Source: Rathayibacter oskolensis
GTDB taxonomy: Bacteria; Actinomycetota; Actinomycetes; Actinomycetales; Microbacteriaceae
Direction: 5' to 3'
Assembly (NCBI RefSeq): GCF_900177245.1
Contig: NZ_FXBM01000001.1
Location: 992,001 to 1,056,000 of the forward strand
DNA: 64,000 nucleotides
Below are positions 1 through 64,000 of the stretch, one piece after another (within the stretch, counting starts at the first letter, position 1; every line of letters starts with the position of its first letter). The translations under genes and the position numbers were made by a program. Below the pieces are notes generated by a model. The model was not told the DNA's origin. It was given only the letters and a program-made list of their open reading frames with translations, and made no database searches.

Positions 1-1
1 G

Positions 2-517
<516 letters not shown>

Positions 518-524
518 CCAGCGC

Positions 525-599
525 CGACGAGGGGCCCCGATCCCCGCCGAGAGAGCCCGCCGCGCGGGCGCCTCCGGTGGAGAACGGGGCCCCTCGTCG
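525..599 (+). terminator. Long perfect inverted repeat between the ABC gene and typA
   Basis: A 15-bp arm at 525-539 is perfectly complementary to 585-599. The 45-nt loop holds a second hairpin (GCCCGC 555-560 with GCGGGC 564-569). It begins 8 nt after the ABC stop codon and ends before the typA promoter. It probably terminates the ABC transcript; there is no long T run. Confidence 0.65.
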
Positions 600-618
600 T
601 TCCGCGGTGCGCCTGCGG

Positions 619-624
619 TACGAT
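619..624 (+). promoter_or_regulatory. typA -10 hexamer TACGAT
   Basis: TACGAT fits the actinobacterial TANNNT consensus and implies a start near 631 and a leader of about 40 nt before typA. No clear -35 element is visible. Confidence 0.5.
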
Positions 625-670
625 GGATGGTCCCCCTTACTGCACGAGAACACGAGACGAGTCCGTTCAC

Positions 671-2575
671 ATGGCAAGTGCCACCCGCTCCGACCTGCGC
701 AACGTCGCGATCGTCGCCCACGTCGACCATGGCAAGACCACGCTGGTCGACGCCATGCTCAAGCAGACGAACTCCTTCGACGCGCACGCCCACGTGGACG
801 AGCGCGCGATGGACTCGAACGAGCTCGAGCGCGAGAAGGGCATCACGATCCTCGCGAAGAACACAGCTGTCTCGTACAGCGGCAAGCACGCGATCGACGG
901 CCCCATCACCATCAACGTGATCGACACCCCAGGCCACGCCGACTTCGGTGGCGAGGTCGAGCGCGGCCTCTCCATGGTCGACGGCGTCTGCCTCCTGGTC
1001 GACGCGTCGGAGGGCCCCCTCCCGCAGACCCGCTTCGTGCTCCGCAAGGCGCTCGAGGCGAAGCTCCCCGTCATCCTGCTGGTCAACAAGACCGACCGCC
1101 CCGACGCGCGCATCGACGAGGTCGTCGCCGAGAGCCAGGACCTCCTGCTCGGCCTCGCCTCCGACATGGCGGACGACGTCCCCGACCTCGACCTCGACGC
1201 GATCCTCGACGTCCCCGTCGTCTACGCCTCCGGCAAGGCGGGCCGCGCGTCCTCGAACAAGCCCGAGAACGGCACCCTGCCCGACGCCGAAGACCTCGAG
1301 CCGCTCTTCGAGGCGATCCTCAAGCACATCCCCGCGCCGACCTACGAGGACGACGCGCCCCTCCAGGCCCACGTCACGAACCTCGACGCGTCGCCGTTCC
1401 TCGGCCGCCTCGCCCTCCTCCGCGTCTTCAACGGCACGATCAAGAAGGGGCAGACCGTCGCCTGGGTTCACCACGACGGCACCCACACCAACGCCCGCAT
1501 CACCGAGCTGCTGATCACCAAGGCGCTCGACCGCTACCCGGCCGAGTCGGCGGGCCCCGGCGACATCGTCGCGATCGCGGGCTTCCCCGAGATCACGATC
1601 GGCGAGACCATCGCCGACCCGGAGGACATCCGACCGCTGCCGGCCATCACGGTCGACGACCCGGCGATCTCGATGACGATCGGCACCAACACCTCGCCGC
1701 TCGTCGGCAAAGTCAAGGGCCACAAGCTCACCGCGCGCATGGTGAAGGACCGGCTCGACCGCGAGCTGATCGGAAACGTGTCGCTCAAGGTCCTCGACAT
1801 CGGCCGCCCCGACTCGTGGGAGGTCCAGGGCCGCGGCGAGCTCGCGCTCGCGATCCTCGTCGAGCAGATGCGCCGCGAGGGCTTCGAGCTCACGGTCGGC
1901 AAGCCCCAGGTGGTCACCCGCCAGGTCGACGGCAAGGTGCACGAGCCCTTCGAGCACCTGACCATCGACGCTCCGGAGGAGTACCTCGGCGCGATCACGC
2001 AGCTCCTCGCCGCCCGCAAGGGCCGCATGGAGAACATGGCGAACCACGGCACCGGCTGGGTGCGCATGGAGTTCATCGTGCCCTCTCGGGGCCTGATCGG
2101 CTTCCGCACCGAGTTCCTCACCACCACTCGCGGCACCGGCATCGCCAACGCGATCCTGCACGGCTACGAGCCGTGGGCCGGCGCCATCGTCACCCGCAAC
2201 AACGGCTCGATCGTCGCCGACCGCACCGGCGTCGTGACTCCGTTCGCCATCATCGCGCTCCAGGAGCGGATGACCTTCTTCGTGAACCCCACCGAGGAGG
2301 TCTACGAGGGCATGGTCATCGGCGAGAACTCGCGCAACGACGACATGGACGTGAACATCACCAAGGAGAAGAAGCTGACGAACATGCGTCAGTCGACCTC
2401 CGACACCTTCGAGTCGATGACGCCGTCGCGTCAGCTGACCCTGGAGGAGTGCCTCGAGTTCGCCCGTGAGGACGAGTGCGTCGAGGTCACCCCCGAGATC
2501 GTGCGCATCCGCAAGGTCGAGCTCGACGCCAACGCGCGCGCTCGCGCGACGAGCCGCCTGAAGAAGCAGAACTGA
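671..2575 (+). CDS. typA: Translational GTPase TypA/BipA
   Basis: A 634-residue ribosome-associated GTPase of the EF-G superfamily, linked to stress adaptation and large-subunit assembly. The G1 loop AHVDHGKTT is at residues 16-24, followed by G3 DTPGHADFGGEVER and G4 NKTDRPDAR. The C-terminal half has EF-G-like domains and the TypA-specific SRGLIGFRTEF segment. The ATG at 671 is chosen because the protein then begins MASATRSDLRNVAIVAHV, as family members do; the frame is open upstream to 623 but that part is unlike the family. Monocistronic between two hairpins. Confidence 0.97.
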   Translation: MASATRSDLRNVAIVAHVDHGKTTLVDAMLKQTNSFDAHAHVDERAMDSNELEREKGITILAKNTAVSYSGKHAIDGPITINVIDTPGHADFGGEVERGLSMVDGVCLLVDASEGPLPQTRFVLRKALEAKLPVILLVNKTDRPDARIDEVVAESQDLLLGLASDMADDVPDLDLDAILDVPVVYASGKAGRASSNKPENGTLPDAEDLEPLFEAILKHIPAPTYEDDAPLQAHVTNLDASPFLGRLALLRVFNGTIKKGQTVAWVHHDGTHTNARITELLITKALDRYPAESAGPGDIVAIAGFPEITIGETIADPEDIRPLPAITVDDPAISMTIGTNTSPLVGKVKGHKLTARMVKDRLDRELIGNVSLKVLDIGRPDSWEVQGRGELALAILVEQMRREGFELTVGKPQVVTRQVDGKVHEPFEHLTIDAPEEYLGAITQLLAARKGRMENMANHGTGWVRMEFIVPSRGLIGFRTEFLTTTRGTGIANAILHGYEPWAGAIVTRNNGSIVADRTGVVTPFAIIALQERMTFFVNPTEEVYEGMVIGENSRNDDMDVNITKEKKLTNMRQSTSDTFESMTPSRQLTLEECLEFAREDECVEVTPEIVRIRKVELDANARARATSRLKKQN

Positions 2576-2607
2576 TCCCCTCGGGCTCCTGGTGAGCCCG
2601 TGGCGTC

Positions 2608-2641
2608 GAGACCGGTCGGAGGTTCGCCTCCGGCCGGTCTC
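2608..2641 (+). terminator. typA terminator hairpin with TTCG loop
   Basis: A 15-bp stem (2608-2622 with 2627-2641, one G-U wobble) closes on a TTCG tetraloop 32 nt after the typA stop. It also lies 50 nt beyond the end of the convergent thioredoxin-fold gene, so it may serve both directions. Confidence 0.8.
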
Positions 2642-2691
2642 TCGTCGTCCGGGCGGTGGAGACGACCGCAGCCGTCGGGACCGGCCCCGCC

Positions 2692-3606
2692 TCACTCCGT
2701 CGGAGCAGGCGTGGCCGTCGAGGTCGACTCCTCGGCCTCCAGCGTCGAGGTGATGAACGAGACGAACGCATCGGCGTCGTCGGGGGCCCCGGTGTAGTAC
2801 TCGCCGTTCACCACCACCGTCGGAGTCGACTCGAGCTTCTCGAGGGAGGAGTTCGCGAGCGGCTGCGTCGTGGCCCGCTCGGTCGCGGCCTCGACCCACG
2901 GTCTGAACTCGCCGCCGGTGATGCAGGCGAGCACGTTCTCGTCCGTCACCCCGGCGTCCGTGACGAGGGTCCGCAGCGCGTCGTCGTCGAGGCCGGTCGT
3001 CCCCTCCTGGGGCTGCTGCGCGAAGAGCGCCTTGTGCACGGCGAGGAAGCTGTCGGGATCCTCGTCCGCCACGCAGGCCGCTGCGTTCGCCGCCCTGCTC
3101 GAGTACTCCGACCCGGCGGAGGACGAGTCGAGGATCGCGATCGGGTGGATCTCGAGGGTGATCGCCCCCTGCGTCAGCCACGATTCGAGGTTCTCCATGT
3201 TGGTCGACTCGAACTGGCCGCAGTAGGGGCAGAGGTAGTCGACGTAGAGGTCGACGGTCACGACTCCGCTCGCGCGCGCCGCGGTCTCGTCGGTGGAGAC
3301 GGGCTCGGCTCCGGGCTCGATCGCGGCCGTGGTGGTCGCTGAGACGGTCGAGCCGTCGCCGCTCAGGACGATGCCGTCGCTCAGCATGTTCGCGGGGCCG
3401 ATGCTGGCCACGGCCTGCTGCGAGAGGATGTTCCAGGCCACCAGGGCGACCACCGCGAGAACGGCCACCGCAGCACCGCTCTGGCCGAGGATCCGGTTCC
3501 GCCGCCGGCGCTTCCTCTCCTCCTCGCGGCGCTCCCGCGCCTCCTCGCGAGCGAGCTCCTGACGCTCGCGCTTGGTCAGACCGCTCTTCGCACCGTTCGC
3601 AGACAT
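2692..3606 (-). CDS. Membrane-anchored DsbA-family thioredoxin-fold protein
   Basis: A 304-residue protein. The N-terminus (1-40) is highly charged and Arg/Glu-rich, followed by one membrane segment (about 41-62) and an extracytoplasmic thioredoxin_4/DsbA-like domain. The redox motif CPYC sits in VDLYVDYLCPYCGQFE, and a TPTVVVNGEYYTG stretch carries the cis-proline typical of the fold. It probably acts as a thiol oxidoreductase on secreted proteins. The ATG at 3606 follows a TAGCGT hexamer by 7 nt, supporting this start. It lies downstream of efeB on the same strand, 94 nt away, apparently with its own promoter. Confidence 0.88.
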   Translation of the reverse strand: MSANGAKSGLTKRERQELAREEARERREEERKRRRRNRILGQSGAAVAVLAVVALVAWNILSQQAVASIGPANMLSDGIVLSGDGSTVSATTTAAIEPGAEPVSTDETAARASGVVTVDLYVDYLCPYCGQFESTNMENLESWLTQGAITLEIHPIAILDSSSAGSEYSSRAANAAACVADEDPDSFLAVHKALFAQQPQEGTTGLDDDALRTLVTDAGVTDENVLACITGGEFRPWVEAATERATTQPLANSSLEKLESTPTVVVNGEYYTGAPDDADAFVSFITSTLEAEESTSTATPAPTE

Positions 3607-3613
3607 CGTCGCG

Positions 3614-3619
3614 ACGCTA
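3614..3619 (-). promoter_or_regulatory. Leaderless-type -10 (TAGCGT) of the thioredoxin-fold gene
   Basis: TAGCGT ends 7 nt before the ATG at 3606, so transcription would start on or next to the start codon. Confidence 0.5.
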
Positions 3620-3674
3620 GGCAGCCGCTCTCTGCGGAGCCCAAGAGCGAGCCTCGGAGCGGCTGGGACCGTGT

Positions 3675-3695
3675 ACGCGTCTCCTCAGGACGCGT
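3675..3695 (-). terminator. Possible efeB terminator hairpin
   Basis: ACGCGTC (3675-3681) pairs with GACGCGT (3689-3695) around a 7-nt loop, 5 nt after the efeB stop on the minus strand. The stem is short and has no T run, so the call is weak. Confidence 0.3.
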
Positions 3696-3700
3696 CGCCG

Positions 3701-5017
3701 CTACGCGAACAGCGCGGAGCCGACGAAGTCGCTCGCGTCGCGGGCGCCGGGAGGCACGGCGAAGACCGCGGAGCCGACGTGCTTGATGTACTCGTTGAGC
3801 GCGTCGTCGGCGAGGCTGCGCTGCACCGTCACGAACTGCTCGGGCGAGCGCTGGAACGACAGGAAGAACAGGCCCGCGTTGAGTCGCCCGAGCTCGTCGT
3901 TGCCGTCGACGAAGTTGTAGCCGCGGCGGAGCAGACGGGCACCGCCGTTCACGCTCGGGTGCGCGAGGTGCACATGCGACTGCCCGTCGATGAGCGGCGC
4001 GCCGGTGGCGCCGGCCGCAGCGAAGTCGGGTTCGGTGAACTCCCCGCCGCCCGACAGGGGAGCGCCCGAGCCCTTGCTGCGTCCGATCACCCGCTCCTGC
4101 TCGCCGAGCTGGCTGCGGTCCCAGGTCTCGATGATCATGCGGACCTTGCGGGCGACGAGGTAGCTGCCCCCCGCGAGCCAGGCCGGGCCGTCGTCGTCCT
4201 GCACCCACACGTGCTCCTGGACGGCGTCCGACTCCTCCGACTTGACGTTGGCGGTTCCGTCCTTGAACCCGAAGAGGTTGCGCGGGGTCGTCTGGGCGGT
4301 CGAGGTCGACGACGTCCGCCCGAAGCCGAGCTGCGACCAGCGCAGCGAGGCACGCCCGAAGGCGATGCGGCTGAGGTTGCGGATCGCGTGCACGGCGACC
4401 TGCGGGTCGTCCGCGCACGCCTGGATGCAGAGGTCGCCTCCGCTGCCCGCAGGCAGGAGGGCGTCGCCGCGGAAGCGCGGCAGCGTCTCGAGCTGCGCCG
4501 GTCTGCGGTCGGCGAGCCCGAAGCGATCGGCGCCGTCGGCGTCGGCGAACAGCGTCGGGCCGAAGCCGAAGGTGATCGTCAGCGAGGAGGCGTCCAGGCC
4601 GAGCGCCTCGCCGGTGTCGTCCGGAGGCGCGGTGTCGGGACCGCCGACCGCCCCCTCCTCGCTGACGTCGAGGCCCTGGGTGAGCCGGGACGCCGCCACC
4701 GTCCAGTCCTGGAGCAGCTCGATCAGATCCTCGCGCGTCGCCCCTGCGGCGACGTCGAACGCCGCGAAGTGCAGGCGGTCCTGGGCGGCCGTCGTGATGC
4801 CCGCCTGGTGGGCGCCGAAGAACGACACGGTGGTGCCCGATCCGGACCCGTCCGCGTTCGCCGCCGCGGTCATCGCGACGGTGCCGCCGACTCCGGCGGC
4901 GAGCCCCGCCGTGCCCGCGGAGACGAGGCCGAGCAGCCCGCGCCGCGAGAGGCGGCGGGGCTGCTCGGCCGGAGCCGTCGGCTCCTCCGCGGTCGTGACC
5001 GTGATGTCCTCGACCAC
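3701..5017 (-). CDS. efeB: Dyp-type heme peroxidase EfeB, Tat-exported
   Basis: A 438-residue protein of the deferrochelatase/peroxidase family. A twin-arginine signal (SRRGLLGLVSAG followed by an Ala/Gly-rich stretch) starts at about residue 25, so the folded heme enzyme is exported by Tat. The Dyp motif appears as GFKDGT in NLFGFKDGTANV, and a His in the HVHLAHPS region is a candidate heme ligand. EfeB works with EfeO and EfeU in ferrous-iron or heme-iron acquisition outside the membrane. The GTG start shares one base with the efeO stop (TAGTG), showing tight translational coupling. Confidence 0.95.
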   Translation of the reverse strand: MVEDITVTTAEEPTAPAEQPRRLSRRGLLGLVSAGTAGLAAGVGGTVAMTAAANADGSGSGTTVSFFGAHQAGITTAAQDRLHFAAFDVAAGATREDLIELLQDWTVAASRLTQGLDVSEEGAVGGPDTAPPDDTGEALGLDASSLTITFGFGPTLFADADGADRFGLADRRPAQLETLPRFRGDALLPAGSGGDLCIQACADDPQVAVHAIRNLSRIAFGRASLRWSQLGFGRTSSTSTAQTTPRNLFGFKDGTANVKSEESDAVQEHVWVQDDDGPAWLAGGSYLVARKVRMIIETWDRSQLGEQERVIGRSKGSGAPLSGGGEFTEPDFAAAGATGAPLIDGQSHVHLAHPSVNGGARLLRRGYNFVDGNDELGRLNAGLFFLSFQRSPEQFVTVQRSLADDALNEYIKHVGSAVFAVPPGARDASDFVGSALFA

Positions 5018-6276
5018 TACTCCGCGGGCTCCTCGACGCCGAGGACCGTGTGGGTGAGCTGCGAGAGCGGCTCCGACAGGGCGTTCACCTGGTCAGAGAG
5101 CTCCTTCTTCTGCTCCGCGGTGAGCGTGGAGTAGGCGACGAAGCCCGAGTCGATCGATCCGTACTGCGAGAGCATCGTGTCGAGCTCGGTGAACTGCTCG
5201 CTGATCTCGGCGGTGAGCTCGGCTCCGTCGTCACCGGTCGCGGTCGCGATCGGCTCGACGTTGCCGAAGGCCACCTCGGCGCCCTGCACGTTGGCGGCGA
5301 AGTCCGTCAGGTCGGTGCTCGACCACCAGTCCTCCTCGCCCGTGATCTTGCCGGCGGCGACCTCGTCGAGCAGGCCGATCGCGCCGTTCGAGATGTCGCC
5401 GACCGAGACGGTGAAGTCGGAGGCGGTCACCAGGTCGTAGAGGCTCTGCACGTCGTCGACGAGCCCCTGGCCGAACTCGGCGCGCTGCTCGGTGGTCGAC
5501 GGCGCCCAGTCGAGGTAGGCGCTGGTGCCGTCGGAGTTGAGGGCGTCCGGAGCCGGGACCCACAGGTCCTTCTCGATGCGGTGGAAGCCGGTCCAGTCCA
5601 GGCCCTCGGCGACCGCGTCGACCTCGCGGTAGTCGATCTTCGGGTCGAGGTCGCCGAACGCCTCCGCGGTCGGCTCGATGCGCTCGTAGAAGACCCGGGC
5701 CGAGGCGAAGAGGCTGCGTGCGGTCTCGTCGTCGCCCGCGACATAGGCGTCGGTGAACGCCGTCACCGCCGGGAGCAGCTCGCCGGCCTGCGACTTCACG
5801 TAGGCGATGTAGTTGGTGACCGCGGCCTCGGTGGCGGCCTCCTCGTCGGCCGACTGCTCGGTCGCCTCGCCCGTCACGGTGAACTCGGCCAGCCCGATCG
5901 GGGCGCCGACCTGCTGGTACTTGCAGGCCGTGTAGTAGGTGCCCGGCTCGAGCTGCGCCACGTACGACACGCTCTGCCCCGGGGTGACGTTCTCCTTCTC
6001 GCCGACGATGCGCAGCTTGTCGTCGGCGAGGATCTCGAACTCGTTGACGTCGGAGCCCGTGTTCTCGAGCGCGAAGGTCACGGCGCCGGCCTCGGCGGTC
6101 GTGGCCGACACCTCGCACGCGTCGTCGCTGATCGCGACGTCGAGGGCGGCGGAGGAGGACGCGGCCGTGGTGTTCGGCACGCAGCCCGTGAGGAGGAGCG
6201 CGAGGGCGCCGGCACCGGCGAGGCCGGTGGCGAGGCGGGGGAGCGGGAGGCTGCGGAAGCGAGCGCGCGAGGGCAT
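5017..6276 (-). CDS. efeO: Iron-uptake lipoprotein EfeO (cupredoxin-like plus M75/imelysin domains)
   Basis: A 419-residue lipoprotein with lipobox LLLTGC near residue 32. An N-terminal cupredoxin-like domain (about 40-135) is followed by the imelysin/peptidase-M75 domain. The M75 metal motif HxxE is present as H232-R-I-E235. It is thought to bind and deliver Fe2+ to the EfeU permease at the outer face of the membrane. The ATG is preceded by AGGAG at good spacing. Second gene of efeUOB, 48 nt after efeU. Confidence 0.95.
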   Translation of the reverse strand: MPSRARFRSLPLPRLATGLAGAGALALLLTGCVPNTTAASSSAALDVAISDDACEVSATTAEAGAVTFALENTGSDVNEFEILADDKLRIVGEKENVTPGQSVSYVAQLEPGTYYTACKYQQVGAPIGLAEFTVTGEATEQSADEEAATEAAVTNYIAYVKSQAGELLPAVTAFTDAYVAGDDETARSLFASARVFYERIEPTAEAFGDLDPKIDYREVDAVAEGLDWTGFHRIEKDLWVPAPDALNSDGTSAYLDWAPSTTEQRAEFGQGLVDDVQSLYDLVTASDFTVSVGDISNGAIGLLDEVAAGKITGEEDWWSSTDLTDFAANVQGAEVAFGNVEPIATATGDDGAELTAEISEQFTELDTMLSQYGSIDSGFVAYSTLTAEQKKELSDQVNALSEPLSQLTHTVLGVEEPAE

Positions 6277-6324
6277 GGTTCTCCTGGAGTGGGGGAGGGA
6301 CTTCCCGGCGGTGCCGGGGAGCGG

Positions 6325-7194
6325 TCAGACGGAGCGGGCGGGGACCGGGGAGGCGGCAGGGGCCGCGCTGCCCCGACGCGGACCGCGGAGGCGGACCTGG
6401 CGGACGAAGAGGACGCCGACGACGACGAGGTAGAGCAGCCAGGCCGCGAACTGCAGGGCGGTCGGCTCGGGGGTGTAGTTGAAGAGCCCGCCGAGCACCG
6501 CGGTGACGGGGGAGGGGAGGATGCTTCCGAGCGAGAAGAGCGGCGCGCCTCCTCCGGGCAGCAGCGACGCCTCCTGGAGGTCGCCGACGCCGTACGAGAG
6601 CACTCCCGCTGCGACGAGGATCAGGAAGCCGCCGGTCCAGGTGAAGAAGCGGCCGAGGTCGATGCGGACGAAGCCGCGGAAGATCAGGTACGAGACCACC
6701 ACCGCGCTCACGATCCCGAGGAACGCGCCGATCGTGCCGACCCACGCGTTCGATCCGGAGGAGGCGCTGCTCGAGGACACGCTCGCCCAGACGAACAGGG
6801 CGGTCTCGATGCCCTCGCGGCCGACGCTGATGAAGCCGAGGACGACGATGCCGACCGCCGATCCGGCGACGGCGCCGTCGAGCTTCGACTCGAGCTCGCC
6901 CTTCAGGCTGCGCGCGTTCGCGCCCATCCAGAAGATCATCCAGGTGACCAGTGCCACCGCGACGATCGAGAGACCGCCTCCGATCAGCTCCTGCGCCGTG
7001 AAGGACAGCCCGTAGGGACCCCAGGTGAGGATCGCGCCGACACCGAGCGACAGCACGATCGCCGCGGAGATCCCGGTCCACAGACGGGGGAGCACGTCGC
7101 GGCGCCCGAGCTTGGTCAGGTAGGCGACGAGGATGCCGACGACGAGTCCGGCTTCGAGGCCTTCACGGAGGCCGATGAGGTAATTTGGGAGCAC
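6325..7194 (-). CDS. efeU: Ferrous iron permease EfeU (FTR1 family)
   Basis: A 289-residue polytopic membrane protein of the OFeT/FTR1 family. The first FTR1 iron motif is in GLREGLEAGLVVG near the N-terminus, and the second RExxE-type motif is in SVGREGIETALFVW. Seven hydrophobic segments can be traced. The frame is open far upstream, but homology starts at the GTG at 7194 (VLPNYLIGLREGLEAG), so that start is used. First gene of efeUOB, with a promoter and iron-box-like site upstream. Confidence 0.94.
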   Translation of the reverse strand: MLPNYLIGLREGLEAGLVVGILVAYLTKLGRRDVLPRLWTGISAAIVLSLGVGAILTWGPYGLSFTAQELIGGGLSIVAVALVTWMIFWMGANARSLKGELESKLDGAVAGSAVGIVVLGFISVGREGIETALFVWASVSSSSASSGSNAWVGTIGAFLGIVSAVVVSYLIFRGFVRIDLGRFFTWTGGFLILVAAGVLSYGVGDLQEASLLPGGGAPLFSLGSILPSPVTAVLGGLFNYTPEPTALQFAAWLLYLVVVGVLFVRQVRLRGPRRGSAAPAASPVPARSV

Positions 7195-7256
7195 GCGTGT
7201 TCTCTTGATCGAGGGCGGGGAGGGCCGGAACGGCGCCCGCCTCGGGCCGCTTCGTT

Positions 7257-7275
7257 TGGTAAGCCTTGCCTTACC
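7257..7275 (-). promoter_or_regulatory. DtxR/IdeR-like iron box upstream of efeU
   Basis: The minus strand reads TAAGGCAAGGCTTACCA. It matches the DtxR/IdeR core TTAGGTTAGGCTAACCT at 12 of 17 positions by my alignment, and outer arms GGTAAG/CTTACC form an inverted repeat. It sits just downstream of the predicted -10 TACAGT, where an iron-loaded repressor would block transcription of efeUOB. Confidence 0.65.
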
Positions 7276-7282
7276 GGAGTCG

Positions 7283-7312
7283 ACTGTATCCCGCCACTCG
7301 CGCGCCTGTCCA
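7283..7312 (-). promoter_or_regulatory. Predicted efeUOB promoter (TGGACA - 18 nt - TACAGT)
   Basis: On the minus strand TGGACA (7307-7312) lies 18 nt before TACAGT (7283-7288), a good sigma-70-type pair. The start point would fall inside the iron box. Confidence 0.55.
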
Positions 7313-7346
7313 GAAGCGGCGCGGGCCGGGGAACGCGCCGGACGGC

Positions 7347-7407
7347 AGGCCCGGAGGAGAGACGTCGGACGCGAGGTCCGGACGAGAGGCCCGGACACGA
7401 GGTCCGG
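7347..7407 (+). repeat. Four AGGYCCGG iterations before the PIG-L gene
   Basis: AGGCCCGG or AGGTCCGG occurs at 7347, 7374, 7387 and 7400; the last three are spaced exactly 13 nt apart. They end just before the PIG-L ribosome binding site. Function unknown: binding-site array or slippage product. Confidence 0.6.
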
Positions 7408-7422
7408 GAGGAGAGGCGCATC

Positions 7423-8616
7423 GTGGACGCGAGCCGAGACGTGGCGGTGGAGCGGGTCGTGGCGGTCCACGCCCACCCGGACGACGAGAGCATCACCATG
7501 GGCGGCACCCTCGCCCGGCTCGTGGCGCGGGGAGCCGCCGTCGCCGTGGTCACGGCGACCCGGGGAGAACGCGGCGAGGTCATCCCCGACGATCTCGCGA
7601 CGCTGGAGGGCTCCGACGAGCTCGCCTCCCACCGCACCACCGAGCTCGTCGTGGCGCTGACAGCGCTGGGTGTCGCCGACCACCGCTTCCTCGGCGATCC
7701 GGGAGCGCGTGCGCCGGGACGCCCTCCGCGGGTCTACCGCGACTCCGGGATGCAGTGGGGGCCGGGCCGAGTGCCGGTGCCGCTGGAGCCGGCCGATCCC
7801 GCCTCGTTCACGAGCGCCGACCCGGAGGAGGCGATCGCGGATCTCGTCGCGGTCCTCGGCCAGACGGACGCCGACGCTGTGCTCTCCTACGACGAGACCG
7901 GCGGATACGGGCACCCCGACCACATCCGGACGGCCCTCGTCGCCAGGGCGGCGGCGGCGCGCCTCGGACTCCGGTTCCTCGCGGTGCTCCCCGCCGACGC
8001 CGAGCCCCGCGCCGGCGACGTCGTCGTCGAGCTCGGCGCCGAGGACTACGCGCGCAAGCGCGCCGCGCTGCAGGCTCACGAGACCCAGCTCGTCGTCGAC
8101 GGCGACGAGGCGAGGCTCTCCAGCGGGCCGCCCTTCCCCATCGGCCGCCTCGAGCGCTTCCGCCCTGCGGTCACGGAGATCGAGCCGGAGCCGATCGGCG
8201 ACGAGCGCCCCGATCTGCGGTCGCGCATCACCTCGGGAGTCGTGGCGGTCGCCGTCGGCGCGGTCGTCGGGGCGATCACCACGATCGCTCACCAGAGCAC
8301 CGTGACGGTCGCCGGAGTCGTCGTGCCGCTCGGGCTCCTCGCGTCGCTGGCAGCGGTGCTCCTGCTCCTGCTCGGGCTGCGCCTGGTCATGGTCGACCGT
8401 TTCGTCGCCTTCTGCACCGCGATGGGGCTCCTCGTCGCGATCGGGTTCCTGGCCCTGCGCAGTGCCGGAGGGTCGGTGCTCGTCCCCGCCAACGGGCTCG
8501 GCATCGCCTGGACGTTCCTCCCCGCCCTGATCGCTCTCGTGGTGATCGCCTGGCCGAGGGTGCGCGCTCCCCGCGAGCAGGCGCGCGGCGGGTCGCAGCA
8601 GAGCCCCGTACGATAG
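7423..8616 (+). CDS. PIG-L/MshB-type deacetylase fused to a C-terminal membrane domain
   Basis: A 397-residue protein. Residues 1-265 are a PIG-L (LmbE-like) zinc deacetylase with AHPDDE (17-22) and HPDH (164-167) metal motifs, the family of MshB (mycothiol biosynthesis) and related sugar N-deacetylases. From about 270 onward are four predicted membrane segments, absent from ordinary MshB. The GTG at 7423 is preceded by GGGAGGAG at about 8 nt; the long open frame upstream is antisense to efeUO. The substrate is uncertain; the ferredoxin and dapC genes follow. Confidence 0.85.
   Translation: MDASRDVAVERVVAVHAHPDDESITMGGTLARLVARGAAVAVVTATRGERGEVIPDDLATLEGSDELASHRTTELVVALTALGVADHRFLGDPGARAPGRPPRVYRDSGMQWGPGRVPVPLEPADPASFTSADPEEAIADLVAVLGQTDADAVLSYDETGGYGHPDHIRTALVARAAAARLGLRFLAVLPADAEPRAGDVVVELGAEDYARKRAALQAHETQLVVDGDEARLSSGPPFPIGRLERFRPAVTEIEPEPIGDERPDLRSRITSGVVAVAVGAVVGAITTIAHQSTVTVAGVVVPLGLLASLAAVLLLLLGLRLVMVDRFVAFCTAMGLLVAIGFLALRSAGGSVLVPANGLGIAWTFLPALIALVVIAWPRVRAPREQARGGSQQSPVR
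8609..8614 (+). promoter_or_regulatory. fdxA -10 hexamer TACGAT overlapping the PIG-L stop
   Basis: TACGAT shares its last base with the PIG-L stop codon (TAG 8614-8616), giving an fdxA leader of about 25 nt with GAAGGGA as ribosome site. Confidence 0.5.
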
Positions 8617-8646
8617 AGACCTCTGTTCGAAGGGACGTCCACGACC

Positions 8647-8967
8647 GTGACCTACGTGATCGCACTTCCGTGCGTCGATGTCAAAGACCGCGCCTGCATC
8701 GACGAATGCCCGGTCGACTGCATCTACGAAGGCGAGCGCTCGCTCTACATCCACCCCGATGAATGCGTCGACTGCGGCGCCTGCGAACCGGTGTGCCCCG
8801 TCGAGGCGATCTACTACGAGGACGATCTGCCCGAGGAGTGGTCGGACTACTACAAGGCGAACGTCGAGTTCTTCGACGAGATCGGCTCGCCCGGCGGTGC
8901 CGCGAAGGTCGGAGTGATCGCGAAGGACCACCCGGTCATCGCCGTCCTGCCTCCCCAGAGCCACTGA
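8647..8967 (+). CDS. fdxA: 7Fe ferredoxin (3Fe-4S/4Fe-4S)
   Basis: A 106-residue acidic electron carrier. The N-terminal block [18 protein letters not shown] has the C-x7-C-x3-CP spacing of a mixed 3Fe-4S/4Fe-4S site, and the second block is [12 protein letters not shown]. The long C-terminal tail ending VIAVLPPQ is typical of actinobacterial FdxA/FdxC. GTG start with GAAGGGA upstream. dapC begins 8 nt after its stop, so the two are probably co-transcribed. Confidence 0.95.
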
Positions 8968-8975
8968 GCCGGGCC

Positions 8976-10085
8976 GTGGCACTCGGAGCGCTGCCCGACT
9001 ACCCCTGGGACCTCATGGGTCCCGTCACCCGGACCGCGGCCGCCCACCCCGACGGGATCGTCGATCTGTCGATCGGATCGCCGGTGGATCCGACGCCCGC
9101 CCCCATCCGCGAGGCCCTGGCACGGGCCACCGACGCCCACTCCTACCCGACGACGGTGGGCACGCCGGCCCTGCGCGAGGCGATCGTCTCCTGGTTCGCC
9201 AGGCGCCGCGGAGTCGACGGCCTCGGTCTCGACGAGGTCCTGCCGACGATCGGCTCGAAGGAGCTGGTGGCGTGGCTCCCGCTCCTGCTCGGCCTCGGCG
9301 CCGGCGACGTCGTGGTCCATCCCCGGGCCGCCTACCCCACCTACGCCATGGGCGCCGCGATCGCGGGTGCCGAGGTGCTCGCCTCCGACGACCCCGACGA
9401 GTGGCCGGAGTCGACCCGCCTCGTCTGGCTGAACTCGCCCGGCAACCCCGACGGCGCGGTGCTCGACGTGCCCGCGCTGCGGCGTGCGGTCGAGCGCGCG
9501 CGCGAGCTCGGTGCCGTCATCGCGGGCGACGAGTGCTACGCGGAGCTCGGCTGGGACGGGCGCTGGGCGCACGAGCCGATCCCGAGCATCCTCGACCCGC
9601 GCGTCGTCGGCGAGGAGCGCAGCGGCGTCCTCGGCGTCTACTCGCTCAGCAAGCAGTCCAACCTCGCCGGCTACCGCGCCGCCTTCGTCGCCGGTGACCG
9701 TGCCCTGATCGAGCGGCTCGTCACCGTGCGCAAGCACGCGGGCATGATGGTGCCGGCGCCCCTCCAGGAGGCGATGATCGTCGCCCTCGGCGACGACGCG
9801 CACGTGGCCGAGCAGAAGGAGCGCTACCGGTCGCGCCGCGACGTGCTCCGTCCTGCTCTCGAGGCGGCCGGCTTCCGGATCGATCGGAGCGAGGCGGGGC
9901 TCTACCTCTGGGTGACCGAGGGGAGACCGGCGTGGGAGTCGATCGAGCGCCTCGCGCGGATCGGCGTGCTCGCGGGCCCCGGGGTCTTCTACGGTGAGCA
10001 CTCGGCCGAGCACGTGAGGCTCTCGTTGACCGCCTCCGACGAGCGGATCGCCGCCGCGGCGGCCCGCCTCGCCGTCGGTCTCTGA
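8976..10085 (+). CDS. dapC: Succinyldiaminopimelate aminotransferase (class I/II)
   Basis: A 369-residue PLP enzyme that converts N-succinyl-2-amino-6-ketopimelate to N-succinyl-diaminopimelate in the succinylase route to lysine and peptidoglycan. The PLP lysine is K226 in YSLSKQSNLAGYR, with a conserved LNSPGNPDG segment before it. The GTG at 8976 is chosen because MALGALPDYPWDLMGP-type N-termini mark the family and the frame upstream is a shadow of fdxA. The pairing fdxA-dapC is common in actinobacteria; dapD and dapE lie about 2-3 kb downstream. Confidence 0.93.
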   Translation: MALGALPDYPWDLMGPVTRTAAAHPDGIVDLSIGSPVDPTPAPIREALARATDAHSYPTTVGTPALREAIVSWFARRRGVDGLGLDEVLPTIGSKELVAWLPLLLGLGAGDVVVHPRAAYPTYAMGAAIAGAEVLASDDPDEWPESTRLVWLNSPGNPDGAVLDVPALRRAVERARELGAVIAGDECYAELGWDGRWAHEPIPSILDPRVVGEERSGVLGVYSLSKQSNLAGYRAAFVAGDRALIERLVTVRKHAGMMVPAPLQEAMIVALGDDAHVAEQKERYRSRRDVLRPALEAAGFRIDRSEAGLYLWVTEGRPAWESIERLARIGVLAGPGVFYGEHSAEHVRLSLTASDERIAAAAARLAVGL

Positions 10086-10180
10086 GGCCCGCCGCGCGGC
10101 TCCGACGGCCGTGCCTGGCGGGTTCCCACAAGTACTCGCGGGGAGCACTGAGCGGTGTCACTGTTCCCCCGCTTTGCCCA

Positions 10181-10186
10181 TAGGCT
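10181..10186 (+). promoter_or_regulatory. Possible gltA -10 (TAGGCT)
   Basis: TAGGCT fits TANNNT and would give a leader of about 110 nt before gltA. No convincing -35. Confidence 0.4.
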
Positions 10187-10304
10187 GTATGCGGTTCGGT
10201 CGACGTCGCCTCACACGGCCCCGGCTGCTCCACCATCCAGACCCGGCGCCGCCCGCCCCGCGCGAGCGTGTGCAGGAGTGCGACGAGACGACCTGGGAGG
10301 CGTT

Positions 10305-11696
10305 GTGACCGAATCCGGCACGCAGAGCGACGGAACCGCGACGGTGGAGACGCCCGAGCCCGCCACGGAGAGCGCGCAGGCGGCGGTCGAGCCCGGAACG
10401 ACGGGGGAGCAGCCCCCGATCGAGAAGGTCACCCTGACGTTCGGCGATCGCACGGCCGAGTTCCCCGTGCTGCGCAGCGTCGACGGAGCCTCGAGCATCG
10501 ACTTCTCGACGCTGTCGAAGCAGACCGGATTCATGTCGCTCGACTACGGCTTCGTGAACACCGCGGCCACCAAGTCCCGCATCACCTACATCGACGGCGA
10601 CCAGGGCATCCTCCGCTACCGCGGCTACCCGATCGAAGAGGTCGCCACCAGCGCGACCTACCTCGAGGTCGCATGGCTCCTCATCTACGGCGAGCTTCCC
10701 ACGCCCGACGAGCTCTCCGGCTTCGACGAGCGGATCCGGCGGCACACCCTCCTGCACGAGGATCTCAAGCGCTTCTTCGACGCCCTCCCGCACAGCGCCC
10801 ACCCGATGTCCGTGCTCTCGGCCGGCGTCTCCGCACTGTCCACCTACTACGAGGACAGCTCGAACCCGAAGGACCCGGAGGCGGTCGAGCTCACCACGAT
10901 CCGCCTGCTCGCGAAGCTGCCGGTGATGGCGGCCTACGCCCACAAGAAGAGCATCGGGCAGGCGTTCCTCTACCCCGACAACTCACTGAGCTTCGTCGAC
11001 AACTTCCTCCGCCTGAACTTCGGCACCATGGCCGAGCCGTACGAGATCGACCCCGTCCTCTCGAAGGCGCTCGACCGCCTCCTGATCCTGCACGAGGACC
11101 ACGAGCAGAACGCGTCGACGTCGACGGTCCGCCTCGTCGGCTCCACGGAGTCGAACCTCTACGCGTCGGTCTCGGCAGGCATCAACGCGCTGTTCGGCCC
11201 GCTGCACGGCGGAGCGAACGAGGCCGTGCTCACCATGCTCGGCCGCATCCGCGAGTCGGGCGAGAGCGTGCAGACCTTCGTCGAGCGGGTGAAGAACAAG
11301 GAGGAGGGCGTGCGCCTGATGGGCTTCGGCCACCGGGTCTACAAGAACTACGACCCGCGCGCGAAGCTGGTCAAGGAGAGCGCATCCGAGGTCCTGCAGG
11401 CGCTCGGCGTGAAGGACCCGCTCCTCGACATCGCGATGGAGCTCGAGGCCCTCGCTCTCGAGGACGACTACTTCAAGGAGCGTCGCCTCTATCCGAACGT
11501 CGACTTCTACACCGGCGTGATCTACAAGGCGATGGGCTTCCCGACGCGGATGTTCACCGTGCTGTTCGCCATCGGCCGCCTCCCGGGCTGGATCGCGCAC
11601 TGGCGTGAGATGAACATCGACAAGCAGACGAAGATCGGCCGCCCCCAGCAGCTCTACATCGGCGCCCCCGAGCGCCACTGGCCGTCCGACCGCTGA
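10305..11696 (+). CDS. gltA: Citrate synthase
   Basis: A 463-residue cytosolic enzyme condensing acetyl-CoA with oxaloacetate at entry to the TCA cycle. The catalytic triad is visible as H301 (GPLHGGAN), H343 (GFGHRVYK) and D400 (NVDFYTG). It is about 30 residues longer than usual because of an acidic, low-complexity N-terminus (TESGTQSDGTATVETPEP and on). The GTG at 10305 has GGGAGG 4 nt before it; the frame extends upstream to 10155 but without family similarity. Confidence 0.96.
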   Translation: MTESGTQSDGTATVETPEPATESAQAAVEPGTTGEQPPIEKVTLTFGDRTAEFPVLRSVDGASSIDFSTLSKQTGFMSLDYGFVNTAATKSRITYIDGDQGILRYRGYPIEEVATSATYLEVAWLLIYGELPTPDELSGFDERIRRHTLLHEDLKRFFDALPHSAHPMSVLSAGVSALSTYYEDSSNPKDPEAVELTTIRLLAKLPVMAAYAHKKSIGQAFLYPDNSLSFVDNFLRLNFGTMAEPYEIDPVLSKALDRLLILHEDHEQNASTSTVRLVGSTESNLYASVSAGINALFGPLHGGANEAVLTMLGRIRESGESVQTFVERVKNKEEGVRLMGFGHRVYKNYDPRAKLVKESASEVLQALGVKDPLLDIAMELEALALEDDYFKERRLYPNVDFYTGVIYKAMGFPTRMFTVLFAIGRLPGWIAHWREMNIDKQTKIGRPQQLYIGAPERHWPSDR

Positions 11697-11705
11697 GCCG
11701 GAGGC

Positions 11706-11804
11706 GGGTCTCGATACGCCCCTCCGGGGCCACCCGACGAGAAGGCGGGCGGGAGGCTTCCCCTTGCTGATCGAGTAGCCCGCGCCGCGGGCGCATCGGG
11801 ATCC
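11706..11804. repeat. Two inverted copies of a dispersed intergenic repeat
   Basis: Bases 11765-11804 (CTGATCGAGTAGCCCGCG then GCGGGCGCATCGGGATC) closely match 35197-35236, with about 7 differences in 42. Bases 11706-11732 are an inverted copy of its second half (GGGTCTCGATACGCCCC). The element lies between the convergent genes gltA and dapD and may help end both transcripts. Similar GTCTCGATACGC-type elements are scattered in Microbacteriaceae genomes. Confidence 0.7.
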
Positions 11805-11837
11805 GCGCCGGCCGAGGGCGCGGACCCTGCTCGAGCG

Positions 11838-12830
11838 TCAGGCGTGCAGCGCCGTGTTCAGCTCGATCCCCGCGCCGGTGCGCGGCAGCACCTCGACCGC
11901 TCCGCTGAGCGAGTTGCGGCGGAACAGCAGGTTCGGCACCCCCGACAGCTCGACGGCCTTCACCGTCTGCGGCCGCCCGTCGGCGCGCGGGGCGCCGCCG
12001 ACCACGACGACCTTGGTCCCGGCGGTGACGTAGAGCCCGGCCTCGACGACGGTGTCGTCGCCGATCGAGATTCCGATCCCCGAGTTCGCCCCGAGGAGCG
12101 CGCGTGCGCCGATCGAGATCCGCTGCACGCCTCCGCCCGAGAGGGTGCCCATGATCGAGGCGCCGCCGCCGATGTCGGAGCCGTCGCCGACGACCACTCC
12201 CTGCGAGATGCGCCCCTCGACCATCGAGCTGCCGAGCGTGCCGGCGTTGAAGTTCACGAACCCCTCGTGCATGACCGTGGTGCCGGGCGCGAGGTGAGCG
12301 CCGAGCCGCACGCGAGAGGTGTCGGCGATGCGCACCTTCGCGGGAGTCACGTAGTCGGTCAGCCTCGGGAACTTGTCGATGCCGGCGGCCTGGATCCCGT
12401 GGCGTCGGAGCGACGGGCGGAGCCGCGTGAACGACTCCGGCGACACCGGTCCCGCGTTGGTCCAGACCACGGTCGGCAGGTGCGCGAAGACGCCGTCGAG
12501 CGAGACGGTGTTGGGCTTCACGAGGAGGTGCGAGAGCAGGTGCAGCCGGAGGTAGGCGTCCGGAGTCGACGCGGGAGGCGCCTGGGTGTCGATCTGCAGG
12601 GTCACCACGTCGATGCGGACCTCGCGCCGCGGGTCCTCGCCCGCGAGCGCCTCGAACTCGGCCGGGACGATCCACGGGTCGCGACCGGCGGGGATCGCGC
12701 CGAGGCGCGGCTCCGGGAACCACGTGTCGAGGACGGTGCCGTCCGAGGCGATCGTGGCCAGCCCGTAGCCCCAGGCCGACGCGGGTGCGGAGGTGGGCAC
12801 GGCGGAGTCTGCGGAGTGCTCGGGGGTCAT
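11838..12830 (-). CDS. dapD: 2,3,4,5-tetrahydropyridine-2,6-dicarboxylate N-succinyltransferase
   Basis: A 330-residue actinobacterial-type DapD, which succinylates tetrahydrodipicolinate in lysine/DAP synthesis. An N-terminal alpha/beta domain is followed by a left-handed beta-helix of hexapeptide repeats (SRVRLGAHLAPGTTV, GRISQGVVVGDGSDIGGG, RISIGARALLGANSGIGI). ATG start 6 nt after TACCCT, so leaderless. Divergent from dapE across 44 bp. Confidence 0.95.
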   Translation of the reverse strand: MTPEHSADSAVPTSAPASAWGYGLATIASDGTVLDTWFPEPRLGAIPAGRDPWIVPAEFEALAGEDPRREVRIDVVTLQIDTQAPPASTPDAYLRLHLLSHLLVKPNTVSLDGVFAHLPTVVWTNAGPVSPESFTRLRPSLRRHGIQAAGIDKFPRLTDYVTPAKVRIADTSRVRLGAHLAPGTTVMHEGFVNFNAGTLGSSMVEGRISQGVVVGDGSDIGGGASIMGTLSGGGVQRISIGARALLGANSGIGISIGDDTVVEAGLYVTAGTKVVVVGGAPRADGRPQTVKAVELSGVPNLLFRRNSLSGAVEVLPRTGAGIELNTALHA

Positions 12831-12836
12831 GCGCTC

Positions 12837-12867
12837 AGGGTAGCGCGGCGGGCGCGGCGGGTAGCCT
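12837..12867. promoter_or_regulatory. Overlapping divergent dapD/dapE promoters
   Basis: The dapD -10 TACCCT (minus strand, 12837-12842) and the dapE -10 TAGCCT (plus strand, 12862-12867) end 6 and 7 nt from their ATGs. Only 44 bp separate the two start codons, so each -10 lies in the other's -35 zone. Simultaneous occupation by polymerase looks impossible. Confidence 0.6.
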
Positions 12868-12874
12868 GGGACGC

Positions 12875-13984
12875 ATGGCCGCTCCGACCTCCGCCGCTCC
12901 CGCCGTCGCGGCGCTGGATCTCCGCTCCGATCCGATCGCTCTGACGCGGGTGCTCTGCGACATCCCCTCGGTGTCCGGAGACGAGGCCGCTCTCGCGGAC
13001 GCCGTCGAGCTCGCCGTCCGCGCCCTCGATCACCTCGAGGTCGTCCGCGACGGCGACACCGTCGTCGCGCGGACGCACCTCGGCCGCTCGCAGCGGGTCG
13101 TGATCGCCGGGCACCTCGACACCGTGCCCGTCAACGACAACCTGCCGGTCCGCTCCGAGACCCTCGACGGCGTCGAGCACCTCGTGGGCCGGGGCACCGT
13201 CGACATGAAGGCCGGAGTCGCGGTGCAGCTCGTGCTCGCCGCGGAGCTCGTCGACCCGGCCGTCGACATCACCTGGATGTGGTACGACAACGAGGAGGTC
13301 GCCTCCGACCTGAACGGCCTCGGCAGACTGGCCCGCCGGCGCCCCGACCTCTTCGCCGCCGACTTCGCGATCCTCGGAGAGCCGACGAGCGCCGAGGTCG
13401 AGGGAGGCTGCAACGGCACCGTCCGCGTCGACGTCGTCACGCGCGGGGTGCGCGCCCACTCCGCCCGCAGCTGGGTCGGCGAGAACGCGATCCACGCCGC
13501 CGCCCCGATCCTCGGCCGGCTGGCCGGCTACGTGCCGCGCGCGGTCGAGGTCGACGGCCTGGTCTACCGGGAGGGCGTGAACGCCGTCCGCATCTCGGGG
13601 GGAGTGGCCGGCAACGTCGTCCCCGATCTGTGCACGGTGCACGTCAACTACCGCTTCGCCCCCGATCGCAGCGGCGCGGAGGCGGTGGAGCACCTCCGCG
13701 AGCTCTTCGAGGGCTTCGAGGTCGAGGTCGTCGATCTCGCGGAGGGCGCGCGTCCCGGCCTCGACGCCCCGCTCGCGCAGCAGTTCCTCCTCGCGGTGGG
13801 CGCGGAGGCCAAGCCGAAGTACGGCTGGACGGACGTCGCCCGCTTCTCGGCGATGGGTGTCCCCGCGGTCAACTACGGTCCGGGCGACCCGCTGAGGGCT
13901 CACGCCGACGACGAGCGGGTGGCGGTCGACGAGATCACGGCCTGCGCCGCGGGCCTGCGCCGCTGGCTGAGCGGTCCGGCGTGA
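12875..13984 (+). CDS. dapE: Succinyl-diaminopimelate desuccinylase
   Basis: A 369-residue M20-family zinc peptidase-like enzyme releasing succinate from N-succinyl-LL-DAP. Visible motifs are GHLDTVP (first metal His/Asp), GRGTVDMKAGVA, the catalytic YDNEEVA glutamates, LGEPTSAEVEGGCNG, and a late GPGDPLRAHADDE metal/substrate region. The ATG at 12875 lies 7 nt after TAGCCT. Its stop overlaps the start of the next gene (GTGA). Confidence 0.95.
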   Translation: MAAPTSAAPAVAALDLRSDPIALTRVLCDIPSVSGDEAALADAVELAVRALDHLEVVRDGDTVVARTHLGRSQRVVIAGHLDTVPVNDNLPVRSETLDGVEHLVGRGTVDMKAGVAVQLVLAAELVDPAVDITWMWYDNEEVASDLNGLGRLARRRPDLFAADFAILGEPTSAEVEGGCNGTVRVDVVTRGVRAHSARSWVGENAIHAAAPILGRLAGYVPRAVEVDGLVYREGVNAVRISGGVAGNVVPDLCTVHVNYRFAPDRSGAEAVEHLRELFEGFEVEVVDLAEGARPGLDAPLAQQFLLAVGAEAKPKYGWTDVARFSAMGVPAVNYGPGDPLRAHADDERVAVDEITACAAGLRRWLSGPA

Positions 13985-15204
13985 GCGCCGTGGCTGCGAC
14001 GCCCTCGGTGCGACGGAGGGCGAGGCTGCGGCTGGTGCCGTGGTGGGTGCGCGTCCTCGCCGTCTACCTGCTGACCCGCGCGGTCACGACGGTGATCCTG
14101 CTCGGGTTCGCCGCGAACCAGGCGCAGAACTCCTGGACCGGGCCCTCGCCCTCCTACGTCGACTTCGCGACGATGTGGGACGGCCGCTGGTACGAGATCA
14201 TCGCGACGGCCGGCTACCCCTCCGTGCTCCCCGTCACGGAGGCGGGCGAGATCGGCGAGAACGCCTGGGCCTTCATGCCGATGTACCCGGCCGTCGTGCG
14301 GCTGCTGATGGCCGTCACCGGTCTCGGCTGGGCGACCGCTGCCGTCGCGGTGTCGGTGCTCTGCGGAGCCGCGACCTGCCTCGTGCTCTACCGTCTCTTC
14401 CGGCACTCGCTCAGCGAGGGGCAGTCGCTGGTGGCGGTCCTGCTCTTCTGCGTCGCCCCCACCTCTCCGATGCTCCAGCTCGCGTACGCCGAGTCGATGG
14501 CGATGATGCTGACGGCGATCGTCCTCCTGCTCCTGGTGCGGCGCCGATTCGCCTGGGTGTTCCCGGTCGTGCTCCTGCTGGGCCTGACCCGGCCGAGCGG
14601 TCTCGCCTTCGCCGCGGCGATGGGTCTGTACGTCGTGTACCGGTTCGTGCGCCGTGCGCGCGAGCCGTTCCCGCGCTCCGACTGGCTGCCCGCCGTCGCG
14701 CTGACCGGATGGGGGCTCGTCGTCGGATTCTCGTGGCCGGCGGCGGCGTGGGCCGTCACCGGGTCGCCGACCGCCTACACCGACACGGAGCTCGCGTGGC
14801 GCGCGGCCTACATCGGCTACCAGGAGCTGTTCCCCTTCACGTCGTGGTTCCAGGGCGGCGCCTGGTGGGGGAGCTGGTGGTTCGGCGCGCCCCTGCTGGG
14901 GATCGCGCTCGTCATCGTGCTGGTCGCGGTCTTCGTCGCGATCCTCGCCGCTCCGTGGACGCGGCGCCTCGACCTGTTCAGCCGGGCCTGGGTCGCGGGA
15001 TACGGCGTCTACCTCTTCGCGTTCTTCTTCCCGCAGTCGAGCACGTTCCGGCTCCTCGGACCGATGTTCCCGCTGGTCGGTGCGCTCGCCGTCCCCCGGT
15101 CGCCGCTCTTCCGCGTCACGCTCGTGGCACTCGGGATCCTGGGTCAGATCGGCTGGATCACGATCTGCTGGGCCGTCGACGGATACGACTGGACACCGCC
15201 GTGA
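13981..15204 (+). CDS. PIG-V-like polytopic membrane mannosyltransferase
   Basis: A 407-residue integral membrane protein with about nine to ten hydrophobic segments. The lumenal-type motif WDGRWYEIIATAGYP resembles the acidic first-loop motif of PIG-V and other GT-C polyprenyl-phosphate mannosyltransferases. It likely transfers a sugar from a lipid carrier outside the membrane; acceptor unknown. The GTG overlaps the dapE stop as GTGA, so it is translationally coupled to dapE, a surprising partner for a lysine gene. Confidence 0.75.
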   Translation: MSAVAATPSVRRRARLRLVPWWVRVLAVYLLTRAVTTVILLGFAANQAQNSWTGPSPSYVDFATMWDGRWYEIIATAGYPSVLPVTEAGEIGENAWAFMPMYPAVVRLLMAVTGLGWATAAVAVSVLCGAATCLVLYRLFRHSLSEGQSLVAVLLFCVAPTSPMLQLAYAESMAMMLTAIVLLLLVRRRFAWVFPVVLLLGLTRPSGLAFAAAMGLYVVYRFVRRAREPFPRSDWLPAVALTGWGLVVGFSWPAAAWAVTGSPTAYTDTELAWRAAYIGYQELFPFTSWFQGGAWWGSWWFGAPLLGIALVIVLVAVFVAILAAPWTRRLDLFSRAWVAGYGVYLFAFFFPQSSTFRLLGPMFPLVGALAVPRSPLFRVTLVALGILGQIGWITICWAVDGYDWTPP

Positions 15205-15272
15205 TCCTCGGCGTCCGTCCGCTCCGAGTCGCGTCCTGAGGGCGCACCGGAGCGCGTCCGTACAGGGGCGGA

Positions 15273-15301
15273 TTTCGTGAGGGCCGCGGATGCACGATAA
15301 T
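15273..15301 (+). promoter_or_regulatory. Promoter of the DUF3117 gene
   Basis: A TTTCGT-like -35 at 15273-15278 lies 17 nt before GATAAT (15296-15301). The message would carry a leader of about 23 nt containing GAAAGGGGA as ribosome site. Confidence 0.5.
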
Positions 15302-15330
15302 AGAGGGATACGTCACGAAAGGGGAACTCT

Positions 15331-15504
15331 ATGGCGGCCATGAAGCCGAGGACCGGAGACGGACCGATGGAGGCTGTTAAGGAGGGGCGACTCATCGTCG
15401 TGCGCGTTCCGCTCGAAGGAGGCGGACGCCTCGTCGTCTCGGTCAACGATGCAGAGGCGAGAGAACTCCACGACGCACTCGCGTCAGTGGTGGCACCAGC
15501 CTGA
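15331..15504 (+). CDS. DUF3117 small protein
   Basis: A 57-residue protein beginning MAAMKPRTGDGPMEAVKEGR and ending near DALASVVAPA. This is the small DUF3117 family, highly conserved in actinobacteria and of unknown function. The GAAAGGGGA ribosome site is well placed before the ATG. It is a single gene closed by a strong hairpin, with its own promoter. Confidence 0.92.
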   Translation: MAAMKPRTGDGPMEAVKEGRLIVVRVPLEGGGRLVVSVNDAEARELHDALASVVAPA

Positions 15505-15517
15505 TCTGCTCCATCGA

Positions 15518-15550
15518 GAACGCCCGTCGCACCCCGTGCGGCGGGCGTTC
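15518..15550 (+). terminator. Strong hairpin terminator after DUF3117
   Basis: A 15-bp stem (15518-15532 with 15536-15550, one G-U pair) closes on a CCC loop 13 nt after the stop. The convergent methyltransferase ends 44 nt further on, so it may act both ways. Confidence 0.85.
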
Positions 15551-15594
15551 CCTCGTTCCCGGGGTCCGTTCGCCCCGCGAGGGCGGCGTGCCGT

Positions 15595-16227
15595 TCAGGC
15601 GCGGCGCTTGTTCGCCTGAAGCAGGCCGTCGCCGATCGGGGACAGGACGCTGACCACGGCAGGCGACGCGCAGACCTCGGCGACCAGTGTTCTGAAGGCG
15701 GAGGCGATCTCGTCGCGCTGGGCGGGGTTGGAGACCCGACCGCGCCAGAGCGCGTGCGGGACGAGGACGGTGCCACCCGGCCGCACGAGACGCAGGGCGT
15801 GCTCGACGTTCTCGATGACCTGCAGCGGATCGCCGTCGACGAAGACGATGTCGTAGGAGTTCTCGTTCATCCGGGGGAGGACCTCGAGCGCACGACCGGG
15901 GATGAGCCGCAGCCGGTTCGGGGAGATGCCCGCCTCGTGGAACTGCGCCCGCGCGTGCTGCTGGTGCACCGCCTCCGAATCGATGGAGGTGAGCATCGCC
16001 TCGGGTGCCCCGTCGAGGAGCCAGAGCCCGCTGACCCCGGTGCCCGTGCCGATCTCGATGATGGAGGTCGCTCGAGCCGCCGCGGCGACGAGGGCGGACT
16101 GCGCGCCGATGGAGGGGGAGACCGCATCGATGCCCAGCTCGACCGAGAGCCGACGGGCCGAGGCGATCGCCTCCGGCTCGACGATGGCGTCCTCGGCGTA
16201 CTTCCAGTTGGCATCCTTGTCGGACAC
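15595..16227 (-). CDS. O-methyltransferase (class I, SAM-dependent)
   Basis: A 210-residue methyltransferase of the caffeoyl-CoA OMT-like family. The SAM motif I is SIIEIGTGTGVSGLWL, motif II is MLTSIDSEAVHQQHAR, and the acidic metal/SAM motif is YDIVFVDGDP. Substrate unknown; Rv1220c-type homologues sit near DUF3117 and tat/mrp genes in actinobacteria. GTG start preceded by GAGAGGAAG. Divergent from tatB. Confidence 0.9.
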   Translation of the reverse strand: MSDKDANWKYAEDAIVEPEAIASARRLSVELGIDAVSPSIGAQSALVAAAARATSIIEIGTGTGVSGLWLLDGAPEAMLTSIDSEAVHQQHARAQFHEAGISPNRLRLIPGRALEVLPRMNENSYDIVFVDGDPLQVIENVEHALRLVRPGGTVLVPHALWRGRVSNPAQRDEIASAFRTLVAEVCASPAVVSVLSPIGDGLLQANKRRA

Positions 16228-16322
16228 GGATGGACTTCCTCTCGTCGGTGCGCCGGCGGATCGCGCCTGCGTTTTGCCAGGTTACGGTGGCGCGCAGGGT
16301 CGGTGACGCAGGCGCGGCGGGT

Positions 16323-16328
16323 TACTCT
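16323..16328 (+). promoter_or_regulatory. Leaderless-type -10 (TACTCT) of tatB
   Basis: TACTCT ends 6 nt before the GTG at 16335. Confidence 0.5.
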
Positions 16329-16334
16329 TGTCTC

Positions 16335-16814
16335 GTGTTCGGTTTGACGTTCGACAAGCTCCTCATCATCGGAGTGATCGCCGTCTTCGTGCTGGGCCCC
16401 GACCGCCTCCCGCACTACGCCGCGCAGCTCGGCCAGCTCGTGCGCAAGGTGCGCGGGTTCGCCACGCAGGCGCGCGAGCGGGTCAAGGACGAGATGGGCG
16501 AGGAGTTCGACGAGGTCGACTGGCGCAAGCTCGATCCCCGTCAGTACGACCCGCGCCGCATCATCCGCGACGCCCTCCTCGAGGACGACGAGCCCGCTCC
16601 GCGGGTGAAGCCGCCGACCGCCGTCGCCGCTTCGGTCAGTACCGCTTCGGTCGGTACCGCTTCGGTCGGTACCGCTTCGGCCGGTACCGCAGCAGCGGGC
16701 ACCGCGGCCGCCGGCTCGAAGCAGGACAGCTACTACACGGCGATGAAGCGCTCAGCGGTAGCGGGGCAGCTCTCCACGGTCGCGCCTCCGCCGATCGACT
16801 CCGAGGCCACCTAG
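16335..16814 (+). CDS. tatB: Sec-independent translocase subunit TatB
   Basis: A 159-residue TatB. It has an N-terminal membrane helix (LTFDKLLIIGVIAVFVLGPDRLP), the GPDRLP hinge, and an amphipathic charged helix (LGQLVRKVRGFATQARERVKDEMG). A disordered C-terminal tail contains four to five ASVGT pentapeptides encoded by a 15-bp tandem repeat. TatB receives twin-arginine substrates; EfeB and the two beta-helix proteins in this window carry such signals. The GTG at 16335 gives the proper N-terminus (VFGLTFDKLL). Confidence 0.92.
   Translation: MFGLTFDKLLIIGVIAVFVLGPDRLPHYAAQLGQLVRKVRGFATQARERVKDEMGEEFDEVDWRKLDPRQYDPRRIIRDALLEDDEPAPRVKPPTAVAASVSTASVGTASVGTASAGTAAAGTAAAGSKQDSYYTAMKRSAVAGQLSTVAPPPIDSEAT
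16629..16703 (+). repeat. 15-bp tandem repeat inside tatB
   Basis: GCTTCGGTCGGTACC and close variants occur four times in tandem (16629-16688) with a degenerate fifth (16689-16703), encoding ASVGT-like pentapeptides. Copy number probably varies between strains. Confidence 0.85.
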
Positions 16815-16819
16815 CCCTT

Positions 16820-16834
16820 CCGCCGTGACGGCGG
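16820..16834. terminator. Small hairpin between convergent tatB and mrp
   Basis: CCGCCG (16820-16825) pairs with CGGCGG (16829-16834) around TGA, 6 nt after the tatB stop. Short, so weak. Confidence 0.35.
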
Positions 16835-16893
16835 GTTCGGTGCGGCGGTCGGCGCAGTGTCTGCCGGTGCACGAGTGGTCGATCCGTCGGCGC

Positions 16894-18039
16894 TCAGCCG
16901 AGCGACATCGGGAGTCGTCTCCCCGTCAGCCCCCGGGGCCGCGCAGCGAGCATCCGCGCCAGTTCCGTGATCGCCCGCGCGGCCGGGTCCTCGGGATGAC
17001 CGACCACTACCGGTACGCCCTCGTCGCCGCCCGCCCGCAGAGCCACGCTGATCGGCAGGGAGGCCAGCACCGGCACCTCGTCGCCGGTCGCGGAGAGCCG
17101 TCGGGCCACGTCGGCCCCGCCTCCGCTGCCGAACAGGTCGAGGACTGTGCCGTCGGGCTGGGGGAGCCCGGCCAGGTTCTCGACCACTCCGACGATGCGC
17201 TGACCGGACTGCCGGGCGAGCGCCCCGCTCCGCTCCGCGACGTCGGCGGCCGCCGGCTGCGGAGTCGTCACGATCAGCACTTCGGCGTGCGGCAGCAGCT
17301 GTCCGATCGAGATCGCGACATCGCCCGTTCCCGGCGGCAGGTCGAGCAGCAGGACGTCGAGATCGCCGAAGTAGACGTCGGTCAGGAACTGCGAGATCGT
17401 CCGGTGCAGCATCGGTCCCCGCCACGAGACGGCCGCTCCGCGGGTGTCGCCCTCGAGGAACATGCCAATCGAGATCACCTTCACGCCGTGGGCGACGGGC
17501 GGCAGCATCAGCTCGCCCACGCGCGTCGGACCGGCGACGCGGCCCTCGTGCATCAGGCCGAGCAGGCCCGGGATCGAGAAGCCGTGCACGTCCGCGTCCA
17601 CGAGGCCGACCGAGAGGCCCTGCTGCGCGAGGGCGACCGCGAGGTTCGCCGTCACCGTCGACTTGCCGACTCCGCCCTTGCCGCTCGTCACCGCGTAGAT
17701 GCGCGTCAGGGAGTCGGGCCCGAACGGCATCGCTCGCCGCGCACCTCGGAGTCGCTCGGTCAGGGCCGTGCGCTGAGCCGGAGTCATGACTCCGACCTCG
17801 ATGCGGGCCGTCGTCACGCCGGGAGTTCCGGCGACGGCCTCGCGCACGTCGCGCTCGATCGCGGAGGCGGCCGGGCAGCCGACGATCGTGAGCCTGATCT
17901 CGACGCTCACGGCCCCGTCGGCCGTGGCGGTGACCGACTCGACCATGTCGAGCTCGGTGATCGGCTTCCGGATCTCGGGGTCGACGACGTGCGCGAGCGA
18001 CTCGCGGACGGCGCGCTCGAGGTCCTCGGGGTCAGGCAT
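16894..18039 (-). CDS. mrp: Mrp/NBP35-family iron-sulfur carrier ATPase
   Basis: A 381-residue P-loop ATPase. The N-terminal MIP18/DUF59 domain (about 1-95, EIRKPITELDMVESV) precedes the deviant Walker A TSGKGGVGKST, then VDADVHGFSIPGLLG and LLDLPPGTGD. It is thought to hold and transfer Fe-S clusters. Last gene of a minus-strand operon: its ATG overlaps the end of the DUF1003 gene by 8 nt. Confidence 0.94.
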   Translation of the reverse strand: MPDPEDLERAVRESLAHVVDPEIRKPITELDMVESVTATADGAVSVEIRLTIVGCPAASAIERDVREAVAGTPGVTTARIEVGVMTPAQRTALTERLRGARRAMPFGPDSLTRIYAVTSGKGGVGKSTVTANLAVALAQQGLSVGLVDADVHGFSIPGLLGLMHEGRVAGPTRVGELMLPPVAHGVKVISIGMFLEGDTRGAAVSWRGPMLHRTISQFLTDVYFGDLDVLLLDLPPGTGDVAISIGQLLPHAEVLIVTTPQPAAADVAERSGALARQSGQRIVGVVENLAGLPQPDGTVLDLFGSGGGADVARRLSATGDEVPVLASLPISVALRAGGDEGVPVVVGHPEDPAARAITELARMLAARPRGLTGRRLPMSLG

Positions 18040-18562
18040 CGCCGCGCTCGGGCGCGCCCGACTCCGCCCTGTCCTTCTCGAGCTCCTCGAGCAGGCTCCT
18101 CAGCTCGGAGCGGATGAAGTCCTTGCTGGCCATGTCGCGGATGGCCAGCCGGAGGGCGACGACCTCGCGGGCGAGGTACTCGGTGTCGGCCAGGTTCCGC
18201 TCCGCGCGCTGACGGTCCTGCTCGATCTGGACGCGGTCGCGGTCGTCCTGGCGGTTCTGAGCGAGCAGGAGGAGCGGCGCGGCGTACGACGCCTGAAGCG
18301 AGAGGATCAGCGTCAGCACCGTGAAGCCGAGGGCCTGGGAGTCGAAGCGCGACTCCTCCGGGCCGTAGGTGTTGAAGAGCAGCCAGAACACGCAGAAGAC
18401 CGTCATGCCCACGAGGAACCACGGGGTTCCCATGCCGCGCGCGAAGGTCTCGGTGAGGCGCCCGAACCGGTCGCTCCGGGTGCGGCCGCGCAGGGGGAGG
18501 ACCCTCGTCCGCAGCCCCTTCGGGGCGTCGAGCCGCTTGTCCTGCTCAGTCCTCCGTGCCAC
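18032..18562 (-). CDS. DUF1003 membrane protein
   Basis: A 176-residue protein with two central membrane helices (TPWFLVGMTVFCVFWLLFNTY and a second from FTVLTLILSLQASYAAPLLLL). A charged coiled-coil tail (QNRQDDRDRVQIEQDRQRAERN) follows. This is the DUF1003 layout; function unknown. The GTG start overlaps the end of the MgtE-like gene by 17 nt, and its own end overlaps mrp. Confidence 0.9.
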   Translation of the reverse strand: MARRTEQDKRLDAPKGLRTRVLPLRGRTRSDRFGRLTETFARGMGTPWFLVGMTVFCVFWLLFNTYGPEESRFDSQALGFTVLTLILSLQASYAAPLLLLAQNRQDDRDRVQIEQDRQRAERNLADTEYLAREVVALRLAIRDMASKDFIRSELRSLLEELEKDRAESGAPERGDA

Positions 18563-19895
18563 GGGTGCCCCTCCGTCCTCGTCGTCGTCCGAACATCGTC
18601 TTCTGCTGCGTCGCGACGGGGATGCCCTGCGTCGCGGTCGTCACGGGTCTGCGCGGTTCGTCGTCGTCGCCGTGGCTCCTCCAGTCGTCGGGGAGCAGGT
18701 AGTCGAGCACGTCGTCGATCGTGACGACGCCCACGAGGCGGTGCGTCTCGTCGACCACGGGTACCGAGACGAGGTTGTAGCTCGCGAGGATCCTCGCGAC
18801 CTCGGCGGCGGAGGTGTCGGGGGTGATCGGGTCGAGGCTCGGGTCGATGAGGGTGCCGAGCCGCTCATGCGGCGGGTAGCGCAGCATCCGCTGGAAGTGC
18901 ACCATGCCGAGGAACCGCCCGGTCGGCGGCTCGTACGGAGGGAGGGTCACGCAGACGGCCGCCCCGAGCGCGGGAGCGAGCTCGTGCCGTCTGATCAGCG
19001 CGAGACCCTCGGCCACGGTCGCCTCGGAGGAGACGATGATCGGCTCGGTCGTCATCAGACCACCCGCCGACTCGGGAGCGTAGGTGAGGAGCATGCGGAC
19101 GTCGTCCGCCTCCTCCGGCTCCATCAGGCCGAGGAGCGCCTCCCCGCGCTCCTCCGAGAGCTGCGCGATCAGGTCGGCGGCGTCGTCCGGCTGCATCTGG
19201 TCGAGCACGTCGGCGGCGCGGTCGTCCGAGAGCTCGCCGAGGATCTCGACCTGCTCGCTCTCGGGCATCTCCTCGAGGACATCGGCGAGCCGGTCGTCCG
19301 ACAGCTCACCCGCGACCTCGAGCATCCGCTGGGTCGGCAGGTCGAGCAGGGTGCTGGCGAGGTCGGCGGGCTTGAGCTCGGAGAGGCTCGCCACGTATTG
19401 CTCCGCCGACTGAGCCTCCGTCGAGACGGCCTCGCGCACCTCGCGCCAGCCGGCGAACGTGGTCGCGCCCTTGGCGAAGGGGGAGGGGCTGGTCTTGGGC
19501 CGGCGGACGAAGAGCTGAGCGAGCTGCCACTCCCCGGGTCCGACCTCCTCGATCGCGACGTCCTCGACGATCGCGTCACCCGACCCGTCGACGAAGCTCA
19601 TGCGCCGTCCGAGGAGCTCGGCGATGACGCGCACCTCGCCTCCGCGCTGCTCGAAGCGGCGGACGTTGATGAGGCCGGTGGTGATGATCTGGCCGCTGCC
19701 GATGCTGGTGACCCGACCGATCGAGACGAAGACGCGTCGGCGTCCGGGGATCTCGACGACCAGCCCGACGACCCTCGGGGGGTCGTTCTGCCGATAGACC
19801 AGCAGCACGTCGCGGACCTTGCCGACGCGATCGCCGGCGGGGTCGAAGACGGTGCATCCGGCCAATCGCGCGACGAAGACTCTGGCGGAACTCAC
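18546..19895 (-). CDS. PRC-barrel / MgtE-N / CBS-pair protein without a transport domain
   Basis: A 449-residue cytosolic protein. PRC-barrel-like halves (about 1-80 and 90-130) are followed by MgtE N-terminal helical repeats (DLPTQRMLEVAGELSDDRLADVLEEMPESEQVEIL and on) and two CBS domains (about 275-410). It ends in a basic tail. MgtE Mg2+ channels have the same N/CBS gate but add five membrane helices, which are missing here. It may sense Mg2+ or nucleotide and act on a partner, perhaps the DUF1003 protein encoded next. GTG start 7 nt after TAGGTT. Confidence 0.88.
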   Translation of the reverse strand: MSSARVFVARLAGCTVFDPAGDRVGKVRDVLLVYRQNDPPRVVGLVVEIPGRRRVFVSIGRVTSIGSGQIITTGLINVRRFEQRGGEVRVIAELLGRRMSFVDGSGDAIVEDVAIEEVGPGEWQLAQLFVRRPKTSPSPFAKGATTFAGWREVREAVSTEAQSAEQYVASLSELKPADLASTLLDLPTQRMLEVAGELSDDRLADVLEEMPESEQVEILGELSDDRAADVLDQMQPDDAADLIAQLSEERGEALLGLMEPEEADDVRMLLTYAPESAGGLMTTEPIIVSSEATVAEGLALIRRHELAPALGAAVCVTLPPYEPPTGRFLGMVHFQRMLRYPPHERLGTLIDPSLDPITPDTSAAEVARILASYNLVSVPVVDETHRLVGVVTIDDVLDYLLPDDWRSHGDDDEPRRPVTTATQGIPVATQQKTMFGRRRGRRGTRGTED

Positions 19896-19902
19896 GGCTA
19901 CA

Positions 19903-19908
19903 AACCTA
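19903..19908 (-). promoter_or_regulatory. Leaderless-type -10 (TAGGTT) of the MgtE-N/DUF1003/mrp operon
   Basis: TAGGTT on the minus strand ends 7 nt before the GTG at 19895. Confidence 0.5.
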
Positions 19909-20010
19909 GTGCCGCGCGCCCGAGCGGGAGCCGAGCGTTCTCGGCTGCCCCTCGGGATGCTCTCGATCAGCGCTCAGAATCCTCCAAGTCGGCTGTGCCA
20001 GCCTGAGCGC

Positions 20011-20583
20011 GTGACTCAGCAGACGCCGTTCAACGGCCGCGGGCCGGCCTTCCCGACCATCCCTCGCGGCGAGATCCTCGCGACCTTCGACACCTACCAG
20101 GAGGCGCAGGCCGCGGTCGACGTGCTGGCCCGCGCCGACTTCCCCGTCCGCCAGCTGGCGATCATCGGCAACGAGCTCAAGAGCGTCGAGCGGGTGACCG
20201 GGAAGCTCACCTGGGGCCGGGTCGCTCTCGCGGGCGCCGCCTCCGGTGCCTGGTTCGGTATCTTCCTCGGCCTGCTGCTGATCATCTTCTCCCCGACGAC
20301 CGACTTCTCGTTCCTGATCGCCGCCGTGCTCCTCGGAGCCGGCTTCGGGATGCTGTTCGGTCTCGCCTCCTATGCGGTGAACCGGCGTCGGCGCGACTTC
20401 ACCTCGACGATGCAGGTCATCGCCACGAGCTACTCGGTGCTGGTCGACCCCGATGTCGTGAACCGGGCTCGCAACCTGCTCGACGGCAGCGCCGCCGCCG
20501 CCGAGGCGCCGCAGGCGGTCTGGGCCCCACCGCCCGCGACGGGTGAGCCCGCGCCCGTCCGCCCCGAGGACGACCCGCGCTGA
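20011..20583 (+). CDS. General-stress-protein-17M-like membrane protein
   Basis: A 190-residue protein. The N-terminal part GEILATFDTYQEAQAAVDVLARADFPVRQLAIIGNEL matches the GSP17M/YflT-like domain common in actinobacteria. Two membrane helices follow (WGRVALAGAASGAWFGIFLGLLLIIF and a second), then a VIATSYSVLVDPDVVNRARNLL stretch and a Pro/Ala-rich tail. Function unknown. The GTG at 20011 is used; a CAGCCT hexamer lies 6 nt before it. Divergent from the MgtE-N operon. Confidence 0.82.
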   Translation: MTQQTPFNGRGPAFPTIPRGEILATFDTYQEAQAAVDVLARADFPVRQLAIIGNELKSVERVTGKLTWGRVALAGAASGAWFGIFLGLLLIIFSPTTDFSFLIAAVLLGAGFGMLFGLASYAVNRRRRDFTSTMQVIATSYSVLVDPDVVNRARNLLDGSAAAAEAPQAVWAPPPATGEPAPVRPEDDPR

Positions 20584-20710
20584 CCCCTGCCCGGTACGTC
20601 GAGCGGCCTTGCGCGCGCTCTGTCGCTCATGGGGCGGATGTCCGCCGCTGCCGGTCAAGTGACCCGCGCAGCGGGCGTACCGAGTCCCACCCCCGAGGAC
20701 CGTCGCCTAC

Positions 20711-22132
20711 TCAGCGCACCGCAACGCCCACCGGCGGCAGCACGATGTCGACCTCGAGCCCGCGCGGCTCACGGTTGGTCAGGCGCACGGAGCCCCCGGC
20801 CGAGAGCACCGTGGTGTGCACCAGGGCGAGTCCCAGCCCGCTGCCACCCGAGGCGAGCGTGCGGGAGTCGTCGGGGCGCGAGAACCGGTCGAACGCGACC
20901 GGGAGGAACGCGGAGGGCATCCCCGGCCCGTCGTCCTTCACCGTGAGGAGGAGGCGTCCCTCCCGCTGGCCGAGCGACGCGATGATCATCCCTCCACCGT
21001 CGATCGCCTGGATGGCGTTGCGCACGAGATTGTCGATGACACGGCCGAAGTCCTGGGCGGCCACTCCGTAGAGCCGGGACGGTTCCCGCTCGTCGATCTC
21101 GTAGTCGATCTCGACTCCGGACTCGGTCGCCAGCAGCCTCGTCCTGTCGACGGCCGCGACCAGCTCGTCGACGAGCTCGTCGAACGGCGACGTCGGTCGC
21201 GCCGAGCGGCTCTCGATCCGCGAGATGTCCAGCAGCGCCGAGGCGAGACGCACCAGACGGTCGACGCTCTTGCGCGCGTCGAGGATCACCCGGTCGACCG
21301 CCGCCGCGTCCTCGACGCGATGGTGGGCGATCTCGAGCTGCGCCGAGAGCGCGGCGAGCGGCGTGCGCAGCTCGTGGCTCGCATCCGACACCATCTGCTT
21401 CTCGCGAGCGAGGGAGGCGGTCTGCTTCGTCAGGAACGCGTTGAGCGTCTCGGCCAGCTCGTCGATCTCGTCCCTCGTGCCCACGACGGGCAGCTGATCG
21501 CCCTGGCCGGGATCGGCGGCGATCTGGTCGGCCCTGGCCCGCATCCGCCTGACCGGCGCGAGCGCTGCACCCGTCAGGATCCAGGAGGCGAGGCCGAAGG
21601 TCACGACCAGGAAGATCGCGGCGTAGACGAGCACGTGGGCGAAGTCGTCGAGCACGAGCTGAGACGCGGCCTGGTCGCGGGCGGTCGCGACCGACCAGGT
21701 CCCGTCGTCCGCGTCGACCGCGGCGATCCGCACGAGGTAGCGGGTCGAGCCGGTGCTGATCTCGGCGTAGCGCGGAGTGTCGTCGGCGGGGGAGGCCCGG
21801 AGGTCCTCGACCACCGCGTTCGTCAGCAGCGAGGGCATCGTGGTCCCGCTCGAGTCCCCCTCCGGACTGAGGGCGAGGTAGAGCTGCCCGGTCGAGGAGC
21901 CCTCGGCGCGGGGCACGTTCCCGGCGGAGATGTCGCGGCGGATCTCGTCCTCGATCGAGACGAGGATGGTCCGCTCGCTGCGCTCGACGATGCCCGAGAC
22001 CACCTGGTAGAAGAGCAGGGCGGCGAGCGCGAAGAGCACGGTAGCGACCGCGACGCTGCCGATCGTGATGCGCGCGCGGATCGACAGCGCGTTCGATCGC
22101 CGGGTGGTCGGCGCCGTGCTCGGCTCGGACAC
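20711..22132 (-). CDS. Sensor histidine kinase
   Basis: A 473-residue membrane kinase. Membrane helix 1 is at about 20-45, followed by an extracytoplasmic sensor (46-165) and helix 2 (about 168-190). A HAMP domain, the H-box SDASHELRTPLAAL, the N-box NLVRNAIQAI, the G1 box DDGPGMP and the G2 box GGSGLGLALV follow in order. The signal sensed is unknown. GTG start 4 nt after the response-regulator stop, so the pair is one operon. Confidence 0.95.
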   Translation of the reverse strand: MSEPSTAPTTRRSNALSIRARITIGSVAVATVLFALAALLFYQVVSGIVERSERTILVSIEDEIRRDISAGNVPRAEGSSTGQLYLALSPEGDSSGTTMPSLLTNAVVEDLRASPADDTPRYAEISTGSTRYLVRIAAVDADDGTWSVATARDQAASQLVLDDFAHVLVYAAIFLVVTFGLASWILTGAALAPVRRMRARADQIAADPGQGDQLPVVGTRDEIDELAETLNAFLTKQTASLAREKQMVSDASHELRTPLAALSAQLEIAHHRVEDAAAVDRVILDARKSVDRLVRLASALLDISRIESRSARPTSPFDELVDELVAAVDRTRLLATESGVEIDYEIDEREPSRLYGVAAQDFGRVIDNLVRNAIQAIDGGGMIIASLGQREGRLLLTVKDDGPGMPSAFLPVAFDRFSRPDDSRTLASGGSGLGLALVHTTVLSAGGSVRLTNREPRGLEVDIVLPPVGVAVR

Positions 22133-22136
22133 GGCC

Positions 22137-22811
22137 CTACTCGACGGGGCGGAGGAAGTAGCCCTTGCCGCGGACGGTCACGATGGTGACTCCGGTGTCG
22201 TCGGTGGGGAGCTTCTTCCGGAGGTAGCTGACGTACTGGTCGACGATGTTGTTGTCGACGATCTCGCCGCCGCCCCAGATCTCCGACAGGATCCGCTGCC
22301 GCGTGACGACCGATCCGACCGGCGTGATGAGGAGCTTCAGCAGCTCGAGCTCCTTCGGGCTGACGTGGATGCGAGTGCCGTCGGCCGTGCGCCGGATGCT
22401 CGAGCCGTCGACGGTGATCCGCCCGACCTCGATCGACGTCGACATCAGCGACGGGCTGCGGCGCAGCAGGGCCCGGAGGCGGGCGTTCAGCTCGGTGAAG
22501 GCGAACGGCTTCGTCAGGTAGTCGTCCGCTCCCGCGTCGAGCCCGAAGACACGGTCCTCGATCGCGTCCCGCGCCGTGAGCAGCATGATCGGCGTCGACC
22601 GGCCGAGCTCGCGGATCCGGCGGCAGATCTCGAACCCGGACATCGCGGGAAGCATCACGTCGACGATGGCCGCCGAGAACTCGGCGTTGTTGAACGCGAC
22701 CAGCGCGTCCACTCCGTTCGTGGTCAGCACGGCCTCGTAGCCGGCGTCTCCGAGGCCGCCCACGAGTGCTTCGCCCATGGCTGGATCGTCTTCGACGACA
22801 AGGATCTTCAC
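22137..22811 (-). CDS. OmpR/PhoP-family response regulator
   Basis: A 224-residue regulator. The receiver domain has acidic VVEDDPA, the phospho-acceptor in AAIVDVMLPAMSGFEI, and TAR and KPF switch motifs. The C-terminal winged helix ends VTIVTVRGKGYFLRPVE. The GTG start lies 6 nt after TAGGGT. A perfect 12-bp inverted repeat covers the -35 zone and suggests autoregulation. Confidence 0.95.
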   Translation of the reverse strand: MKILVVEDDPAMGEALVGGLGDAGYEAVLTTNGVDALVAFNNAEFSAAIVDVMLPAMSGFEICRRIRELGRSTPIMLLTARDAIEDRVFGLDAGADDYLTKPFAFTELNARLRALLRRSPSLMSTSIEVGRITVDGSSIRRTADGTRIHVSPKELELLKLLITPVGSVVTRQRILSEIWGGGEIVDNNIVDQYVSYLRKKLPTDDTGVTIVTVRGKGYFLRPVE

Positions 22812-22817
22812 GCGCCC

Positions 22818-22823
22818 ACCCTA
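22818..22823 (-). promoter_or_regulatory. Leaderless-type -10 (TAGGGT) of the two-component operon
   Basis: TAGGGT on the minus strand ends 6 nt before the GTG at 22811. Confidence 0.5.
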
Positions 22824-22830
22824 CGACCCG

Positions 22831-22859
22831 GCTCTCAGGAACGCGCGGTTCCTGAGAGC
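22831..22859. promoter_or_regulatory. Perfect inverted repeat over the response-regulator -35 zone
   Basis: GCTCTCAGGAAC (22831-22842) and GTTCCTGAGAGC (22848-22859) are exact reverse complements around GCGCG. Relative to a leaderless start at 22811 the element spans about -20 to -48, an operator position. The hairpin would not be transcribed into the regulator message, so a protein-binding role is favoured. Confidence 0.6.
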
Positions 22860-23013
22860 GTTTCGAGGGAGGTCGGGGGCGCTACGCGACGAGACCCGTC
22901 CTCTCGATCGCGGTGACAGGGGGCGTCGGTCTTGTTCAGCGGATTGACGGTCTCTACCCCTTTCCGGACCTCATTCGGGGGTCGTAGGCTGCGCCACAGC
23001 GCGGCAACCCGAA

Positions 23014-23199
23014 ATGTCGTGCGGAAGCGAAGCACCCATGCTCATGAAGATCCCGAAGAGACCGTCCGTGCTGTCACGGTTGGCCGGACACGTCGTCCGA
23101 CGTCCCTGCGAGTACTGCGGGGCGACGACACCGAATGTGGAGCCCTACTGCTCGTCTGCATGTGCCCGACGTGCGCTCCGATTCGACCTCAACCCGTGA
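23014..23199 (+). CDS. Small putative zinc-ribbon protein
   Basis: A possible 61-residue protein (ATG 23014; in-frame ATGs at 23038 and 23044 are alternatives). The core CEYCGATTPNVEPYCSSAC has two cysteine pairs spaced like a treble-clef or zinc-ribbon knuckle, after a basic stretch KRPSVLSRLAGHVVRR. A TAGGCT hexamer at 22985-22990 could serve as promoter. No family recognised. Codon use is less G/C-ending than neighbouring genes, so it may be young or non-coding. Confidence 0.4.
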   Translation: MSCGSEAPMLMKIPKRPSVLSRLAGHVVRRPCEYCGATTPNVEPYCSSACARRALRFDLNP

Positions 23200-23401
23200 T
23201 AGCGAGTTCGGGTCTGCGAGGGCGATTAGCGAGCATGATCGCGTGCATCTGTCCGTGCTGGGCTTCGGATGCTTCCCGAGAGTCCGCACGGCTGGGTGAT
23301 GTTGAAGCCCGACGGAGCTCGTAGAGACGAGGCCGCACGGCGCGCGTCGTGTCTGAAGCGAACTCAGTCACTCGAGGGGTTCACGGCCGTGGGAGGAGAC
23401 G
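23200..23401. other. Non-coding spacer between the small ORF and tRNA-Arg
   Basis: Together with 22860-23013 this forms a gene-poor stretch of several hundred bases apart from the small ORF. I see no further gene, repeat or clear RNA in it. Confidence 0.5.
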
Positions 23402-23473
23402 TGCCCCCAGTAGGATTCGAACCTACGCCCCTGCCTCCGGAGGGCAGTGCTCTATCCCCTGAGCTATGGGGGC
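23402..23473 (-). tRNA. tRNA-Arg (anticodon CCG)
   Basis: The minus strand folds as a complete 72-nt cloverleaf: acceptor GCCCCCA/TGGGGGC, D-arm GCTC/GAGC, anticodon stem CTGCC/GGCAG with loop CTCCGGA (anticodon CCG, reading CGG), variable GGGC, T-arm GTAGG-TTCGAAT-CCTAC, discriminator A. CCA is not encoded. Confidence 0.96.
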
Positions 23474-23554
23474 CAGGAGTGCCCCACAACATTAGCATCC
23501 GGGCGGGGGCCTCCCCGACGCCGGCGGCAGCGGCCGTCGTGCCACGATGGAGGC

Positions 23555-24349
23555 ATGCTGCGCACCGTCTCCGCCTCGCTGGGCCTGCGTCTCTCCGGTC
23601 CGACGGACCTCATCTTCCTGGTCGCCGCGACGGCGACCGGCGACGTGTTCGAGGACTCGTTCACCGTGCTCCTCGACGGCGAGCCGGTGCCCGTCAGGGA
23701 GCTCGACGCCCGGCACGGCGCGCGCATCCACCGCGTGGAGGCGAACAGGGGCGAGATGTCGGTCGAGTACCGGGCGCGCGTCGAGGGGCGCGGCGCTCCC
23801 GACGAGCCCAGTGAGCTGGAGCTCGTCGAGTACCTCCGGCCGAGCCGGTACGCCGAGGCCGATGCGCTCGGCGGTATCGCCCGTCGCGAGTTCGGGCGGG
23901 CCCGCGGGTTCGAGGCGCTCGTCGCCGTGGAGGAGTGGGTGCACAGCCACCTCTCCTACGTCTACGGTTCGACGGTCGCGACCGGGGGAGCGGCGCAGGT
24001 GATCGAGAGCGGGCAGGGGGTCTGCCGCGACTTCGCGCACACGGTCGCGGGGCTCCTCCGGGCACTCGACATCCCCGCTCGGGTCACCGCCGTCTACGCG
24101 CCGGCGCTCCAGCCGAAGGACTTCCACGCGGTGACGGAGGCATGGGTCGGCGGCGCCTGGCACGTGGTCGACGCGACGCGGCTGGCTCCGCGCGGGTCGA
24201 TGCTCCGGATCTCGTCGGGGCGCGACACCGCCGACACGGCGTTCCTCAGCAGCTACCTGACCGACCTCCGCCTCGAGACGATGAGCGTCGACGCGGAGTG
24301 CGACGAGCTGCCGGAGGACGATCACGTCTCTCCCGTGCGGCTGGGCTGA
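23555..24349 (+). CDS. Transglutaminase-like cysteine protease-fold protein
   Basis: A 264-residue protein. The catalytic triad of the transglutaminase-like superfamily is visible: Cys in SGQGVCRDFAHT, His in KDFHAVTEAWV and Asp in WHVVDATRLAPR. The N-terminal half is beta-rich, as in the YebA/Transglut_N type. There is no signal peptide, so it is probably cytosolic; substrate unknown. The ATG at 23555 follows GGAGG closely, and CACGAT stands 6 nt before it. Confidence 0.9.
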   Translation: MLRTVSASLGLRLSGPTDLIFLVAATATGDVFEDSFTVLLDGEPVPVRELDARHGARIHRVEANRGEMSVEYRARVEGRGAPDEPSELELVEYLRPSRYAEADALGGIARREFGRARGFEALVAVEEWVHSHLSYVYGSTVATGGAAQVIESGQGVCRDFAHTVAGLLRALDIPARVTAVYAPALQPKDFHAVTEAWVGGAWHVVDATRLAPRGSMLRISSGRDTADTAFLSSYLTDLRLETMSVDAECDELPEDDHVSPVRLG

Positions 24350-24352
24350 GGG

Positions 24353-24871
24353 TCAGCCGGTCAGGGCGCTGAGCGCTGCTCGCACGAGGGGCTCGGGGTC
24401 TCCCGGCTCGACGAACGACTCGCTCGAGGCCTCGAGCCAGTACTGCTCGGCGAGCACGTCGGCCACGCCGCGGCCCGAGGCGACCTCGTAGTACCCCTCG
24501 ACGGCCGGCGGCTTGCCGTAGGTGGGAACGGCGTTGCTCGTCGTGTAGAACTCGTTCTTCAGCGCCTCGATGATGTCGGGGTCGAGCTGGGCGACGGCGA
24601 GCTGCAGCGTGGCACCGGAGCCGTCCGACCACCCGCAGACGAGACCGTCGTAGCCGGCGATCTCGGTCGAGACCGGGGTCGGCTCCACCTCGCTCGGCGA
24701 GAACTCCGACCAGAGACCGGTCAGCGCCGAGGGGGGCACCAGCTCGTCGCAGCTGAGGGCGAGAGGGGTCCCCGTGATCGCACTGCTCGGGCTGGGCTCG
24801 GTCTCCTGGGCCTCGGAGCACCCCGCGAGCGCGGCGACGGCGACGACGAGGAGGACGGCGGGTCGGCGCAT
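24353..24871 (-). CDS. Secreted lipoprotein of unknown function
   Basis: A 172-residue protein with signal [18 protein letters not shown] (lipobox LAGC), then a Ser/Pro/Glu linker and a globular domain ([37 protein letters not shown]). The two cysteines after the lipobox could form a disulfide. Actinobacterial lipoproteins of this DUF3558-like shape are common, but I cannot name the family. The ATG is 7 nt after TAGGGT. It is convergent with the transglutaminase-like gene, 3 nt apart. Confidence 0.8.
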
Positions 24872-24878
24872 GCGAGGC

Positions 24879-24884
24879 ACCCTA
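24879..24884 (-). promoter_or_regulatory. Leaderless-type -10 (TAGGGT) of the lipoprotein gene
   Basis: TAGGGT on the minus strand ends 7 nt before the ATG at 24871. Confidence 0.5.
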
Positions 24885-24938
24885 GCAACTGCACCCGGCG
24901 GCCCTGCACCGCCGGGAGGCCGCAGGGGCACCGGCCGG

Positions 24939-24944
24939 TAGAAT
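24939..24944 (+). promoter_or_regulatory. Leaderless-type -10 (TAGAAT) of argS
   Basis: TAGAAT, close to the ideal TATAAT/TAGAAT, ends 8 nt before the argS GTG. Confidence 0.6.
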
Positions 24945-24952
24945 CGTGCCCC

Positions 24953-26611
24953 GTGACTCCCGAACAGCTCGCCGCCTCCCTGCACGCCCTCGTCCTCGAC
25001 TCCGTGCAGCGACGAGGCAGCGACGCCGAGGTCGAGCTCGCGGACGTCGTGCTCGAGCGGCCCAAGAACCGCGACCACGGCGACTGGGCGTCCAACATCG
25101 CGATGAAGCTCGCCAAGAAGGCCGGCGCGAACCCGCGCGAGCTCGCCGCCGAGCTCGCCGAGGGCCTCCTGGCCGTCGACGGTGTCGCCTCGGTCGAGGT
25201 CGCCGGCCCGGGCTTCCTGAACGTGCGCCTGGATGCGGCGGCGGCCGGTGCGCTGGCCGGTGTCATCGTCGACGCGGGGGAGTCGTACGGCACCGGCTCC
25301 CTCTACTCCGGCGTGCGGATGAACCTCGAGTTCGTCTCGGCCAACCCCACCGGCCCGATCCACATCGGCGGAACCCGCTGGGCGGCCGTCGGCGACAGCC
25401 TGGCGCGGGTGCTCATCGCGCAGGGCGCGGAGGTCACCCGCGAGTACTACTTCAACGACCACGGTGCCCAGATCGACCGCTTCACCCGCAGCCTCGTCGC
25501 CGCGCACCACGGCGAGCCGACCCCCGAGGACGGCTACGGCGGGGCCTACATCGCCGACATCGCCGCTCGAGTCGTCGCCGCGTACCCGGGCGACCTCTCC
25601 ACGCTGCCGGAGGCCGAGCTGCACGAGACCTTCCGGTCGATCGGGGTCGAGCTGATGTTCGGCGAGATCAAGCAGAGCCTGCACGAGTTCGGAGTCGACT
25701 TCGACGTCTACTTCCACGAGAACTCGCTGCACGAGTCGCGGGCCGTCGAGCGCGCGATCGCGCGCCTCCGCGAGCTCGGCCACATCTTCGAGGCCGACGG
25801 GGCGACCTGGCTGCGCACCACCGACTTCGGCGACGACCGCGACCGGGTCATCATCAAGAGCGACGGAGAGGCCGCCTACATCGCGGGCGATCTCGCCTAC
25901 TACCTCGACAAGCGCGAGCGCGGCTTCGACCGGGCCATCATCATGCTCGGCGCCGATCACCACGGCTACATCGGCCGAATGATGGCGATGTGCGCGGCCT
26001 TCGGGGACGTCCCCGGCGTCAACCTCGAGATCCTCATCGGGCAGCTCGTGAACCTGATCCGCGACGGTCAGGCGATGCGGATGTCCAAGCGCGCGGGCAC
26101 CGTGGTCACGATGGAGGATCTCGTGGAGGCGGTGGGGGTCGACGCCGCGCGGTACTCGCTGGTGCGCTCCTCCGCCGACTCGACGCTCGACATCGACCTC
26201 GACCTGCTGACCAAGCGCAGCAACGACAACCCCGTCTACTACGTCCAGTACGCGCACGCCCGCACCCGCCAGGTGTCCGCGAAGGCCCTGGGCTCCGGTG
26301 TTCCCCGCGAGCCCTTCTCGCCCGAGACGCTGGTGCACCCCACCGAGTCGGCGCTGCTCGGGGGCCTCCAGGAGTTCCCGCGGATCATCGCGCACGCCGC
26401 GGAGCTGCGCGAGCCGCACCGCATCGCCCGCTACCTCGAGGAGATCGCCGGGCTGTACCACCGCTGGTACGACAACTGCCGGGTGGTCCCGCAGGGGGAC
26501 GATCCGATCGAGGCCGTGCACTCGACCCGCCTCCGCCTGAACGAGGCCACCGGTCAGGTGCTCCGCAACGGGCTCACGCTGCTCGGCGTCACCGCTCCGG
26601 ACCGGATGTGA
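24953..26611 (+). CDS. argS: Arginyl-tRNA synthetase
   Basis: A 552-residue class I aminoacyl-tRNA synthetase. It has an N-terminal Add-1 tRNA-binding domain, the HIGH-type motif [12 protein letters not shown], the KMSKS-type motif [11 protein letters not shown] and a C-terminal DALR anticodon-binding domain. It charges tRNA-Arg, one of which is encoded 1.5 kb upstream. GTG start, leaderless. Its stop overlaps the DUF2993 start. Confidence 0.97.
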
Positions 26612-27384
26612 GCACCGCGGACGCGGGACGCCCCCGTCGCGGGCGCCGGATCGCGATCATCGCCGCGATCGTCCTGGTGCTGCTCGTGGTGGCGGCGGTC
26701 GTCGGCGACGCGGTGGCCCGGCGGGCCGTCGCCGATCAGGCCGCGGCGAGCATCCGGGAGGCGCTCTCGCTGCCCGAGGACCACCCGGTCTCGGTCGACG
26801 TGGCCGGCTGGGCGGTGCTGCCGCAGCTGCTGGCGGGCCGCCTCGACCGGCTCGACGTCCGGAGCGACGCGGTCGGCTTCGGCGATCTCACCGGAGACGT
26901 CGACGCGACCCTCGAGGGCGTGCCTGCCAGCGGCACCGGGCCGCTCGACTCCGGCACGGCGTCCGTCGCCCTGGACGCCGCCTCCGTCGGCGACCTGGTG
27001 GCTGCGCGCAGCGAAGTGCCGATCGACGGCGTGACGCTCGACCCTCCGCTCGTGCGCGTGAACACCTCGGTCGAGGTCCTCGGTCTGACCCTCGCTGCGG
27101 GAGTGGGGATCGAGCTCGGAGCGGCCGACGGCGCCATCGAGCTCACCCCGTCGGAGGTCACGGTCGCCGGCACGACTCTGACCGCGGCCGACGTCGAGGA
27201 GCGCTTCGGCGGTGTTGCCGACGGCCTGCTCTCTCCGCGCTCGGTCTGCATCGCCGACTCGATCCCGCGGGGGCTCTCGCTCACCGAGGCCACGGTCTCG
27301 GCGGAGTCGCTGGACACCGTGTTCGCGCTCTCGCCGACCTTCCTCAGCGATCCCGCGCAGCAGGAGACGGGCACCTGCCCCTGA
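26608..27384 (+). CDS. DUF2993 (LmeA-like) membrane-anchored lipid-binding protein
   Basis: A 258-residue protein. A basic N-terminus (RPRRGRR) and one membrane helix ([23 protein letters not shown]) are followed by an extracytoplasmic DUF2993 domain. The domain contains [30 protein letters not shown] and a C-terminal [13 protein letters not shown] segment. In mycobacteria the family member LmeA binds phospholipid and supports lipomannan maturation; a similar envelope role here is inferred. The GTG overlaps argS as ATGTGA. Confidence 0.85.
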
Positions 27385-27407
27385 CCCGGCCCTCCGCACT
27401 CGACCGG

Positions 27408-27413
27408 TAGGAT
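27408..27413 (+). promoter_or_regulatory. -10 hexamer TAGGAT before the lysA leader
   Basis: TAGGAT ends 9 nt before a GTG that opens a 30-codon upstream ORF, and about 130 nt before lysA. Confidence 0.5.
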
Positions 27414-27422
27414 CGGAGACCT

Positions 27423-27515
27423 GTGCCGGCGGTCTGCGCTGGACGAACACTGACAGCACCCTCAACGAACTTGCTGGCTTCAGGGGTCAATCCGGACTCG
27501 CTCGCCACGCAGTGA
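27423..27515 (+). CDS. Putative leader peptide ORF upstream of lysA-hom-thrC-thrB
   Basis: A 30-codon ORF from GTG 27423, spaced from TAGGAT as the leaderless genes here are. It ends 31 nt before lysA. The peptide contains four threonines (RTLTAPSTN, LATQ) and no lysine, and uses codons rare in the neighbours (cga, aca, gca, tca, ttg). It could attenuate an operon ending in threonine genes, but no clear alternate hairpins were worked out; it may also be chance. Confidence 0.35.
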   Translation: MPAVCAGRTLTAPSTNLLASGVNPDSLATQ

Positions 27516-27546
27516 CGCTCCCACTCTCTCCTGTGAGGTCTCACCC

Positions 27547-28986
27547 GTGGAAAACGACGACGCGCCCGTCCGCGCCCCGCGTCATCCGCTCGCGCCCGAC
27601 TGGCTCCTCACGCCCGACGATGCGAACGCGCTCGTCGACGGCGTCTGGTCGGGCGGGACGGTGCGCGACGACGAGGGTGCCCTGACGGTCGCGGGCATCG
27701 CGGCCTCCGATCTCGCCGAGCGGTTCGGCACTCCTCTCTACGTCCTCGACGAGGACGATGCTCGTCGCAGAGCGGCCGCGATGCGGGACGCGTTCGCCCG
27801 CGAGCTCGCCCGCATCGGAACGGGAGTGACCGTCTACTACGCGGGCAAGGCGTTCCTCTCGACCGAGGTCGCCCGCTGGATGCGCGACGAGGGTCTGAGC
27901 ATCGACCTCTCGAGCGGAGGCGAGCTCGCCGTCGCGCTCGCCGCCGGTGTGGATCCGGCCAGGACGGGCCTGCACGGCAACAACAAGTCGCTCGCCGAGA
28001 TCGAGCGCGCGGTCGAGGTGGGAGTGGGCACGATCGTCCTCGACAGCCCGATCGAGATCGAGCGGGTCGCCGCGGCCGCCGAACGCCTCGGACGCGTCCA
28101 GGCGGTGCGGCTGCGCGTGAACAGCGGAGTGCACGCGCACACTCACGAGTTCCTCGCGACCGCGCACGAGGACCAGAAGTTCGGCCTCGCGCTCGCCGAC
28201 TGCCCGGACGCGGTCGCGCACATTCGCTCGCACGCGAGCCTGCGCTTCCTCGGCCTGCACTGCCACATCGGCTCGCAGATCTTCGGGTCCGCGGGGTTCG
28301 CGGAGTCGGCGTCGCGCCTCCTCGACGTGCACGCCGCGCTGCTGGCCGACGGCGACGTCCCCGAGCTGAACCTCGGCGGCGGCTTCGGCATCGCCTACAC
28401 GAGCGTCGACGACCCCACCCCGATCGACGAGATCGCCGCTGCCATCGCCGACGCCGTCTCCGAGCAGTGCGCGCGCCGGGGGATCCCTGTGCCGCACATC
28501 GCGATCGAGCCGGGTCGCTCGCTGATCGGCCCGTCGGGACTGACGCTGTACGAGGTCGGCACGATCAAGGACGTCGTCGTCGGCGGAGCCGGAGCGACGG
28601 CCGTGCGCCGGTACGTCAGCGTCGACGGCGGGATGAGCGACAACGCCCGGCCCGCTCTCTACGGTGCCGACTACACCGCACGGATCGCGAACCGCTCCTC
28701 CGACGCCGAGCCCGCGCTCGTGCGCGTCGCCGGCAAGCACTGCGAGTCGGGCGACATCGTCGTGCACGACGACTTCCTCCCGGCCGACGTGCAGCCCGGC
28801 GACCTCCTCGCGGTGGCCGCGACCGGCGCCTACTGCTGGTCGCTCTCGAGCAACTACAACTACCTCGGTCGTCCTCCCGTCGTCGCCGTGCGCGACGGCG
28901 TCGCCCGCGTGATCGTGCGCGGCGAGACCGAGGAGGACCTCCTCCGCCGCGATGCCGGCATCGAACGAAAGGCCATCCTCCGATGA
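27547..28986 (+). CDS. lysA: Diaminopimelate decarboxylase
   Basis: A 479-residue fold-III PLP enzyme making L-lysine from meso-DAP. The PLP lysine is K101 (YYAGKAFLS). Other landmarks are GLHCHIGSQI, the glycine-rich NLGGGFGIAY phosphate loop, EPGRSL and the partner-subunit catalytic Cys in GKHCESGD. GTG start with GAGG about 10 nt before. Its stop overlaps hom (ATGA), opening the run lysA-hom-thrC-thrB. Confidence 0.97.
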   Translation: MENDDAPVRAPRHPLAPDWLLTPDDANALVDGVWSGGTVRDDEGALTVAGIAASDLAERFGTPLYVLDEDDARRRAAAMRDAFARELARIGTGVTVYYAGKAFLSTEVARWMRDEGLSIDLSSGGELAVALAAGVDPARTGLHGNNKSLAEIERAVEVGVGTIVLDSPIEIERVAAAAERLGRVQAVRLRVNSGVHAHTHEFLATAHEDQKFGLALADCPDAVAHIRSHASLRFLGLHCHIGSQIFGSAGFAESASRLLDVHAALLADGDVPELNLGGGFGIAYTSVDDPTPIDEIAAAIADAVSEQCARRGIPVPHIAIEPGRSLIGPSGLTLYEVGTIKDVVVGGAGATAVRRYVSVDGGMSDNARPALYGADYTARIANRSSDAEPALVRVAGKHCESGDIVVHDDFLPADVQPGDLLAVAATGAYCWSLSSNYNYLGRPPVVAVRDGVARVIVRGETEEDLLRRDAGIERKAILR

Positions 28987-30329
28987 TCGAGTACCGCAGC
29001 CTCCGAGTCGCCCTGCTGGGCGCCGGATCCGTCGGTGCCCAGGTCGCGCGCCTCCTGCTCGACCACGGCGACGAGCTCGCCCAGCGCGTGGGGGCGCCGC
29101 TGGAGCTCGCCGGTGTTGCCGTCAGGGACCTCGACGCACCGCGCACCGCCGACATCCCCCGCGAGTACCTCACGACCGACGCCGAGGCGCTGATCCTGGG
29201 TGCCGACATCGTGGTCGAGCTGATCGGCGGGCTCGAGCCGGCGCGCAGCTACATCCTGAAGGCGATCTCCTCCGGAGCGGACGTGATCACCGCCAACAAG
29301 GCGCTGCTCGCCGCGCACGGCAACGAGCTGTTCGAGGCGGCCGATCAGGTGGGCGCGCAGCTGAACTACGAGGCGGCCGTGGCCGGGGCGATCCCGATCA
29401 TCCGCCCCTTGCGCGACAGCCTCGCCGGTGACCGGGTGCACCGAATCCTCGGCATCGTGAACGGCACGACCAACTACATCCTCGACCGGATGGACACCGA
29501 GCACTCCTCGCTCGAGGACGCCCTCGCTCGGGCGACCGAGCTCGGCTACGCCGAGGCCGATCCCACCGCCGACATCGAGGGGTACGACGCGGCCCAGAAG
29601 GCGGCCATCCTCGCCCGCCTCGCGTTCCACACCGACGTACCGGTGACCCTCGTGCACCGCGAGGGCATCACCGGGATCACCAAGCAGCAGATCGACCAGG
29701 CCCGCGACAGCGGCTACGTCGTCAAGCTCCTCGCGATCTGCGAGCGCCTGGTCGACGCGAAGACGGGGGAGGAGGGCGTCTCGGCCCGCGTCTACCCGGC
29801 GCTCGTGCACCGCTCCCACCCGCTCGCCGCCGTCCACGGCGCGAACAACGCGGTCTTCGTCGAGGCCGAGGCCGCCGGCAGCCTGATGTTCTACGGAGCG
29901 GGCGCCGGCGGGATCGAGACCGCCTCGGCCGTCCTCGGCGACGTCGTCTCGGCCGCGCGCCGCCACGTCGTCGGCGGTCCCGGTCTCGTGACCAGCGCGA
30001 GCTCCGGGCTCCCCGTCCTGCCGATCGGTCATGTGACGACCCGCTACCAGGTGACGCTCGAGGTCCTCGACCGCCCCGGTGTGCTCGCGCAGATCGCCGG
30101 CGTGTTCGCCGACCACCTCGTCTCGGTCGAGACGCTCGTGCAGACGCCGCCTTCCGTCGATCCGCTCGACGACGCCCCGGCCGGTCCGGAGCGTCGCGAG
30201 CCGACCGCTACCCTGGTGATCGGCACGCACGCCGCGGCGGAGTCCGATCTGGCGGCCACCGTCACCGCCCTCCACTCCCACGAGTTCGTCGGCGCCGTGA
30301 CGTCTGTTCTACGAGTTGAAGGAGCCTGA
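28983..30329 (+). CDS. hom: Homoserine dehydrogenase
   Basis: A 448-residue enzyme reducing aspartate semialdehyde to homoserine, the branch point to threonine and methionine. It has an N-terminal Rossmann motif [25 protein letters not shown], the catalytic-domain segment [14 protein letters not shown] and [26 protein letters not shown]-terminal ACT domain (about 355-448, [20 protein letters not shown]) is expected to bind threonine for feedback control. ATG at 28983 coupled to lysA by ATGA. Confidence 0.97.
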
Positions 30330-30330
30330 G

Positions 30331-31407
30331 ATGGCCAAGCAGTGGCGCGGAGTCCTGCACGAGTACGCGGACCGCCTCGACATCACCGAGGCGACGCCGG
30401 TCATCACGCTCGGCGAGGGCGGCACGCCGCTCATCCCGGCTCCGGCCCTCTCCGCCCGCACGGGCGCCACGGTCTGGGTCAAGTACGAGGGCATGAACCC
30501 GACCGGATCCTTCAAGGACCGCGGCATGACCATGGCGATCTCGAAGGCCGTCGAGCACGGCGCGAAGGCCGTCATCTGCGCGTCGACCGGCAACACGTCC
30601 GCCTCGGCCGCCGCCTACGCGACGCACGCCGGCATCACCGCCGCCGTGCTGGTGCCGGAGGGCAAGATCGCGCTCGGCAAGCTGAGCCAGGCGATCGCGC
30701 ACAACGCGCAGCTCCTGCAGGTGCAGGGCAACTTCGACGACTGCCTCGACATCGCCCGCGACCTCGCGAAGAACTACCCGGTGCACCTGGTCAACTCGGT
30801 GAACCCCGACCGCATCGCGGGCCAGAAGACGGCCGCCTACGAGGTCGTCGAGGTTCTCGGAGACGCCCCCGACTTCCACATCGTCCCCGTCGGCAACGCG
30901 GGCAACTACACCGCCTACTTCCGCGGCTACTCCGAGGAGCTCGAGCGCGGCGCGACGACGCGCCTCCCGCGCATGTTCGGCTTCCAGGCCGAGGGGTCGG
31001 CCCCGATCGTCCACGGAGCCCCCGTCCGCCACCCCGAGACGATCGCGAGCGCCATCCGCATCGGAAACCCCGCCTCGTGGGAGCTCGCGCTGAACGCGCG
31101 CAGCGTGAGCGACGGGTACTTCGGCGCGATCAGCGACGAGAAGATCCTCGAGGCCTACCGCCTCCTCGCCGGAGAGGTCGGCATCTTCGTCGAGCCCGCC
31201 TCCGCCATCAGTGTGGCCGGCCTCCTCGAGCGCTCGGAGGCGGGCGCGATCCCGAAGGGCGCCACCGTCGTGCTGACGGTCACGGGCCACGGCCTGAAGG
31301 ACCCCCAGTGGGCCCTCCGCACCGCCGACGGCGCCGACATCACGCCGACCGTCGTCCCCGTCGACACCACCGCGATCGCGGGCGTGCTGGGGCTGGCCGG
31401 CGCATGA
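30331..31407 (+). CDS. thrC: Threonine synthase
   Basis: A 358-residue PLP enzyme converting O-phosphohomoserine to threonine. K62 in [11 protein letters not shown] binds PLP, and a [10 protein letters not shown] phosphate-binding loop and [15 protein letters not shown] are present. The ATG at 30331 is preferred over 30316 because AAGGAG lies 6 nt before it and [16 protein letters not shown] is the family N-terminus. thrB overlaps its stop. Confidence 0.97.
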
Positions 31408-32360
31408 CCTCGGCGGTTCCCGTCGGCCGCACCGTCCACGTCAAGGTCCCCGCGACCTCGGCGAACCTCGGCCCCGGGTTCGACACGCTCGGGCTGGCGC
31501 TCTCGTCCTACGACGAGCTCGACGTGACCGCCGTCGCCGCCTCCGGTGCCCGGGTGACCGTGCACGGAGTGGGCGAGGGCGAGGTGCCGACCGATGAGAC
31601 GAACCTGGTGGTCCAGGCCATCATCTACACCTTCAAGGATCAGCACCAGGAGATGCCCGGCATCGAGGTGATCGCGCGGAACATCATCCCGCACGGCCGC
31701 GGGATGGGATCCTCCGGAGCCGCGATCGTCTCGGGGATCATGGCTGCCAAGGGCCTGCTCGACGGGATCGTCTCGCTCGACGCCGACGACCTCCTCCGCA
31801 TCGCCACCGAGATGGAGGGGCATCCCGACAACGTCGCGCCCGCGCTGTTCGGCGGACTCACCATCGCGTGGGTCGAACCGGATGCGGCGGGGACGGCCGA
31901 GACTCCGCTCCGCCCGCGATCGAAGCGGCTGATGGTGCACCGCGGAGTGTCGCCGGTCGTCTTCGTGCCCGAGCACACCATGTCCACCAAGCTCGCGCGG
32001 TCCCTGCAGCCGCAGAGCGTGCCGCACGAGGACGCGGTCTTCAACGTCTCGCGCTCGTCGCTGCTCATCGCCGCCCTGATCCAGAGCCCGGAGCTGCTGT
32101 TCGCGGCCACCGAGGACAAGCTGCACCAGAACTACCGAGCGGCGGCGATGCCGCAGACGTCGGAGCTCATCGCCCTGCTGCGCTCGCACGGCTACGCGGC
32201 CGTCGTCTCCGGGGCGGGACCGAGCGTCCTGGTGCTGTGCAGCGACCCCGCGCAGCGTCTCGCCGCCGCCGATCTCGTCGAGAAAGAGGCAGGCACACCG
32301 TGGCGCGCCCACATGCTGGCCGTCGACTTCAAGGGTGCTACAGTGGGGATCGCATCCTGA
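31404..32360 (+). CDS. thrB: Homoserine kinase
   Basis: A 318-residue GHMP kinase phosphorylating homoserine for ThrC. It has the N-terminal [19 protein letters not shown], the ATP loop [17 protein letters not shown] and a C-terminal [12 protein letters not shown]. The ATG overlaps the thrC stop (ATGA). Last gene of the aspartate-family run, with rho 249 nt downstream. Confidence 0.97.
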
Positions 32361-32609
32361 GGAACCGCGTAACGAGCGGAATCTGTCCGAAGGATCGTCC
32401 CGATAACCACGGCCATCGAATCGTGTGAAGGGCGCCCGTCCTGCTCCTCTTGCAGATCGGCGTCCGGTTGTCCGGCTTCTTCCGCGCTCTTCGCGGCCTG
32501 CGGCGGGAACAACCGAGAGCATCGCGTGGATCAGAACACGCGATGGAACCGCACGGTCGATGAGCTCTCCCGGTGAGCACTCGCTCCCGGAGGGAAGGAA
32601 CCCTCTCCA
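32361..32609 (+). other. rho leader region
   Basis: A 249-nt stretch between thrB and rho without a convincing gene. A GTG-started frame from 32425 runs past the rho start but shows no coding signature. Long rho leaders are often the site of rho autoregulation; nothing specific is recognised here. Confidence 0.4.
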
Positions 32610-35093
32610 GTGACAGATGTCAACACCCACGGCCCGGCCGTGGACTCCAGCGCCGATCTCTCGGCCCTCCGCGTCGCGGAGCTCCAGGCGCTCGCCACGA
32701 GCCTCGGCCTTGGCGGCGCCTCCAAGCTCCGCAAGGGCGAGCTCGTGCAGGCGATCTCCGCTCTCCGCGACGGTGTCGCGGCCGCCGAGGCAGTGCCCAC
32801 TGAGGCCGTGCTCGCCGTCGACGCAGCCGGCAGCGAGGCCGAGCCGGCCGATGTGATCGAGCAGAGCACGCCGGTCCTCGACGCGCCCGTCGAGTCGCCG
32901 CAGTCGCCCACCGAGACGTCCGAGGCCGACACCGCCGACGTCCTCGAGCAGGCCGCCCCGACGGCCGAGGAGGCGCCGGCGCCCGACGCCGACGCCGCGC
33001 CTGTCGAGTCGGCGCAGGTCGACCCCGCACCCGCCGAGCCGGCGGCCGTCGAGTCGGCTCCCATCGAGTCGGCTCCCGAATCGGCTCCCGTCGAGTCGGC
33101 CCCGGCCGACATCGAGACGCCTGCTGCCGCCGAGCGCGCTCCGCGCCGTCGTGCGTCTCGTCGCGCCTCCAGCGGCACTGTCGCCGCGGGCGAGCACGTC
33201 AACATCGAGGGCGGGAGCGGCGTCGAGTCGCTCATCCCCGACCTCCCGGTCATCGAGCCGGCCGCCGAAGCCGACCAGGCTCCCAGGACGGTCATCGACA
33301 TCGAGCTGCCCAACGGCCCCGAGACCGGCGACTCCTCCCGCGACGGCGGTCAGCGCGAGCGTCGCGGCCGCCGCCGCAGCCGTGGCGGCAGCGCCGAGCA
33401 GGCCGACACCGCAGAGGTTGCGTCCGACGACGCCGTCGAGGCCCCCGAGGCGGAGGCGCCTGCAGAGCAGCAGGACACCGCCGAGCAGGACTCGAACGAC
33501 CAGCAGGGCCAGAGCGATCAGCAGGGCCAGAACGACCAGCAGGGCCAAAGCGACCAGCAGGGCCAGAACGACCAGCAGAGTTCCGGCCGAGGTCGCAACC
33601 GCCGCAACCGCAACCGCAGCCGCGGTGACGACCGCCAGGCGAACGACGGCGGCCAGCAGAACGGTCAGGGCAACCAGGGCCAGAACGGTCAGGGAGGCAG
33701 CCAGCCCGCGAACGGGCAGAACGCCGGCAACCAGAACACGTCGGGCCAGAACGGTCAGAACAACCAGAACGCCCAGAGCAACCAGCAGTCGAACGCGCAG
33801 GGCGGCAACGGCCAGCCCCAGAACGGCCAGCAGGCCGACGGCGAGGACGGCCGTCGCAGCCGGTACCGCGACCGCAAGCGCCGCGGCGGCGCGGTCGGTG
33901 ACGACTTCGAGCCCGAGATCGGCGAGGACGACGTCCTCATCCCGGTCGCCGGCATCCTCGACGTCCTCGACAACTACGCGTTCGTCCGGACCACCGGCTA
34001 CCTCCCCGGCGTCAGCGACGTCTACGTCTCGCTCGGCCAGGTCAAGAAGTACAACCTGCGCAAGGGCGACGCGGTCGTCGGCGCGATCCGTCAGCCCCGC
34101 GAGGGTGAGGGCGGCGGCCGCCAGAAGTACAACGCGATCGTCCGCGTCGACTCGATCAACGGCCAGACCGTCGAGGAGGCCGCCGCTCGAGTCGAGTTCC
34201 AGAAGCTCACCCCGCTCTACCCGACGGAGCGACTGCGCCTCGAGACGGAGCCGGGCAAGCTGACCCAGCGGATCATCGACCTCGTCGCTCCGATCGGCAA
34301 GGGCCAGCGCGGCCTCATCGTCGCTCCGCCCAAGGCGGGCAAGACGATCGTGCTGCAGCAGATCGCGAACGCGATCGTCCAGAACAACCCCGAGGTCCAC
34401 CTCATGGTCGTGCTGGTCGACGAGCGGCCCGAAGAGGTCACCGACATGCAGCGCACGGTGCGCGGTGAGGTCGTCGCCTCGACCTTCGACCGGCCGGCGG
34501 AGGACCACACCACGGTCGCCGAGCTCGCCATCGAGCGCGCCAAGCGCCTCGTCGAGCTGGGCCACGACGTCGTCGTGCTGCTCGACTCGATCACCCGTCT
34601 CGGTCGCGCCTACAACGTGACCGCCCCGGCCTCCGGCCGTGTCCTCTCGGGCGGAGTGGACGCCTCCGCGCTGTACCCGCCCAAGAAGTTCTTCGGCGCC
34701 GCGCGCAACATCGAGAACGGCGGCTCGCTCACCATCCTCGCGACGGCGCTCATCGAGACCGGCTCGAAGATGGACGAGGTGATCTTCGAGGAGTTCAAGG
34801 GCACCGGCAACATGGAGCTCCGCCTCTCGCGCCACCTGGCCGACAAGCGGATCTTCCCGGCGGTCGACGTGAACGCGTCGGGCACCCGTCGCGAGGAGAT
34901 GCTGCTCAGCCAGGACGAGGTCAAGATCACCTGGAAGCTGCGCCGTGCCCTCGCGGGCCTCGACCAGCAGCAGGCGCTCGAGATCATCCTGTCCCGCCTC
35001 AAGGAGACGTCCTCGAACGTCGAGTTCCTGATGCAGGTCTCGAAGTCGGCCGTCGGCCCGACCACCGCCGGTCACGGCAACGGCCACCACTAG
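32610..35093 (+). CDS. rho: Transcription termination factor Rho with a long Q/N-rich insert
   Basis: An 827-residue RNA-dependent hexameric ATPase, about twice the length of E. coli Rho. A SAP-like Rho_N helix domain (about 15-55) is followed by an acidic Ala/Glu-rich segment (60-200), an Arg-rich patch, and a Gln/Asn/Gly-rich basic segment (about 294-411). The cold-shock-like RNA-binding domain and the ATPase follow, with A572-PPKAGKT579 as Walker A. Actinobacterial Rhos often carry charged inserts, but the NDQQGQ/SDQQGQ repeats are striking. GTG start. Probably monocistronic, closed by a strong hairpin. Confidence 0.96.
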   Translation: MTDVNTHGPAVDSSADLSALRVAELQALATSLGLGGASKLRKGELVQAISALRDGVAAAEAVPTEAVLAVDAAGSEAEPADVIEQSTPVLDAPVESPQSPTETSEADTADVLEQAAPTAEEAPAPDADAAPVESAQVDPAPAEPAAVESAPIESAPESAPVESAPADIETPAAAERAPRRRASRRASSGTVAAGEHVNIEGGSGVESLIPDLPVIEPAAEADQAPRTVIDIELPNGPETGDSSRDGGQRERRGRRRSRGGSAEQADTAEVASDDAVEAPEAEAPAEQQDTAEQDSNDQQGQSDQQGQNDQQGQSDQQGQNDQQSSGRGRNRRNRNRSRGDDRQANDGGQQNGQGNQGQNGQGGSQPANGQNAGNQNTSGQNGQNNQNAQSNQQSNAQGGNGQPQNGQQADGEDGRRSRYRDRKRRGGAVGDDFEPEIGEDDVLIPVAGILDVLDNYAFVRTTGYLPGVSDVYVSLGQVKKYNLRKGDAVVGAIRQPREGEGGGRQKYNAIVRVDSINGQTVEEAAARVEFQKLTPLYPTERLRLETEPGKLTQRIIDLVAPIGKGQRGLIVAPPKAGKTIVLQQIANAIVQNNPEVHLMVVLVDERPEEVTDMQRTVRGEVVASTFDRPAEDHTTVAELAIERAKRLVELGHDVVVLLDSITRLGRAYNVTAPASGRVLSGGVDASALYPPKKFFGAARNIENGGSLTILATALIETGSKMDEVIFEEFKGTGNMELRLSRHLADKRIFPAVDVNASGTRREEMLLSQDEVKITWKLRRALAGLDQQQALEIILSRLKETSSNVEFLMQVSKSAVGPTTAGHGNGHH
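33495..33578 (+). repeat. 18-bp tandem repeat inside rho (NDQQGQ/SDQQGQ)
   Basis: Units AACGACCAGCAGGGCCAG and AGCGACCAGCAGGGCCAG alternate four times (33495-33566) with a partial fifth to 33578. They encode alternating NDQQGQ and SDQQGQ hexapeptides. Likely length-variable between strains. Confidence 0.9.
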
Positions 35094-35100
35094 CGCCCCG

Positions 35101-35139
35101 ACGTCCGCGGTCGCCCCCACCCGGGGCGACCGCGGACGT
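35101..35139 (+). terminator. rho intrinsic terminator
   Basis: A perfect 17-bp stem (35101-35117 with 35123-35139) closes on a 5-nt loop and is followed by a T run (35139-35142). It starts 8 nt after the rho stop, an apparently factor-independent end for the factor's own gene. Confidence 0.9.
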
Positions 35140-35196
35140 TTTCGCGTTCCCGGTCCGCAGCCGACCTCCCTCGCCCGTTTCTGCGGGCCGAGACTC

Positions 35197-35236
35197 TGCT
35201 GGTCGAGCAGCCCCCGCAGCGGGCGCATCGAGACCC
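35197..35236. repeat. Dispersed intergenic repeat, third copy
   Basis: CTGGTCGAGCAGCCCCCG followed by AGCGGGCGCATCGAGACCC. It matches the element at 11765-11804 with about 7 differences in 42 and lies between the rho terminator and prfA. Confidence 0.65.
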
Positions 35237-35270
35237 ACCCCACGACGAACACCCGGAAGCCAGGCCCCTC

Positions 35271-36353
35271 ATGTTCGAATCCGTCAGCGTCCTCTTCGCC
35301 GAGTACGAGGATCTCCAGACGCAGCTGTCAGACCCCGAGCTGCACGCGGACCCCGCGCGATCGAAGAAGGTCAACCGTCGCTACGCCGAGCTGAGCCAGA
35401 TCAAGGCGGCGCACGCCGCGTGGGTCGAGGCGGGGGAGGACCTCGAGGCGGCCAGGGAGCTCGCGCGCGACGACGAGGCCTTCGCCGAGGAGGTGCCGCA
35501 GCTCGAGGAGTCGTTCCGCGTCGCGCAGGAGAAGCTGCGCCGCCTCCTCATCCCGCGCGACCCCGATGACGGCCGCGACGTGATCATGGAGATCAAGGGC
35601 GGCGAGGGCGGGGCCGAGAGCGCGCTGTTCGCCGCCGACCTCCTCCGCATGTACCTCCACTACGCCGAGGCGAAAGGCTGGAAGACCGAGATCCTCGATC
35701 GCGACGAGTCCGACCTCGGCGGCTACAAGAACGTGCAGGTCGCCATCAAGAGCACCGCGACCGACCCGTCGCAGGGCGTCTGGGCCCACCTGAAGTACGA
35801 GGGTGGCGTCCACCGCGTGCAGCGCGTTCCCGTGACGGAGTCGCAGGGCCGCATCCACACCTCGACGACCGGCGTCCTCGTGTTCCCCGAGGTGGATGCT
35901 CCGGAGGAGGTCGCGATCAACCAGAACGACCTCAAGATCGACGTCTACCGCTCGTCAGGGCCCGGCGGCCAGTCGGTCAACACCACCGACTCCGCCGTGC
36001 GGATCACCCACCTCCCGACAGGGATCGTGGTGTCGATGCAGAACGAGAAGAGCCAGCTGCAGAACCGCGAGGCCGGGATGCGCGTGCTGCGCGCCCGGAT
36101 CCTCGCCCGTCAGCAGGAGGAGATCGCCGCGGCGGCCTCCGACGCGCGCAAGACGCAGATCCGCACCATGGACCGCTCCGAGCGCATCCGCACCTACAAC
36201 TTCCCCGAGAACCGGATCGCCGATCACCGCACCGGCTACAAGGCCTACAACCTCGACGGCGTGATGAACGGAGCCCTCGACCCGGTCATCGAGAGCGCGA
36301 TCCAGTTCGACGAAGAGGCCCGCCTCGCCGACATCGGCAACGAGGAGTCGTGA
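35271..36353 (+). CDS. prfA: Peptide chain release factor 1
   Basis: A 360-residue RF1 that ends translation at UAA/UAG. The codon-recognition tripeptide is P187-V188-T189 ([15 protein letters not shown], where many RF1s have PAT). The GGQ motif is at 232-234 in [19 protein letters not shown] start. The stop overlaps the prmC start (GTGA), coupling it to the enzyme that methylates its GGQ glutamine. Confidence 0.97.
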
Positions 36354-37225
36354 GCGTCGTGTCCACCGCCGTCGACGCGCGCGCGCTGCTCGCCGACGCC
36401 GTCATCCGTCTGGCGCGAGCCCACGTGCCGACCCCCGACGTCGATGCCGAGCTGCTGCTCGGGCATCTGCTCGGTCTCGGTCGCGGACAGCTGCAGGCGC
36501 GCATGATCACCGGTCTGCCGGTCGAGGAGTCCGCGCTGGACGCCTTCGACCGGATGATCGAACGGCGCGCCTCTCGCGAGCCCCTCCAGCACATCACCGG
36601 CGTCGCGCCCTTCCGCTCGCTCGAACTCGCCGTCGGCCCGGGCGTCTTCGTCCCGCGCCCCGAGACCGAGGGAGTCGCGCAGATCGCGATCGACGCGCTG
36701 CGCTCCGTGGCCGATCCGTCGCCACTCGCCGTCGATCTCGGCACCGGGAGCGGCGCCCTCGCCCTGTCGCTCGCGCACGAGGTGCCGCACGCCCGCGTGA
36801 TCGGCGTCGAGAACGCCGTCGAGGCGTTCATCTGGGCGCGCGGCAACCGCGATCGACTGGGCCTCGACAATGCGCGGATCGTCTTCGACGACCTCTCTCA
36901 GGCACTGCCGGAGTTGGACGGCGCTGTCTCGGTCGTGGTGTCTAACCCGCCGTACATTCCCTCGAACGCGATTCCTCGCGATCCCGAGGTGCGCCTGTTC
37001 GACCCTCCGTCCGCGCTCTACGGCGGTGACGACGGACTCGACGTCGTGCGTCGACTGACGGCGACTGCGCGCCGCCTGCTGCGGCCCGGGGGAGTGCTCG
37101 TCATCGAGCACGGGGAGTCGCAGGGGGCAGAGATGCGCGCCTTGCTGACCGTGTCGGGGTGGCGGGGAGCGGCCACTCAGAGGGATTTGACGGGGCGTGA
37201 CCGGGCGACGGTGGCGGTGCGCTGA
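36350..37225 (+). CDS. prmC: Release factor glutamine methyltransferase
   Basis: A 291-residue SAM-dependent N5-glutamine methyltransferase acting on RF1/RF2. The N-terminal helical domain is followed by [12 protein letters not shown] motif [15 protein letters not shown] and N199-P200-P201-Y202. In most actinobacteria sua5 follows directly; here about 21 kb of surface-polysaccharide genes intervene. Confidence 0.95.
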
Positions 37226-37258
37226 GCGTCGTGAAAACCGGCGGAGGAGGGGCGCGGC

Positions 37259-38875
37259 TCAGAGCTCTGTAACGATGATCTCGGCGACGTTGATGGTGCC
37301 ACCGGTGACAGAATTCAAGCCCATCTTGATCCTGAAGTGCGTGGCCCAGGGTGGGGCGATCCTGCTCCACGACGTCGCGCCGAACGTCTTCTTGAAGGAC
37401 GCCACGCTCTTCACGTCGGTCATCGAGATGTTCGTGGTTCCTCGCGCGTTGGTCTTCAGCGTCACCGGCGTCGTCGTCCGGGTGAAGCCCTGATTCGCGA
37501 CGAAGCACTCGATGTACGTGAACGTCCCGCCCGCCGTGCCGCCGGCAAAGGTGATCTCGCTCGCGTAGAACTTACCCGCGGTGCAGGGGACGTCGATCGC
37601 GATGGCAGCCCAGGGCTTCGCTGCGTTCCGGGTCAGCACGAGTCTCCCGCCCGAGGTCGTCAGTGCGAGACCGGGACTGTCGGTTCGACTCGTGGCGTCA
37701 CTGGAGATTGAGAAGACGTCGACGGGCGTCGGTAGGTTGAAGGTTCCGTCGATGAGCTTGTTGGCTGACTTGTGCGTCAGAACCGCTCCCGCTCCGGATC
37801 CGGATCCGTTGCCGTCGACGAGCATCATGTTGTCGAACTTGACGTTTGCGGTTCCGCCGACCAGGTAGCCGGAGGTGGTCGTGGTGTTCATCATGGACAG
37901 GGAATTGACGCTGATTCCCCCACTCCAGCTGGTGCTCGCGGTCTCGAAGAGGTGTGCCGTCGTAGCCGGCGTCAGATAGATCAGATCCCCGCCCACGATC
38001 GTGATCTTCGCGTTCGGAGAGGCGCCGGAGTAGAACGGCGGTAGACCGGACTGGGCTGAGGCGGAACTCATCTCGAAGTGACACTGTGAGAGTGAGACCG
38101 ATCCATCTTCGGCCTTGATCGTCTGCTTGCACCAGTCGAACGAAGTGGAGTGAAAATGCACTTCCGCATCGGAGTTCGTCACGAGCACGGCGGTGTCCGA
38201 TGTGCCGATTCCGCCACCGATGAAACGGATGTCGTCGCCGGAATCGGCGAATCCACTGCGGAGAGCGACGCCAGTTGCGCAACCGTAGAGGTGGAAGGCG
38301 AAGAACGAGATGCCCGAACCACGGTTCTTGAACTCGAGTCCGGTGTGGTAGCCGTACACTTCGAGGCCGAAGAATCCGATGCCGGCGACATCACCGACAC
38401 TGGAGTCGAATTGCAGTGCAGAACTACCGAGCGACGTCTTACCCGGCCCGATCAGTCGAAGACCCCGGTAGGTCGTCCGCGCCTGCGTTCCGCCTGCTGG
38501 GGCGCTGGAGAAGAATCGAAGCGCTGGGCCGTTCGGAACGGCGGATGAATTGATGTTCGCACCGGTCATCTCTATGGAGATGTACGCGATGTCGATCTCC
38601 ACGGTCGCGTTGATGCGGAATCCGCGCGAGATGATCAGCGTCGCCTCGACCTTGTTGGAGACAAAATACTTGATCGCGAGCAGAAGGCGTTGCTCGTCCG
38701 TCAGGCCGGCATCCCCAAATTCGAGGATGTTGTGAATACTGTCGGTTCGATGCGTCACGTCGTCGGCTGACGCGGTGGGAGCTGCGGACGCTGACGCCGC
38801 TGCGACCCCGGCAATACCCGAGAGAGCGAAGACATTCCGGCGAGTCGGCTCCTTCGACGAGGAATATCTGCTCAT
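37259..38875 (-). CDS. Tat-exported beta-helix protein 1
   Basis: A 538-residue protein. The N-terminal twin-arginine signal (EPTRRNVFALSGIAGVAAASASA) is followed by a conserved block HRTDSIHNILEFGDAGLTDEQRLLLAIKYF. The central repeat-rich region (RGLRLIGPGKTS, GIGFFGLEVYGYHTGLEF, DIRFIGGGIGTSDTAVLV) looks like a right-handed parallel beta-helix as in pectate lyases and phage tailspikes. A beta-sandwich-like C-terminal part (about 370-538) may bind carbohydrate. It is paralogous along its whole length to the next gene, also 538 residues. Function unknown; a role in cutting, modifying or anchoring the locus polysaccharide is inferred. Visibly more A/T than prmC. Confidence 0.8.
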   Translation of the reverse strand: MSRYSSSKEPTRRNVFALSGIAGVAAASASAAPTASADDVTHRTDSIHNILEFGDAGLTDEQRLLLAIKYFVSNKVEATLIISRGFRINATVEIDIAYISIEMTGANINSSAVPNGPALRFFSSAPAGGTQARTTYRGLRLIGPGKTSLGSSALQFDSSVGDVAGIGFFGLEVYGYHTGLEFKNRGSGISFFAFHLYGCATGVALRSGFADSGDDIRFIGGGIGTSDTAVLVTNSDAEVHFHSTSFDWCKQTIKAEDGSVSLSQCHFEMSSASAQSGLPPFYSGASPNAKITIVGGDLIYLTPATTAHLFETASTSWSGGISVNSLSMMNTTTTSGYLVGGTANVKFDNMMLVDGNGSGSGAGAVLTHKSANKLIDGTFNLPTPVDVFSISSDATSRTDSPGLALTTSGGRLVLTRNAAKPWAAIAIDVPCTAGKFYASEITFAGGTAGGTFTYIECFVANQGFTRTTTPVTLKTNARGTTNISMTDVKSVASFKKTFGATSWSRIAPPWATHFRIKMGLNSVTGGTINVAEIIVTEL

Positions 38876-38881
38876 GACAGA

Positions 38882-38887
38882 AGGCTA
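38882..38887 (-). promoter_or_regulatory. Leaderless-type -10 (TAGCCT) of beta-helix gene 1
   Basis: TAGCCT on the minus strand ends 6 nt before the ATG at 38875, so gene 1 probably has its own promoter. Confidence 0.45.
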
Positions 38888-39015
38888 AACCGCATCGAGG
38901 AGAGACCCGTTTCCCGGTACCCCCCCAATGGCGGACGGCTCGATCGGACGGTTCCTCACTGTTTCAAGTCGAGGTCAGGGTAATACCGGAGTTGCGGCCG
39001 GTCTCGCCCGGAAGA

Positions 39016-40632
39016 TCACACCTCAGTGACGATCACGTCCGAGATCTCCACTGTTCCGACGGATAGCCGCGAGATGTCGAGGGACAACCTGAAGTGCGTC
39101 GCCCAGGCCGGGGCGGCACGGGTCGAGGATGGTGCTGTGAAGCTGAGCGCAGCGGGCAGCCTGGTCTTCAGTTCGTCCATGGACACCTGGATGGATTCGC
39201 GGACGTCCGACTTCGCCGCGCTGGGGATTGAGGCTGTCGGCTGACCGATCACTGCTATGAACGTCTCGGAGTAGGTGAAGGTTCCGCTCGAGGTCCCTCC
39301 TGACACGGTCAGGGAGTTGGCGTACACCTTGCCGGCTACGCAGGGGACGTCGAAGGCGACGACCACGGGTGAGCTCGCGGACGTCCTCGTCACGATGAGC
39401 TTTCCCGCCGACGTCGTCAGCGTCGCCCCACCTGCAGCTGTCCTCGACGTCGAGGCCGGCGCGGTGAAGAAGGCATCGGCCACAACGGCGAGGTCGAAGG
39501 AACCGTCGATCAGCTTGTTGTTCTTGGGGGACGTGAGGAGGCTTCCGCTGTTGGAGGCGCTGCTCGGGCTGTCCTCCAGTACGACTTGATCAAGTCGAAC
39601 GTTGCCAGTTCCTCCGATCAGGTATCCGGTAGTCGTGCGCGCAGTGCCGATCGCGAAGTTGACCACGACGATCCCGCATCCCCAGCTCGGGTTCTGGGTC
39701 TCGAAGAACGAAGCCGCTGTGCAGACCGATGACGCTGTCAGCCGCCCCCCGATCACCTGCACCTTCGCATCGGTCGACGTCCCCGTGAAGAAGGGAGGAA
39801 GCTTCGTAGAGGCCGCTCGATCGCCGAGTTCGACCTCGCATTCGGAAAGGAACACGCCGCCTTTCTCCACTCGAACCGCTTGACCGCAGTCCTCGAACCT
39901 GGTCGACGTTACGTGGATGTTGCCGTTCGAGTTGTTGTTGTGGATACCTCGACCGCAAGCAGATATCTCTCCACCGATGAACTTGATGTTCTCGCCGTAA
40001 TTCGCGGCACCGGAGGGCATCGATGCTCCGGTGCCGCAATCGGTGATCGAGAAGGAGAAGAAGTTGAAGAGGTAGGCGTTGTTCAAGAACTCGACTCCGG
40101 TGCCGAAGTCGGAGATCTCGAGGCCGTAGAAACCCACGCCGCGAACGGGATAGGTCGGGGAGTCGAAACGGATTCCGACGCTCGCAGTCCCCTCGCCCGG
40201 TCCTGTGAGTCGAAGGCCTCGGTATGAATTTCGAGTGTACGGGTAGCCCGAGCTGCTGCTGTTGAGGAATCGGAGAGCAGGGCCGGTCGTGATGGTCGAG
40301 CAGTCGATAGCGCCACCTGTCATCTCCAGTGAGACCCAAGCAATATCGATGTCGACCGGTGACGTGAGGGTGAGCCCGCGCGAGATGATCAGCGTTCCCT
40401 GGACTTTGTTGTCCGGGAAGTACTTGAGACCGAGACGGAGGCGCTGCTCGTCGGTGAGTCCTTCATCGCCGAATTGAAGGACGTTGAAGAGGCTCTCGGT
40501 CCGCCGAGCAGGATTGTCTGCAACTGCTGGCGGGGCTGCGACCGTCACCGCCACCGCAGCGAGTCCGCTGACGGCCGACGTCTTGATTAGGAGCCGTCGG
40601 CTCGGCGAAAGGCCGCTGCTGGTATCAGTCAT
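39016..40632 (-). CDS. Tat-exported beta-helix protein 2 (paralogue of protein 1)
   Basis: A 538-residue protein. The twin-arginine signal is LSPSRRLLIKTSAVSGLAAVAV. It shares with protein 1 FGDxGLTDEQRL, NKVxxTLIISRG, RGLRLxGPG, GFxGLEV/GLEI, GYLxGGTxNV, NKLIDGxF and DVPCxAGK. The fold is again predicted as a beta-helix with a C-terminal beta domain; several Asn/Ser/Cys-rich turns fit. No catalytic site can be assigned. Tandem duplication followed by divergence is the simplest history. Confidence 0.8.
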   Translation of the reverse strand: MTDTSSGLSPSRRLLIKTSAVSGLAAVAVTVAAPPAVADNPARRTESLFNVLQFGDEGLTDEQRLRLGLKYFPDNKVQGTLIISRGLTLTSPVDIDIAWVSLEMTGGAIDCSTITTGPALRFLNSSSSGYPYTRNSYRGLRLTGPGEGTASVGIRFDSPTYPVRGVGFYGLEISDFGTGVEFLNNAYLFNFFSFSITDCGTGASMPSGAANYGENIKFIGGEISACGRGIHNNNSNGNIHVTSTRFEDCGQAVRVEKGGVFLSECEVELGDRAASTKLPPFFTGTSTDAKVQVIGGRLTASSVCTAASFFETQNPSWGCGIVVVNFAIGTARTTTGYLIGGTGNVRLDQVVLEDSPSSASNSGSLLTSPKNNKLIDGSFDLAVVADAFFTAPASTSRTAAGGATLTTSAGKLIVTRTSASSPVVVAFDVPCVAGKVYANSLTVSGGTSSGTFTYSETFIAVIGQPTASIPSAAKSDVRESIQVSMDELKTRLPAALSFTAPSSTRAAPAWATHFRLSLDISRLSVGTVEISDVIVTEV

Positions 40633-40639
40633 GGTGGCG

Positions 40640-40645
40640 ACGGTA
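40640..40645 (-). promoter_or_regulatory. Leaderless-type -10 (TACCGT) of beta-helix gene 2
   Basis: TACCGT on the minus strand ends 7 nt before the ATG at 40632. Confidence 0.45.
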
Positions 40646-40803
40646 TGCCAGGCACTCCTCCGCCGGTGAGGGGTCGTGAGCCCCGATCGGGGATGTCCGG
40701 ACGAGAGGTAATCTCGGACTCGGGCCGAGAGGATGTCATCGTCGCCGGCTCGCGGCGGTACTGACGATTGCCCCTGATAGTAGACCGATCACGCGGAGGA
40801 AGA

Positions 40804-41346
40804 TCAAGGTGAGCGGTCGGGCTGCGAGGACCCTGATAGTGACTTCAGGCGGCGGGCCGGGACGCCTCCCCACACCGAGTCGTCCTCGCAGTCCTCAGTC
40901 ACGACCGCCCCCGCGGCGATGACGACGCCTCGTCCAATGGTGACGCCGGGGAGGATGATCGCCCTGGCGCCGATCCAGGAACCGTCCCCGACGACGATGG
41001 GCGCCGTCGTCGCTGCTCCCGCGCGGCGACGAAAGTCACCGGGTGCATGGGAGCTGGTGATGAACGAGGCGTCCATCGCGATGTCGCAGTTGCGCCCTAT
41101 CCGGATGCCGCCGGCCGAGTTGAAGATGCATCGATAGTTGACGAACGAACCAGCCCCGATGCTGATGTCGCGGCTCCCTATCCAGATACCCGCGCAGAGG
41201 CGTGACTTCTCGACGTCGAGGCCGAGCAAACGCAGCACCCGCCACCGGAACGAGATCGGTATGAGCGACGATGCAGCGACTCTGTTCAGCACCACGTCGC
41301 GGGAGATGATCCAGAGTTCTTTCCGGACTTTCGAGGCGATGGACAC
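40804..41346 (-). CDS. Hexapeptide-repeat acyltransferase (LbH/CatB-WcaF type)
   Basis: A 180-residue protein. From about residue 50 it shows left-handed beta-helix turns (ISIGAGSFVNYRCIF, GGIRIGRNCDIAMDASFI, PIVVGDGSWIGARAIILPGVTIGRGVVIAAGAVVTED). The catalytic His is in TSSHAPGD, and the family ending VWGGVPARRLK is present. It probably O-acetylates a sugar of the locus glycan. GTG start at 41346, 59 nt after the ligase-like gene on the same strand. Confidence 0.88.
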   Translation of the reverse strand: MSIASKVRKELWIISRDVVLNRVAASSLIPISFRWRVLRLLGLDVEKSRLCAGIWIGSRDISIGAGSFVNYRCIFNSAGGIRIGRNCDIAMDASFITSSHAPGDFRRRAGAATTAPIVVGDGSWIGARAIILPGVTIGRGVVIAAGAVVTEDCEDDSVWGGVPARRLKSLSGSSQPDRSP

Positions 41347-41405
41347 TCCTGGACCTCCTGAGGTGATTGATCTCGACGTCGACCGGCGATCGCGCGCCCC
41401 CGGTC

Positions 41406-42863
41406 TCACGTCGGGCGATGTTGCGAAGCGGCGAGCGAACGCGGTCGGGAGTTGCGGACGGAGCTGCCGCGCGTCACGCGGTTCGAGCGCTCGGGCCGCG
41501 CCGACATGCTGGTCAGCGGTTCGGACGACGGGGTCCGCCCTTCGCCGGCACGGGCGGCGAGATAGGCGATGGCGATCCAGATCGTCATCACCGTCCACGA
41601 AGGTGTCGCGTTGAGCCCGACGAACAGGAAGACGGCCAGAGCGAAGTCGAGTCGGTTGATTCGCCGGACGCGCCACGCGAGCGCGACGAGCAGCAGAGTG
41701 AAGGCGAGGAAGGCGAAGAGTCCGTGCTCGGCGAAGATCTGCACGAAGGCTGACGGGGTGATCGGACGGATCCCGGAGCTGTAGCCGGCCGGGACGGTAC
41801 TGAAGTCCGCGTACGACGGCTGGTAGACGCCGAACCGGCCTGCACCTACTCCGGCCCCTGCATGATCCCAGCCCATTCCGATCCCGGCGTCGGCGTTGAG
41901 AGTGCGAGTCCGGGACGAGTACGAGATGCTGTCGCCCGCCGCTGCAGCCGGCCCGAGCCCCAGCTTGCCGAGCTGGTGATCGGCGTACGCGGTGACGGAA
42001 GGGACGAAGGCGAACGCCAGACCCAGGATCGGGATGACCGAGCCCACGAGTGCTGTACCCGCCCTGACATCGGGCCGGAGAATGAGCATGACCCCGATGC
42101 CGACGATGAGACCGGCGAGAGCGGAGGTCGACTGCGAGTACAGCAACAGGGCGACGGCGAGGAAGCAGTCGACGGTGCGGCGTCTCACCGTCGCTCCTCG
42201 CAATGAGGTGAAGAACGCGAACGCGGCGAAGAAGCCGAGGTAGTTGCCCTCGAGGAAGGATCCGTTCCTCGGAAGATTCGTGCCGAACGCGCGACCGAAC
42301 TGGATGTTGCCGTTCACGATCGCCAGTACACTGCTCGAGCCCGCCAGCCACAGGCCTATCTGCACCAGGGCGTACAGGGCGGCGAGTCGGACCGCCACTG
42401 ACGTGGCGCGGACGATGACATCCGCTCCGATGCGCGTCGCCATCAGATAAGCAGTAGCGATCACGAGGATCGCGTACGCCGTGTACTGGAGGAGGTCGAG
42501 CGTGAAGCCCAGGCTGTAGCCGGGCGCCGAGGCCACCGGCAGAGGCGTGAGGGCGGCGATGAGGGTGGACGCGCCGATTATCACGGTGAAGACAGCGAGG
42601 AGGGGCCAGCCGGCGAAGGAGGATCGCGCTCGAGCTCCGCCGACCACGCAGAAGAAGCAACCGAGGCCGGCGAAGATCTCGCTGAGCTTGAGCGGGAAAC
42701 CGACGGAGACGGTGAAGACCTGCTGGAACGGGACGAACGCCACGGTGAGGAAGAGGCAGAGTTCAGCAAGGGTCAGGGACTTCCGGCCCGAGTGCACCTG
42801 GAGCCCCCCCGAGCGCGCCTGAGGCTTCATTGAACGATCTCGTCTCGCGTCTGGGCCGGTCAT
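41406..42863 (-). CDS. O-antigen ligase/Wzy-like polymerase
   Basis: A 485-residue polytopic membrane protein with about eleven to twelve hydrophobic segments. The large extracytoplasmic loop after about residue 300 (HAGAGVGAGRFGVYQPSY) carries the G-G-N/F-like Wzy_C pattern of the O-antigen ligase/polymerase family. It would join lipid-linked repeat units outside the membrane. The ATG at 42863 is chosen because TACACT lies 7 nt before it; ATG 42830 is the alternative. Divergent from the GT2 operon. Confidence 0.85.
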   Translation of the reverse strand: MTGPDARRDRSMKPQARSGGLQVHSGRKSLTLAELCLFLTVAFVPFQQVFTVSVGFPLKLSEIFAGLGCFFCVVGGARARSSFAGWPLLAVFTVIIGASTLIAALTPLPVASAPGYSLGFTLDLLQYTAYAILVIATAYLMATRIGADVIVRATSVAVRLAALYALVQIGLWLAGSSSVLAIVNGNIQFGRAFGTNLPRNGSFLEGNYLGFFAAFAFFTSLRGATVRRRTVDCFLAVALLLYSQSTSALAGLIVGIGVMLILRPDVRAGTALVGSVIPILGLAFAFVPSVTAYADHQLGKLGLGPAAAAGDSISYSSRTRTLNADAGIGMGWDHAGAGVGAGRFGVYQPSYADFSTVPAGYSSGIRPITPSAFVQIFAEHGLFAFLAFTLLLVALAWRVRRINRLDFALAVFLFVGLNATPSWTVMTIWIAIAYLAARAGEGRTPSSEPLTSMSARPERSNRVTRGSSVRNSRPRSLAASQHRPT

Positions 42864-42870
42864 CGCGGTC

Positions 42871-42876
42871 AGTGTA
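42871..42876 (-). promoter_or_regulatory. Leaderless-type -10 (TACACT) of the ligase-like gene
   Basis: TACACT on the minus strand ends 7 nt before the ATG at 42863. Confidence 0.5.
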
Positions 42877-43010
42877 GCCCGTCGTCGGACTCGCCTCCCC
42901 GTGCCGCAACCAGGCGCGAAGTTGACAGTGGCGCGCGCCACAGCGCCCCCTGTCGTGGGCCGTGCTCGCAACCCCTCAGAACCGGTAGCGTAATTGTCGC
43001 CCCGCTCCCG

Positions 43011-43997
43011 GTGTCGACGTCGAGGCCTGTTGCATCTTCCGCCAACGACCGAGAGGCCTTCTTGTCTGCCGTCACAGTGATCTACGTCGCCTATCACACG
43101 CCATTGGCGATGATCATGGACAGCATCGAATCGGTCGAGCGTGCCGCTGAGGTCGCCGGAGCCGACGTCGAGATCCTCGTCGCCGACAACGGTGGAGCGG
43201 CGCAGCATGCGGATGCGTTGTCCGGGCGGGCCGCAGTCGTCGGCGCCGGGCGCAACGTCGGCTTCGGCGACGCGGTGAACGACTGCGTGCAGATGTCGTC
43301 GGGCGAATGGGTGTTGATGATGAATCCGGATTCGCGGGCGCGCCCGGAGCTGCTCGAGTCGCTGTTGAGGCACGCTCGGCCTTCCACTCGTACGTTCTTC
43401 GGGTCGCTCCTGATCACGAACGGGCGGGCTCAGGTCCATGCGTTCAATCTCTGGTGGTCGTCCCTCGAACTGCTCGCCCGCAAAGCCTCCTTCTCTCGTC
43501 GTCTTGACGAGTGGATCGAGACCTCGATCCCGGTTCCGGTCCCTCGTCTCTGCGGCGCGGGCCTCTTCGGCCGGCGGGCGGACCTGCTCGAGGTCGGGCC
43601 GTTCGACGCGTCCTTCTTCCTGTACGGCGAAGACGTTGACTTTTCGCTCCGTGCCCGCGCCCGCGGGTACGACCTGATCCTCGTGCCCACTGCCGTCATC
43701 GACCACGACGCAGGGACCTCCTCGGAGGGAGCATCGGAACTCGTCCAAGCGGCGCGCACCGACGCGCATCTCCGCTTGCTCGCGCATCACCGACCACTGC
43801 CGTTCGCCCTGGTCGCCCGTCTCGAGTACACGATCTCCACGGCCGCCGGAGTGCTGACGAACCTGCTCAGAGGGCAGGTGTGGCGTGCTCGTGCGGCTCG
43901 ATTCCCGGAGATCCGCCGCTGGGGCGTCCAGAGGGAGGCGCCCCGCTTTGACCCGGTCGAGTGGGCTTCGCGGTCCGCTCGGAAGCGGACTCCATGA
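43011..43997 (+). CDS. Family 2 glycosyltransferase (rhamnosyltransferase-like)
   Basis: A 328-residue GT-A enzyme. It has VTVIYVAYHTP at the start of the fold, EILVADNGG, the RNVGFGDAVND motif common in rhamnosyl/galactofuranosyl transferases, the metal-binding MNPDSRARPELL and an EDVDFSLRARARGYD acceptor helix. Donor uncertain; rmlB nearby makes a dTDP-deoxysugar plausible. GTG 43011 is used; a TAGCGT hexamer at 42986-42991 may be its -10. First gene of a seven-gene plus-strand operon. Confidence 0.87.
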   Translation: MSTSRPVASSANDREAFLSAVTVIYVAYHTPLAMIMDSIESVERAAEVAGADVEILVADNGGAAQHADALSGRAAVVGAGRNVGFGDAVNDCVQMSSGEWVLMMNPDSRARPELLESLLRHARPSTRTFFGSLLITNGRAQVHAFNLWWSSLELLARKASFSRRLDEWIETSIPVPVPRLCGAGLFGRRADLLEVGPFDASFFLYGEDVDFSLRARARGYDLILVPTAVIDHDAGTSSEGASELVQAARTDAHLRLLAHHRPLPFALVARLEYTISTAAGVLTNLLRGQVWRARAARFPEIRRWGVQREAPRFDPVEWASRSARKRTP

Positions 43998-45265
43998 GGG
44001 GGCCGCTTCGGCGCATCCATCGAGTCATGAACACCCCGGCGGGAATCAGCCTCTCCCGGGTCTTCACCGCCGCCCTTTCTCTTGTGACGGCGCCGATCAT
44101 CGCTCATGCGATCGGCCCGGAGGGGCGCGGCTTGACCGCCGGGTCCCTGGCGGCGATACAGATCATTGGCATCGCGGCCGGTATGGGAGTCCCGCTCGCC
44201 GTTCGACGCAGATCGGTTCAGGAGTCGGATCGTGCAGATCTGATCCGGACCGCGCGGTTGTTCGGCTGGTTCACCGCAGTTCCCGCTGCGGCAGTGGGAG
44301 TCGCCTGCCTCCTTCTCTTCCTGGGCGGCCTGGGACCGGTGGACTCGGTCATCTTCCTCATCGCCATGGCGTCGGGCGCGCTGACCGTTCTGTGGACCAT
44401 AGACGCGAATGTCTTCGTCGCTGAGAAGATGTACTTCCGCATCGTCAGCCTCAGTTCCATCCAGACGGTCGTGTACTTCGCAGTGATCGTCTGCCTTTGG
44501 GCGTTCGGGGCCCTGACTGTGGGTGGCGTCCTGCTCGCCTTTGTGGCCGGCACCGTCGCCGCTTTCGCCCTGGGACGGTTTTGGGTCCGCGCCGGTGCAG
44601 GAAAGGTCCGTGGTCTCGGCTCCCTGTGCCGCGAGGGTGCGACGATGTGGGGGAGTCAGGCCGCCGAGATCGCGAGCTATCGGCTGGACCAGCTGCTTGT
44701 GCTTCCAGTGATCGGGGCCTCTGCCACAGGCATTTACTCGATCGCAGTCACAATAGGAACTCTGCCCTTCAGCCTCGCTGTCGGTCTCGGAGCAGCCGTC
44801 TTCCAGGGCTTCGCTCGATCCGACTCGAAGGACCTCGTCGTCACCGCACTGCGCCACATCTTCGTCGTGACCTCCGCCGTGAGTATCGTGCTGGGGGTCG
44901 CTGCGGTCTGGGTCGTACCTCTGCTGTTTGGCGAGAGGTTCTCCGAGTCGGTCCCCGTAGCGTGGATCACGCTCATCGGCTGCCAGTTCATCGTCGGGAA
45001 CTACATCGCAGTCACGGCGCTGGTCTCTCGCAAGCAGGGGATGAGCATGACTGCCATGCAGGTCATCGGTCTCGCCGTCGGGATCGCGGCCCTGTATCCG
45101 TTGGGCGCGGTATGGGGTCCGATGGGCGCTGCCACGGCCTCCTCCTTGGGTTATGCGGTGACGCTCGCCTTCGCGCTCTTCGCGCTTCGCATCTCCCCAC
45201 TCGCCGTCGTTCCGCGGCCGCGAGACGTGCGGCCGGCCTTCAAGACCTTCCTCGAGCGCGGATGA
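43994..45265 (+). CDS. Wzx-like polysaccharide flippase
   Basis: A 423-residue membrane protein with about twelve helices, of the MOP/polysaccharide_synt type. The N-terminal amphipathic stretch SLSRVFTAALSLVTAPIIAHAIGPEGRG matches the usual start of Wzx/RfbX proteins. It would flip undecaprenyl-linked repeat units to the outer face. ATG overlaps the GT2 stop (ATGA). Confidence 0.87.
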   Translation: MRGPLRRIHRVMNTPAGISLSRVFTAALSLVTAPIIAHAIGPEGRGLTAGSLAAIQIIGIAAGMGVPLAVRRRSVQESDRADLIRTARLFGWFTAVPAAAVGVACLLLFLGGLGPVDSVIFLIAMASGALTVLWTIDANVFVAEKMYFRIVSLSSIQTVVYFAVIVCLWAFGALTVGGVLLAFVAGTVAAFALGRFWVRAGAGKVRGLGSLCREGATMWGSQAAEIASYRLDQLLVLPVIGASATGIYSIAVTIGTLPFSLAVGLGAAVFQGFARSDSKDLVVTALRHIFVVTSAVSIVLGVAAVWVVPLLFGERFSESVPVAWITLIGCQFIVGNYIAVTALVSRKQGMSMTAMQVIGLAVGIAALYPLGAVWGPMGAATASSLGYAVTLAFALFALRISPLAVVPRPRDVRPAFKTFLERG

Positions 45266-45335
45266 TGCGCGCGAACACAGTCCCGCTGATCCTCGCTCCC
45301 GCGATGCATCCCTCTCACCGCACGGGCGGTGGATC

Positions 45336-46256
45336 GTGACTCCGACACTCCTCCTCGCAGAGGCGGTGCCACTCGCTTCAGCGCTCGCAGCCGAGATCGC
45401 CCGAACCGAGGGGATTCGGCTCCTGTGCATCAAGGGCCCGAGCGCCGCGATCCTCGGGCTCCGAGAGCCTCGGGTGTCCAGCGATGTCGACGTCCTGGTC
45501 GACCCCGCGCAGTGGGACGCCTTCGTCGATCAGCTTGTTCGGCGCGGATGGAAGGCCCGGGTGGAATCGGATGCGCCGAGATTCTTCCCCCGCCATTCTC
45601 AGACCTACTCGCACCCTGCCTGGCCCTGCGACATCGATGTGCATCACCAGTATCCGGGCTTCTTCGCCGCTCCTGGCGAGGCCTTCGCCGTACTGTGGCC
45701 GCGACGGACGTCCGTCGCCCTCGCAGGCGTGGACGTCGAGGTGCCGGACCGCATCGCGAGCGGTCTGATCCTCGCGGTTCACGCGCTCCGCGACCCAGAG
45801 GCCCCGCGCTCGATCTCGGAGCTCGCGCTCCTCGAGACTCGCCTGGTAAACGACTCCGGTGACATGCAAGACGTCCTGCAGCTTGCGGAACGACTCCGCG
45901 CGCGATCGACGTTGCGCCCGTTTCTCCGAAGACTGCCGGGGATCGGCCCTCTTCCCGAGGACCTGACTTCTCATGAGCTCGAGGCCTGGCTGCTCCTCAC
46001 TGCCAACGAGCGGACGACGGCCTTCCACTGGTGGGTCGCTCTGACGAAAGGGCCGTGGGCGAGGCGGCCCCGTATCCTTGTGAAAGCCTTCCGGCCTATT
46101 GTGACGGCTCTCGTCAGAGGAGAAGTGAGCTGGACCGAGACAGTGAGAAGCCTGCGGCTTCACGCCCGCGGGATCCGACGTAGCCGTGCCGCCTTCCGGC
46201 GTTCGCGCGCGCGTCGGTGGACCGAGGACGAGCAAGGCAGGAGGCGGAGCCGGTGA
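45336..46256 (+). CDS. Nucleotidyltransferase-fold protein (NTP_transf_5-like)
   Basis: A 306-residue protein. The Pol-beta-type acidic motif SSDVDVLVD and preceding KGPSAAILG fit the uncharacterised nucleotidyltransferase family (PF14907) found in polysaccharide and peptide-modification loci. A CDIDVHHQYPGF segment adds further acidic/His residues. Substrate unknown. Its stop overlaps the next GT4 gene (GTGA). The same operon ends with a PqqD-like gene, its usual companion. Confidence 0.75.
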   Translation: MTPTLLLAEAVPLASALAAEIARTEGIRLLCIKGPSAAILGLREPRVSSDVDVLVDPAQWDAFVDQLVRRGWKARVESDAPRFFPRHSQTYSHPAWPCDIDVHHQYPGFFAAPGEAFAVLWPRRTSVALAGVDVEVPDRIASGLILAVHALRDPEAPRSISELALLETRLVNDSGDMQDVLQLAERLRARSTLRPFLRRLPGIGPLPEDLTSHELEAWLLLTANERTTAFHWWVALTKGPWARRPRILVKAFRPIVTALVRGEVSWTETVRSLRLHARGIRRSRAAFRRSRARRWTEDEQGRRRSR

Positions 46257-47443
46257 GCGGAGTCGATGAGCATGCGGCGGACCGACGAGATAAGGAGGAT
46301 GACGTGCCTTCTGCGTCGTCACGATTACAAGATGACGCCCGGAGTTCCTCGGACCCGACCGTCATCCTCAGTGGGCGTAAAGCGGTGGTGCACATCGCCG
46401 AGAGCTTTGCTGGAGGAGTCTCTGTCGCGATCCAGGACTACATGAGGAACACGCCGGAGAGATCGCATCACCTCATCTTCGCGCAGCGCTCGGATGCCCC
46501 GATTTCGGGGTCCGAGCTTCAAGACTTCGCAACGGTGACGCCGCTGCCGCTCGGCTTCCTCGCACGAATCAGAACGATCCGGCGCGTGGTGTCCTCCCTG
46601 CCGGACGTCATCGTCCACGCACACTCCAGCTTCGGCGGGGCGTACACCAGGTTGGCGCTGCGGGCGAAATCGTCATGCCCGATCGTCTACACACCGCACT
46701 GCTACGCCTTCGAGCGCAGGGACATCTCCACGCTGTGGAGAGTCGCGTACCGCGCCGTGGAGTTCGCGCTCTCCTTCAACACCTCCGCTTATGCTGCCTG
46801 CTCGAGACGCGAGGAGACGCTCTCGAAGTGGCCGCTCGGACGGCGGAAAGCTGTCTTCGTTCCGAATGTGCCACCCCGCCACCTCGTGCCCCGCAGCGCC
46901 TTCGCCCCGGAGGACAGTGAGCGGTCACTCCGAGTCGTCGGGGCCGGCCGATTCGGCGCGCAGAAGGCGCCGGAGTTCTTCGCTGCCGCAGTGGCCGATC
47001 TTCGGGCCGCAGGACACGATCTAGATGCGCTGTGGATCGGCGGAGGGAGAGACGACAGGATCCAGGGTCTGCTCGATCAGGCCGGAGTCCGCGTCACGGG
47101 ATGGTTGCCGAGAGAATCAGCGCTAGAGATCCTCGTCACCGCCGACCTCTATCTGCACGTAGCCCGCTGGGAGGGCTTCCCCGTCGCTGTTCTGGAGTCC
47201 GTAGCGCTCGGCGTCCCGACCATTGTGCGAGCGATTCCGGCGTTCGACGACGTAGCCCTTCCTGTCAAAGTCGACGACCCGACAGACCTCCGCCTGAGAT
47301 GGTCGGAACTGATCGACCCCGCCGTGAGGAACCGTCTGGTCCAGGAGTCGAGACAAGTGCTCGCCGACTATTCGGACTCAGGCCAGGCGCGCGCATTGCG
47401 TCGGATATACGACGGCGTCCCGGCTTCCAAGAAAGGGCAATGA
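46253..47443 (+). CDS. Family 4 glycosyltransferase
   Basis: A 396-residue GT-B enzyme. The N-terminal domain contains HIAESFAGGVSVAIQDYM and the HAHSSFGG motif. The C-terminal nucleotide-sugar domain has VGAGRFGAQKAPEFF, the WIGGG loop and E-x7-E in ARWEGFPVAVLESVALG. The first 40 residues are charged and poorly conserved, so the true start may lie later than GTG 46253. Coupled to the previous gene by GTGA. Confidence 0.87.
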   Translation: MSGVDEHAADRRDKEDDVPSASSRLQDDARSSSDPTVILSGRKAVVHIAESFAGGVSVAIQDYMRNTPERSHHLIFAQRSDAPISGSELQDFATVTPLPLGFLARIRTIRRVVSSLPDVIVHAHSSFGGAYTRLALRAKSSCPIVYTPHCYAFERRDISTLWRVAYRAVEFALSFNTSAYAACSRREETLSKWPLGRRKAVFVPNVPPRHLVPRSAFAPEDSERSLRVVGAGRFGAQKAPEFFAAAVADLRAAGHDLDALWIGGGRDDRIQGLLDQAGVRVTGWLPRESALEILVTADLYLHVARWEGFPVAVLESVALGVPTIVRAIPAFDDVALPVKVDDPTDLRLRWSELIDPAVRNRLVQESRQVLADYSDSGQARALRRIYDGVPASKKGQ

Positions 47444-47444
47444 G

Positions 47445-48503
47445 ATGACTCGAGTTCTCGTTTCAGCACGCGTTATCGACAAGCAGGTCGGCGGCAACAC
47501 CCGGTATGCAAGGACGCTCTACGACGGCCTGTCCGAGTTCGGAGTCGACCACATCCTCGGCCGCCCTCCGCGCATCCCTCGAATTCCACGGAGCGCCGTC
47601 TACGCGGCGTACGAGGGGGTTTTCCTGCCGCTCCGGCCGCCGAAGGACGTGGATGTGGTGCACTTCCCCGCAGACACGGGCGCGCTGCTCTCCGCGAGCG
47701 TCCCTCTGGTCGGCACGATTCACGGGCTCGCGACTCTCCACGTTCCCCATGTGCGGACAGCTTCTGCCGATCGAATCTGGCGATATCGAGTCATGCGTCT
47801 GGCCAAGGTGGCGACGAGGATCATCACGATCTCCGACTCATCGGCGCGGGACATAGCCTCGGTCGCGCCCGAGGCGGCGGGGAAGATCGTGAAGATCCTG
47901 CACGGGATCGACCACGGGAAATTCCGGCCCGAGGAAGGATCAGCCGATGCGGCGGAACTCGAGAGCCTCCAGATCGACGGTCCCTACTTCCTCTATCTCG
48001 GGAACCTCGATCCTCGGAAGAATCTGGTCGAGTTGTGCCGCGCCGCGCAGATCGTGCATCAGAAGACAGGTATCCCGCTTCTGATCTCCGGTGCACCGGC
48101 ATGGGACAGCGACGCGATCATGCAGACCATCACGACCACACCGGGTGTCCGATACCTGGGTCGTGTGTCGGACGAGGCGATGCTGCCCCTCCTCCGCGCT
48201 GCGACTGCGTTCTGTTTCCCTTCGACGTACGAGGGCTTCGGCTTCCCCGTGGTCGAAGCGCAGGCGTGCGGGACTCCCGTCGTCTGCAGTGACCGCGGTT
48301 CTCTCGCTGAGATCGCCGGTGACTCCGCGCTGATCGTAAAGGAGCTCGACGGCCCATCGATTGCGCGCGAGATGCTCCGGGTTCTCGACGAGCCGAGTCT
48401 CGCCGGCGAGCTGCGAAGGAGGGGGATCGCGAATGCCGCCCGCTTCCAGTGGCATGAATCGATCTCCGCCCACGCCGAGGTGTTCAAGGAGGCTAGCCGG
48501 TGA
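47445..48503 (+). CDS. Family 4 glycosyltransferase
   Basis: A 352-residue GT-B enzyme resembling mannosyl/rhamnosyl transferases. It has an N-terminal ARVIDKQVGGNTRYARTLY loop, HFPADTG, ITISDSSARDI, LYLGNLDPRKNLVELC and E-x7-E in FPSTYEGFGFPVVEAQACGTPV. ATG one base after the previous stop, with GAAAGGG as ribosome site. Coupled to the pyruvyltransferase by GTGA. Confidence 0.92.
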   Translation: MTRVLVSARVIDKQVGGNTRYARTLYDGLSEFGVDHILGRPPRIPRIPRSAVYAAYEGVFLPLRPPKDVDVVHFPADTGALLSASVPLVGTIHGLATLHVPHVRTASADRIWRYRVMRLAKVATRIITISDSSARDIASVAPEAAGKIVKILHGIDHGKFRPEEGSADAAELESLQIDGPYFLYLGNLDPRKNLVELCRAAQIVHQKTGIPLLISGAPAWDSDAIMQTITTTPGVRYLGRVSDEAMLPLLRAATAFCFPSTYEGFGFPVVEAQACGTPVVCSDRGSLAEIAGDSALIVKELDGPSIAREMLRVLDEPSLAGELRRRGIANAARFQWHESISAHAEVFKEASR

Positions 48504-49618
48504 GGATCACGCTCGTGCACGCTTATAGTTCGACGAATTCGGGCGACGGCCTGCTGGTCGAGGAAGCTGCAGGACTCGTCCGGGACGCCTTCCCGACTGC
48601 GGTCATCACGCTTGTCGCGACGGATCCGCAGAGCTTCGACGGCAATCGCTTCGCCGCTGTGCTGCATCCCGCCACGGGTGGATCATCCGGCGTCAGCCGC
48701 GTCGAAGCTCTGCTTCGAGGTGCAGCTCTGGTTGCCACCGGACGCCGCGCCGCACCGCTGGAGGCCATCATCGCCGGGTCGGACCTCGTGGTAGCAGTCG
48801 GCGGAGGCTACCTGCGAGGGAAGTCCCCGGTTGAAGCGGCGAAGATGATCTTTGCCCATTATCTCCAGATGCCGAGGGCGAAGGACCGCACTCCCTTCAT
48901 CTACCTGCCACAGAGCATCGGACCACTTCGATTCGGTTCCAAGCGTCTGGTAGCGGCACGGCTGCGGAACGCCACTCTGGTGGTCGGCCGTGACGATCGC
49001 ACTGTGGCTGAACTCGCCTCGGACAACGTCATCCGCAGGCCGGACATGGCTCTCCTCGGCCTCCCGTCGGAATGGGACGCGTCGGGAGTCGTCGCCCCCT
49101 CGAACGGCACGCCCATCGGTCTGGTCGCTCGCGAGCTCTCCTCGACGCCGGCTCGCATTCGCCGGTACCGATCCCGTATCGGGCAACTGGCCGTCTCTCC
49201 GGGGTTCGAGTTGCTTGCCCAAGCCACGGCGCGGGGGAACGACGACCCGTCCTTCTATCGCACTCTCGGTTTCGACGCACCTGTTCGCACGTTGCGGGCA
49301 GCCGTGGCGAGAGAATCGGAGAGCCGGCCTCAGGTCGTGGTGTCCGTTCGCCTGCACGGTTCGATCCAGACCATTCGCAGCGGGGTGCCGAGCATTCATC
49401 TCAGCTACGAGCGGAAGGGATTCGGGGCATACGACGATCTTGGGATCAGCAAGTACGTGCACAACGTGTTCGACTTCGAGCCGGACCTGATTCTCTCGCA
49501 GGTCGCAGAACTGACCGAGGATCCCTCCGAGTATTGGTCCTCGGTGGGGAAGGCCGTCGGCTCACTAGCAGAAGCCAGAGCGGACCTCGTCGAACGTCTC
49601 CGGAGGGCGGTCGGGTGA
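48500..49618 (+). CDS. Polysaccharide pyruvyltransferase family protein
   Basis: A 372-residue member of the PS_pyruv_trans family, which adds pyruvate ketals from PEP to sugars. The N-terminal Gly/Asp motif SSTNSGDGLLVEEA, VVAVGGGYLRGKS, YLPQSIGPLRF and the late VSVRLHGSIQTIRSGVPSIHLSYERKG (conserved His-Gly and Glu-Arg-Lys) are the family marks. GTG coupled to the GT4 gene. A second family member is encoded at 51848-52957. Confidence 0.87.
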   Translation: MRITLVHAYSSTNSGDGLLVEEAAGLVRDAFPTAVITLVATDPQSFDGNRFAAVLHPATGGSSGVSRVEALLRGAALVATGRRAAPLEAIIAGSDLVVAVGGGYLRGKSPVEAAKMIFAHYLQMPRAKDRTPFIYLPQSIGPLRFGSKRLVAARLRNATLVVGRDDRTVAELASDNVIRRPDMALLGLPSEWDASGVVAPSNGTPIGLVARELSSTPARIRRYRSRIGQLAVSPGFELLAQATARGNDDPSFYRTLGFDAPVRTLRAAVARESESRPQVVVSVRLHGSIQTIRSGVPSIHLSYERKGFGAYDDLGISKYVHNVFDFEPDLILSQVAELTEDPSEYWSSVGKAVGSLAEARADLVERLRRAVG

Positions 49619-49899
49619 CCGCCTGGCGGCGACGCCGGGTGGCGAGCGTCGAATCGCAGGACCGAGTCGTCTTTCTCGACGTGGCCTCTCCCTCGGCGGT
49701 CCCGATGCTCCTGACCGGAACAGCACTCGAGGTCTGGGACCAGCTGGCATCGGGGTCCGAGGTCGAGGAGGCCGCCATCGTCGGCGCGCTGGCCGATCGC
49801 TTCGGCGTCGACGAGGAGGACATGGCTGTTGATGTGGCCGTCTTCCTCCGGCTACTCGCGACGTCGGGGGCGGTCGAGGCGGTCGTCCGAGCGCGCTGA
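49615..49899 (+). CDS. PqqD-family small protein
   Basis: A 94-residue protein. LTGTALEVWDQLASGSEVEEAAIVGALADRFGVDEEDMAVDVAVFLRLLATSGAVE follows the PqqD pattern (LTGxxxxVWxxL, Dx2xFLxxLxxxG). PqqD-type proteins bind peptide substrates as RiPP recognition elements, but many sit in polysaccharide loci with no known peptide. GTG coupled to the pyruvyltransferase by GTGA; last gene of the operon. Confidence 0.8.
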   Translation: MTAWRRRRVASVESQDRVVFLDVASPSAVPMLLTGTALEVWDQLASGSEVEEAAIVGALADRFGVDEEDMAVDVAVFLRLLATSGAVEAVVRAR

Positions 49900-49911
49900 C
49901 CCTGCGCGCTC
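49889..49911 (+). terminator. Hairpin at the end of the plus-strand glycan operon
   Basis: GAGCGCGC (49889-49896) pairs with GCGCGCTC (49904-49911); the stop codon is in the loop. It lies between convergent operons. Confidence 0.45.
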
Positions 49912-49944
49912 ACTGATCCGTCGGAGCAGCTCCAGGCGTCGGCC

Positions 49945-50613
49945 CTAGCGTCCGGAATGCAGATTCGGAGCGTCGAACCTCTTCGCGATCTCCTTGAGAA
50001 GGGCGTCGGCTTCCGCGGGGTCGAGATCCCATGGTCGCTCCTTCAGGAGGGCCTGACGCACGGGCTCTTCGAGACGCATCTTGATGAGCTTCGCAGGGCT
50101 GCCGCCGACGACGGCGAAGTCCGGCACGTCCTTCGTGACGACAGCGCCCGCGCTGACGACGGCGCCGACACCGATGCGCCGGCAGCCGGGCACGATGATG
50201 ACGTTCGCGCCGAGCCAGGCCTCATCCGCGATCTCGCAGGGAGTCCGCTCGACGTCGGCACCGGCGTCTACGTAAGAGAGCCGCGGGTTGTACCAGATCG
50301 GGTGGAGGCTGAGGTGGTCCATCGGATGAGATGCTCCGAATCGCCGGACGTTCGGTCCGATCGAGACGTACCGGCCGATCGTCGTGTGCCGATCTGCTGA
50401 TCCAGGAGTGAGAAGGGATCCGTAGCTGTATGCGCCGACGTCTACGCCGTAGGCCGACCTCAGCACCTCCCGCAGACTGTTCGAGTACATTGCGCCGTTC
50501 TCCCGAGAGGTGATGACCCGTAGTGCCGCCGACTTCTTTGGGAGGACGGCGTAGTGCCTCGCGAGCCATGCGGCCAACGGATCGGTCGTCATCGTGAAGC
50601 CCGCTTCCGACAT
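49945..50613 (-). CDS. CatB/Vat-type hexapeptide acetyltransferase
   Basis: A 222-residue acyltransferase. It has hexapeptide turns (GAYSYGSLLTPGSADRHTTIGRYVSIGPNVRRFG), the catalytic His in GASHPMDHLSLHP, IADEAWLGANVIIVPGCRRIGVGAVVSAGAVVTKDVPDFAVVGGSPAKLIKMR, and the long C-terminal helix of the xenobiotic/sugar acetyltransferases. ATG 50613 is favoured by GAAAGGG at 6 nt; ATG 50640 is the alternative and overlaps the upstream gene's stop as ATGA. Last gene of the minus-strand operon. Confidence 0.88.
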   Translation of the reverse strand: MSEAGFTMTTDPLAAWLARHYAVLPKKSAALRVITSRENGAMYSNSLREVLRSAYGVDVGAYSYGSLLTPGSADRHTTIGRYVSIGPNVRRFGASHPMDHLSLHPIWYNPRLSYVDAGADVERTPCEIADEAWLGANVIIVPGCRRIGVGAVVSAGAVVTKDVPDFAVVGGSPAKLIKMRLEEPVRQALLKERPWDLDPAEADALLKEIAKRFDAPNLHSGR

Positions 50614-50636
50614 GTGCTGCCCTTTCGTAGATGAGG

Positions 50637-51851
50637 TCATCGGGACCGCCACGAGCGGGCGAGCGTTCCGAGGAAGGTCTTCGCTGCGAGCCGGGGATGT
50701 CTGGCGGACCTGAGGACGAGACTGTAGCCCTCGAACCGGGGGATGCGCTTGCCGGCGAGGAGACGAGCGGCCAGGCGCACCGCAAGGGTGCGACGGCGGT
50801 TCACTTGAAGCGGCTGGATACGAGCGACCTCGTCGAGGTCGACCGGCTCCAGAACGATGAGTCCGGCTGCCGCTGCAGCGAGCAGCAGTGCGTGACCCCG
50901 ATCCGTTCGAGCAATGGCCACGGACATCCCCTGGGCGTCGTCGAAGAGGGGGTACCCCTTCTCATCGGCCTTCCAGAAGTCACCGACCGAGACGTCCGAA
51001 TCCTCCCCGGTGCCGTCCGGACAGATCTTGCACCGCCACTGGAGGTCCCGACCCAGGTGCTTCCCCCAGGAATCGTCGTAGGTGACACTGCCCGAGGCGG
51101 AGGGGCTCTCGGCGACGAAGTGCCCGGGCCACCCGTTCCCGCGGTACCGCAGCGATGTCACGTCATCCGGCACCACCCCGAGCTTCTCGATGAGGCGATC
51201 GGTGGCGCGCTGGCTGGGAGTCCCCGCGCAGAAGAAGGAGAGGAGGATCGGCAGGTCCGCCTCGGATTTCCCGCTCTCGAGATGCAGGCGGCGTGCGGCC
51301 GTAGCCTCGCAGGGCTTGCCTACGAGGGCAGCTCTGTCTGAGGAGTCGAGGTAGCCCGAGAGGGCGGATACCGGAGCGTATCGTGAGCCACTCGATGCGA
51401 GCGCCTCCTCACGGGTGGTGATCCGGACCGGAACGGTGCGGCGGGGCGTCTCGATATCCGAGCGGGCACCGATGACGGTCGACGCTATGCCCGCCGTTAC
51501 GATGTGCTGCGTCAATGCCGTCAGGACGCCGGCGCTGCTTCCAGCGTCTCGCACCGCGGGGTCCGCTGCGAACGCGCGCCATGCGGAGACATGCAGACCG
51601 AAGGTCTCGTGGTCCTTCCGGTCTCCTCGCTCCTGACGGCGCATTCGACTGCCGGGACAGACCTGTTCGAAGAGGGAGGTGTGACGGCGCTCCTCCTCAC
51701 GGGAGATGCTGTCCGGATCGATCGTCGGACGCATCCATCCGTCGTCGGAGTAGACCATAGACACGCGGTCCGAGAGAAGTGCGCACGCCCCGCAGCCGGA
51801 GCAGTTCCCGTTCTCGACGACGCGAGCGATCGAGTTCCCCAAGGTCCTCAT
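50637..51851 (-). CDS. FrhB-type iron-sulfur protein (coenzyme F420 hydrogenase beta-like)
   Basis: A 404-residue protein. The N-terminal C17-SGC20-GAC23 cluster motif and a following CPG are joined by the FrhB_FdhB N- and C-domains (SSAGVLTALTQHIVTAGIA, LVGKPCEATAARRL, LLSFFCAGTPSQRAT) and WRCKICPDGTGEDSDVSVGD. Such proteins recur next to pyruvyltransferases in surface-glycan loci; their redox role there is not settled. The ATG overlaps the stop of the neighbouring pyruvyltransferase (ATGA). Confidence 0.87.
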   Translation of the reverse strand: MRTLGNSIARVVENGNCSGCGACALLSDRVSMVYSDDGWMRPTIDPDSISREEERRHTSLFEQVCPGSRMRRQERGDRKDHETFGLHVSAWRAFAADPAVRDAGSSAGVLTALTQHIVTAGIASTVIGARSDIETPRRTVPVRITTREEALASSGSRYAPVSALSGYLDSSDRAALVGKPCEATAARRLHLESGKSEADLPILLSFFCAGTPSQRATDRLIEKLGVVPDDVTSLRYRGNGWPGHFVAESPSASGSVTYDDSWGKHLGRDLQWRCKICPDGTGEDSDVSVGDFWKADEKGYPLFDDAQGMSVAIARTDRGHALLLAAAAAGLIVLEPVDLDEVARIQPLQVNRRRTLAVRLAARLLAGKRIPRFEGYSLVLRSARHPRLAAKTFLGTLARSWRSR

Positions 51852-52957
51852 CGTGTCGAGACCCCCTCGACGGAGAGGGTCCGCAGCATAGCCACCACCT
51901 CGTCGAGTCGCTCGGTCGCACGAGCGCGCACCCCCGAGGCCTCCTCTGCCAAACCGTCCAGATCACCGTTCTGATCGAGGATCGCGAGCGTGCTGCCCAC
52001 CGGGTCGTCGTCGGTCCTCGGATCGACCACGTGGTACCAGCCGATGTCGTCGAGGAGCGGTGCGAACTTCCGGGAATAGGCCCACGGAATCGCCGGGGTG
52101 CCCGTGGAGAGCGAGTTGAGGCATGCGTGCATCCGCGCCCCGATGAGGAGACGCGCGGACGCGGTGATCCGACGCGCCTCGGCAAGGCTGCTCGGCTCGA
52201 TCACTTCGATGCTGGTGCCGAATTCGGCGGCAAGATCCCGCGCGACCGGTACGTCGTTGTCGCTGTTGCCACTGTCCAGCACGTGAGGCATGACCGACAC
52301 GTCGTGACCGCGCAACAGCATCTCGCGGATCAGGGCTCGTGTGTTGTCACGATAGCCGACGTGGTCGAGGTGCTTGTTCGGGTTCCAGAGAAGACCGGAG
52401 GCGTTGATCACCACGCTTCGGGTCTTTGACACCTCCGGTACCGGCAGAGCGAAGACGACATCCGTCGCCGAGAGGTCGACGGGGCGTCCCAGTCCTGCCG
52501 CCTCCGCTTGGCTGGCCCGGTCCCGCGCGAGCACGAGTGACATGCCCTTGAGTGATCGCGCCGCGAGAGCACGCGAGATCCGTCCTGTGAACGGTCCGAT
52601 CGTCTGCGGTCCGAGAAGGGTGGGGACACCCAACTTCTGGCTCGTACGCTGCGAGTACAGAATGAGGGCGAGCCGCTTCATTCCGTAGATGTCCGTGAAG
52701 CTGTCACCACCGCAGACGTCGATTACGACGTCGTACTTGCGGAGGGTGGATCGGATCGGACCGTTCCTGCTAAGGACATCGCGCATCACGGCGGATTTGT
52801 TGAACGAAACCCCGGTGTCGCCACCGTCGTAGTTCTGGAGGTGCACGATGCAGTCCTCGCCCCACGCCGCCCGCACCAGTGCGGTCGTTCCTTCAGCGAG
52901 GACGCGGACACCCAGGTTGGGCGACTGGTTATCTGCACGGAGGAGAAGGACTTTCAC
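51848..52957 (-). CDS. Polysaccharide pyruvyltransferase family protein
   Basis: A 369-residue second PS_pyruv_trans protein. It has LLLRADNQSPNLGVRVLAEG, VVIDVCGGDSFTDIYG, LLGPQTIGPFTG, LVLARDRAS, and near the end LLIGARMHACLNSLSTGTPAIPWAYSRKF with the conserved R-x-H and SRKF. Divergent from the first copy, so probably a different acceptor sugar. GTG 52957 lies 8 nt after the YdcF-like stop. Co-encoded with FrhB. Confidence 0.86.
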   Translation of the reverse strand: MKVLLLRADNQSPNLGVRVLAEGTTALVRAAWGEDCIVHLQNYDGGDTGVSFNKSAVMRDVLSRNGPIRSTLRKYDVVIDVCGGDSFTDIYGMKRLALILYSQRTSQKLGVPTLLGPQTIGPFTGRISRALAARSLKGMSLVLARDRASQAEAAGLGRPVDLSATDVVFALPVPEVSKTRSVVINASGLLWNPNKHLDHVGYRDNTRALIREMLLRGHDVSVMPHVLDSGNSDNDVPVARDLAAEFGTSIEVIEPSSLAEARRITASARLLIGARMHACLNSLSTGTPAIPWAYSRKFAPLLDDIGWYHVVDPRTDDDPVGSTLAILDQNGDLDGLAEEASGVRARATERLDEVVAMLRTLSVEGVSTR

Positions 52958-52965
52958 GGCGCGAC

Positions 52966-54153
52966 CTAACTTGACAAAGTGGGTTGAAAGAAGGAGCTGA
53001 CGTTTCGATGATCGGGAACAGTAGGAGGCCGGTGCTGGCGTTCCGATGCACGGTGCACGGGCGATGCGGACTTCTGCGTCCCGCTGGGCGGCTTTTGGCC
53101 CGGCGCGCATGGGGGCACCGCCAGCATCTTCAGAAACGCTCCGCCCTGGTAGAGGTAGGCGTACACCCATTCGGCGGCACTGAGGCCGGTCGGGACCGGA
53201 AGCATAGAGATTCGCTGCTCGGTGCAGGAATCGAAAACGACCTTGGCACGACTGATGTGCGGCGTACTGGTGATGACGACGAGACTCCTCCAGCCCTTCT
53301 CGCTCGCCAGGAGCCTGATGCCGTCTGCTTCTCCGCGAGTCGTGAAGGGGACTGCGTGGATGCAGACGATACCGGAGCCGGGGGGCCGGCACTCGATCGG
53401 ACGCGCGTCCTCGTCGCCCACAGTCGAGATCACGATCCCTGAGACCGTGCCGTCCGTCACGAGGCTGTGCGCGAGTGCAACTCTTTCCGGCGTCGCAGGT
53501 CCTAGAACGACTGCGACATCGGAGCGCTCGAGAGGGTCGACCGAAGGAAAAACGAGTACCGGGAGCCCCGCGACGGCCACGAGACCACAGGTCACGGCGA
53601 CGGCGATCTGTGCCCCGAGCAGCCGTCGAGGGGCGGTTCCTGGATCGCGCCTCGTCGACTCGGGCGACTCCTGCGCTGAAGCGGAGGTGCGCTTCCTGCC
53701 TCTCGATCGGAGTAACGCGAAGCCGAGGCCGTATCCCACCACGGCACCGATCGCTGCCGGAAGCGAGCCCTCGAAGGAGTTCTGACCGCCGGAAGACGAG
53801 GCGACAGACGCGCGGAGGATCGACAGGAGGACGAGTGCCGCGACCAGGCTGCGTATCCTCCACCGTCGACGAGTGGTGGTGGCGACGGCTCTGGCGCAAC
53901 CGAAAGCGACCGCGGCGCATCCGGTGACGAACCCGAGGATCAACGCCGTCGGGACCGCGTGAACCGGTAGACCTGCCGTCGATGCGAGCGTCTTGAGAGC
54001 GGCCGGCATGGTGAGGCCGAGAGGATTCACGGCGATGATCGCCACCACGAGGACACTCCAGTGGACGATCAGTGGGGCCGTCGCGGACGACGTCCATCGG
54101 TGCCTAGTGAGCATCCTCGATGCACTGCTCCTTCGGGCGGTTCCTTCCGGCAT
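52966..54153 (-). CDS. YdcF/DUF218 (ElyC-SanA-like) membrane protein
   Basis: A 395-residue protein. Four or five N-terminal membrane helices (within about 20-220) are followed by a DUF218-like domain (SDVAVVLGPATPERVALAHSLVTDG, FTTRGEADGIRLLASEKGWRSLVVITSTPHISRA). The C-terminal tail is basic and Pro/Ser-rich. DUF218 proteins ElyC/SanA affect peptidoglycan and undecaprenyl-carrier use in E. coli; a similar lipid-carrier role here is inferred. ATG 54153 is used, 8 nt after the rmlB stop; the frame is open further but overlaps rmlB. Confidence 0.72.
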   Translation of the reverse strand: MPEGTARRSSASRMLTRHRWTSSATAPLIVHWSVLVVAIIAVNPLGLTMPAALKTLASTAGLPVHAVPTALILGFVTGCAAVAFGCARAVATTTRRRWRIRSLVAALVLLSILRASVASSSGGQNSFEGSLPAAIGAVVGYGLGFALLRSRGRKRTSASAQESPESTRRDPGTAPRRLLGAQIAVAVTCGLVAVAGLPVLVFPSVDPLERSDVAVVLGPATPERVALAHSLVTDGTVSGIVISTVGDEDARPIECRPPGSGIVCIHAVPFTTRGEADGIRLLASEKGWRSLVVITSTPHISRAKVVFDSCTEQRISMLPVPTGLSAAEWVYAYLYQGGAFLKMLAVPPCAPGQKPPSGTQKSASPVHRASERQHRPPTVPDHRNVSSFFQPTLSS

Positions 54154-54161
54154 GTCGTCGG

Positions 54162-55509
<1,348 letters not shown>

Positions 55510-55532
<23 letters not shown>

Positions 55533-55770
55533 CGCTCGTGCGCTCTCCCGCTCCAGTTGCAGCAGATCCGCGGTCGCGCTTCGTCGCGACCGCGGGATCG
55601 CCGGCGAAGACCGCCGTCCCCAGGACCGCTTCAACGGCACTGAATGCCGTGGCGACGTCCTCCCGCCACGATCCGCGACAACGGCAGTTGCCACTCGATG
55701 GGGGCTGACATGCAGACACCCCCAATAGAAGGGACGCAACGATGCCGAGTCGGATCCACGCGCGTCGCAT
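55510..55770 (-). CDS. Possible small lipoprotein, perhaps truncated
   Basis: An 86-residue frame. MRRAWIRLGIVASLLLGVSAC is a convincing lipoprotein signal with lipobox VSAC, followed by SGNCRCRGSWREDVATAFSAVEAVLGTAVFAGDPAVAT. The C-terminus runs into the 19-bp repeats and stops there (DDPVRSR), which suggests the original 3' end was lost or replaced. No ribosome site or family recognised, so it may be a remnant or chance. Confidence 0.4.
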
Positions 55771-55964
55771 GCGTGCGGTCGATCACGACGCGCGGAGGTC
55801 GCTTCATTCGGCCCGAGCACTACGAGCCGAGCGCGATCCGTCCTTCACGACCCTGTCGATCGCATCGCGAGGGAGCGAGGACAGGCCGCGCGCTCTCTAT
55901 CGAGCGAAGCGCCGCGTCCAGCTACGCCTCCGTCGGACAGGATCGCCGAGTCTCGCTACTCGGC

Positions 55965-55970
55965 TACAGT
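55965..55970 (+). promoter_or_regulatory. Leaderless-type -10 (TACAGT) of the acyltransferase
   Basis: TACAGT ends 8 nt before the GTG at 55979, which also decides the start. Confidence 0.55.
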
Positions 55971-55978
55971 CGCTCACC

Positions 55979-58012
55979 GTGACGAATATGAACCGGACGC
56001 GACGGGCTGATCCGCTCGAACGGCTTGCGAACCCTCGCTTCCGCGCGGATATCCAGGGACTTCGAACCGTGGCTGTGCTGCTCGTCGTTCTCTATCACGC
56101 ATCAGTCCCGGTCCTCGGGGGCGGGTATGTCGGCGTCGATGTGTTCTTCGTCATCAGCGGGTTCCTCATCACTTCCCACCTCGCGCAGGAGCTGCAAGCC
56201 GGAAGGCTGAGGCTGCGAGACTTCTATGCCAGACGCATTCGTCGGATCGTACCCGCCGCGCTGCTTGTGCTCATCGTCACGCTGGTCGCGAGCTACCTGG
56301 TTCTCTCTCCTCTGAGGTTCGAGGCGGTGAGCCGGGACGCGGCAGCGACCGCGGTATACATCCCGAACATTTGGTTCTCGGTCACGGGGACGGACTACCT
56401 CGCCGACGTCGATCCCTCGCCGTTCCAGCAGTACTGGTCGCTCGGTGTCGAAGAGCAGTTCTATCTGATCTGGCCTTTGCTCCTGATCCTCGTATGGTCC
56501 GCGACTCGGAAGTCGTGGTCGGCAGTGCGCGGGGTGCTCGCAGCGCTGCTGATCCTCTCCTTCGCAGCCTGCGTGGTGTTCACCCCGTCCTTCGAGATCC
56601 TCGCGTTCTTCAACCTCCCGACACGAGCGTGGCAGTTCGCTGTCGGCGCGATCGTCGCCCTGGCGCCTGCACTTCTCGCGACGCGGGTGCACTCCCGCCC
56701 AGCACTCGCCGCAGCCCTCGGTTGGCTCGGTCTCGCCAGCGTTCTGCTCGCCGGCGTCCTTCTCGACGCATCCGAGTCCTACCCGGGATGGCGTGCGCTG
56801 GTGCCGACATTGGGGACCGCGCTCGTCATCTTCGCGAGCACACCCGAGAACGAGTCCGGACCGGCTCGCGTGCTCAACCACCCGATTGCGCAGTGGATCG
56901 GCAATCGTTCGTACTCCTGGTACTTGTGGCACTGGCCCGTCATCATCCTTCCGCTCGCCGTGCGCGACCTGTCAGTGCCTTTCCAGCTTCTACTCGCCGC
57001 GCTCTCGCTGGTTCTCGCCGACCTGACCTATCGATTCGTTGAGAATCCGGTCCGAGACTCGGGCTTCCTGAAGCGTCTGCCGAGCGGACGGTTCATCGTC
57101 GCCAGCCTGTGCGTCGTTGTCGCCATCGGATCGGCTGGCCTGGTCACCGGACCTCTCCTGCAGGCTCGCGCTCTGGACATCTCAGGTCCTGCTGCGCTGC
57201 CGATCGCGGACGTCGACGGCCCTGTCTTCACGAACTGGCTTCCGGTGAACATCACGCCGACGCCCGACCGGGCCAAATACGACCTGCCACTCGCTTCTCG
57301 AGAGGGCTGCGGTCCCGATCGGTACGAGTCCGCGCCTGTCGTCTGCGAGTACGGCGACCCCGATGCAGAGACGACGTACGCCCTTTTCGGCGACTCCCAC
57401 GCCGCGCAGTGGTTTCCGGCCGCACTCGCGCTCGCAGAATCTGTTGATGCTCGGCTCATCGTTCTCATCAAGGCGGGGTGCTCCTACAGCGACATCGCGC
57501 CCTACAAGGACGGCAGTATCGATCAGTTCTGCGTCGACTGGCGTTCGAACGCGATCGAACGCCTGAATGCCGGCGATGTCGATGTCGTTCTCGCGAGCAG
57601 TCTGCATGTCGTCCGCGATGCTGACGGTGCGGTACTTCCCGCTGAGGAGCGGGCGAATGCCGTCGAGAGGTCACTGGAGAAGATCACGCCTACGACCATC
57701 GTGATCGCCGACACACCTTTCAACACGGAGTCTCCCGCCGAGTGCGTCGTCGCGCATCGCAGTGATCTGACTACGTGCACTGTTCCCAGGGCGTCCGTGA
57801 TCGACCAGGAGGGTGTGAGGCTCGAAGCCGAGGCTGTGGCATCGTCCGGTTCTCTCTATCTCGATCCGACTCCGCTCTACTGCACCGAGGAATGTGGGCC
57901 GATCATCGGCGACACACTCGTCTACAGGGACGCACACCACCTCACCGCAACGTTCGTCTCAGCACGCGGGCCGGAGTTCGTAGAGATGGCTGGGTCGCTC
58001 CTTCGGGGCTAG
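55979..58012 (+). CDS. OafA-type membrane acyltransferase with C-terminal SGNH domain
   Basis: A 677-residue protein. The N-terminal acyltransferase_3 domain (about 15-370, ten or so helices) starts with FRADIQGLRTVAVLLVVLYHASVPVLGGGYVGVDVFFVISGFLI and has SLGVEEQFYLIWPLLL. An extracytoplasmic SGNH hydrolase-like domain follows, with the serine at 473 in FGDSHAAQW and a late DAHHLT carrying the Asp-His pair. Such fusions O-acetylate extracellular glycans or peptidoglycan. GTG 55979 chosen by the leaderless promoter. Right-hand edge gene of the island. Confidence 0.93.
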   Translation: MTNMNRTRRADPLERLANPRFRADIQGLRTVAVLLVVLYHASVPVLGGGYVGVDVFFVISGFLITSHLAQELQAGRLRLRDFYARRIRRIVPAALLVLIVTLVASYLVLSPLRFEAVSRDAAATAVYIPNIWFSVTGTDYLADVDPSPFQQYWSLGVEEQFYLIWPLLLILVWSATRKSWSAVRGVLAALLILSFAACVVFTPSFEILAFFNLPTRAWQFAVGAIVALAPALLATRVHSRPALAAALGWLGLASVLLAGVLLDASESYPGWRALVPTLGTALVIFASTPENESGPARVLNHPIAQWIGNRSYSWYLWHWPVIILPLAVRDLSVPFQLLLAALSLVLADLTYRFVENPVRDSGFLKRLPSGRFIVASLCVVVAIGSAGLVTGPLLQARALDISGPAALPIADVDGPVFTNWLPVNITPTPDRAKYDLPLASREGCGPDRYESAPVVCEYGDPDAETTYALFGDSHAAQWFPAALALAESVDARLIVLIKAGCSYSDIAPYKDGSIDQFCVDWRSNAIERLNAGDVDVVLASSLHVVRDADGAVLPAEERANAVERSLEKITPTTIVIADTPFNTESPAECVVAHRSDLTTCTVPRASVIDQEGVRLEAEAVASSGSLYLDPTPLYCTEECGPIIGDTLVYRDAHHLTATFVSARGPEFVEMAGSLLRG

Positions 58013-58349
58013 CAGCGCTGGTCCACCATCCGATGCCCTAGAAGGTCGAGCTCGGAGTGCGGCTGATCGACAGACGCGGTGCGCGACCGTCCGGCGACGT
58101 GCTTGCGGTGGGGCGTGGGAGTCGCTCGACACCGGTCTGCGGTCAGGTCGAGTCGGCTGCACCGGATGGCTCCGCCGTCGAGACCCCGAACGTGATAATT
58201 GCCGTTTCGGCATTCGGTGCACGGTTAGGCCGCATGACGGAGAAGCGACAGGATTCGTCTGCTCTGATCGCGCTGCGTGCGAGTCCGCTGCAGAGGGCGT
58301 CGGCCCGCCCCGACGTCTGCGGTCCTCGGCCCGGTACCATTGCGTCGTT
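58013..58349. other. Spacer between the island and sua5
   Basis: About 340 bases with no gene that I can support. There is an A/T-rich patch around 58194-58220 (ATAATTGCCG and near) and the sua5 promoter at the end. No integrase, tRNA or direct repeat marking an insertion edge was seen. Confidence 0.55.
58335..58340 (+). promoter_or_regulatory. -10 hexamer TACCAT of sua5
   Basis: TACCAT ends 9 nt before the ATG at 58350, so the message is leaderless or nearly so. Confidence 0.5.
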
Positions 58350-59234
58350 ATGGCTCGCATCTACGACTGCTCCGTCGACACGGACCTCCTGACCGGCACC
58401 CGTCTCGCTCGAACTGCAATCGGTCGCGGTGAGCTGGTCGTGATCCCGACCGACACCGTGTACGGCATCGCGGCGAACGCGTTCGACGCAGCGGCCGTGC
58501 AGCGGCTGCTCGACGCGAAGGGGCGCACGCGCCAGTCGCCGCCTCCCGTGCTGATCGGTGATCTGGCAGCGCTCGACGCCCTCGCCGAGAACGTTCCCGA
58601 TGCCGTCCGCGAGCTGGCGAAGGAGTTCTGGCCCGGCGGCCTCACGATCGTGCTGCACGCGCAGCCCTCGCTCGTGTGGGATCTGGGGGAGACCCGCGGC
58701 ACGGTCGCCCTGCGCATGCCCGACAACCCCGTCACGATCGAGCTCCTCGCCGAGACCGGACCGCTCGCCGTGTCGTCCGCGAACAAGACAGGGCAGGCCT
58801 CGGCCACCACGGCGCAGGAGGCCTTCGAGCAGCTCGGCGACGCGGTCGACGTCTACCTCGACGCGGGCGTCGCCGGTTCGCGGTACAGCGACCGACCGGC
58901 AGGAGCGAGCGAGTCGTCCACCATCGTCGACGCGACCGCGCTCAGCTTCGACGATGGCACGCTGCGGATCCTCCGCCACGGTGTCGTCTCGGCCGAGCGG
59001 ATCCGCGAGGTCGTCGGCGACCTCCTCCCCGACGAGGATGCCGCCGCACCTGCGCAGGAGGGCGCCTCATACGACGCGTCGAAGGACACCTCGCTCACCG
59101 AACAGGAGTCCGACGAGCCGTCCCCCGACGAGCCGGCGCCCACTGCGCGACCCGACTGGGCCTCGGGCGCGCAGCTGCAGGACGAGCCGGCGGCGAGCGG
59201 AGCCGCGAGCTCCGACTCCGCCCCGCGTGAGTAG
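58350..59234 (+). CDS. L-threonylcarbamoyladenylate synthase (Sua5/YwlC/TsaC)
   Basis: A 294-residue protein making threonylcarbamoyl-AMP for the t6A37 modification of ANN-decoding tRNAs. It has GELVVIPTDTVYGIAANAF, the KGR motif in LDAKGRTRQSPP, FWPGGLTIVL, and a VSSANKTGQ block. The catalytic domain ends at about 215; an acidic, Pro/Ser-rich tail of some 75 residues replaces a true Sua5 domain. Normally next to prmC. wecA follows after 3 nt. Confidence 0.94.
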   Translation: MARIYDCSVDTDLLTGTRLARTAIGRGELVVIPTDTVYGIAANAFDAAAVQRLLDAKGRTRQSPPPVLIGDLAALDALAENVPDAVRELAKEFWPGGLTIVLHAQPSLVWDLGETRGTVALRMPDNPVTIELLAETGPLAVSSANKTGQASATTAQEAFEQLGDAVDVYLDAGVAGSRYSDRPAGASESSTIVDATALSFDDGTLRILRHGVVSAERIREVVGDLLPDEDAAAPAQEGASYDASKDTSLTEQESDEPSPDEPAPTARPDWASGAQLQDEPAASGAASSDSAPRE

Positions 59235-59237
59235 CCG

Positions 59238-60479
59238 ATGATCACCTTCGCCCTCGTCTCGCTCGCGGTCGCGATCGTGACCGGTGCGCTGTCCTTCGTG
59301 ATCTGGAAGCTGAGCCTGAAGTACCGGCTCTACCCCAAGATCCGGGTGAGGGACATGCACACGCGTCCGACTCCCCGGCTCGGCGGGATCGCGATGTTCC
59401 TCGGGATCCTCGTCGGATTCGGCATCGCCTCGCAGCTGCCGTACTTCCGGTTGGTGTTCGCCAATCCGGAGCCGATCCTCGCGATCCTGGGCGCGAGCCT
59501 CCTGATCGTGCTGATCGGCGTGGCCGACGACATCTGGGACCTCGACTGGACGACCAAGCTGGCGGGTCAGCTCATCGCGGCGGGCCTGATCGCGTGGAAG
59601 GGCGTCCAGATCGTCTCGTTGCCGATCGGCGGGCTGACGGTCGGGTCGCCGTGGATGTCGCTCATCATCACGGTGCTCGCGATCGTGGCGGTCACCAATG
59701 CGCTGAACTTCATCGACGGCCTCGACGGGCTCGTCGCCGGCGTGGCCCTGATCGCCAACGGCGTCTTCTTCCTCTACAGCTACCTGCTCGTGCAGCAGAC
59801 CTCGCCGACCGACTACTTCAATCTCGCCTCCCTGATCGCGGTCGTCCTGGTCGGGGCCTGCGCCGGCTTCCTGCCGATCAACTGGCGGCCGGCCAAGATG
59901 TTCATGGGCGACGGGGGAGCGCTGCTCGTCGGGATGCTGATGGCGACCTCGGCCATCGCCGTCACGGGTCAGATCGACCCGGCCCAGCTGGCGGCGAAGG
60001 AGCTGCTGCCCGCCTTCATCCCGATCATCCTGCCGTTCGCGATCCTGGTCGTCCCGCTGATGGACTTCGGTCTCGCCGTCGTCCGGAGGCTGCGGGCCGG
60101 CAAGTCGCCGTTCAGCGCCGACCGCAAGCACCTCCACCACCGCCTGCTCGACATGGGGCACTCGCACCTGCACGCCGTCCTGATCTTCTACGCCTGGACA
60201 GCCGTCATCGCCTTCAGCTGCCTCCTCATGTTCGTGGTCGACGTCCTCTGGGTGCCACTGGTCTTCCTGGCCGTCGGCCTCCTCGTCTGCACTATCGCGA
60301 CGCTCGCCCCGCTGAGCCGACGCAAGCGCCTCGAGGCGGCTGCTCAGCTCGCCGAGGCGTCCCCCGTCCTCGACCCCCTCGATCGCGCCTCCTCCTCGGA
60401 GCCCGGTCGGCCGTCCGCCGAGCTGCCGCTCGGTCGCGACACGACAGCGCCGTCACCGGCGCGGAAAGAAGCATCATGA
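59238..60479 (+). CDS. wecA: WecA-type undecaprenyl-phosphate glycosyl-1-phosphate transferase
   Basis: A 413-residue polytopic membrane enzyme of the MraY/WecA family with about eleven helices. Cytoplasmic catalytic loops are visible: GVADDIWDLDW, NFIDGLDGLVAGV and the His-rich loop ADRKHLHHRLLDMGHSHLHAV. It attaches a sugar-1-phosphate to undecaprenyl (or decaprenyl) phosphate, so it is the only visible candidate for priming the island glycan, though in actinobacteria this gene is core and serves cell-wall polymers. Coupled to sua5 and to the AtpI-like gene (ATGA). Confidence 0.93.
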   Translation: MITFALVSLAVAIVTGALSFVIWKLSLKYRLYPKIRVRDMHTRPTPRLGGIAMFLGILVGFGIASQLPYFRLVFANPEPILAILGASLLIVLIGVADDIWDLDWTTKLAGQLIAAGLIAWKGVQIVSLPIGGLTVGSPWMSLIITVLAIVAVTNALNFIDGLDGLVAGVALIANGVFFLYSYLLVQQTSPTDYFNLASLIAVVLVGACAGFLPINWRPAKMFMGDGGALLVGMLMATSAIAVTGQIDPAQLAAKELLPAFIPIILPFAILVVPLMDFGLAVVRRLRAGKSPFSADRKHLHHRLLDMGHSHLHAVLIFYAWTAVIAFSCLLMFVVDVLWVPLVFLAVGLLVCTIATLAPLSRRKRLEAAAQLAEASPVLDPLDRASSSEPGRPSAELPLGRDTTAPSPARKEAS

Positions 60480-60919
60480 CCGGAGAGAACCCGGCCGCGA
60501 CCCGTCCCCAGCCCGCCTCGGTGCCCGTCCTGCGGAGGACGCTGGTCATCGGCGGAGCCTTCATCCTCGGTCTGGCCGTGGTGGGCGCGATCGTCGGCGC
60601 GCTCGCCGCGGGAGCCGAGGGCGCGATCGGCGCGCTGCTCGGGGCCGTCGTCGGAGGCGTGATGCTCGCGCTCACCGCAGCGAGCATCCTGGTCGCGAAC
60701 CGACTCGACATCGGCGGCTTCTTCGCGGTCGTGCTCGGCACCTGGCTGGCGAAGTTCGTCCTCTTCGTCATCGCCGCCGTCGTGCTGCGCGATCAGCCGT
60801 GGCTGAACAGCACGGCGATGTTCGTGACCATCATCGTGGCGGTGCTCGGATCGCTCGTGATCGACGTCGTCGTCGTCTCGCGGTCCCGCATGCCGAACGT
60901 CAGCGACATCGCTCGGTGA
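60476..60919 (+). CDS. AtpI-like membrane protein
   Basis: A 147-residue protein with four membrane helices (LVIGGAFILGLAVVGAIVGAL and on), in the position of atpI before the ATP synthase operon. AtpI helps c-ring assembly in other bacteria. Short Pro-rich cytosolic N-terminus. ATG overlaps wecA (ATGA), so it is co-transcribed with wecA rather than with atpB. Confidence 0.82.
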   Translation: MTGENPAATRPQPASVPVLRRTLVIGGAFILGLAVVGAIVGALAAGAEGAIGALLGAVVGGVMLALTAASILVANRLDIGGFFAVVLGTWLAKFVLFVIAAVVLRDQPWLNSTAMFVTIIVAVLGSLVIDVVVVSRSRMPNVSDIAR

Positions 60920-60934
60920 ACGCCCGCCGTGCGC

Positions 60935-60983
60935 TTTCTGAGAACAACACGATTCGGCTCTCAGGCCGTTCTCTTGCTACAGT
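60935..60983 (+). promoter_or_regulatory. atp operon promoter with flanking CTGAGA/TCTCAG motifs
   Basis: An extended -10 TGCTACAGT (60975-60983) predicts a start near 60990 and a leader of about 140 nt before atpB. Upstream are TTTCTGAGAAC (60935-60945) and GCTCTCAGG (60957-60965), which resemble the two arms of the operator at 22831-22859. Confidence 0.5.
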
Positions 60984-61132
60984 AGGGACGAATCCCGCAG
61001 GCGAACGTGCCCTCAGATCGTCTCATCGTTGATGTCGGCCGTCGAGCATGAACGCCGATCACGCGGAAAAACCCCACCTTTCGTCGTCGCGAGAGCGTTG
61101 CGTCCGAATGATTCGATTCGGTCGGCTGCAAC

Positions 61133-61981
61133 GTGCCACGCCCCGAATTCCAGGAGCTAGCGCTGTTTGCTAACGCTGTGACCCTGTTGGTCTCGTCCTC
61201 GACCGGTGAGAGTGACTTCCACACCCCGTCGATCTCCGAGTTCTTCCCGCCCGGTTTCCTCTTCGAGGGAACCCCGTTCGAGATCAACCGCGTCATGCTG
61301 GTCCGCTTCATCGCGGTCGCCGCGCTGATGCTGTTCTTCTGGCTCGGGACGCGCAAGATGCGCGTCGTCCCCGGCCGCTTCCAGAGCATCGTCGAGATGG
61401 CCTTCGACTTCGTTCGCGTGACGATCGCCAAGGACATCCTCGGCGAGAAGGACGCGCGTAGGTTCCTCCCGATCCTCGTGACGATCTTCTTCGCGATCCT
61501 GTCGATGAACCTGACGGGCATCATCCCGTTCCTGAACATCGCGGGGACCTCGGTCGCCGGGATGCCGCTGTTCCTCGGCCTGGTCGCCTACGTCACCTTC
61601 CTCTACGCGGGCATCAAGGACCGCGGGATGGGCTTCTTCAAGAACGCTCTGTTCCCGCCCGGCGCCCCGGTCCTCATCTACTTCATCCTCACGCCGATCG
61701 AGCTGCTGCAGACGTTCATCATCCGTCCGCTCTCGCTCGCGCTGCGGCTCCTGATGAACATGATCGTCGGCCACCTGCTCCTGGTGCTGTGCTTCTCGGC
61801 GACGCAGTTCTTCCTCTTCAGCTCGCAGGTCGATCCCGGCTTCAAGCTCTTCAGCATCCTGACCTTCGGCTTCGGCGGAGCGTTCACGCTCTTCGAGCTC
61901 CTCGTCGCCGTGCTCCAGGCGTACATCTTCACCCTCCTCACCGCGGTCTACATCCAGCTGGCCGTCGCCGAAGAGCACTGA
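61133..61981 (+). CDS. atpB: ATP synthase F0 subunit a
   Basis: A 282-residue membrane subunit forming the proton half-channels with the c-ring. The key arginine lies in PLSLALRLLMNMIVGHLLL, with LTPIELLQTFIIRP before it. Start uncertain: GTG 61133 is used, but GTG 61178 would also give a plausible N-terminus (VTLLVSSST); an AGGAG at 61152 suits neither well. First gene of the atpBEFHA operon. Confidence 0.93.
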   Translation: MPRPEFQELALFANAVTLLVSSSTGESDFHTPSISEFFPPGFLFEGTPFEINRVMLVRFIAVAALMLFFWLGTRKMRVVPGRFQSIVEMAFDFVRVTIAKDILGEKDARRFLPILVTIFFAILSMNLTGIIPFLNIAGTSVAGMPLFLGLVAYVTFLYAGIKDRGMGFFKNALFPPGAPVLIYFILTPIELLQTFIIRPLSLALRLLMNMIVGHLLLVLCFSATQFFLFSSQVDPGFKLFSILTFGFGGAFTLFELLVAVLQAYIFTLLTAVYIQLAVAEEH

Positions 61982-62028
61982 CCCCTCAACTCACGGGCTC
62001 CCGCCCGTTCTCACGATCACCCCACTGA

Positions 62029-62277
<249 letters not shown>

Positions 62278-62279
62278 TC

Positions 62280-62837
62280 GTGTTCAGCACCGCTGTGAAC
62301 ATCGCTGCGGAAGAAGGTGACGTTCCCGAGGTCATCCTGATCCCGGAGTTCTACGACTTCTTCTGGTCGGGGGTGATCTTCCTCATCCTCCTGTTCTTCT
62401 TCTGGAAGCTGGTCCTGCCGCGCATCCAGAAGCTGCTCGACGACCGCTCCGCGGCCATCGAGGGGAACATCGCGAAGGCGGACGAGGCTCAGCGTCAGGC
62501 TGAGGCAGCTCTCGAGAAGTACACCGCTCAGCTGGCCGAGGCTCGCGCCGAGGCCGGAGTGATCCGCGAGAAGGCGAACGCCGACGGCAACGCGATCGTG
62601 GCGGCGAAGAAGGAGCAGGCGCAGGCCGAGGCCGAGCGCATCCTGCACAACGCGCACGCTCAGATCGAGGCGGACCGCCAGGCGGCCGTGGTCGCACTGC
62701 GCTCCGAAGTCGGAACCCTCGCCATCGATCTCGCCTCCGGCGTCATCGGCGAGAGCCTCAACGACGACGCGAAGGCGTCCGCGATCGTGGACCGCTTCCT
62801 CGCCGACCTCGAGGCCTCGGAGAAGGCGAACAGCTGA
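62280..62837 (+). CDS. atpF: ATP synthase F0 subunit b
   Basis: A 185-residue peripheral-stalk subunit with one N-terminal membrane helix (FFWSGVIFLILLFFFWKLVLPRIQ) and a long Ala/Glu/Arg-rich coiled coil. GTG start 2 nt after the atpE stop; its stop overlaps atpH (TGATG). Confidence 0.96.
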   Translation: MFSTAVNIAAEEGDVPEVILIPEFYDFFWSGVIFLILLFFFWKLVLPRIQKLLDDRSAAIEGNIAKADEAQRQAEAALEKYTAQLAEARAEAGVIREKANADGNAIVAAKKEQAQAEAERILHNAHAQIEADRQAAVVALRSEVGTLAIDLASGVIGESLNDDAKASAIVDRFLADLEASEKANS

Positions 62838-63631
62838 TGGGCAGCGCGTCAAGGCAGGCACTCACGGCCGCGAAGGCGGAGCTCTCCGCCTTCAACGGCC
62901 ACGTGCCGCTGGAGGCGGCGCAGCAGCTGTTCGAGGCCGCCCGGGTCATCGACGGTCAGGCGCAACTGCGCTCGGCCCTCTCGGACCCGAGCATCGATGC
63001 GGGCACCAAGCGCGCGCTCGTCTCCCGCGTGTTCGCGCGATTCGACGTCGCGGCCGTCCGGCTGCTGACGGTCATCGTCGGGCACCGCTGGTCGAGCCCC
63101 GCCGATCTCGTCGCCGGCATCGAGGAGGTCGGGGTGCGCGCCATCGCGACCGCCGCGGCTCCCGACGTGTCGATCGAGACGGAGCTGCAGGCCTTCGGGG
63201 CGGTCGTGTCCTCGGACGCCCAGCTCGAGCTGGCGCTGGGAAGCAAGCTTGCGGCCGCCGACTCCAAGGTGGCGCTCGTGCAGCGCCTCCTCGAGGGCAA
63301 GGCGTCGGCCGAGACGCTGGCGATCCTCCGTCAGCTGGTCGCGCACCCGCGCGGCCGCCGCATCCCCGAGCTGGTCCGTTTCGCAGCGGGCGTCGTCGCC
63401 GACCAGGGCGGTTTCACCATCGCCACGGTCTCGGTCGCGGCCCCGCTCGCCCCCGAGCAGCTCGACCGGCTCCGCTCGGCGCTCTCGCGCCAGTACAGCC
63501 GCCCCGTCTCCGTCAACGTGCTGATCGATCCCTCCCTGCTGGGCGGCATGCGTTTGCACGTCGGCGACGAGGTCATCGACGGAACCGTCTCCGCGCGGCT
63601 CTCCGACCTGAAGCTCCAGCTCGCGTCCTGA
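62837..63631 (+). CDS. atpH: ATP synthase F1 subunit delta
   Basis: A 264-residue OSCP/delta subunit linking F1 to the b stalk. It is longer than the usual 180 residues because of the extended N-terminal part found in actinobacteria. The C-terminal PVSVNVLIDPSLLGGMRLHVGDEVIDGTVSARLSDLK is the family mark. ATG shares one base with the atpF stop. Confidence 0.95.
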   Translation: MGSASRQALTAAKAELSAFNGHVPLEAAQQLFEAARVIDGQAQLRSALSDPSIDAGTKRALVSRVFARFDVAAVRLLTVIVGHRWSSPADLVAGIEEVGVRAIATAAAPDVSIETELQAFGAVVSSDAQLELALGSKLAAADSKVALVQRLLEGKASAETLAILRQLVAHPRGRRIPELVRFAAGVVADQGGFTIATVSVAAPLAPEQLDRLRSALSRQYSRPVSVNVLIDPSLLGGMRLHVGDEVIDGTVSARLSDLKLQLAS

Positions 63632-63742
63632 CGGGCGCACGTATCCTCAGGGAGCGGCTCGCGCCGCCTCCGACCCCGCACCATCCAGGTCAGGCCCCGA
63701 CGACCGCTTCGGCTCGCACGGACCCAACGAATAGGAATTCCC

Positions 63743-64000
63743 ATGGCAGATATCACCATCAGCCCGGATGAGATCCGCGACGCGCTGAAGGACTTCGTCT
63801 CGTCGTACGAGCCGGGCAAGGCCTCCACCACCGAGGTCGGCTACGTCATCGACGCCGCCGACGGCATCGCCCACGTCGAGGGTCTCCCCGGCGTCATGGC
63901 CAACGAGCTCATCCGCTTCTCGAACGGCGTCCTGGGTCTCGCCCAGAACCTCGACGAGAACGAGATCGGCGTCGTCGTGCTCGGCGAGTTCTCCGGCATC
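63743..64000 (+). CDS. atpA: ATP synthase F1 subunit alpha, 5' part
   Basis: The first 86 codons of the alpha subunit, cut by the window end. [24 protein letters not shown] and [31 protein letters not shown] are the N-terminal beta-barrel of AtpA. ATG with AGGA upstream, 111 nt after atpH. Confidence 0.96.

Follow-up and report, generated by a model that had tools for sequence, protein, structure and literature searches.

Among described systems, the closest to the genes presented here is WceF of Pantoea stewartii, which is encoded in the stewartan cluster, carries a Tat signal and forms a trimer of tailspike-like beta-helices (PDB 6tgf; PMC7949094, in its available text). According to the same part of that report, WceF is a hydrolase that cuts stewartan slowly, and WceF mutants make longer exopolysaccharide (PMC7949094). 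On the phage side, the accessible text on the Klebsiella phage K2-2 tailspike names Glu267 and Glu323 as catalytic (PMC10936425), and that on CBA120 TSP3 describes a catalytic pair, Glu362 and Asp426, contributed by separate subunits (PMC7506556). Escherichia coli WcaM resembles the genes described below in that it is encoded in the colanic acid cluster, beside wcaL, and has an RR motif at its start, and a common family was ruled out by an hhalign probability of 0.2% and by the lack of any match to our phage HMM. To our knowledge, Vibrio cholerae RbmB is not tailspike-derived. Among the titles listed by searches of open-licence PMC texts, none dealt with tailspike-like genes in Rathayibacter or in another actinobacterial exopolysaccharide locus.

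The window, that is, the whole stretch of 64,000 nucleotides analysed here, comes from the plant-associated bacterium Rathayibacter oskolensis and has a GC content of 0.61-0.73 per 2 kb. It holds a 21-kb exopolysaccharide island that runs from prmC to sua5, and at its prmC edge lie two adjacent genes, here called W1 and W2, for which the first-pass annotation had given products of 538 residues each; both reading frames have exactly this length and both are on the minus strand.

36350 to 37225, plus strand: prmC, left border of the exopolysaccharide island (in 15/15 genus genomes, 77-85% identity)
37259 to 38875, minus strand: W1, 538-aa Tat-signal tailspike-type beta-helix protein (ORF, BLASTP, model, fold matches, phage HMM)
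37262 to 37669, minus strand: predicted C-terminal beta-sandwich of W1, residues 403-538, with A-P-x-W-A-T-H-F (model, alignment, phage HMM)
37817 to 38737, minus strand: predicted right-handed beta-helix of W1, residues about 47-353 (model m4d81ea00bda6, fold matches)
38072 to 38236, minus strand: candidate active-site residues D214, D247, H266 and E268 of W1 (18-sequence alignment)
38765 to 38875, minus strand: Tat-type signal of W1, residues 1-37, ending A-S-A before D, putative cleavage (sequence and pattern control)
38882 to 38887, minus strand: -10-like TAGCCT of W1, 7-12 nt before ATG, no Shine-Dalgarno, leaderless-type start (pattern count)
39016 to 40632, minus strand: W2, 538-aa paralogue of W1 (ORF, BLASTP, model, fold matches, phage HMM)
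39019 to 39426, minus strand: predicted C-terminal beta-sandwich of W2, residues 403-538 (model, alignment, phage HMM)
39574 to 40494, minus strand: predicted right-handed beta-helix of W2, residues about 47-353 (model m80461c2ad931, fold matches)
39829 to 39993, minus strand: candidate active-site residues E214, E247, E266 and E268 of W2, Glu replacing His266 (18-sequence alignment)
40519 to 40632, minus strand: Tat-type signal of W2, residues 1-38, ending A-V-A before D, putative cleavage (sequence and pattern control)
40640 to 40645, minus strand: -10-like TACCGT of W2, 8-13 nt before ATG, no Shine-Dalgarno, leaderless-type start (pattern count)
40804 to 41346, minus strand: hexapeptide acetyltransferase between Wzy and W2, start by eye (PF14602, PF00132)
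41406 to 42830, minus strand: Wzy-like polymerase/ligase (PF04932, 6.4e-9)
43011 to 58012, no single strand given: rest of the island, with glycosyltransferases, a flippase, NTP_transf_5, two pyruvyltransferase-type proteins, a sugar-nucleotide dehydratase-type protein and an acyltransferase-SGNH (Pfam)
58350 to 59234, plus strand: sua5, right border of the island (genus comparison)

W1 and W2 are 140 bp apart, and 171 bp separate the stop of the acetyltransferase gene from W2. The pair had been placed beside a Wzy-like gene; that gene is real, but the acetyltransferase sits between it and W2. The two proteins have motifs in common from end to end and have nevertheless diverged, as had been said, with 43% identity and 63% positives over 539 columns (BLASTP, 2 gaps, E 6e-152). 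The PrmC of the window is 81-85% identical to those of R. tanaceti, R. iranicus and two further Rathayibacter species. Elsewhere in the island, the NTP_transf_5 gene (PF14907; 45336-46256) has look-alikes, by eye, in many of the further islands inspected, and an F420-hydrogenase-beta-type protein (PF04432, PF04422) adjoins a pyruvyltransferase-type gene (window 50637-54097). The 749-aa pyruvyltransferase-type frame is probably over-long, since its PS_pyruv_trans match is confined to residues 399-675 and its start is overlapped by a 442-aa frame. A tRNA-Arg (ccg) lies at window positions 23401-23473, minus strand.

At the N-terminus of both proteins, an RR motif is followed by a hydrophobic stretch and then an A-x-A site (TRRNVFA and later ASA before D in W1; SRRLLIK and later AVA before D in W2), in agreement with the twin-arginine signals first proposed. 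The Tat assignment is that of the RR motif pattern as read from the sequence, and a slightly stricter RR-plus-hydrophobic pattern is fitted by 15 of 463 other reading frames of at least 300 aa from such islands. The suggestion that each gene has its own leaderless-type promoter likewise gains support at the sequence level: TANNNT at -14 to -7 without a Shine-Dalgarno precedes all four starts compared (W1, W2 and both relatives in a second genus genome, G403), against 9 of the 1079 ATGs in the window, and the acetyltransferase and Wzy genes are without this pattern. A generic sigma-70 promoter scan detected no promoter, and an Rfam search returned no match at gathering score.

The structures of W1 and W2 are predicted as a right-handed beta-helix with a C-terminal beta-sandwich (models m4d81ea00bda6 and m80461c2ad931), so that the beta-helix fold claimed at first holds as a prediction, and as a tailspike-like one. 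Confidence in the models is moderate, block-mean pLDDT being 69-96 at residues 51-270 and 53-83 at residues 271-350. The first modelled strand starts at residue 47, 9-10 residues past the end of the signal (37-38), and the top PDB fold matches of both models are phage capsule or O-antigen depolymerases. The A-P-x-W-A-T-H-F motif of the W1 sandwich is common to several phages.

Over both the helix and the C-terminal domain, W1 and W2 are homologues of the receptor-binding/depolymerase portion of phage tailspikes. An HMM of nine phage sequences alone matches W2 at 3.5e-46 (residues 86-537) and W1 at 2.7e-33, the best of 2000 shuffled sequences reaching 0.11. In tblastn searches against phages, W2 found a Klebsiella przondovirus protein (8e-11) and one of Bacillus phage Moonbeam (1e-5 over 83%), and W1 the same kind of Klebsiella proteins (8e-13 over 87%); IMG/VR contributed four further tailspike sources, most of which have upstream genes that look tail-like by eye, together with one that is closely related to the first of them. 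The phage HMM also recognizes bacterial relatives in two genus genomes (G403a 1.1e-48, G403b 9.7e-21, G005a 4.6e-9, G005b 2.6e-4), as well as three distant paralogues (4e-22 to 6e-20). As far as the sequences go, W1 and W2 lack the virion-binding N-terminus and carry a Tat-type signal there instead. The first-pass annotation could assign no known enzyme family, which remains true of Pfam (no family for W1 or W2 at E up to 1, including the beta-helix/pectate-lyase families PF13229 and PF12708), but the two proteins do have homologues among phage tailspikes. NCBIfam (best 0.038) and PHROGs (best 0.4) gave chance-level matches only for both proteins; W2 found no match among plasmids, and neither W2 nor a 7-sequence profile found one among PDB sequences. 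A scan of genome contigs with the W1/W2 pair gave 176 pattern stretches and no relative among them. In a wider search, with at most three candidates per genome scored among the matches listed, the family level gave a single hit at 1e-5 among 398, namely a distant paralogue; the order (0/396) and phylum (0/396) levels, scored in the same way, were empty, which alone shows nothing.

A tree unites W1, W2, G403a and G403b with support of 100/100 and places them beside the Klebsiella phage with support of only 82/81; it is midpoint-rooted, and its root does not settle the direction of transfer. Transfer from phage to bacterium is likelier, since the phage relatives span many hosts and the bacterial ones found are few. 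The distant Tat-type beta-helix paralogue lies outside the exopolysaccharide island in 3 of the 15 genus genomes (G001, G176 and G402; loci L079:1039-2667, L084:1174-2820 and L086); its neighbour in L079 and L084 is, by eye, a coaE-like gene. The paralogue keeps the three conserved acids and an H-F-E motif.

Over an 18-sequence alignment, the residue is acidic at position 214 in 17 sequences, at 247 in 16 and at 268 in 17, and His occupies 266 in 14. Exceptions are G403b, with T, S, T and R at 214/247/266/268, and G005a, with Leu at 247. The loss of all three conserved acids from G403b (L091:14922-16505; T214, S247, R268) suggests a binding-only copy. The idea that every pair contains one dead copy is ruled out as a general rule by the pair in G176 (51% identical): the three aligned phage relatives all have an acidic residue at 17 columns, and each G176 copy has one at 12 of these.

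Both prmC and sua5 were found in all 15 genus genomes. They are 17-31 kb apart in the 11 genomes that have both on one contig, and are split over contigs in the other four; among non-Rathayibacter-type loci (30 of 70 checked), 27 have them 12 bp to 4.3 kb apart, and for the other three no sua5 was found within the 0.2-5.0 kb of downstream sequence available. By profile evidence, Tat-signal tailspike or beta-helix proteins occur in 6 of 12 complete islands (the window and 11 relatives), with two genes each in the window, G403, G005 (59% identical) and G176 and one each in G402 and G334, and at least three different tailspike families are represented. A 545-aa protein of G304, tailspike-like by eye only, with no phage match and no Pfam or PHROG family, was left out of the six. 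With G304 included, two such genes stand in 4 of 7 islands, adjacent in three and 11 kb apart in G403. The proteins of G176 and G402 match the tail spike family phrog_29706 (2.5e-48 to 2.6e-56), and that of G334 matches the tail spike family phrog_27786 (1.8e-31) and PF25692 Phage_depo_C (7.9e-20); at E up to 1e-5, these two tailspike families have matches only at the islands in 15 whole genomes, and none in 14 control genomes. Phage relatives of the G176 protein belong to Rhodococcus and Arthrobacter phages (6 records), those of the G334 protein to Gordonia, Rhodococcus, Klebsiella and Escherichia phages (21 records).

The tailspike-type gene adjoins prmC in the window, G176, G402 and G304, is one gene off in G334 and G403, and lies at the sua5 end in G005. 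Three other islands have polysaccharide-lyase-type proteins near prmC, namely a Tat-signal PF14099 polysaccharide lyase in G004 and a Hepar_II_III/CBM96 protein in G226 and G361, and in G051 and G401 a very large secreted-looking protein, beta-helix-like by eye in its C-terminal part, lies away from prmC. We read this as a recurring pattern in which the island houses exported proteins that act on polysaccharide. The large proteins (L102:13010 to L103; L107/L108) have 1491 and 1590 aa, and in that of G051 Pfam, run on the first 897 residues only, detects repeated CE2_N and fn3 domains. In G334, a GH5 cellulase-family protein is encoded between the tailspike-type gene and prmC (L099:12624-13937).

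In our judgement, W1 and W2 are probably exopolysaccharide depolymerases that descend from phage tailspikes, have become part of the island and trim the bacterium's own polysaccharide. The folded proteins would be exported by Tat and would assemble into homotrimers as tailspikes do, the helix groove would bind the polysaccharide made by the locus, and the conserved acids 214, 247 and 268 would cut it, which would determine the chain length of the slime, its release or its turnover. The C-terminal sandwich may aid trimerisation or sugar binding, and the two copies may differ in the linkage cut or in binding strength. Glycan lyases, tailoring epimerases or surface anchors had been proposed at first; the main guess is supported, the proposal as a whole standing in part. 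Tailspike-derived lectins or adhesins of the matrix, which only bind and cross-link the polysaccharide, are unlikely, given that the acids at 214, 247 and 268 are kept in both W1 and W2 and that the three islands named above have a recognisable lyase-type protein instead. Tailoring enzymes of the C-5 epimerase type, which would modify the polymer and not cut it, are very improbable: the beta-helix fold alone is common to many enzymes, but the sequence homology is to tailspikes, and we know of no tailspike that is an epimerase.

That homology would also suit a cryptic prophage or tailocin beside the island, with W1 and W2 as its virion proteins, a reading to which we give almost no credence, as the genes are flanked by prmC, Wzy and sua5, Pfam found no family of tail, head or integrase proteins among the 20 frames scanned, a Tat-type signal replaces the virion anchor, and the two other tailspike families match only at islands in the 15 whole genomes. 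Secreted free tailspikes might also serve defence or rivalry by stripping the capsule receptor, and so blocking adsorption of tailspike-bearing phages, or by attacking the slime of competitors, and the fact that the family of the tailspike-type protein differs between islands speaks for this; it is compatible with the depolymerase reading, but a position in a biosynthetic island suits self-processing as well, and we regard it as quite unlikely. Returning to the depolymerases, we tentatively propose, at somewhat less than even odds, that the prmC-sua5 island is a recruiting site, at which at least three tailspike families were taken separately, the anchor swapped for a Tat signal, the genes often paired and the proteins matched to the island polysaccharide, so that the phage's key to the capsule became the bacterium's own trimming tool and possibly excludes phages of the same specificity. 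An unannotated family thereby gains a testable function. Each island would pair a polysaccharide with a candidate depolymerase, which would make the prediction of tailspike specificity from sequence testable, and the effect of self-encoded tailspikes on phage adsorption becomes testable via these islands.

Compared with known systems, the best fold match is the Klebsiella phage K2-2 tailspike (8IQ5, 8IQ9, 8IQE), over helix and C-terminal domain at about 13-16% identity. Its two catalytic Glu, in the accessible text, are spaced similarly to the W1/W2 acids (56 against 54 residues between 214 and 268, spacing alone being compared), and it has a virion-binding domain where W1 and W2 have a Tat-type signal (PMC10936425). 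The second receptor-binding protein of Przondovirus (AmPh_EK52, Kund-ULIP47/54, K80PH1317) and the Bacillus phage Moonbeam protein AIW03487 are homologous over most of their length and have the same C-terminal motif, but differ in their N-terminus, which by eye lacks a Tat-type signal and in the Klebsiella protein matches a virion anchor. With WceF, as described in the available text, W1 and W2 have in common a place in an exopolysaccharide cluster, a Tat signal (here by the RR pattern), a tailspike-like beta-helix and a C-terminal beta-sandwich, enzyme activity being proven for WceF; the P22-like head and neck domains of WceF are missing from W1 and W2, and a Gram-positive host and a tandem pair are found on the W1/W2 side. 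Sequence searches found no similarity of W1 or W2 to WceF (6tgf), and the fold match is weak (E 4.5e-3 and 8.1e-5). By analogy, W1 and W2 most likely work like WceF, family kinship to it being left aside, and a Tat signal on a tailspike-like beta-helix protein is less unusual than the first-pass annotation held. Our findings suggest that the idea behind WceF, a bacterium using a tailspike-type enzyme on its own slime, has also arisen outside the enterobacteria, and that related species use tailspikes of different families. What WceF had already made known is the principle; new are the Gram-positive host, the recruitment of different tailspike families and the frequent pairs.
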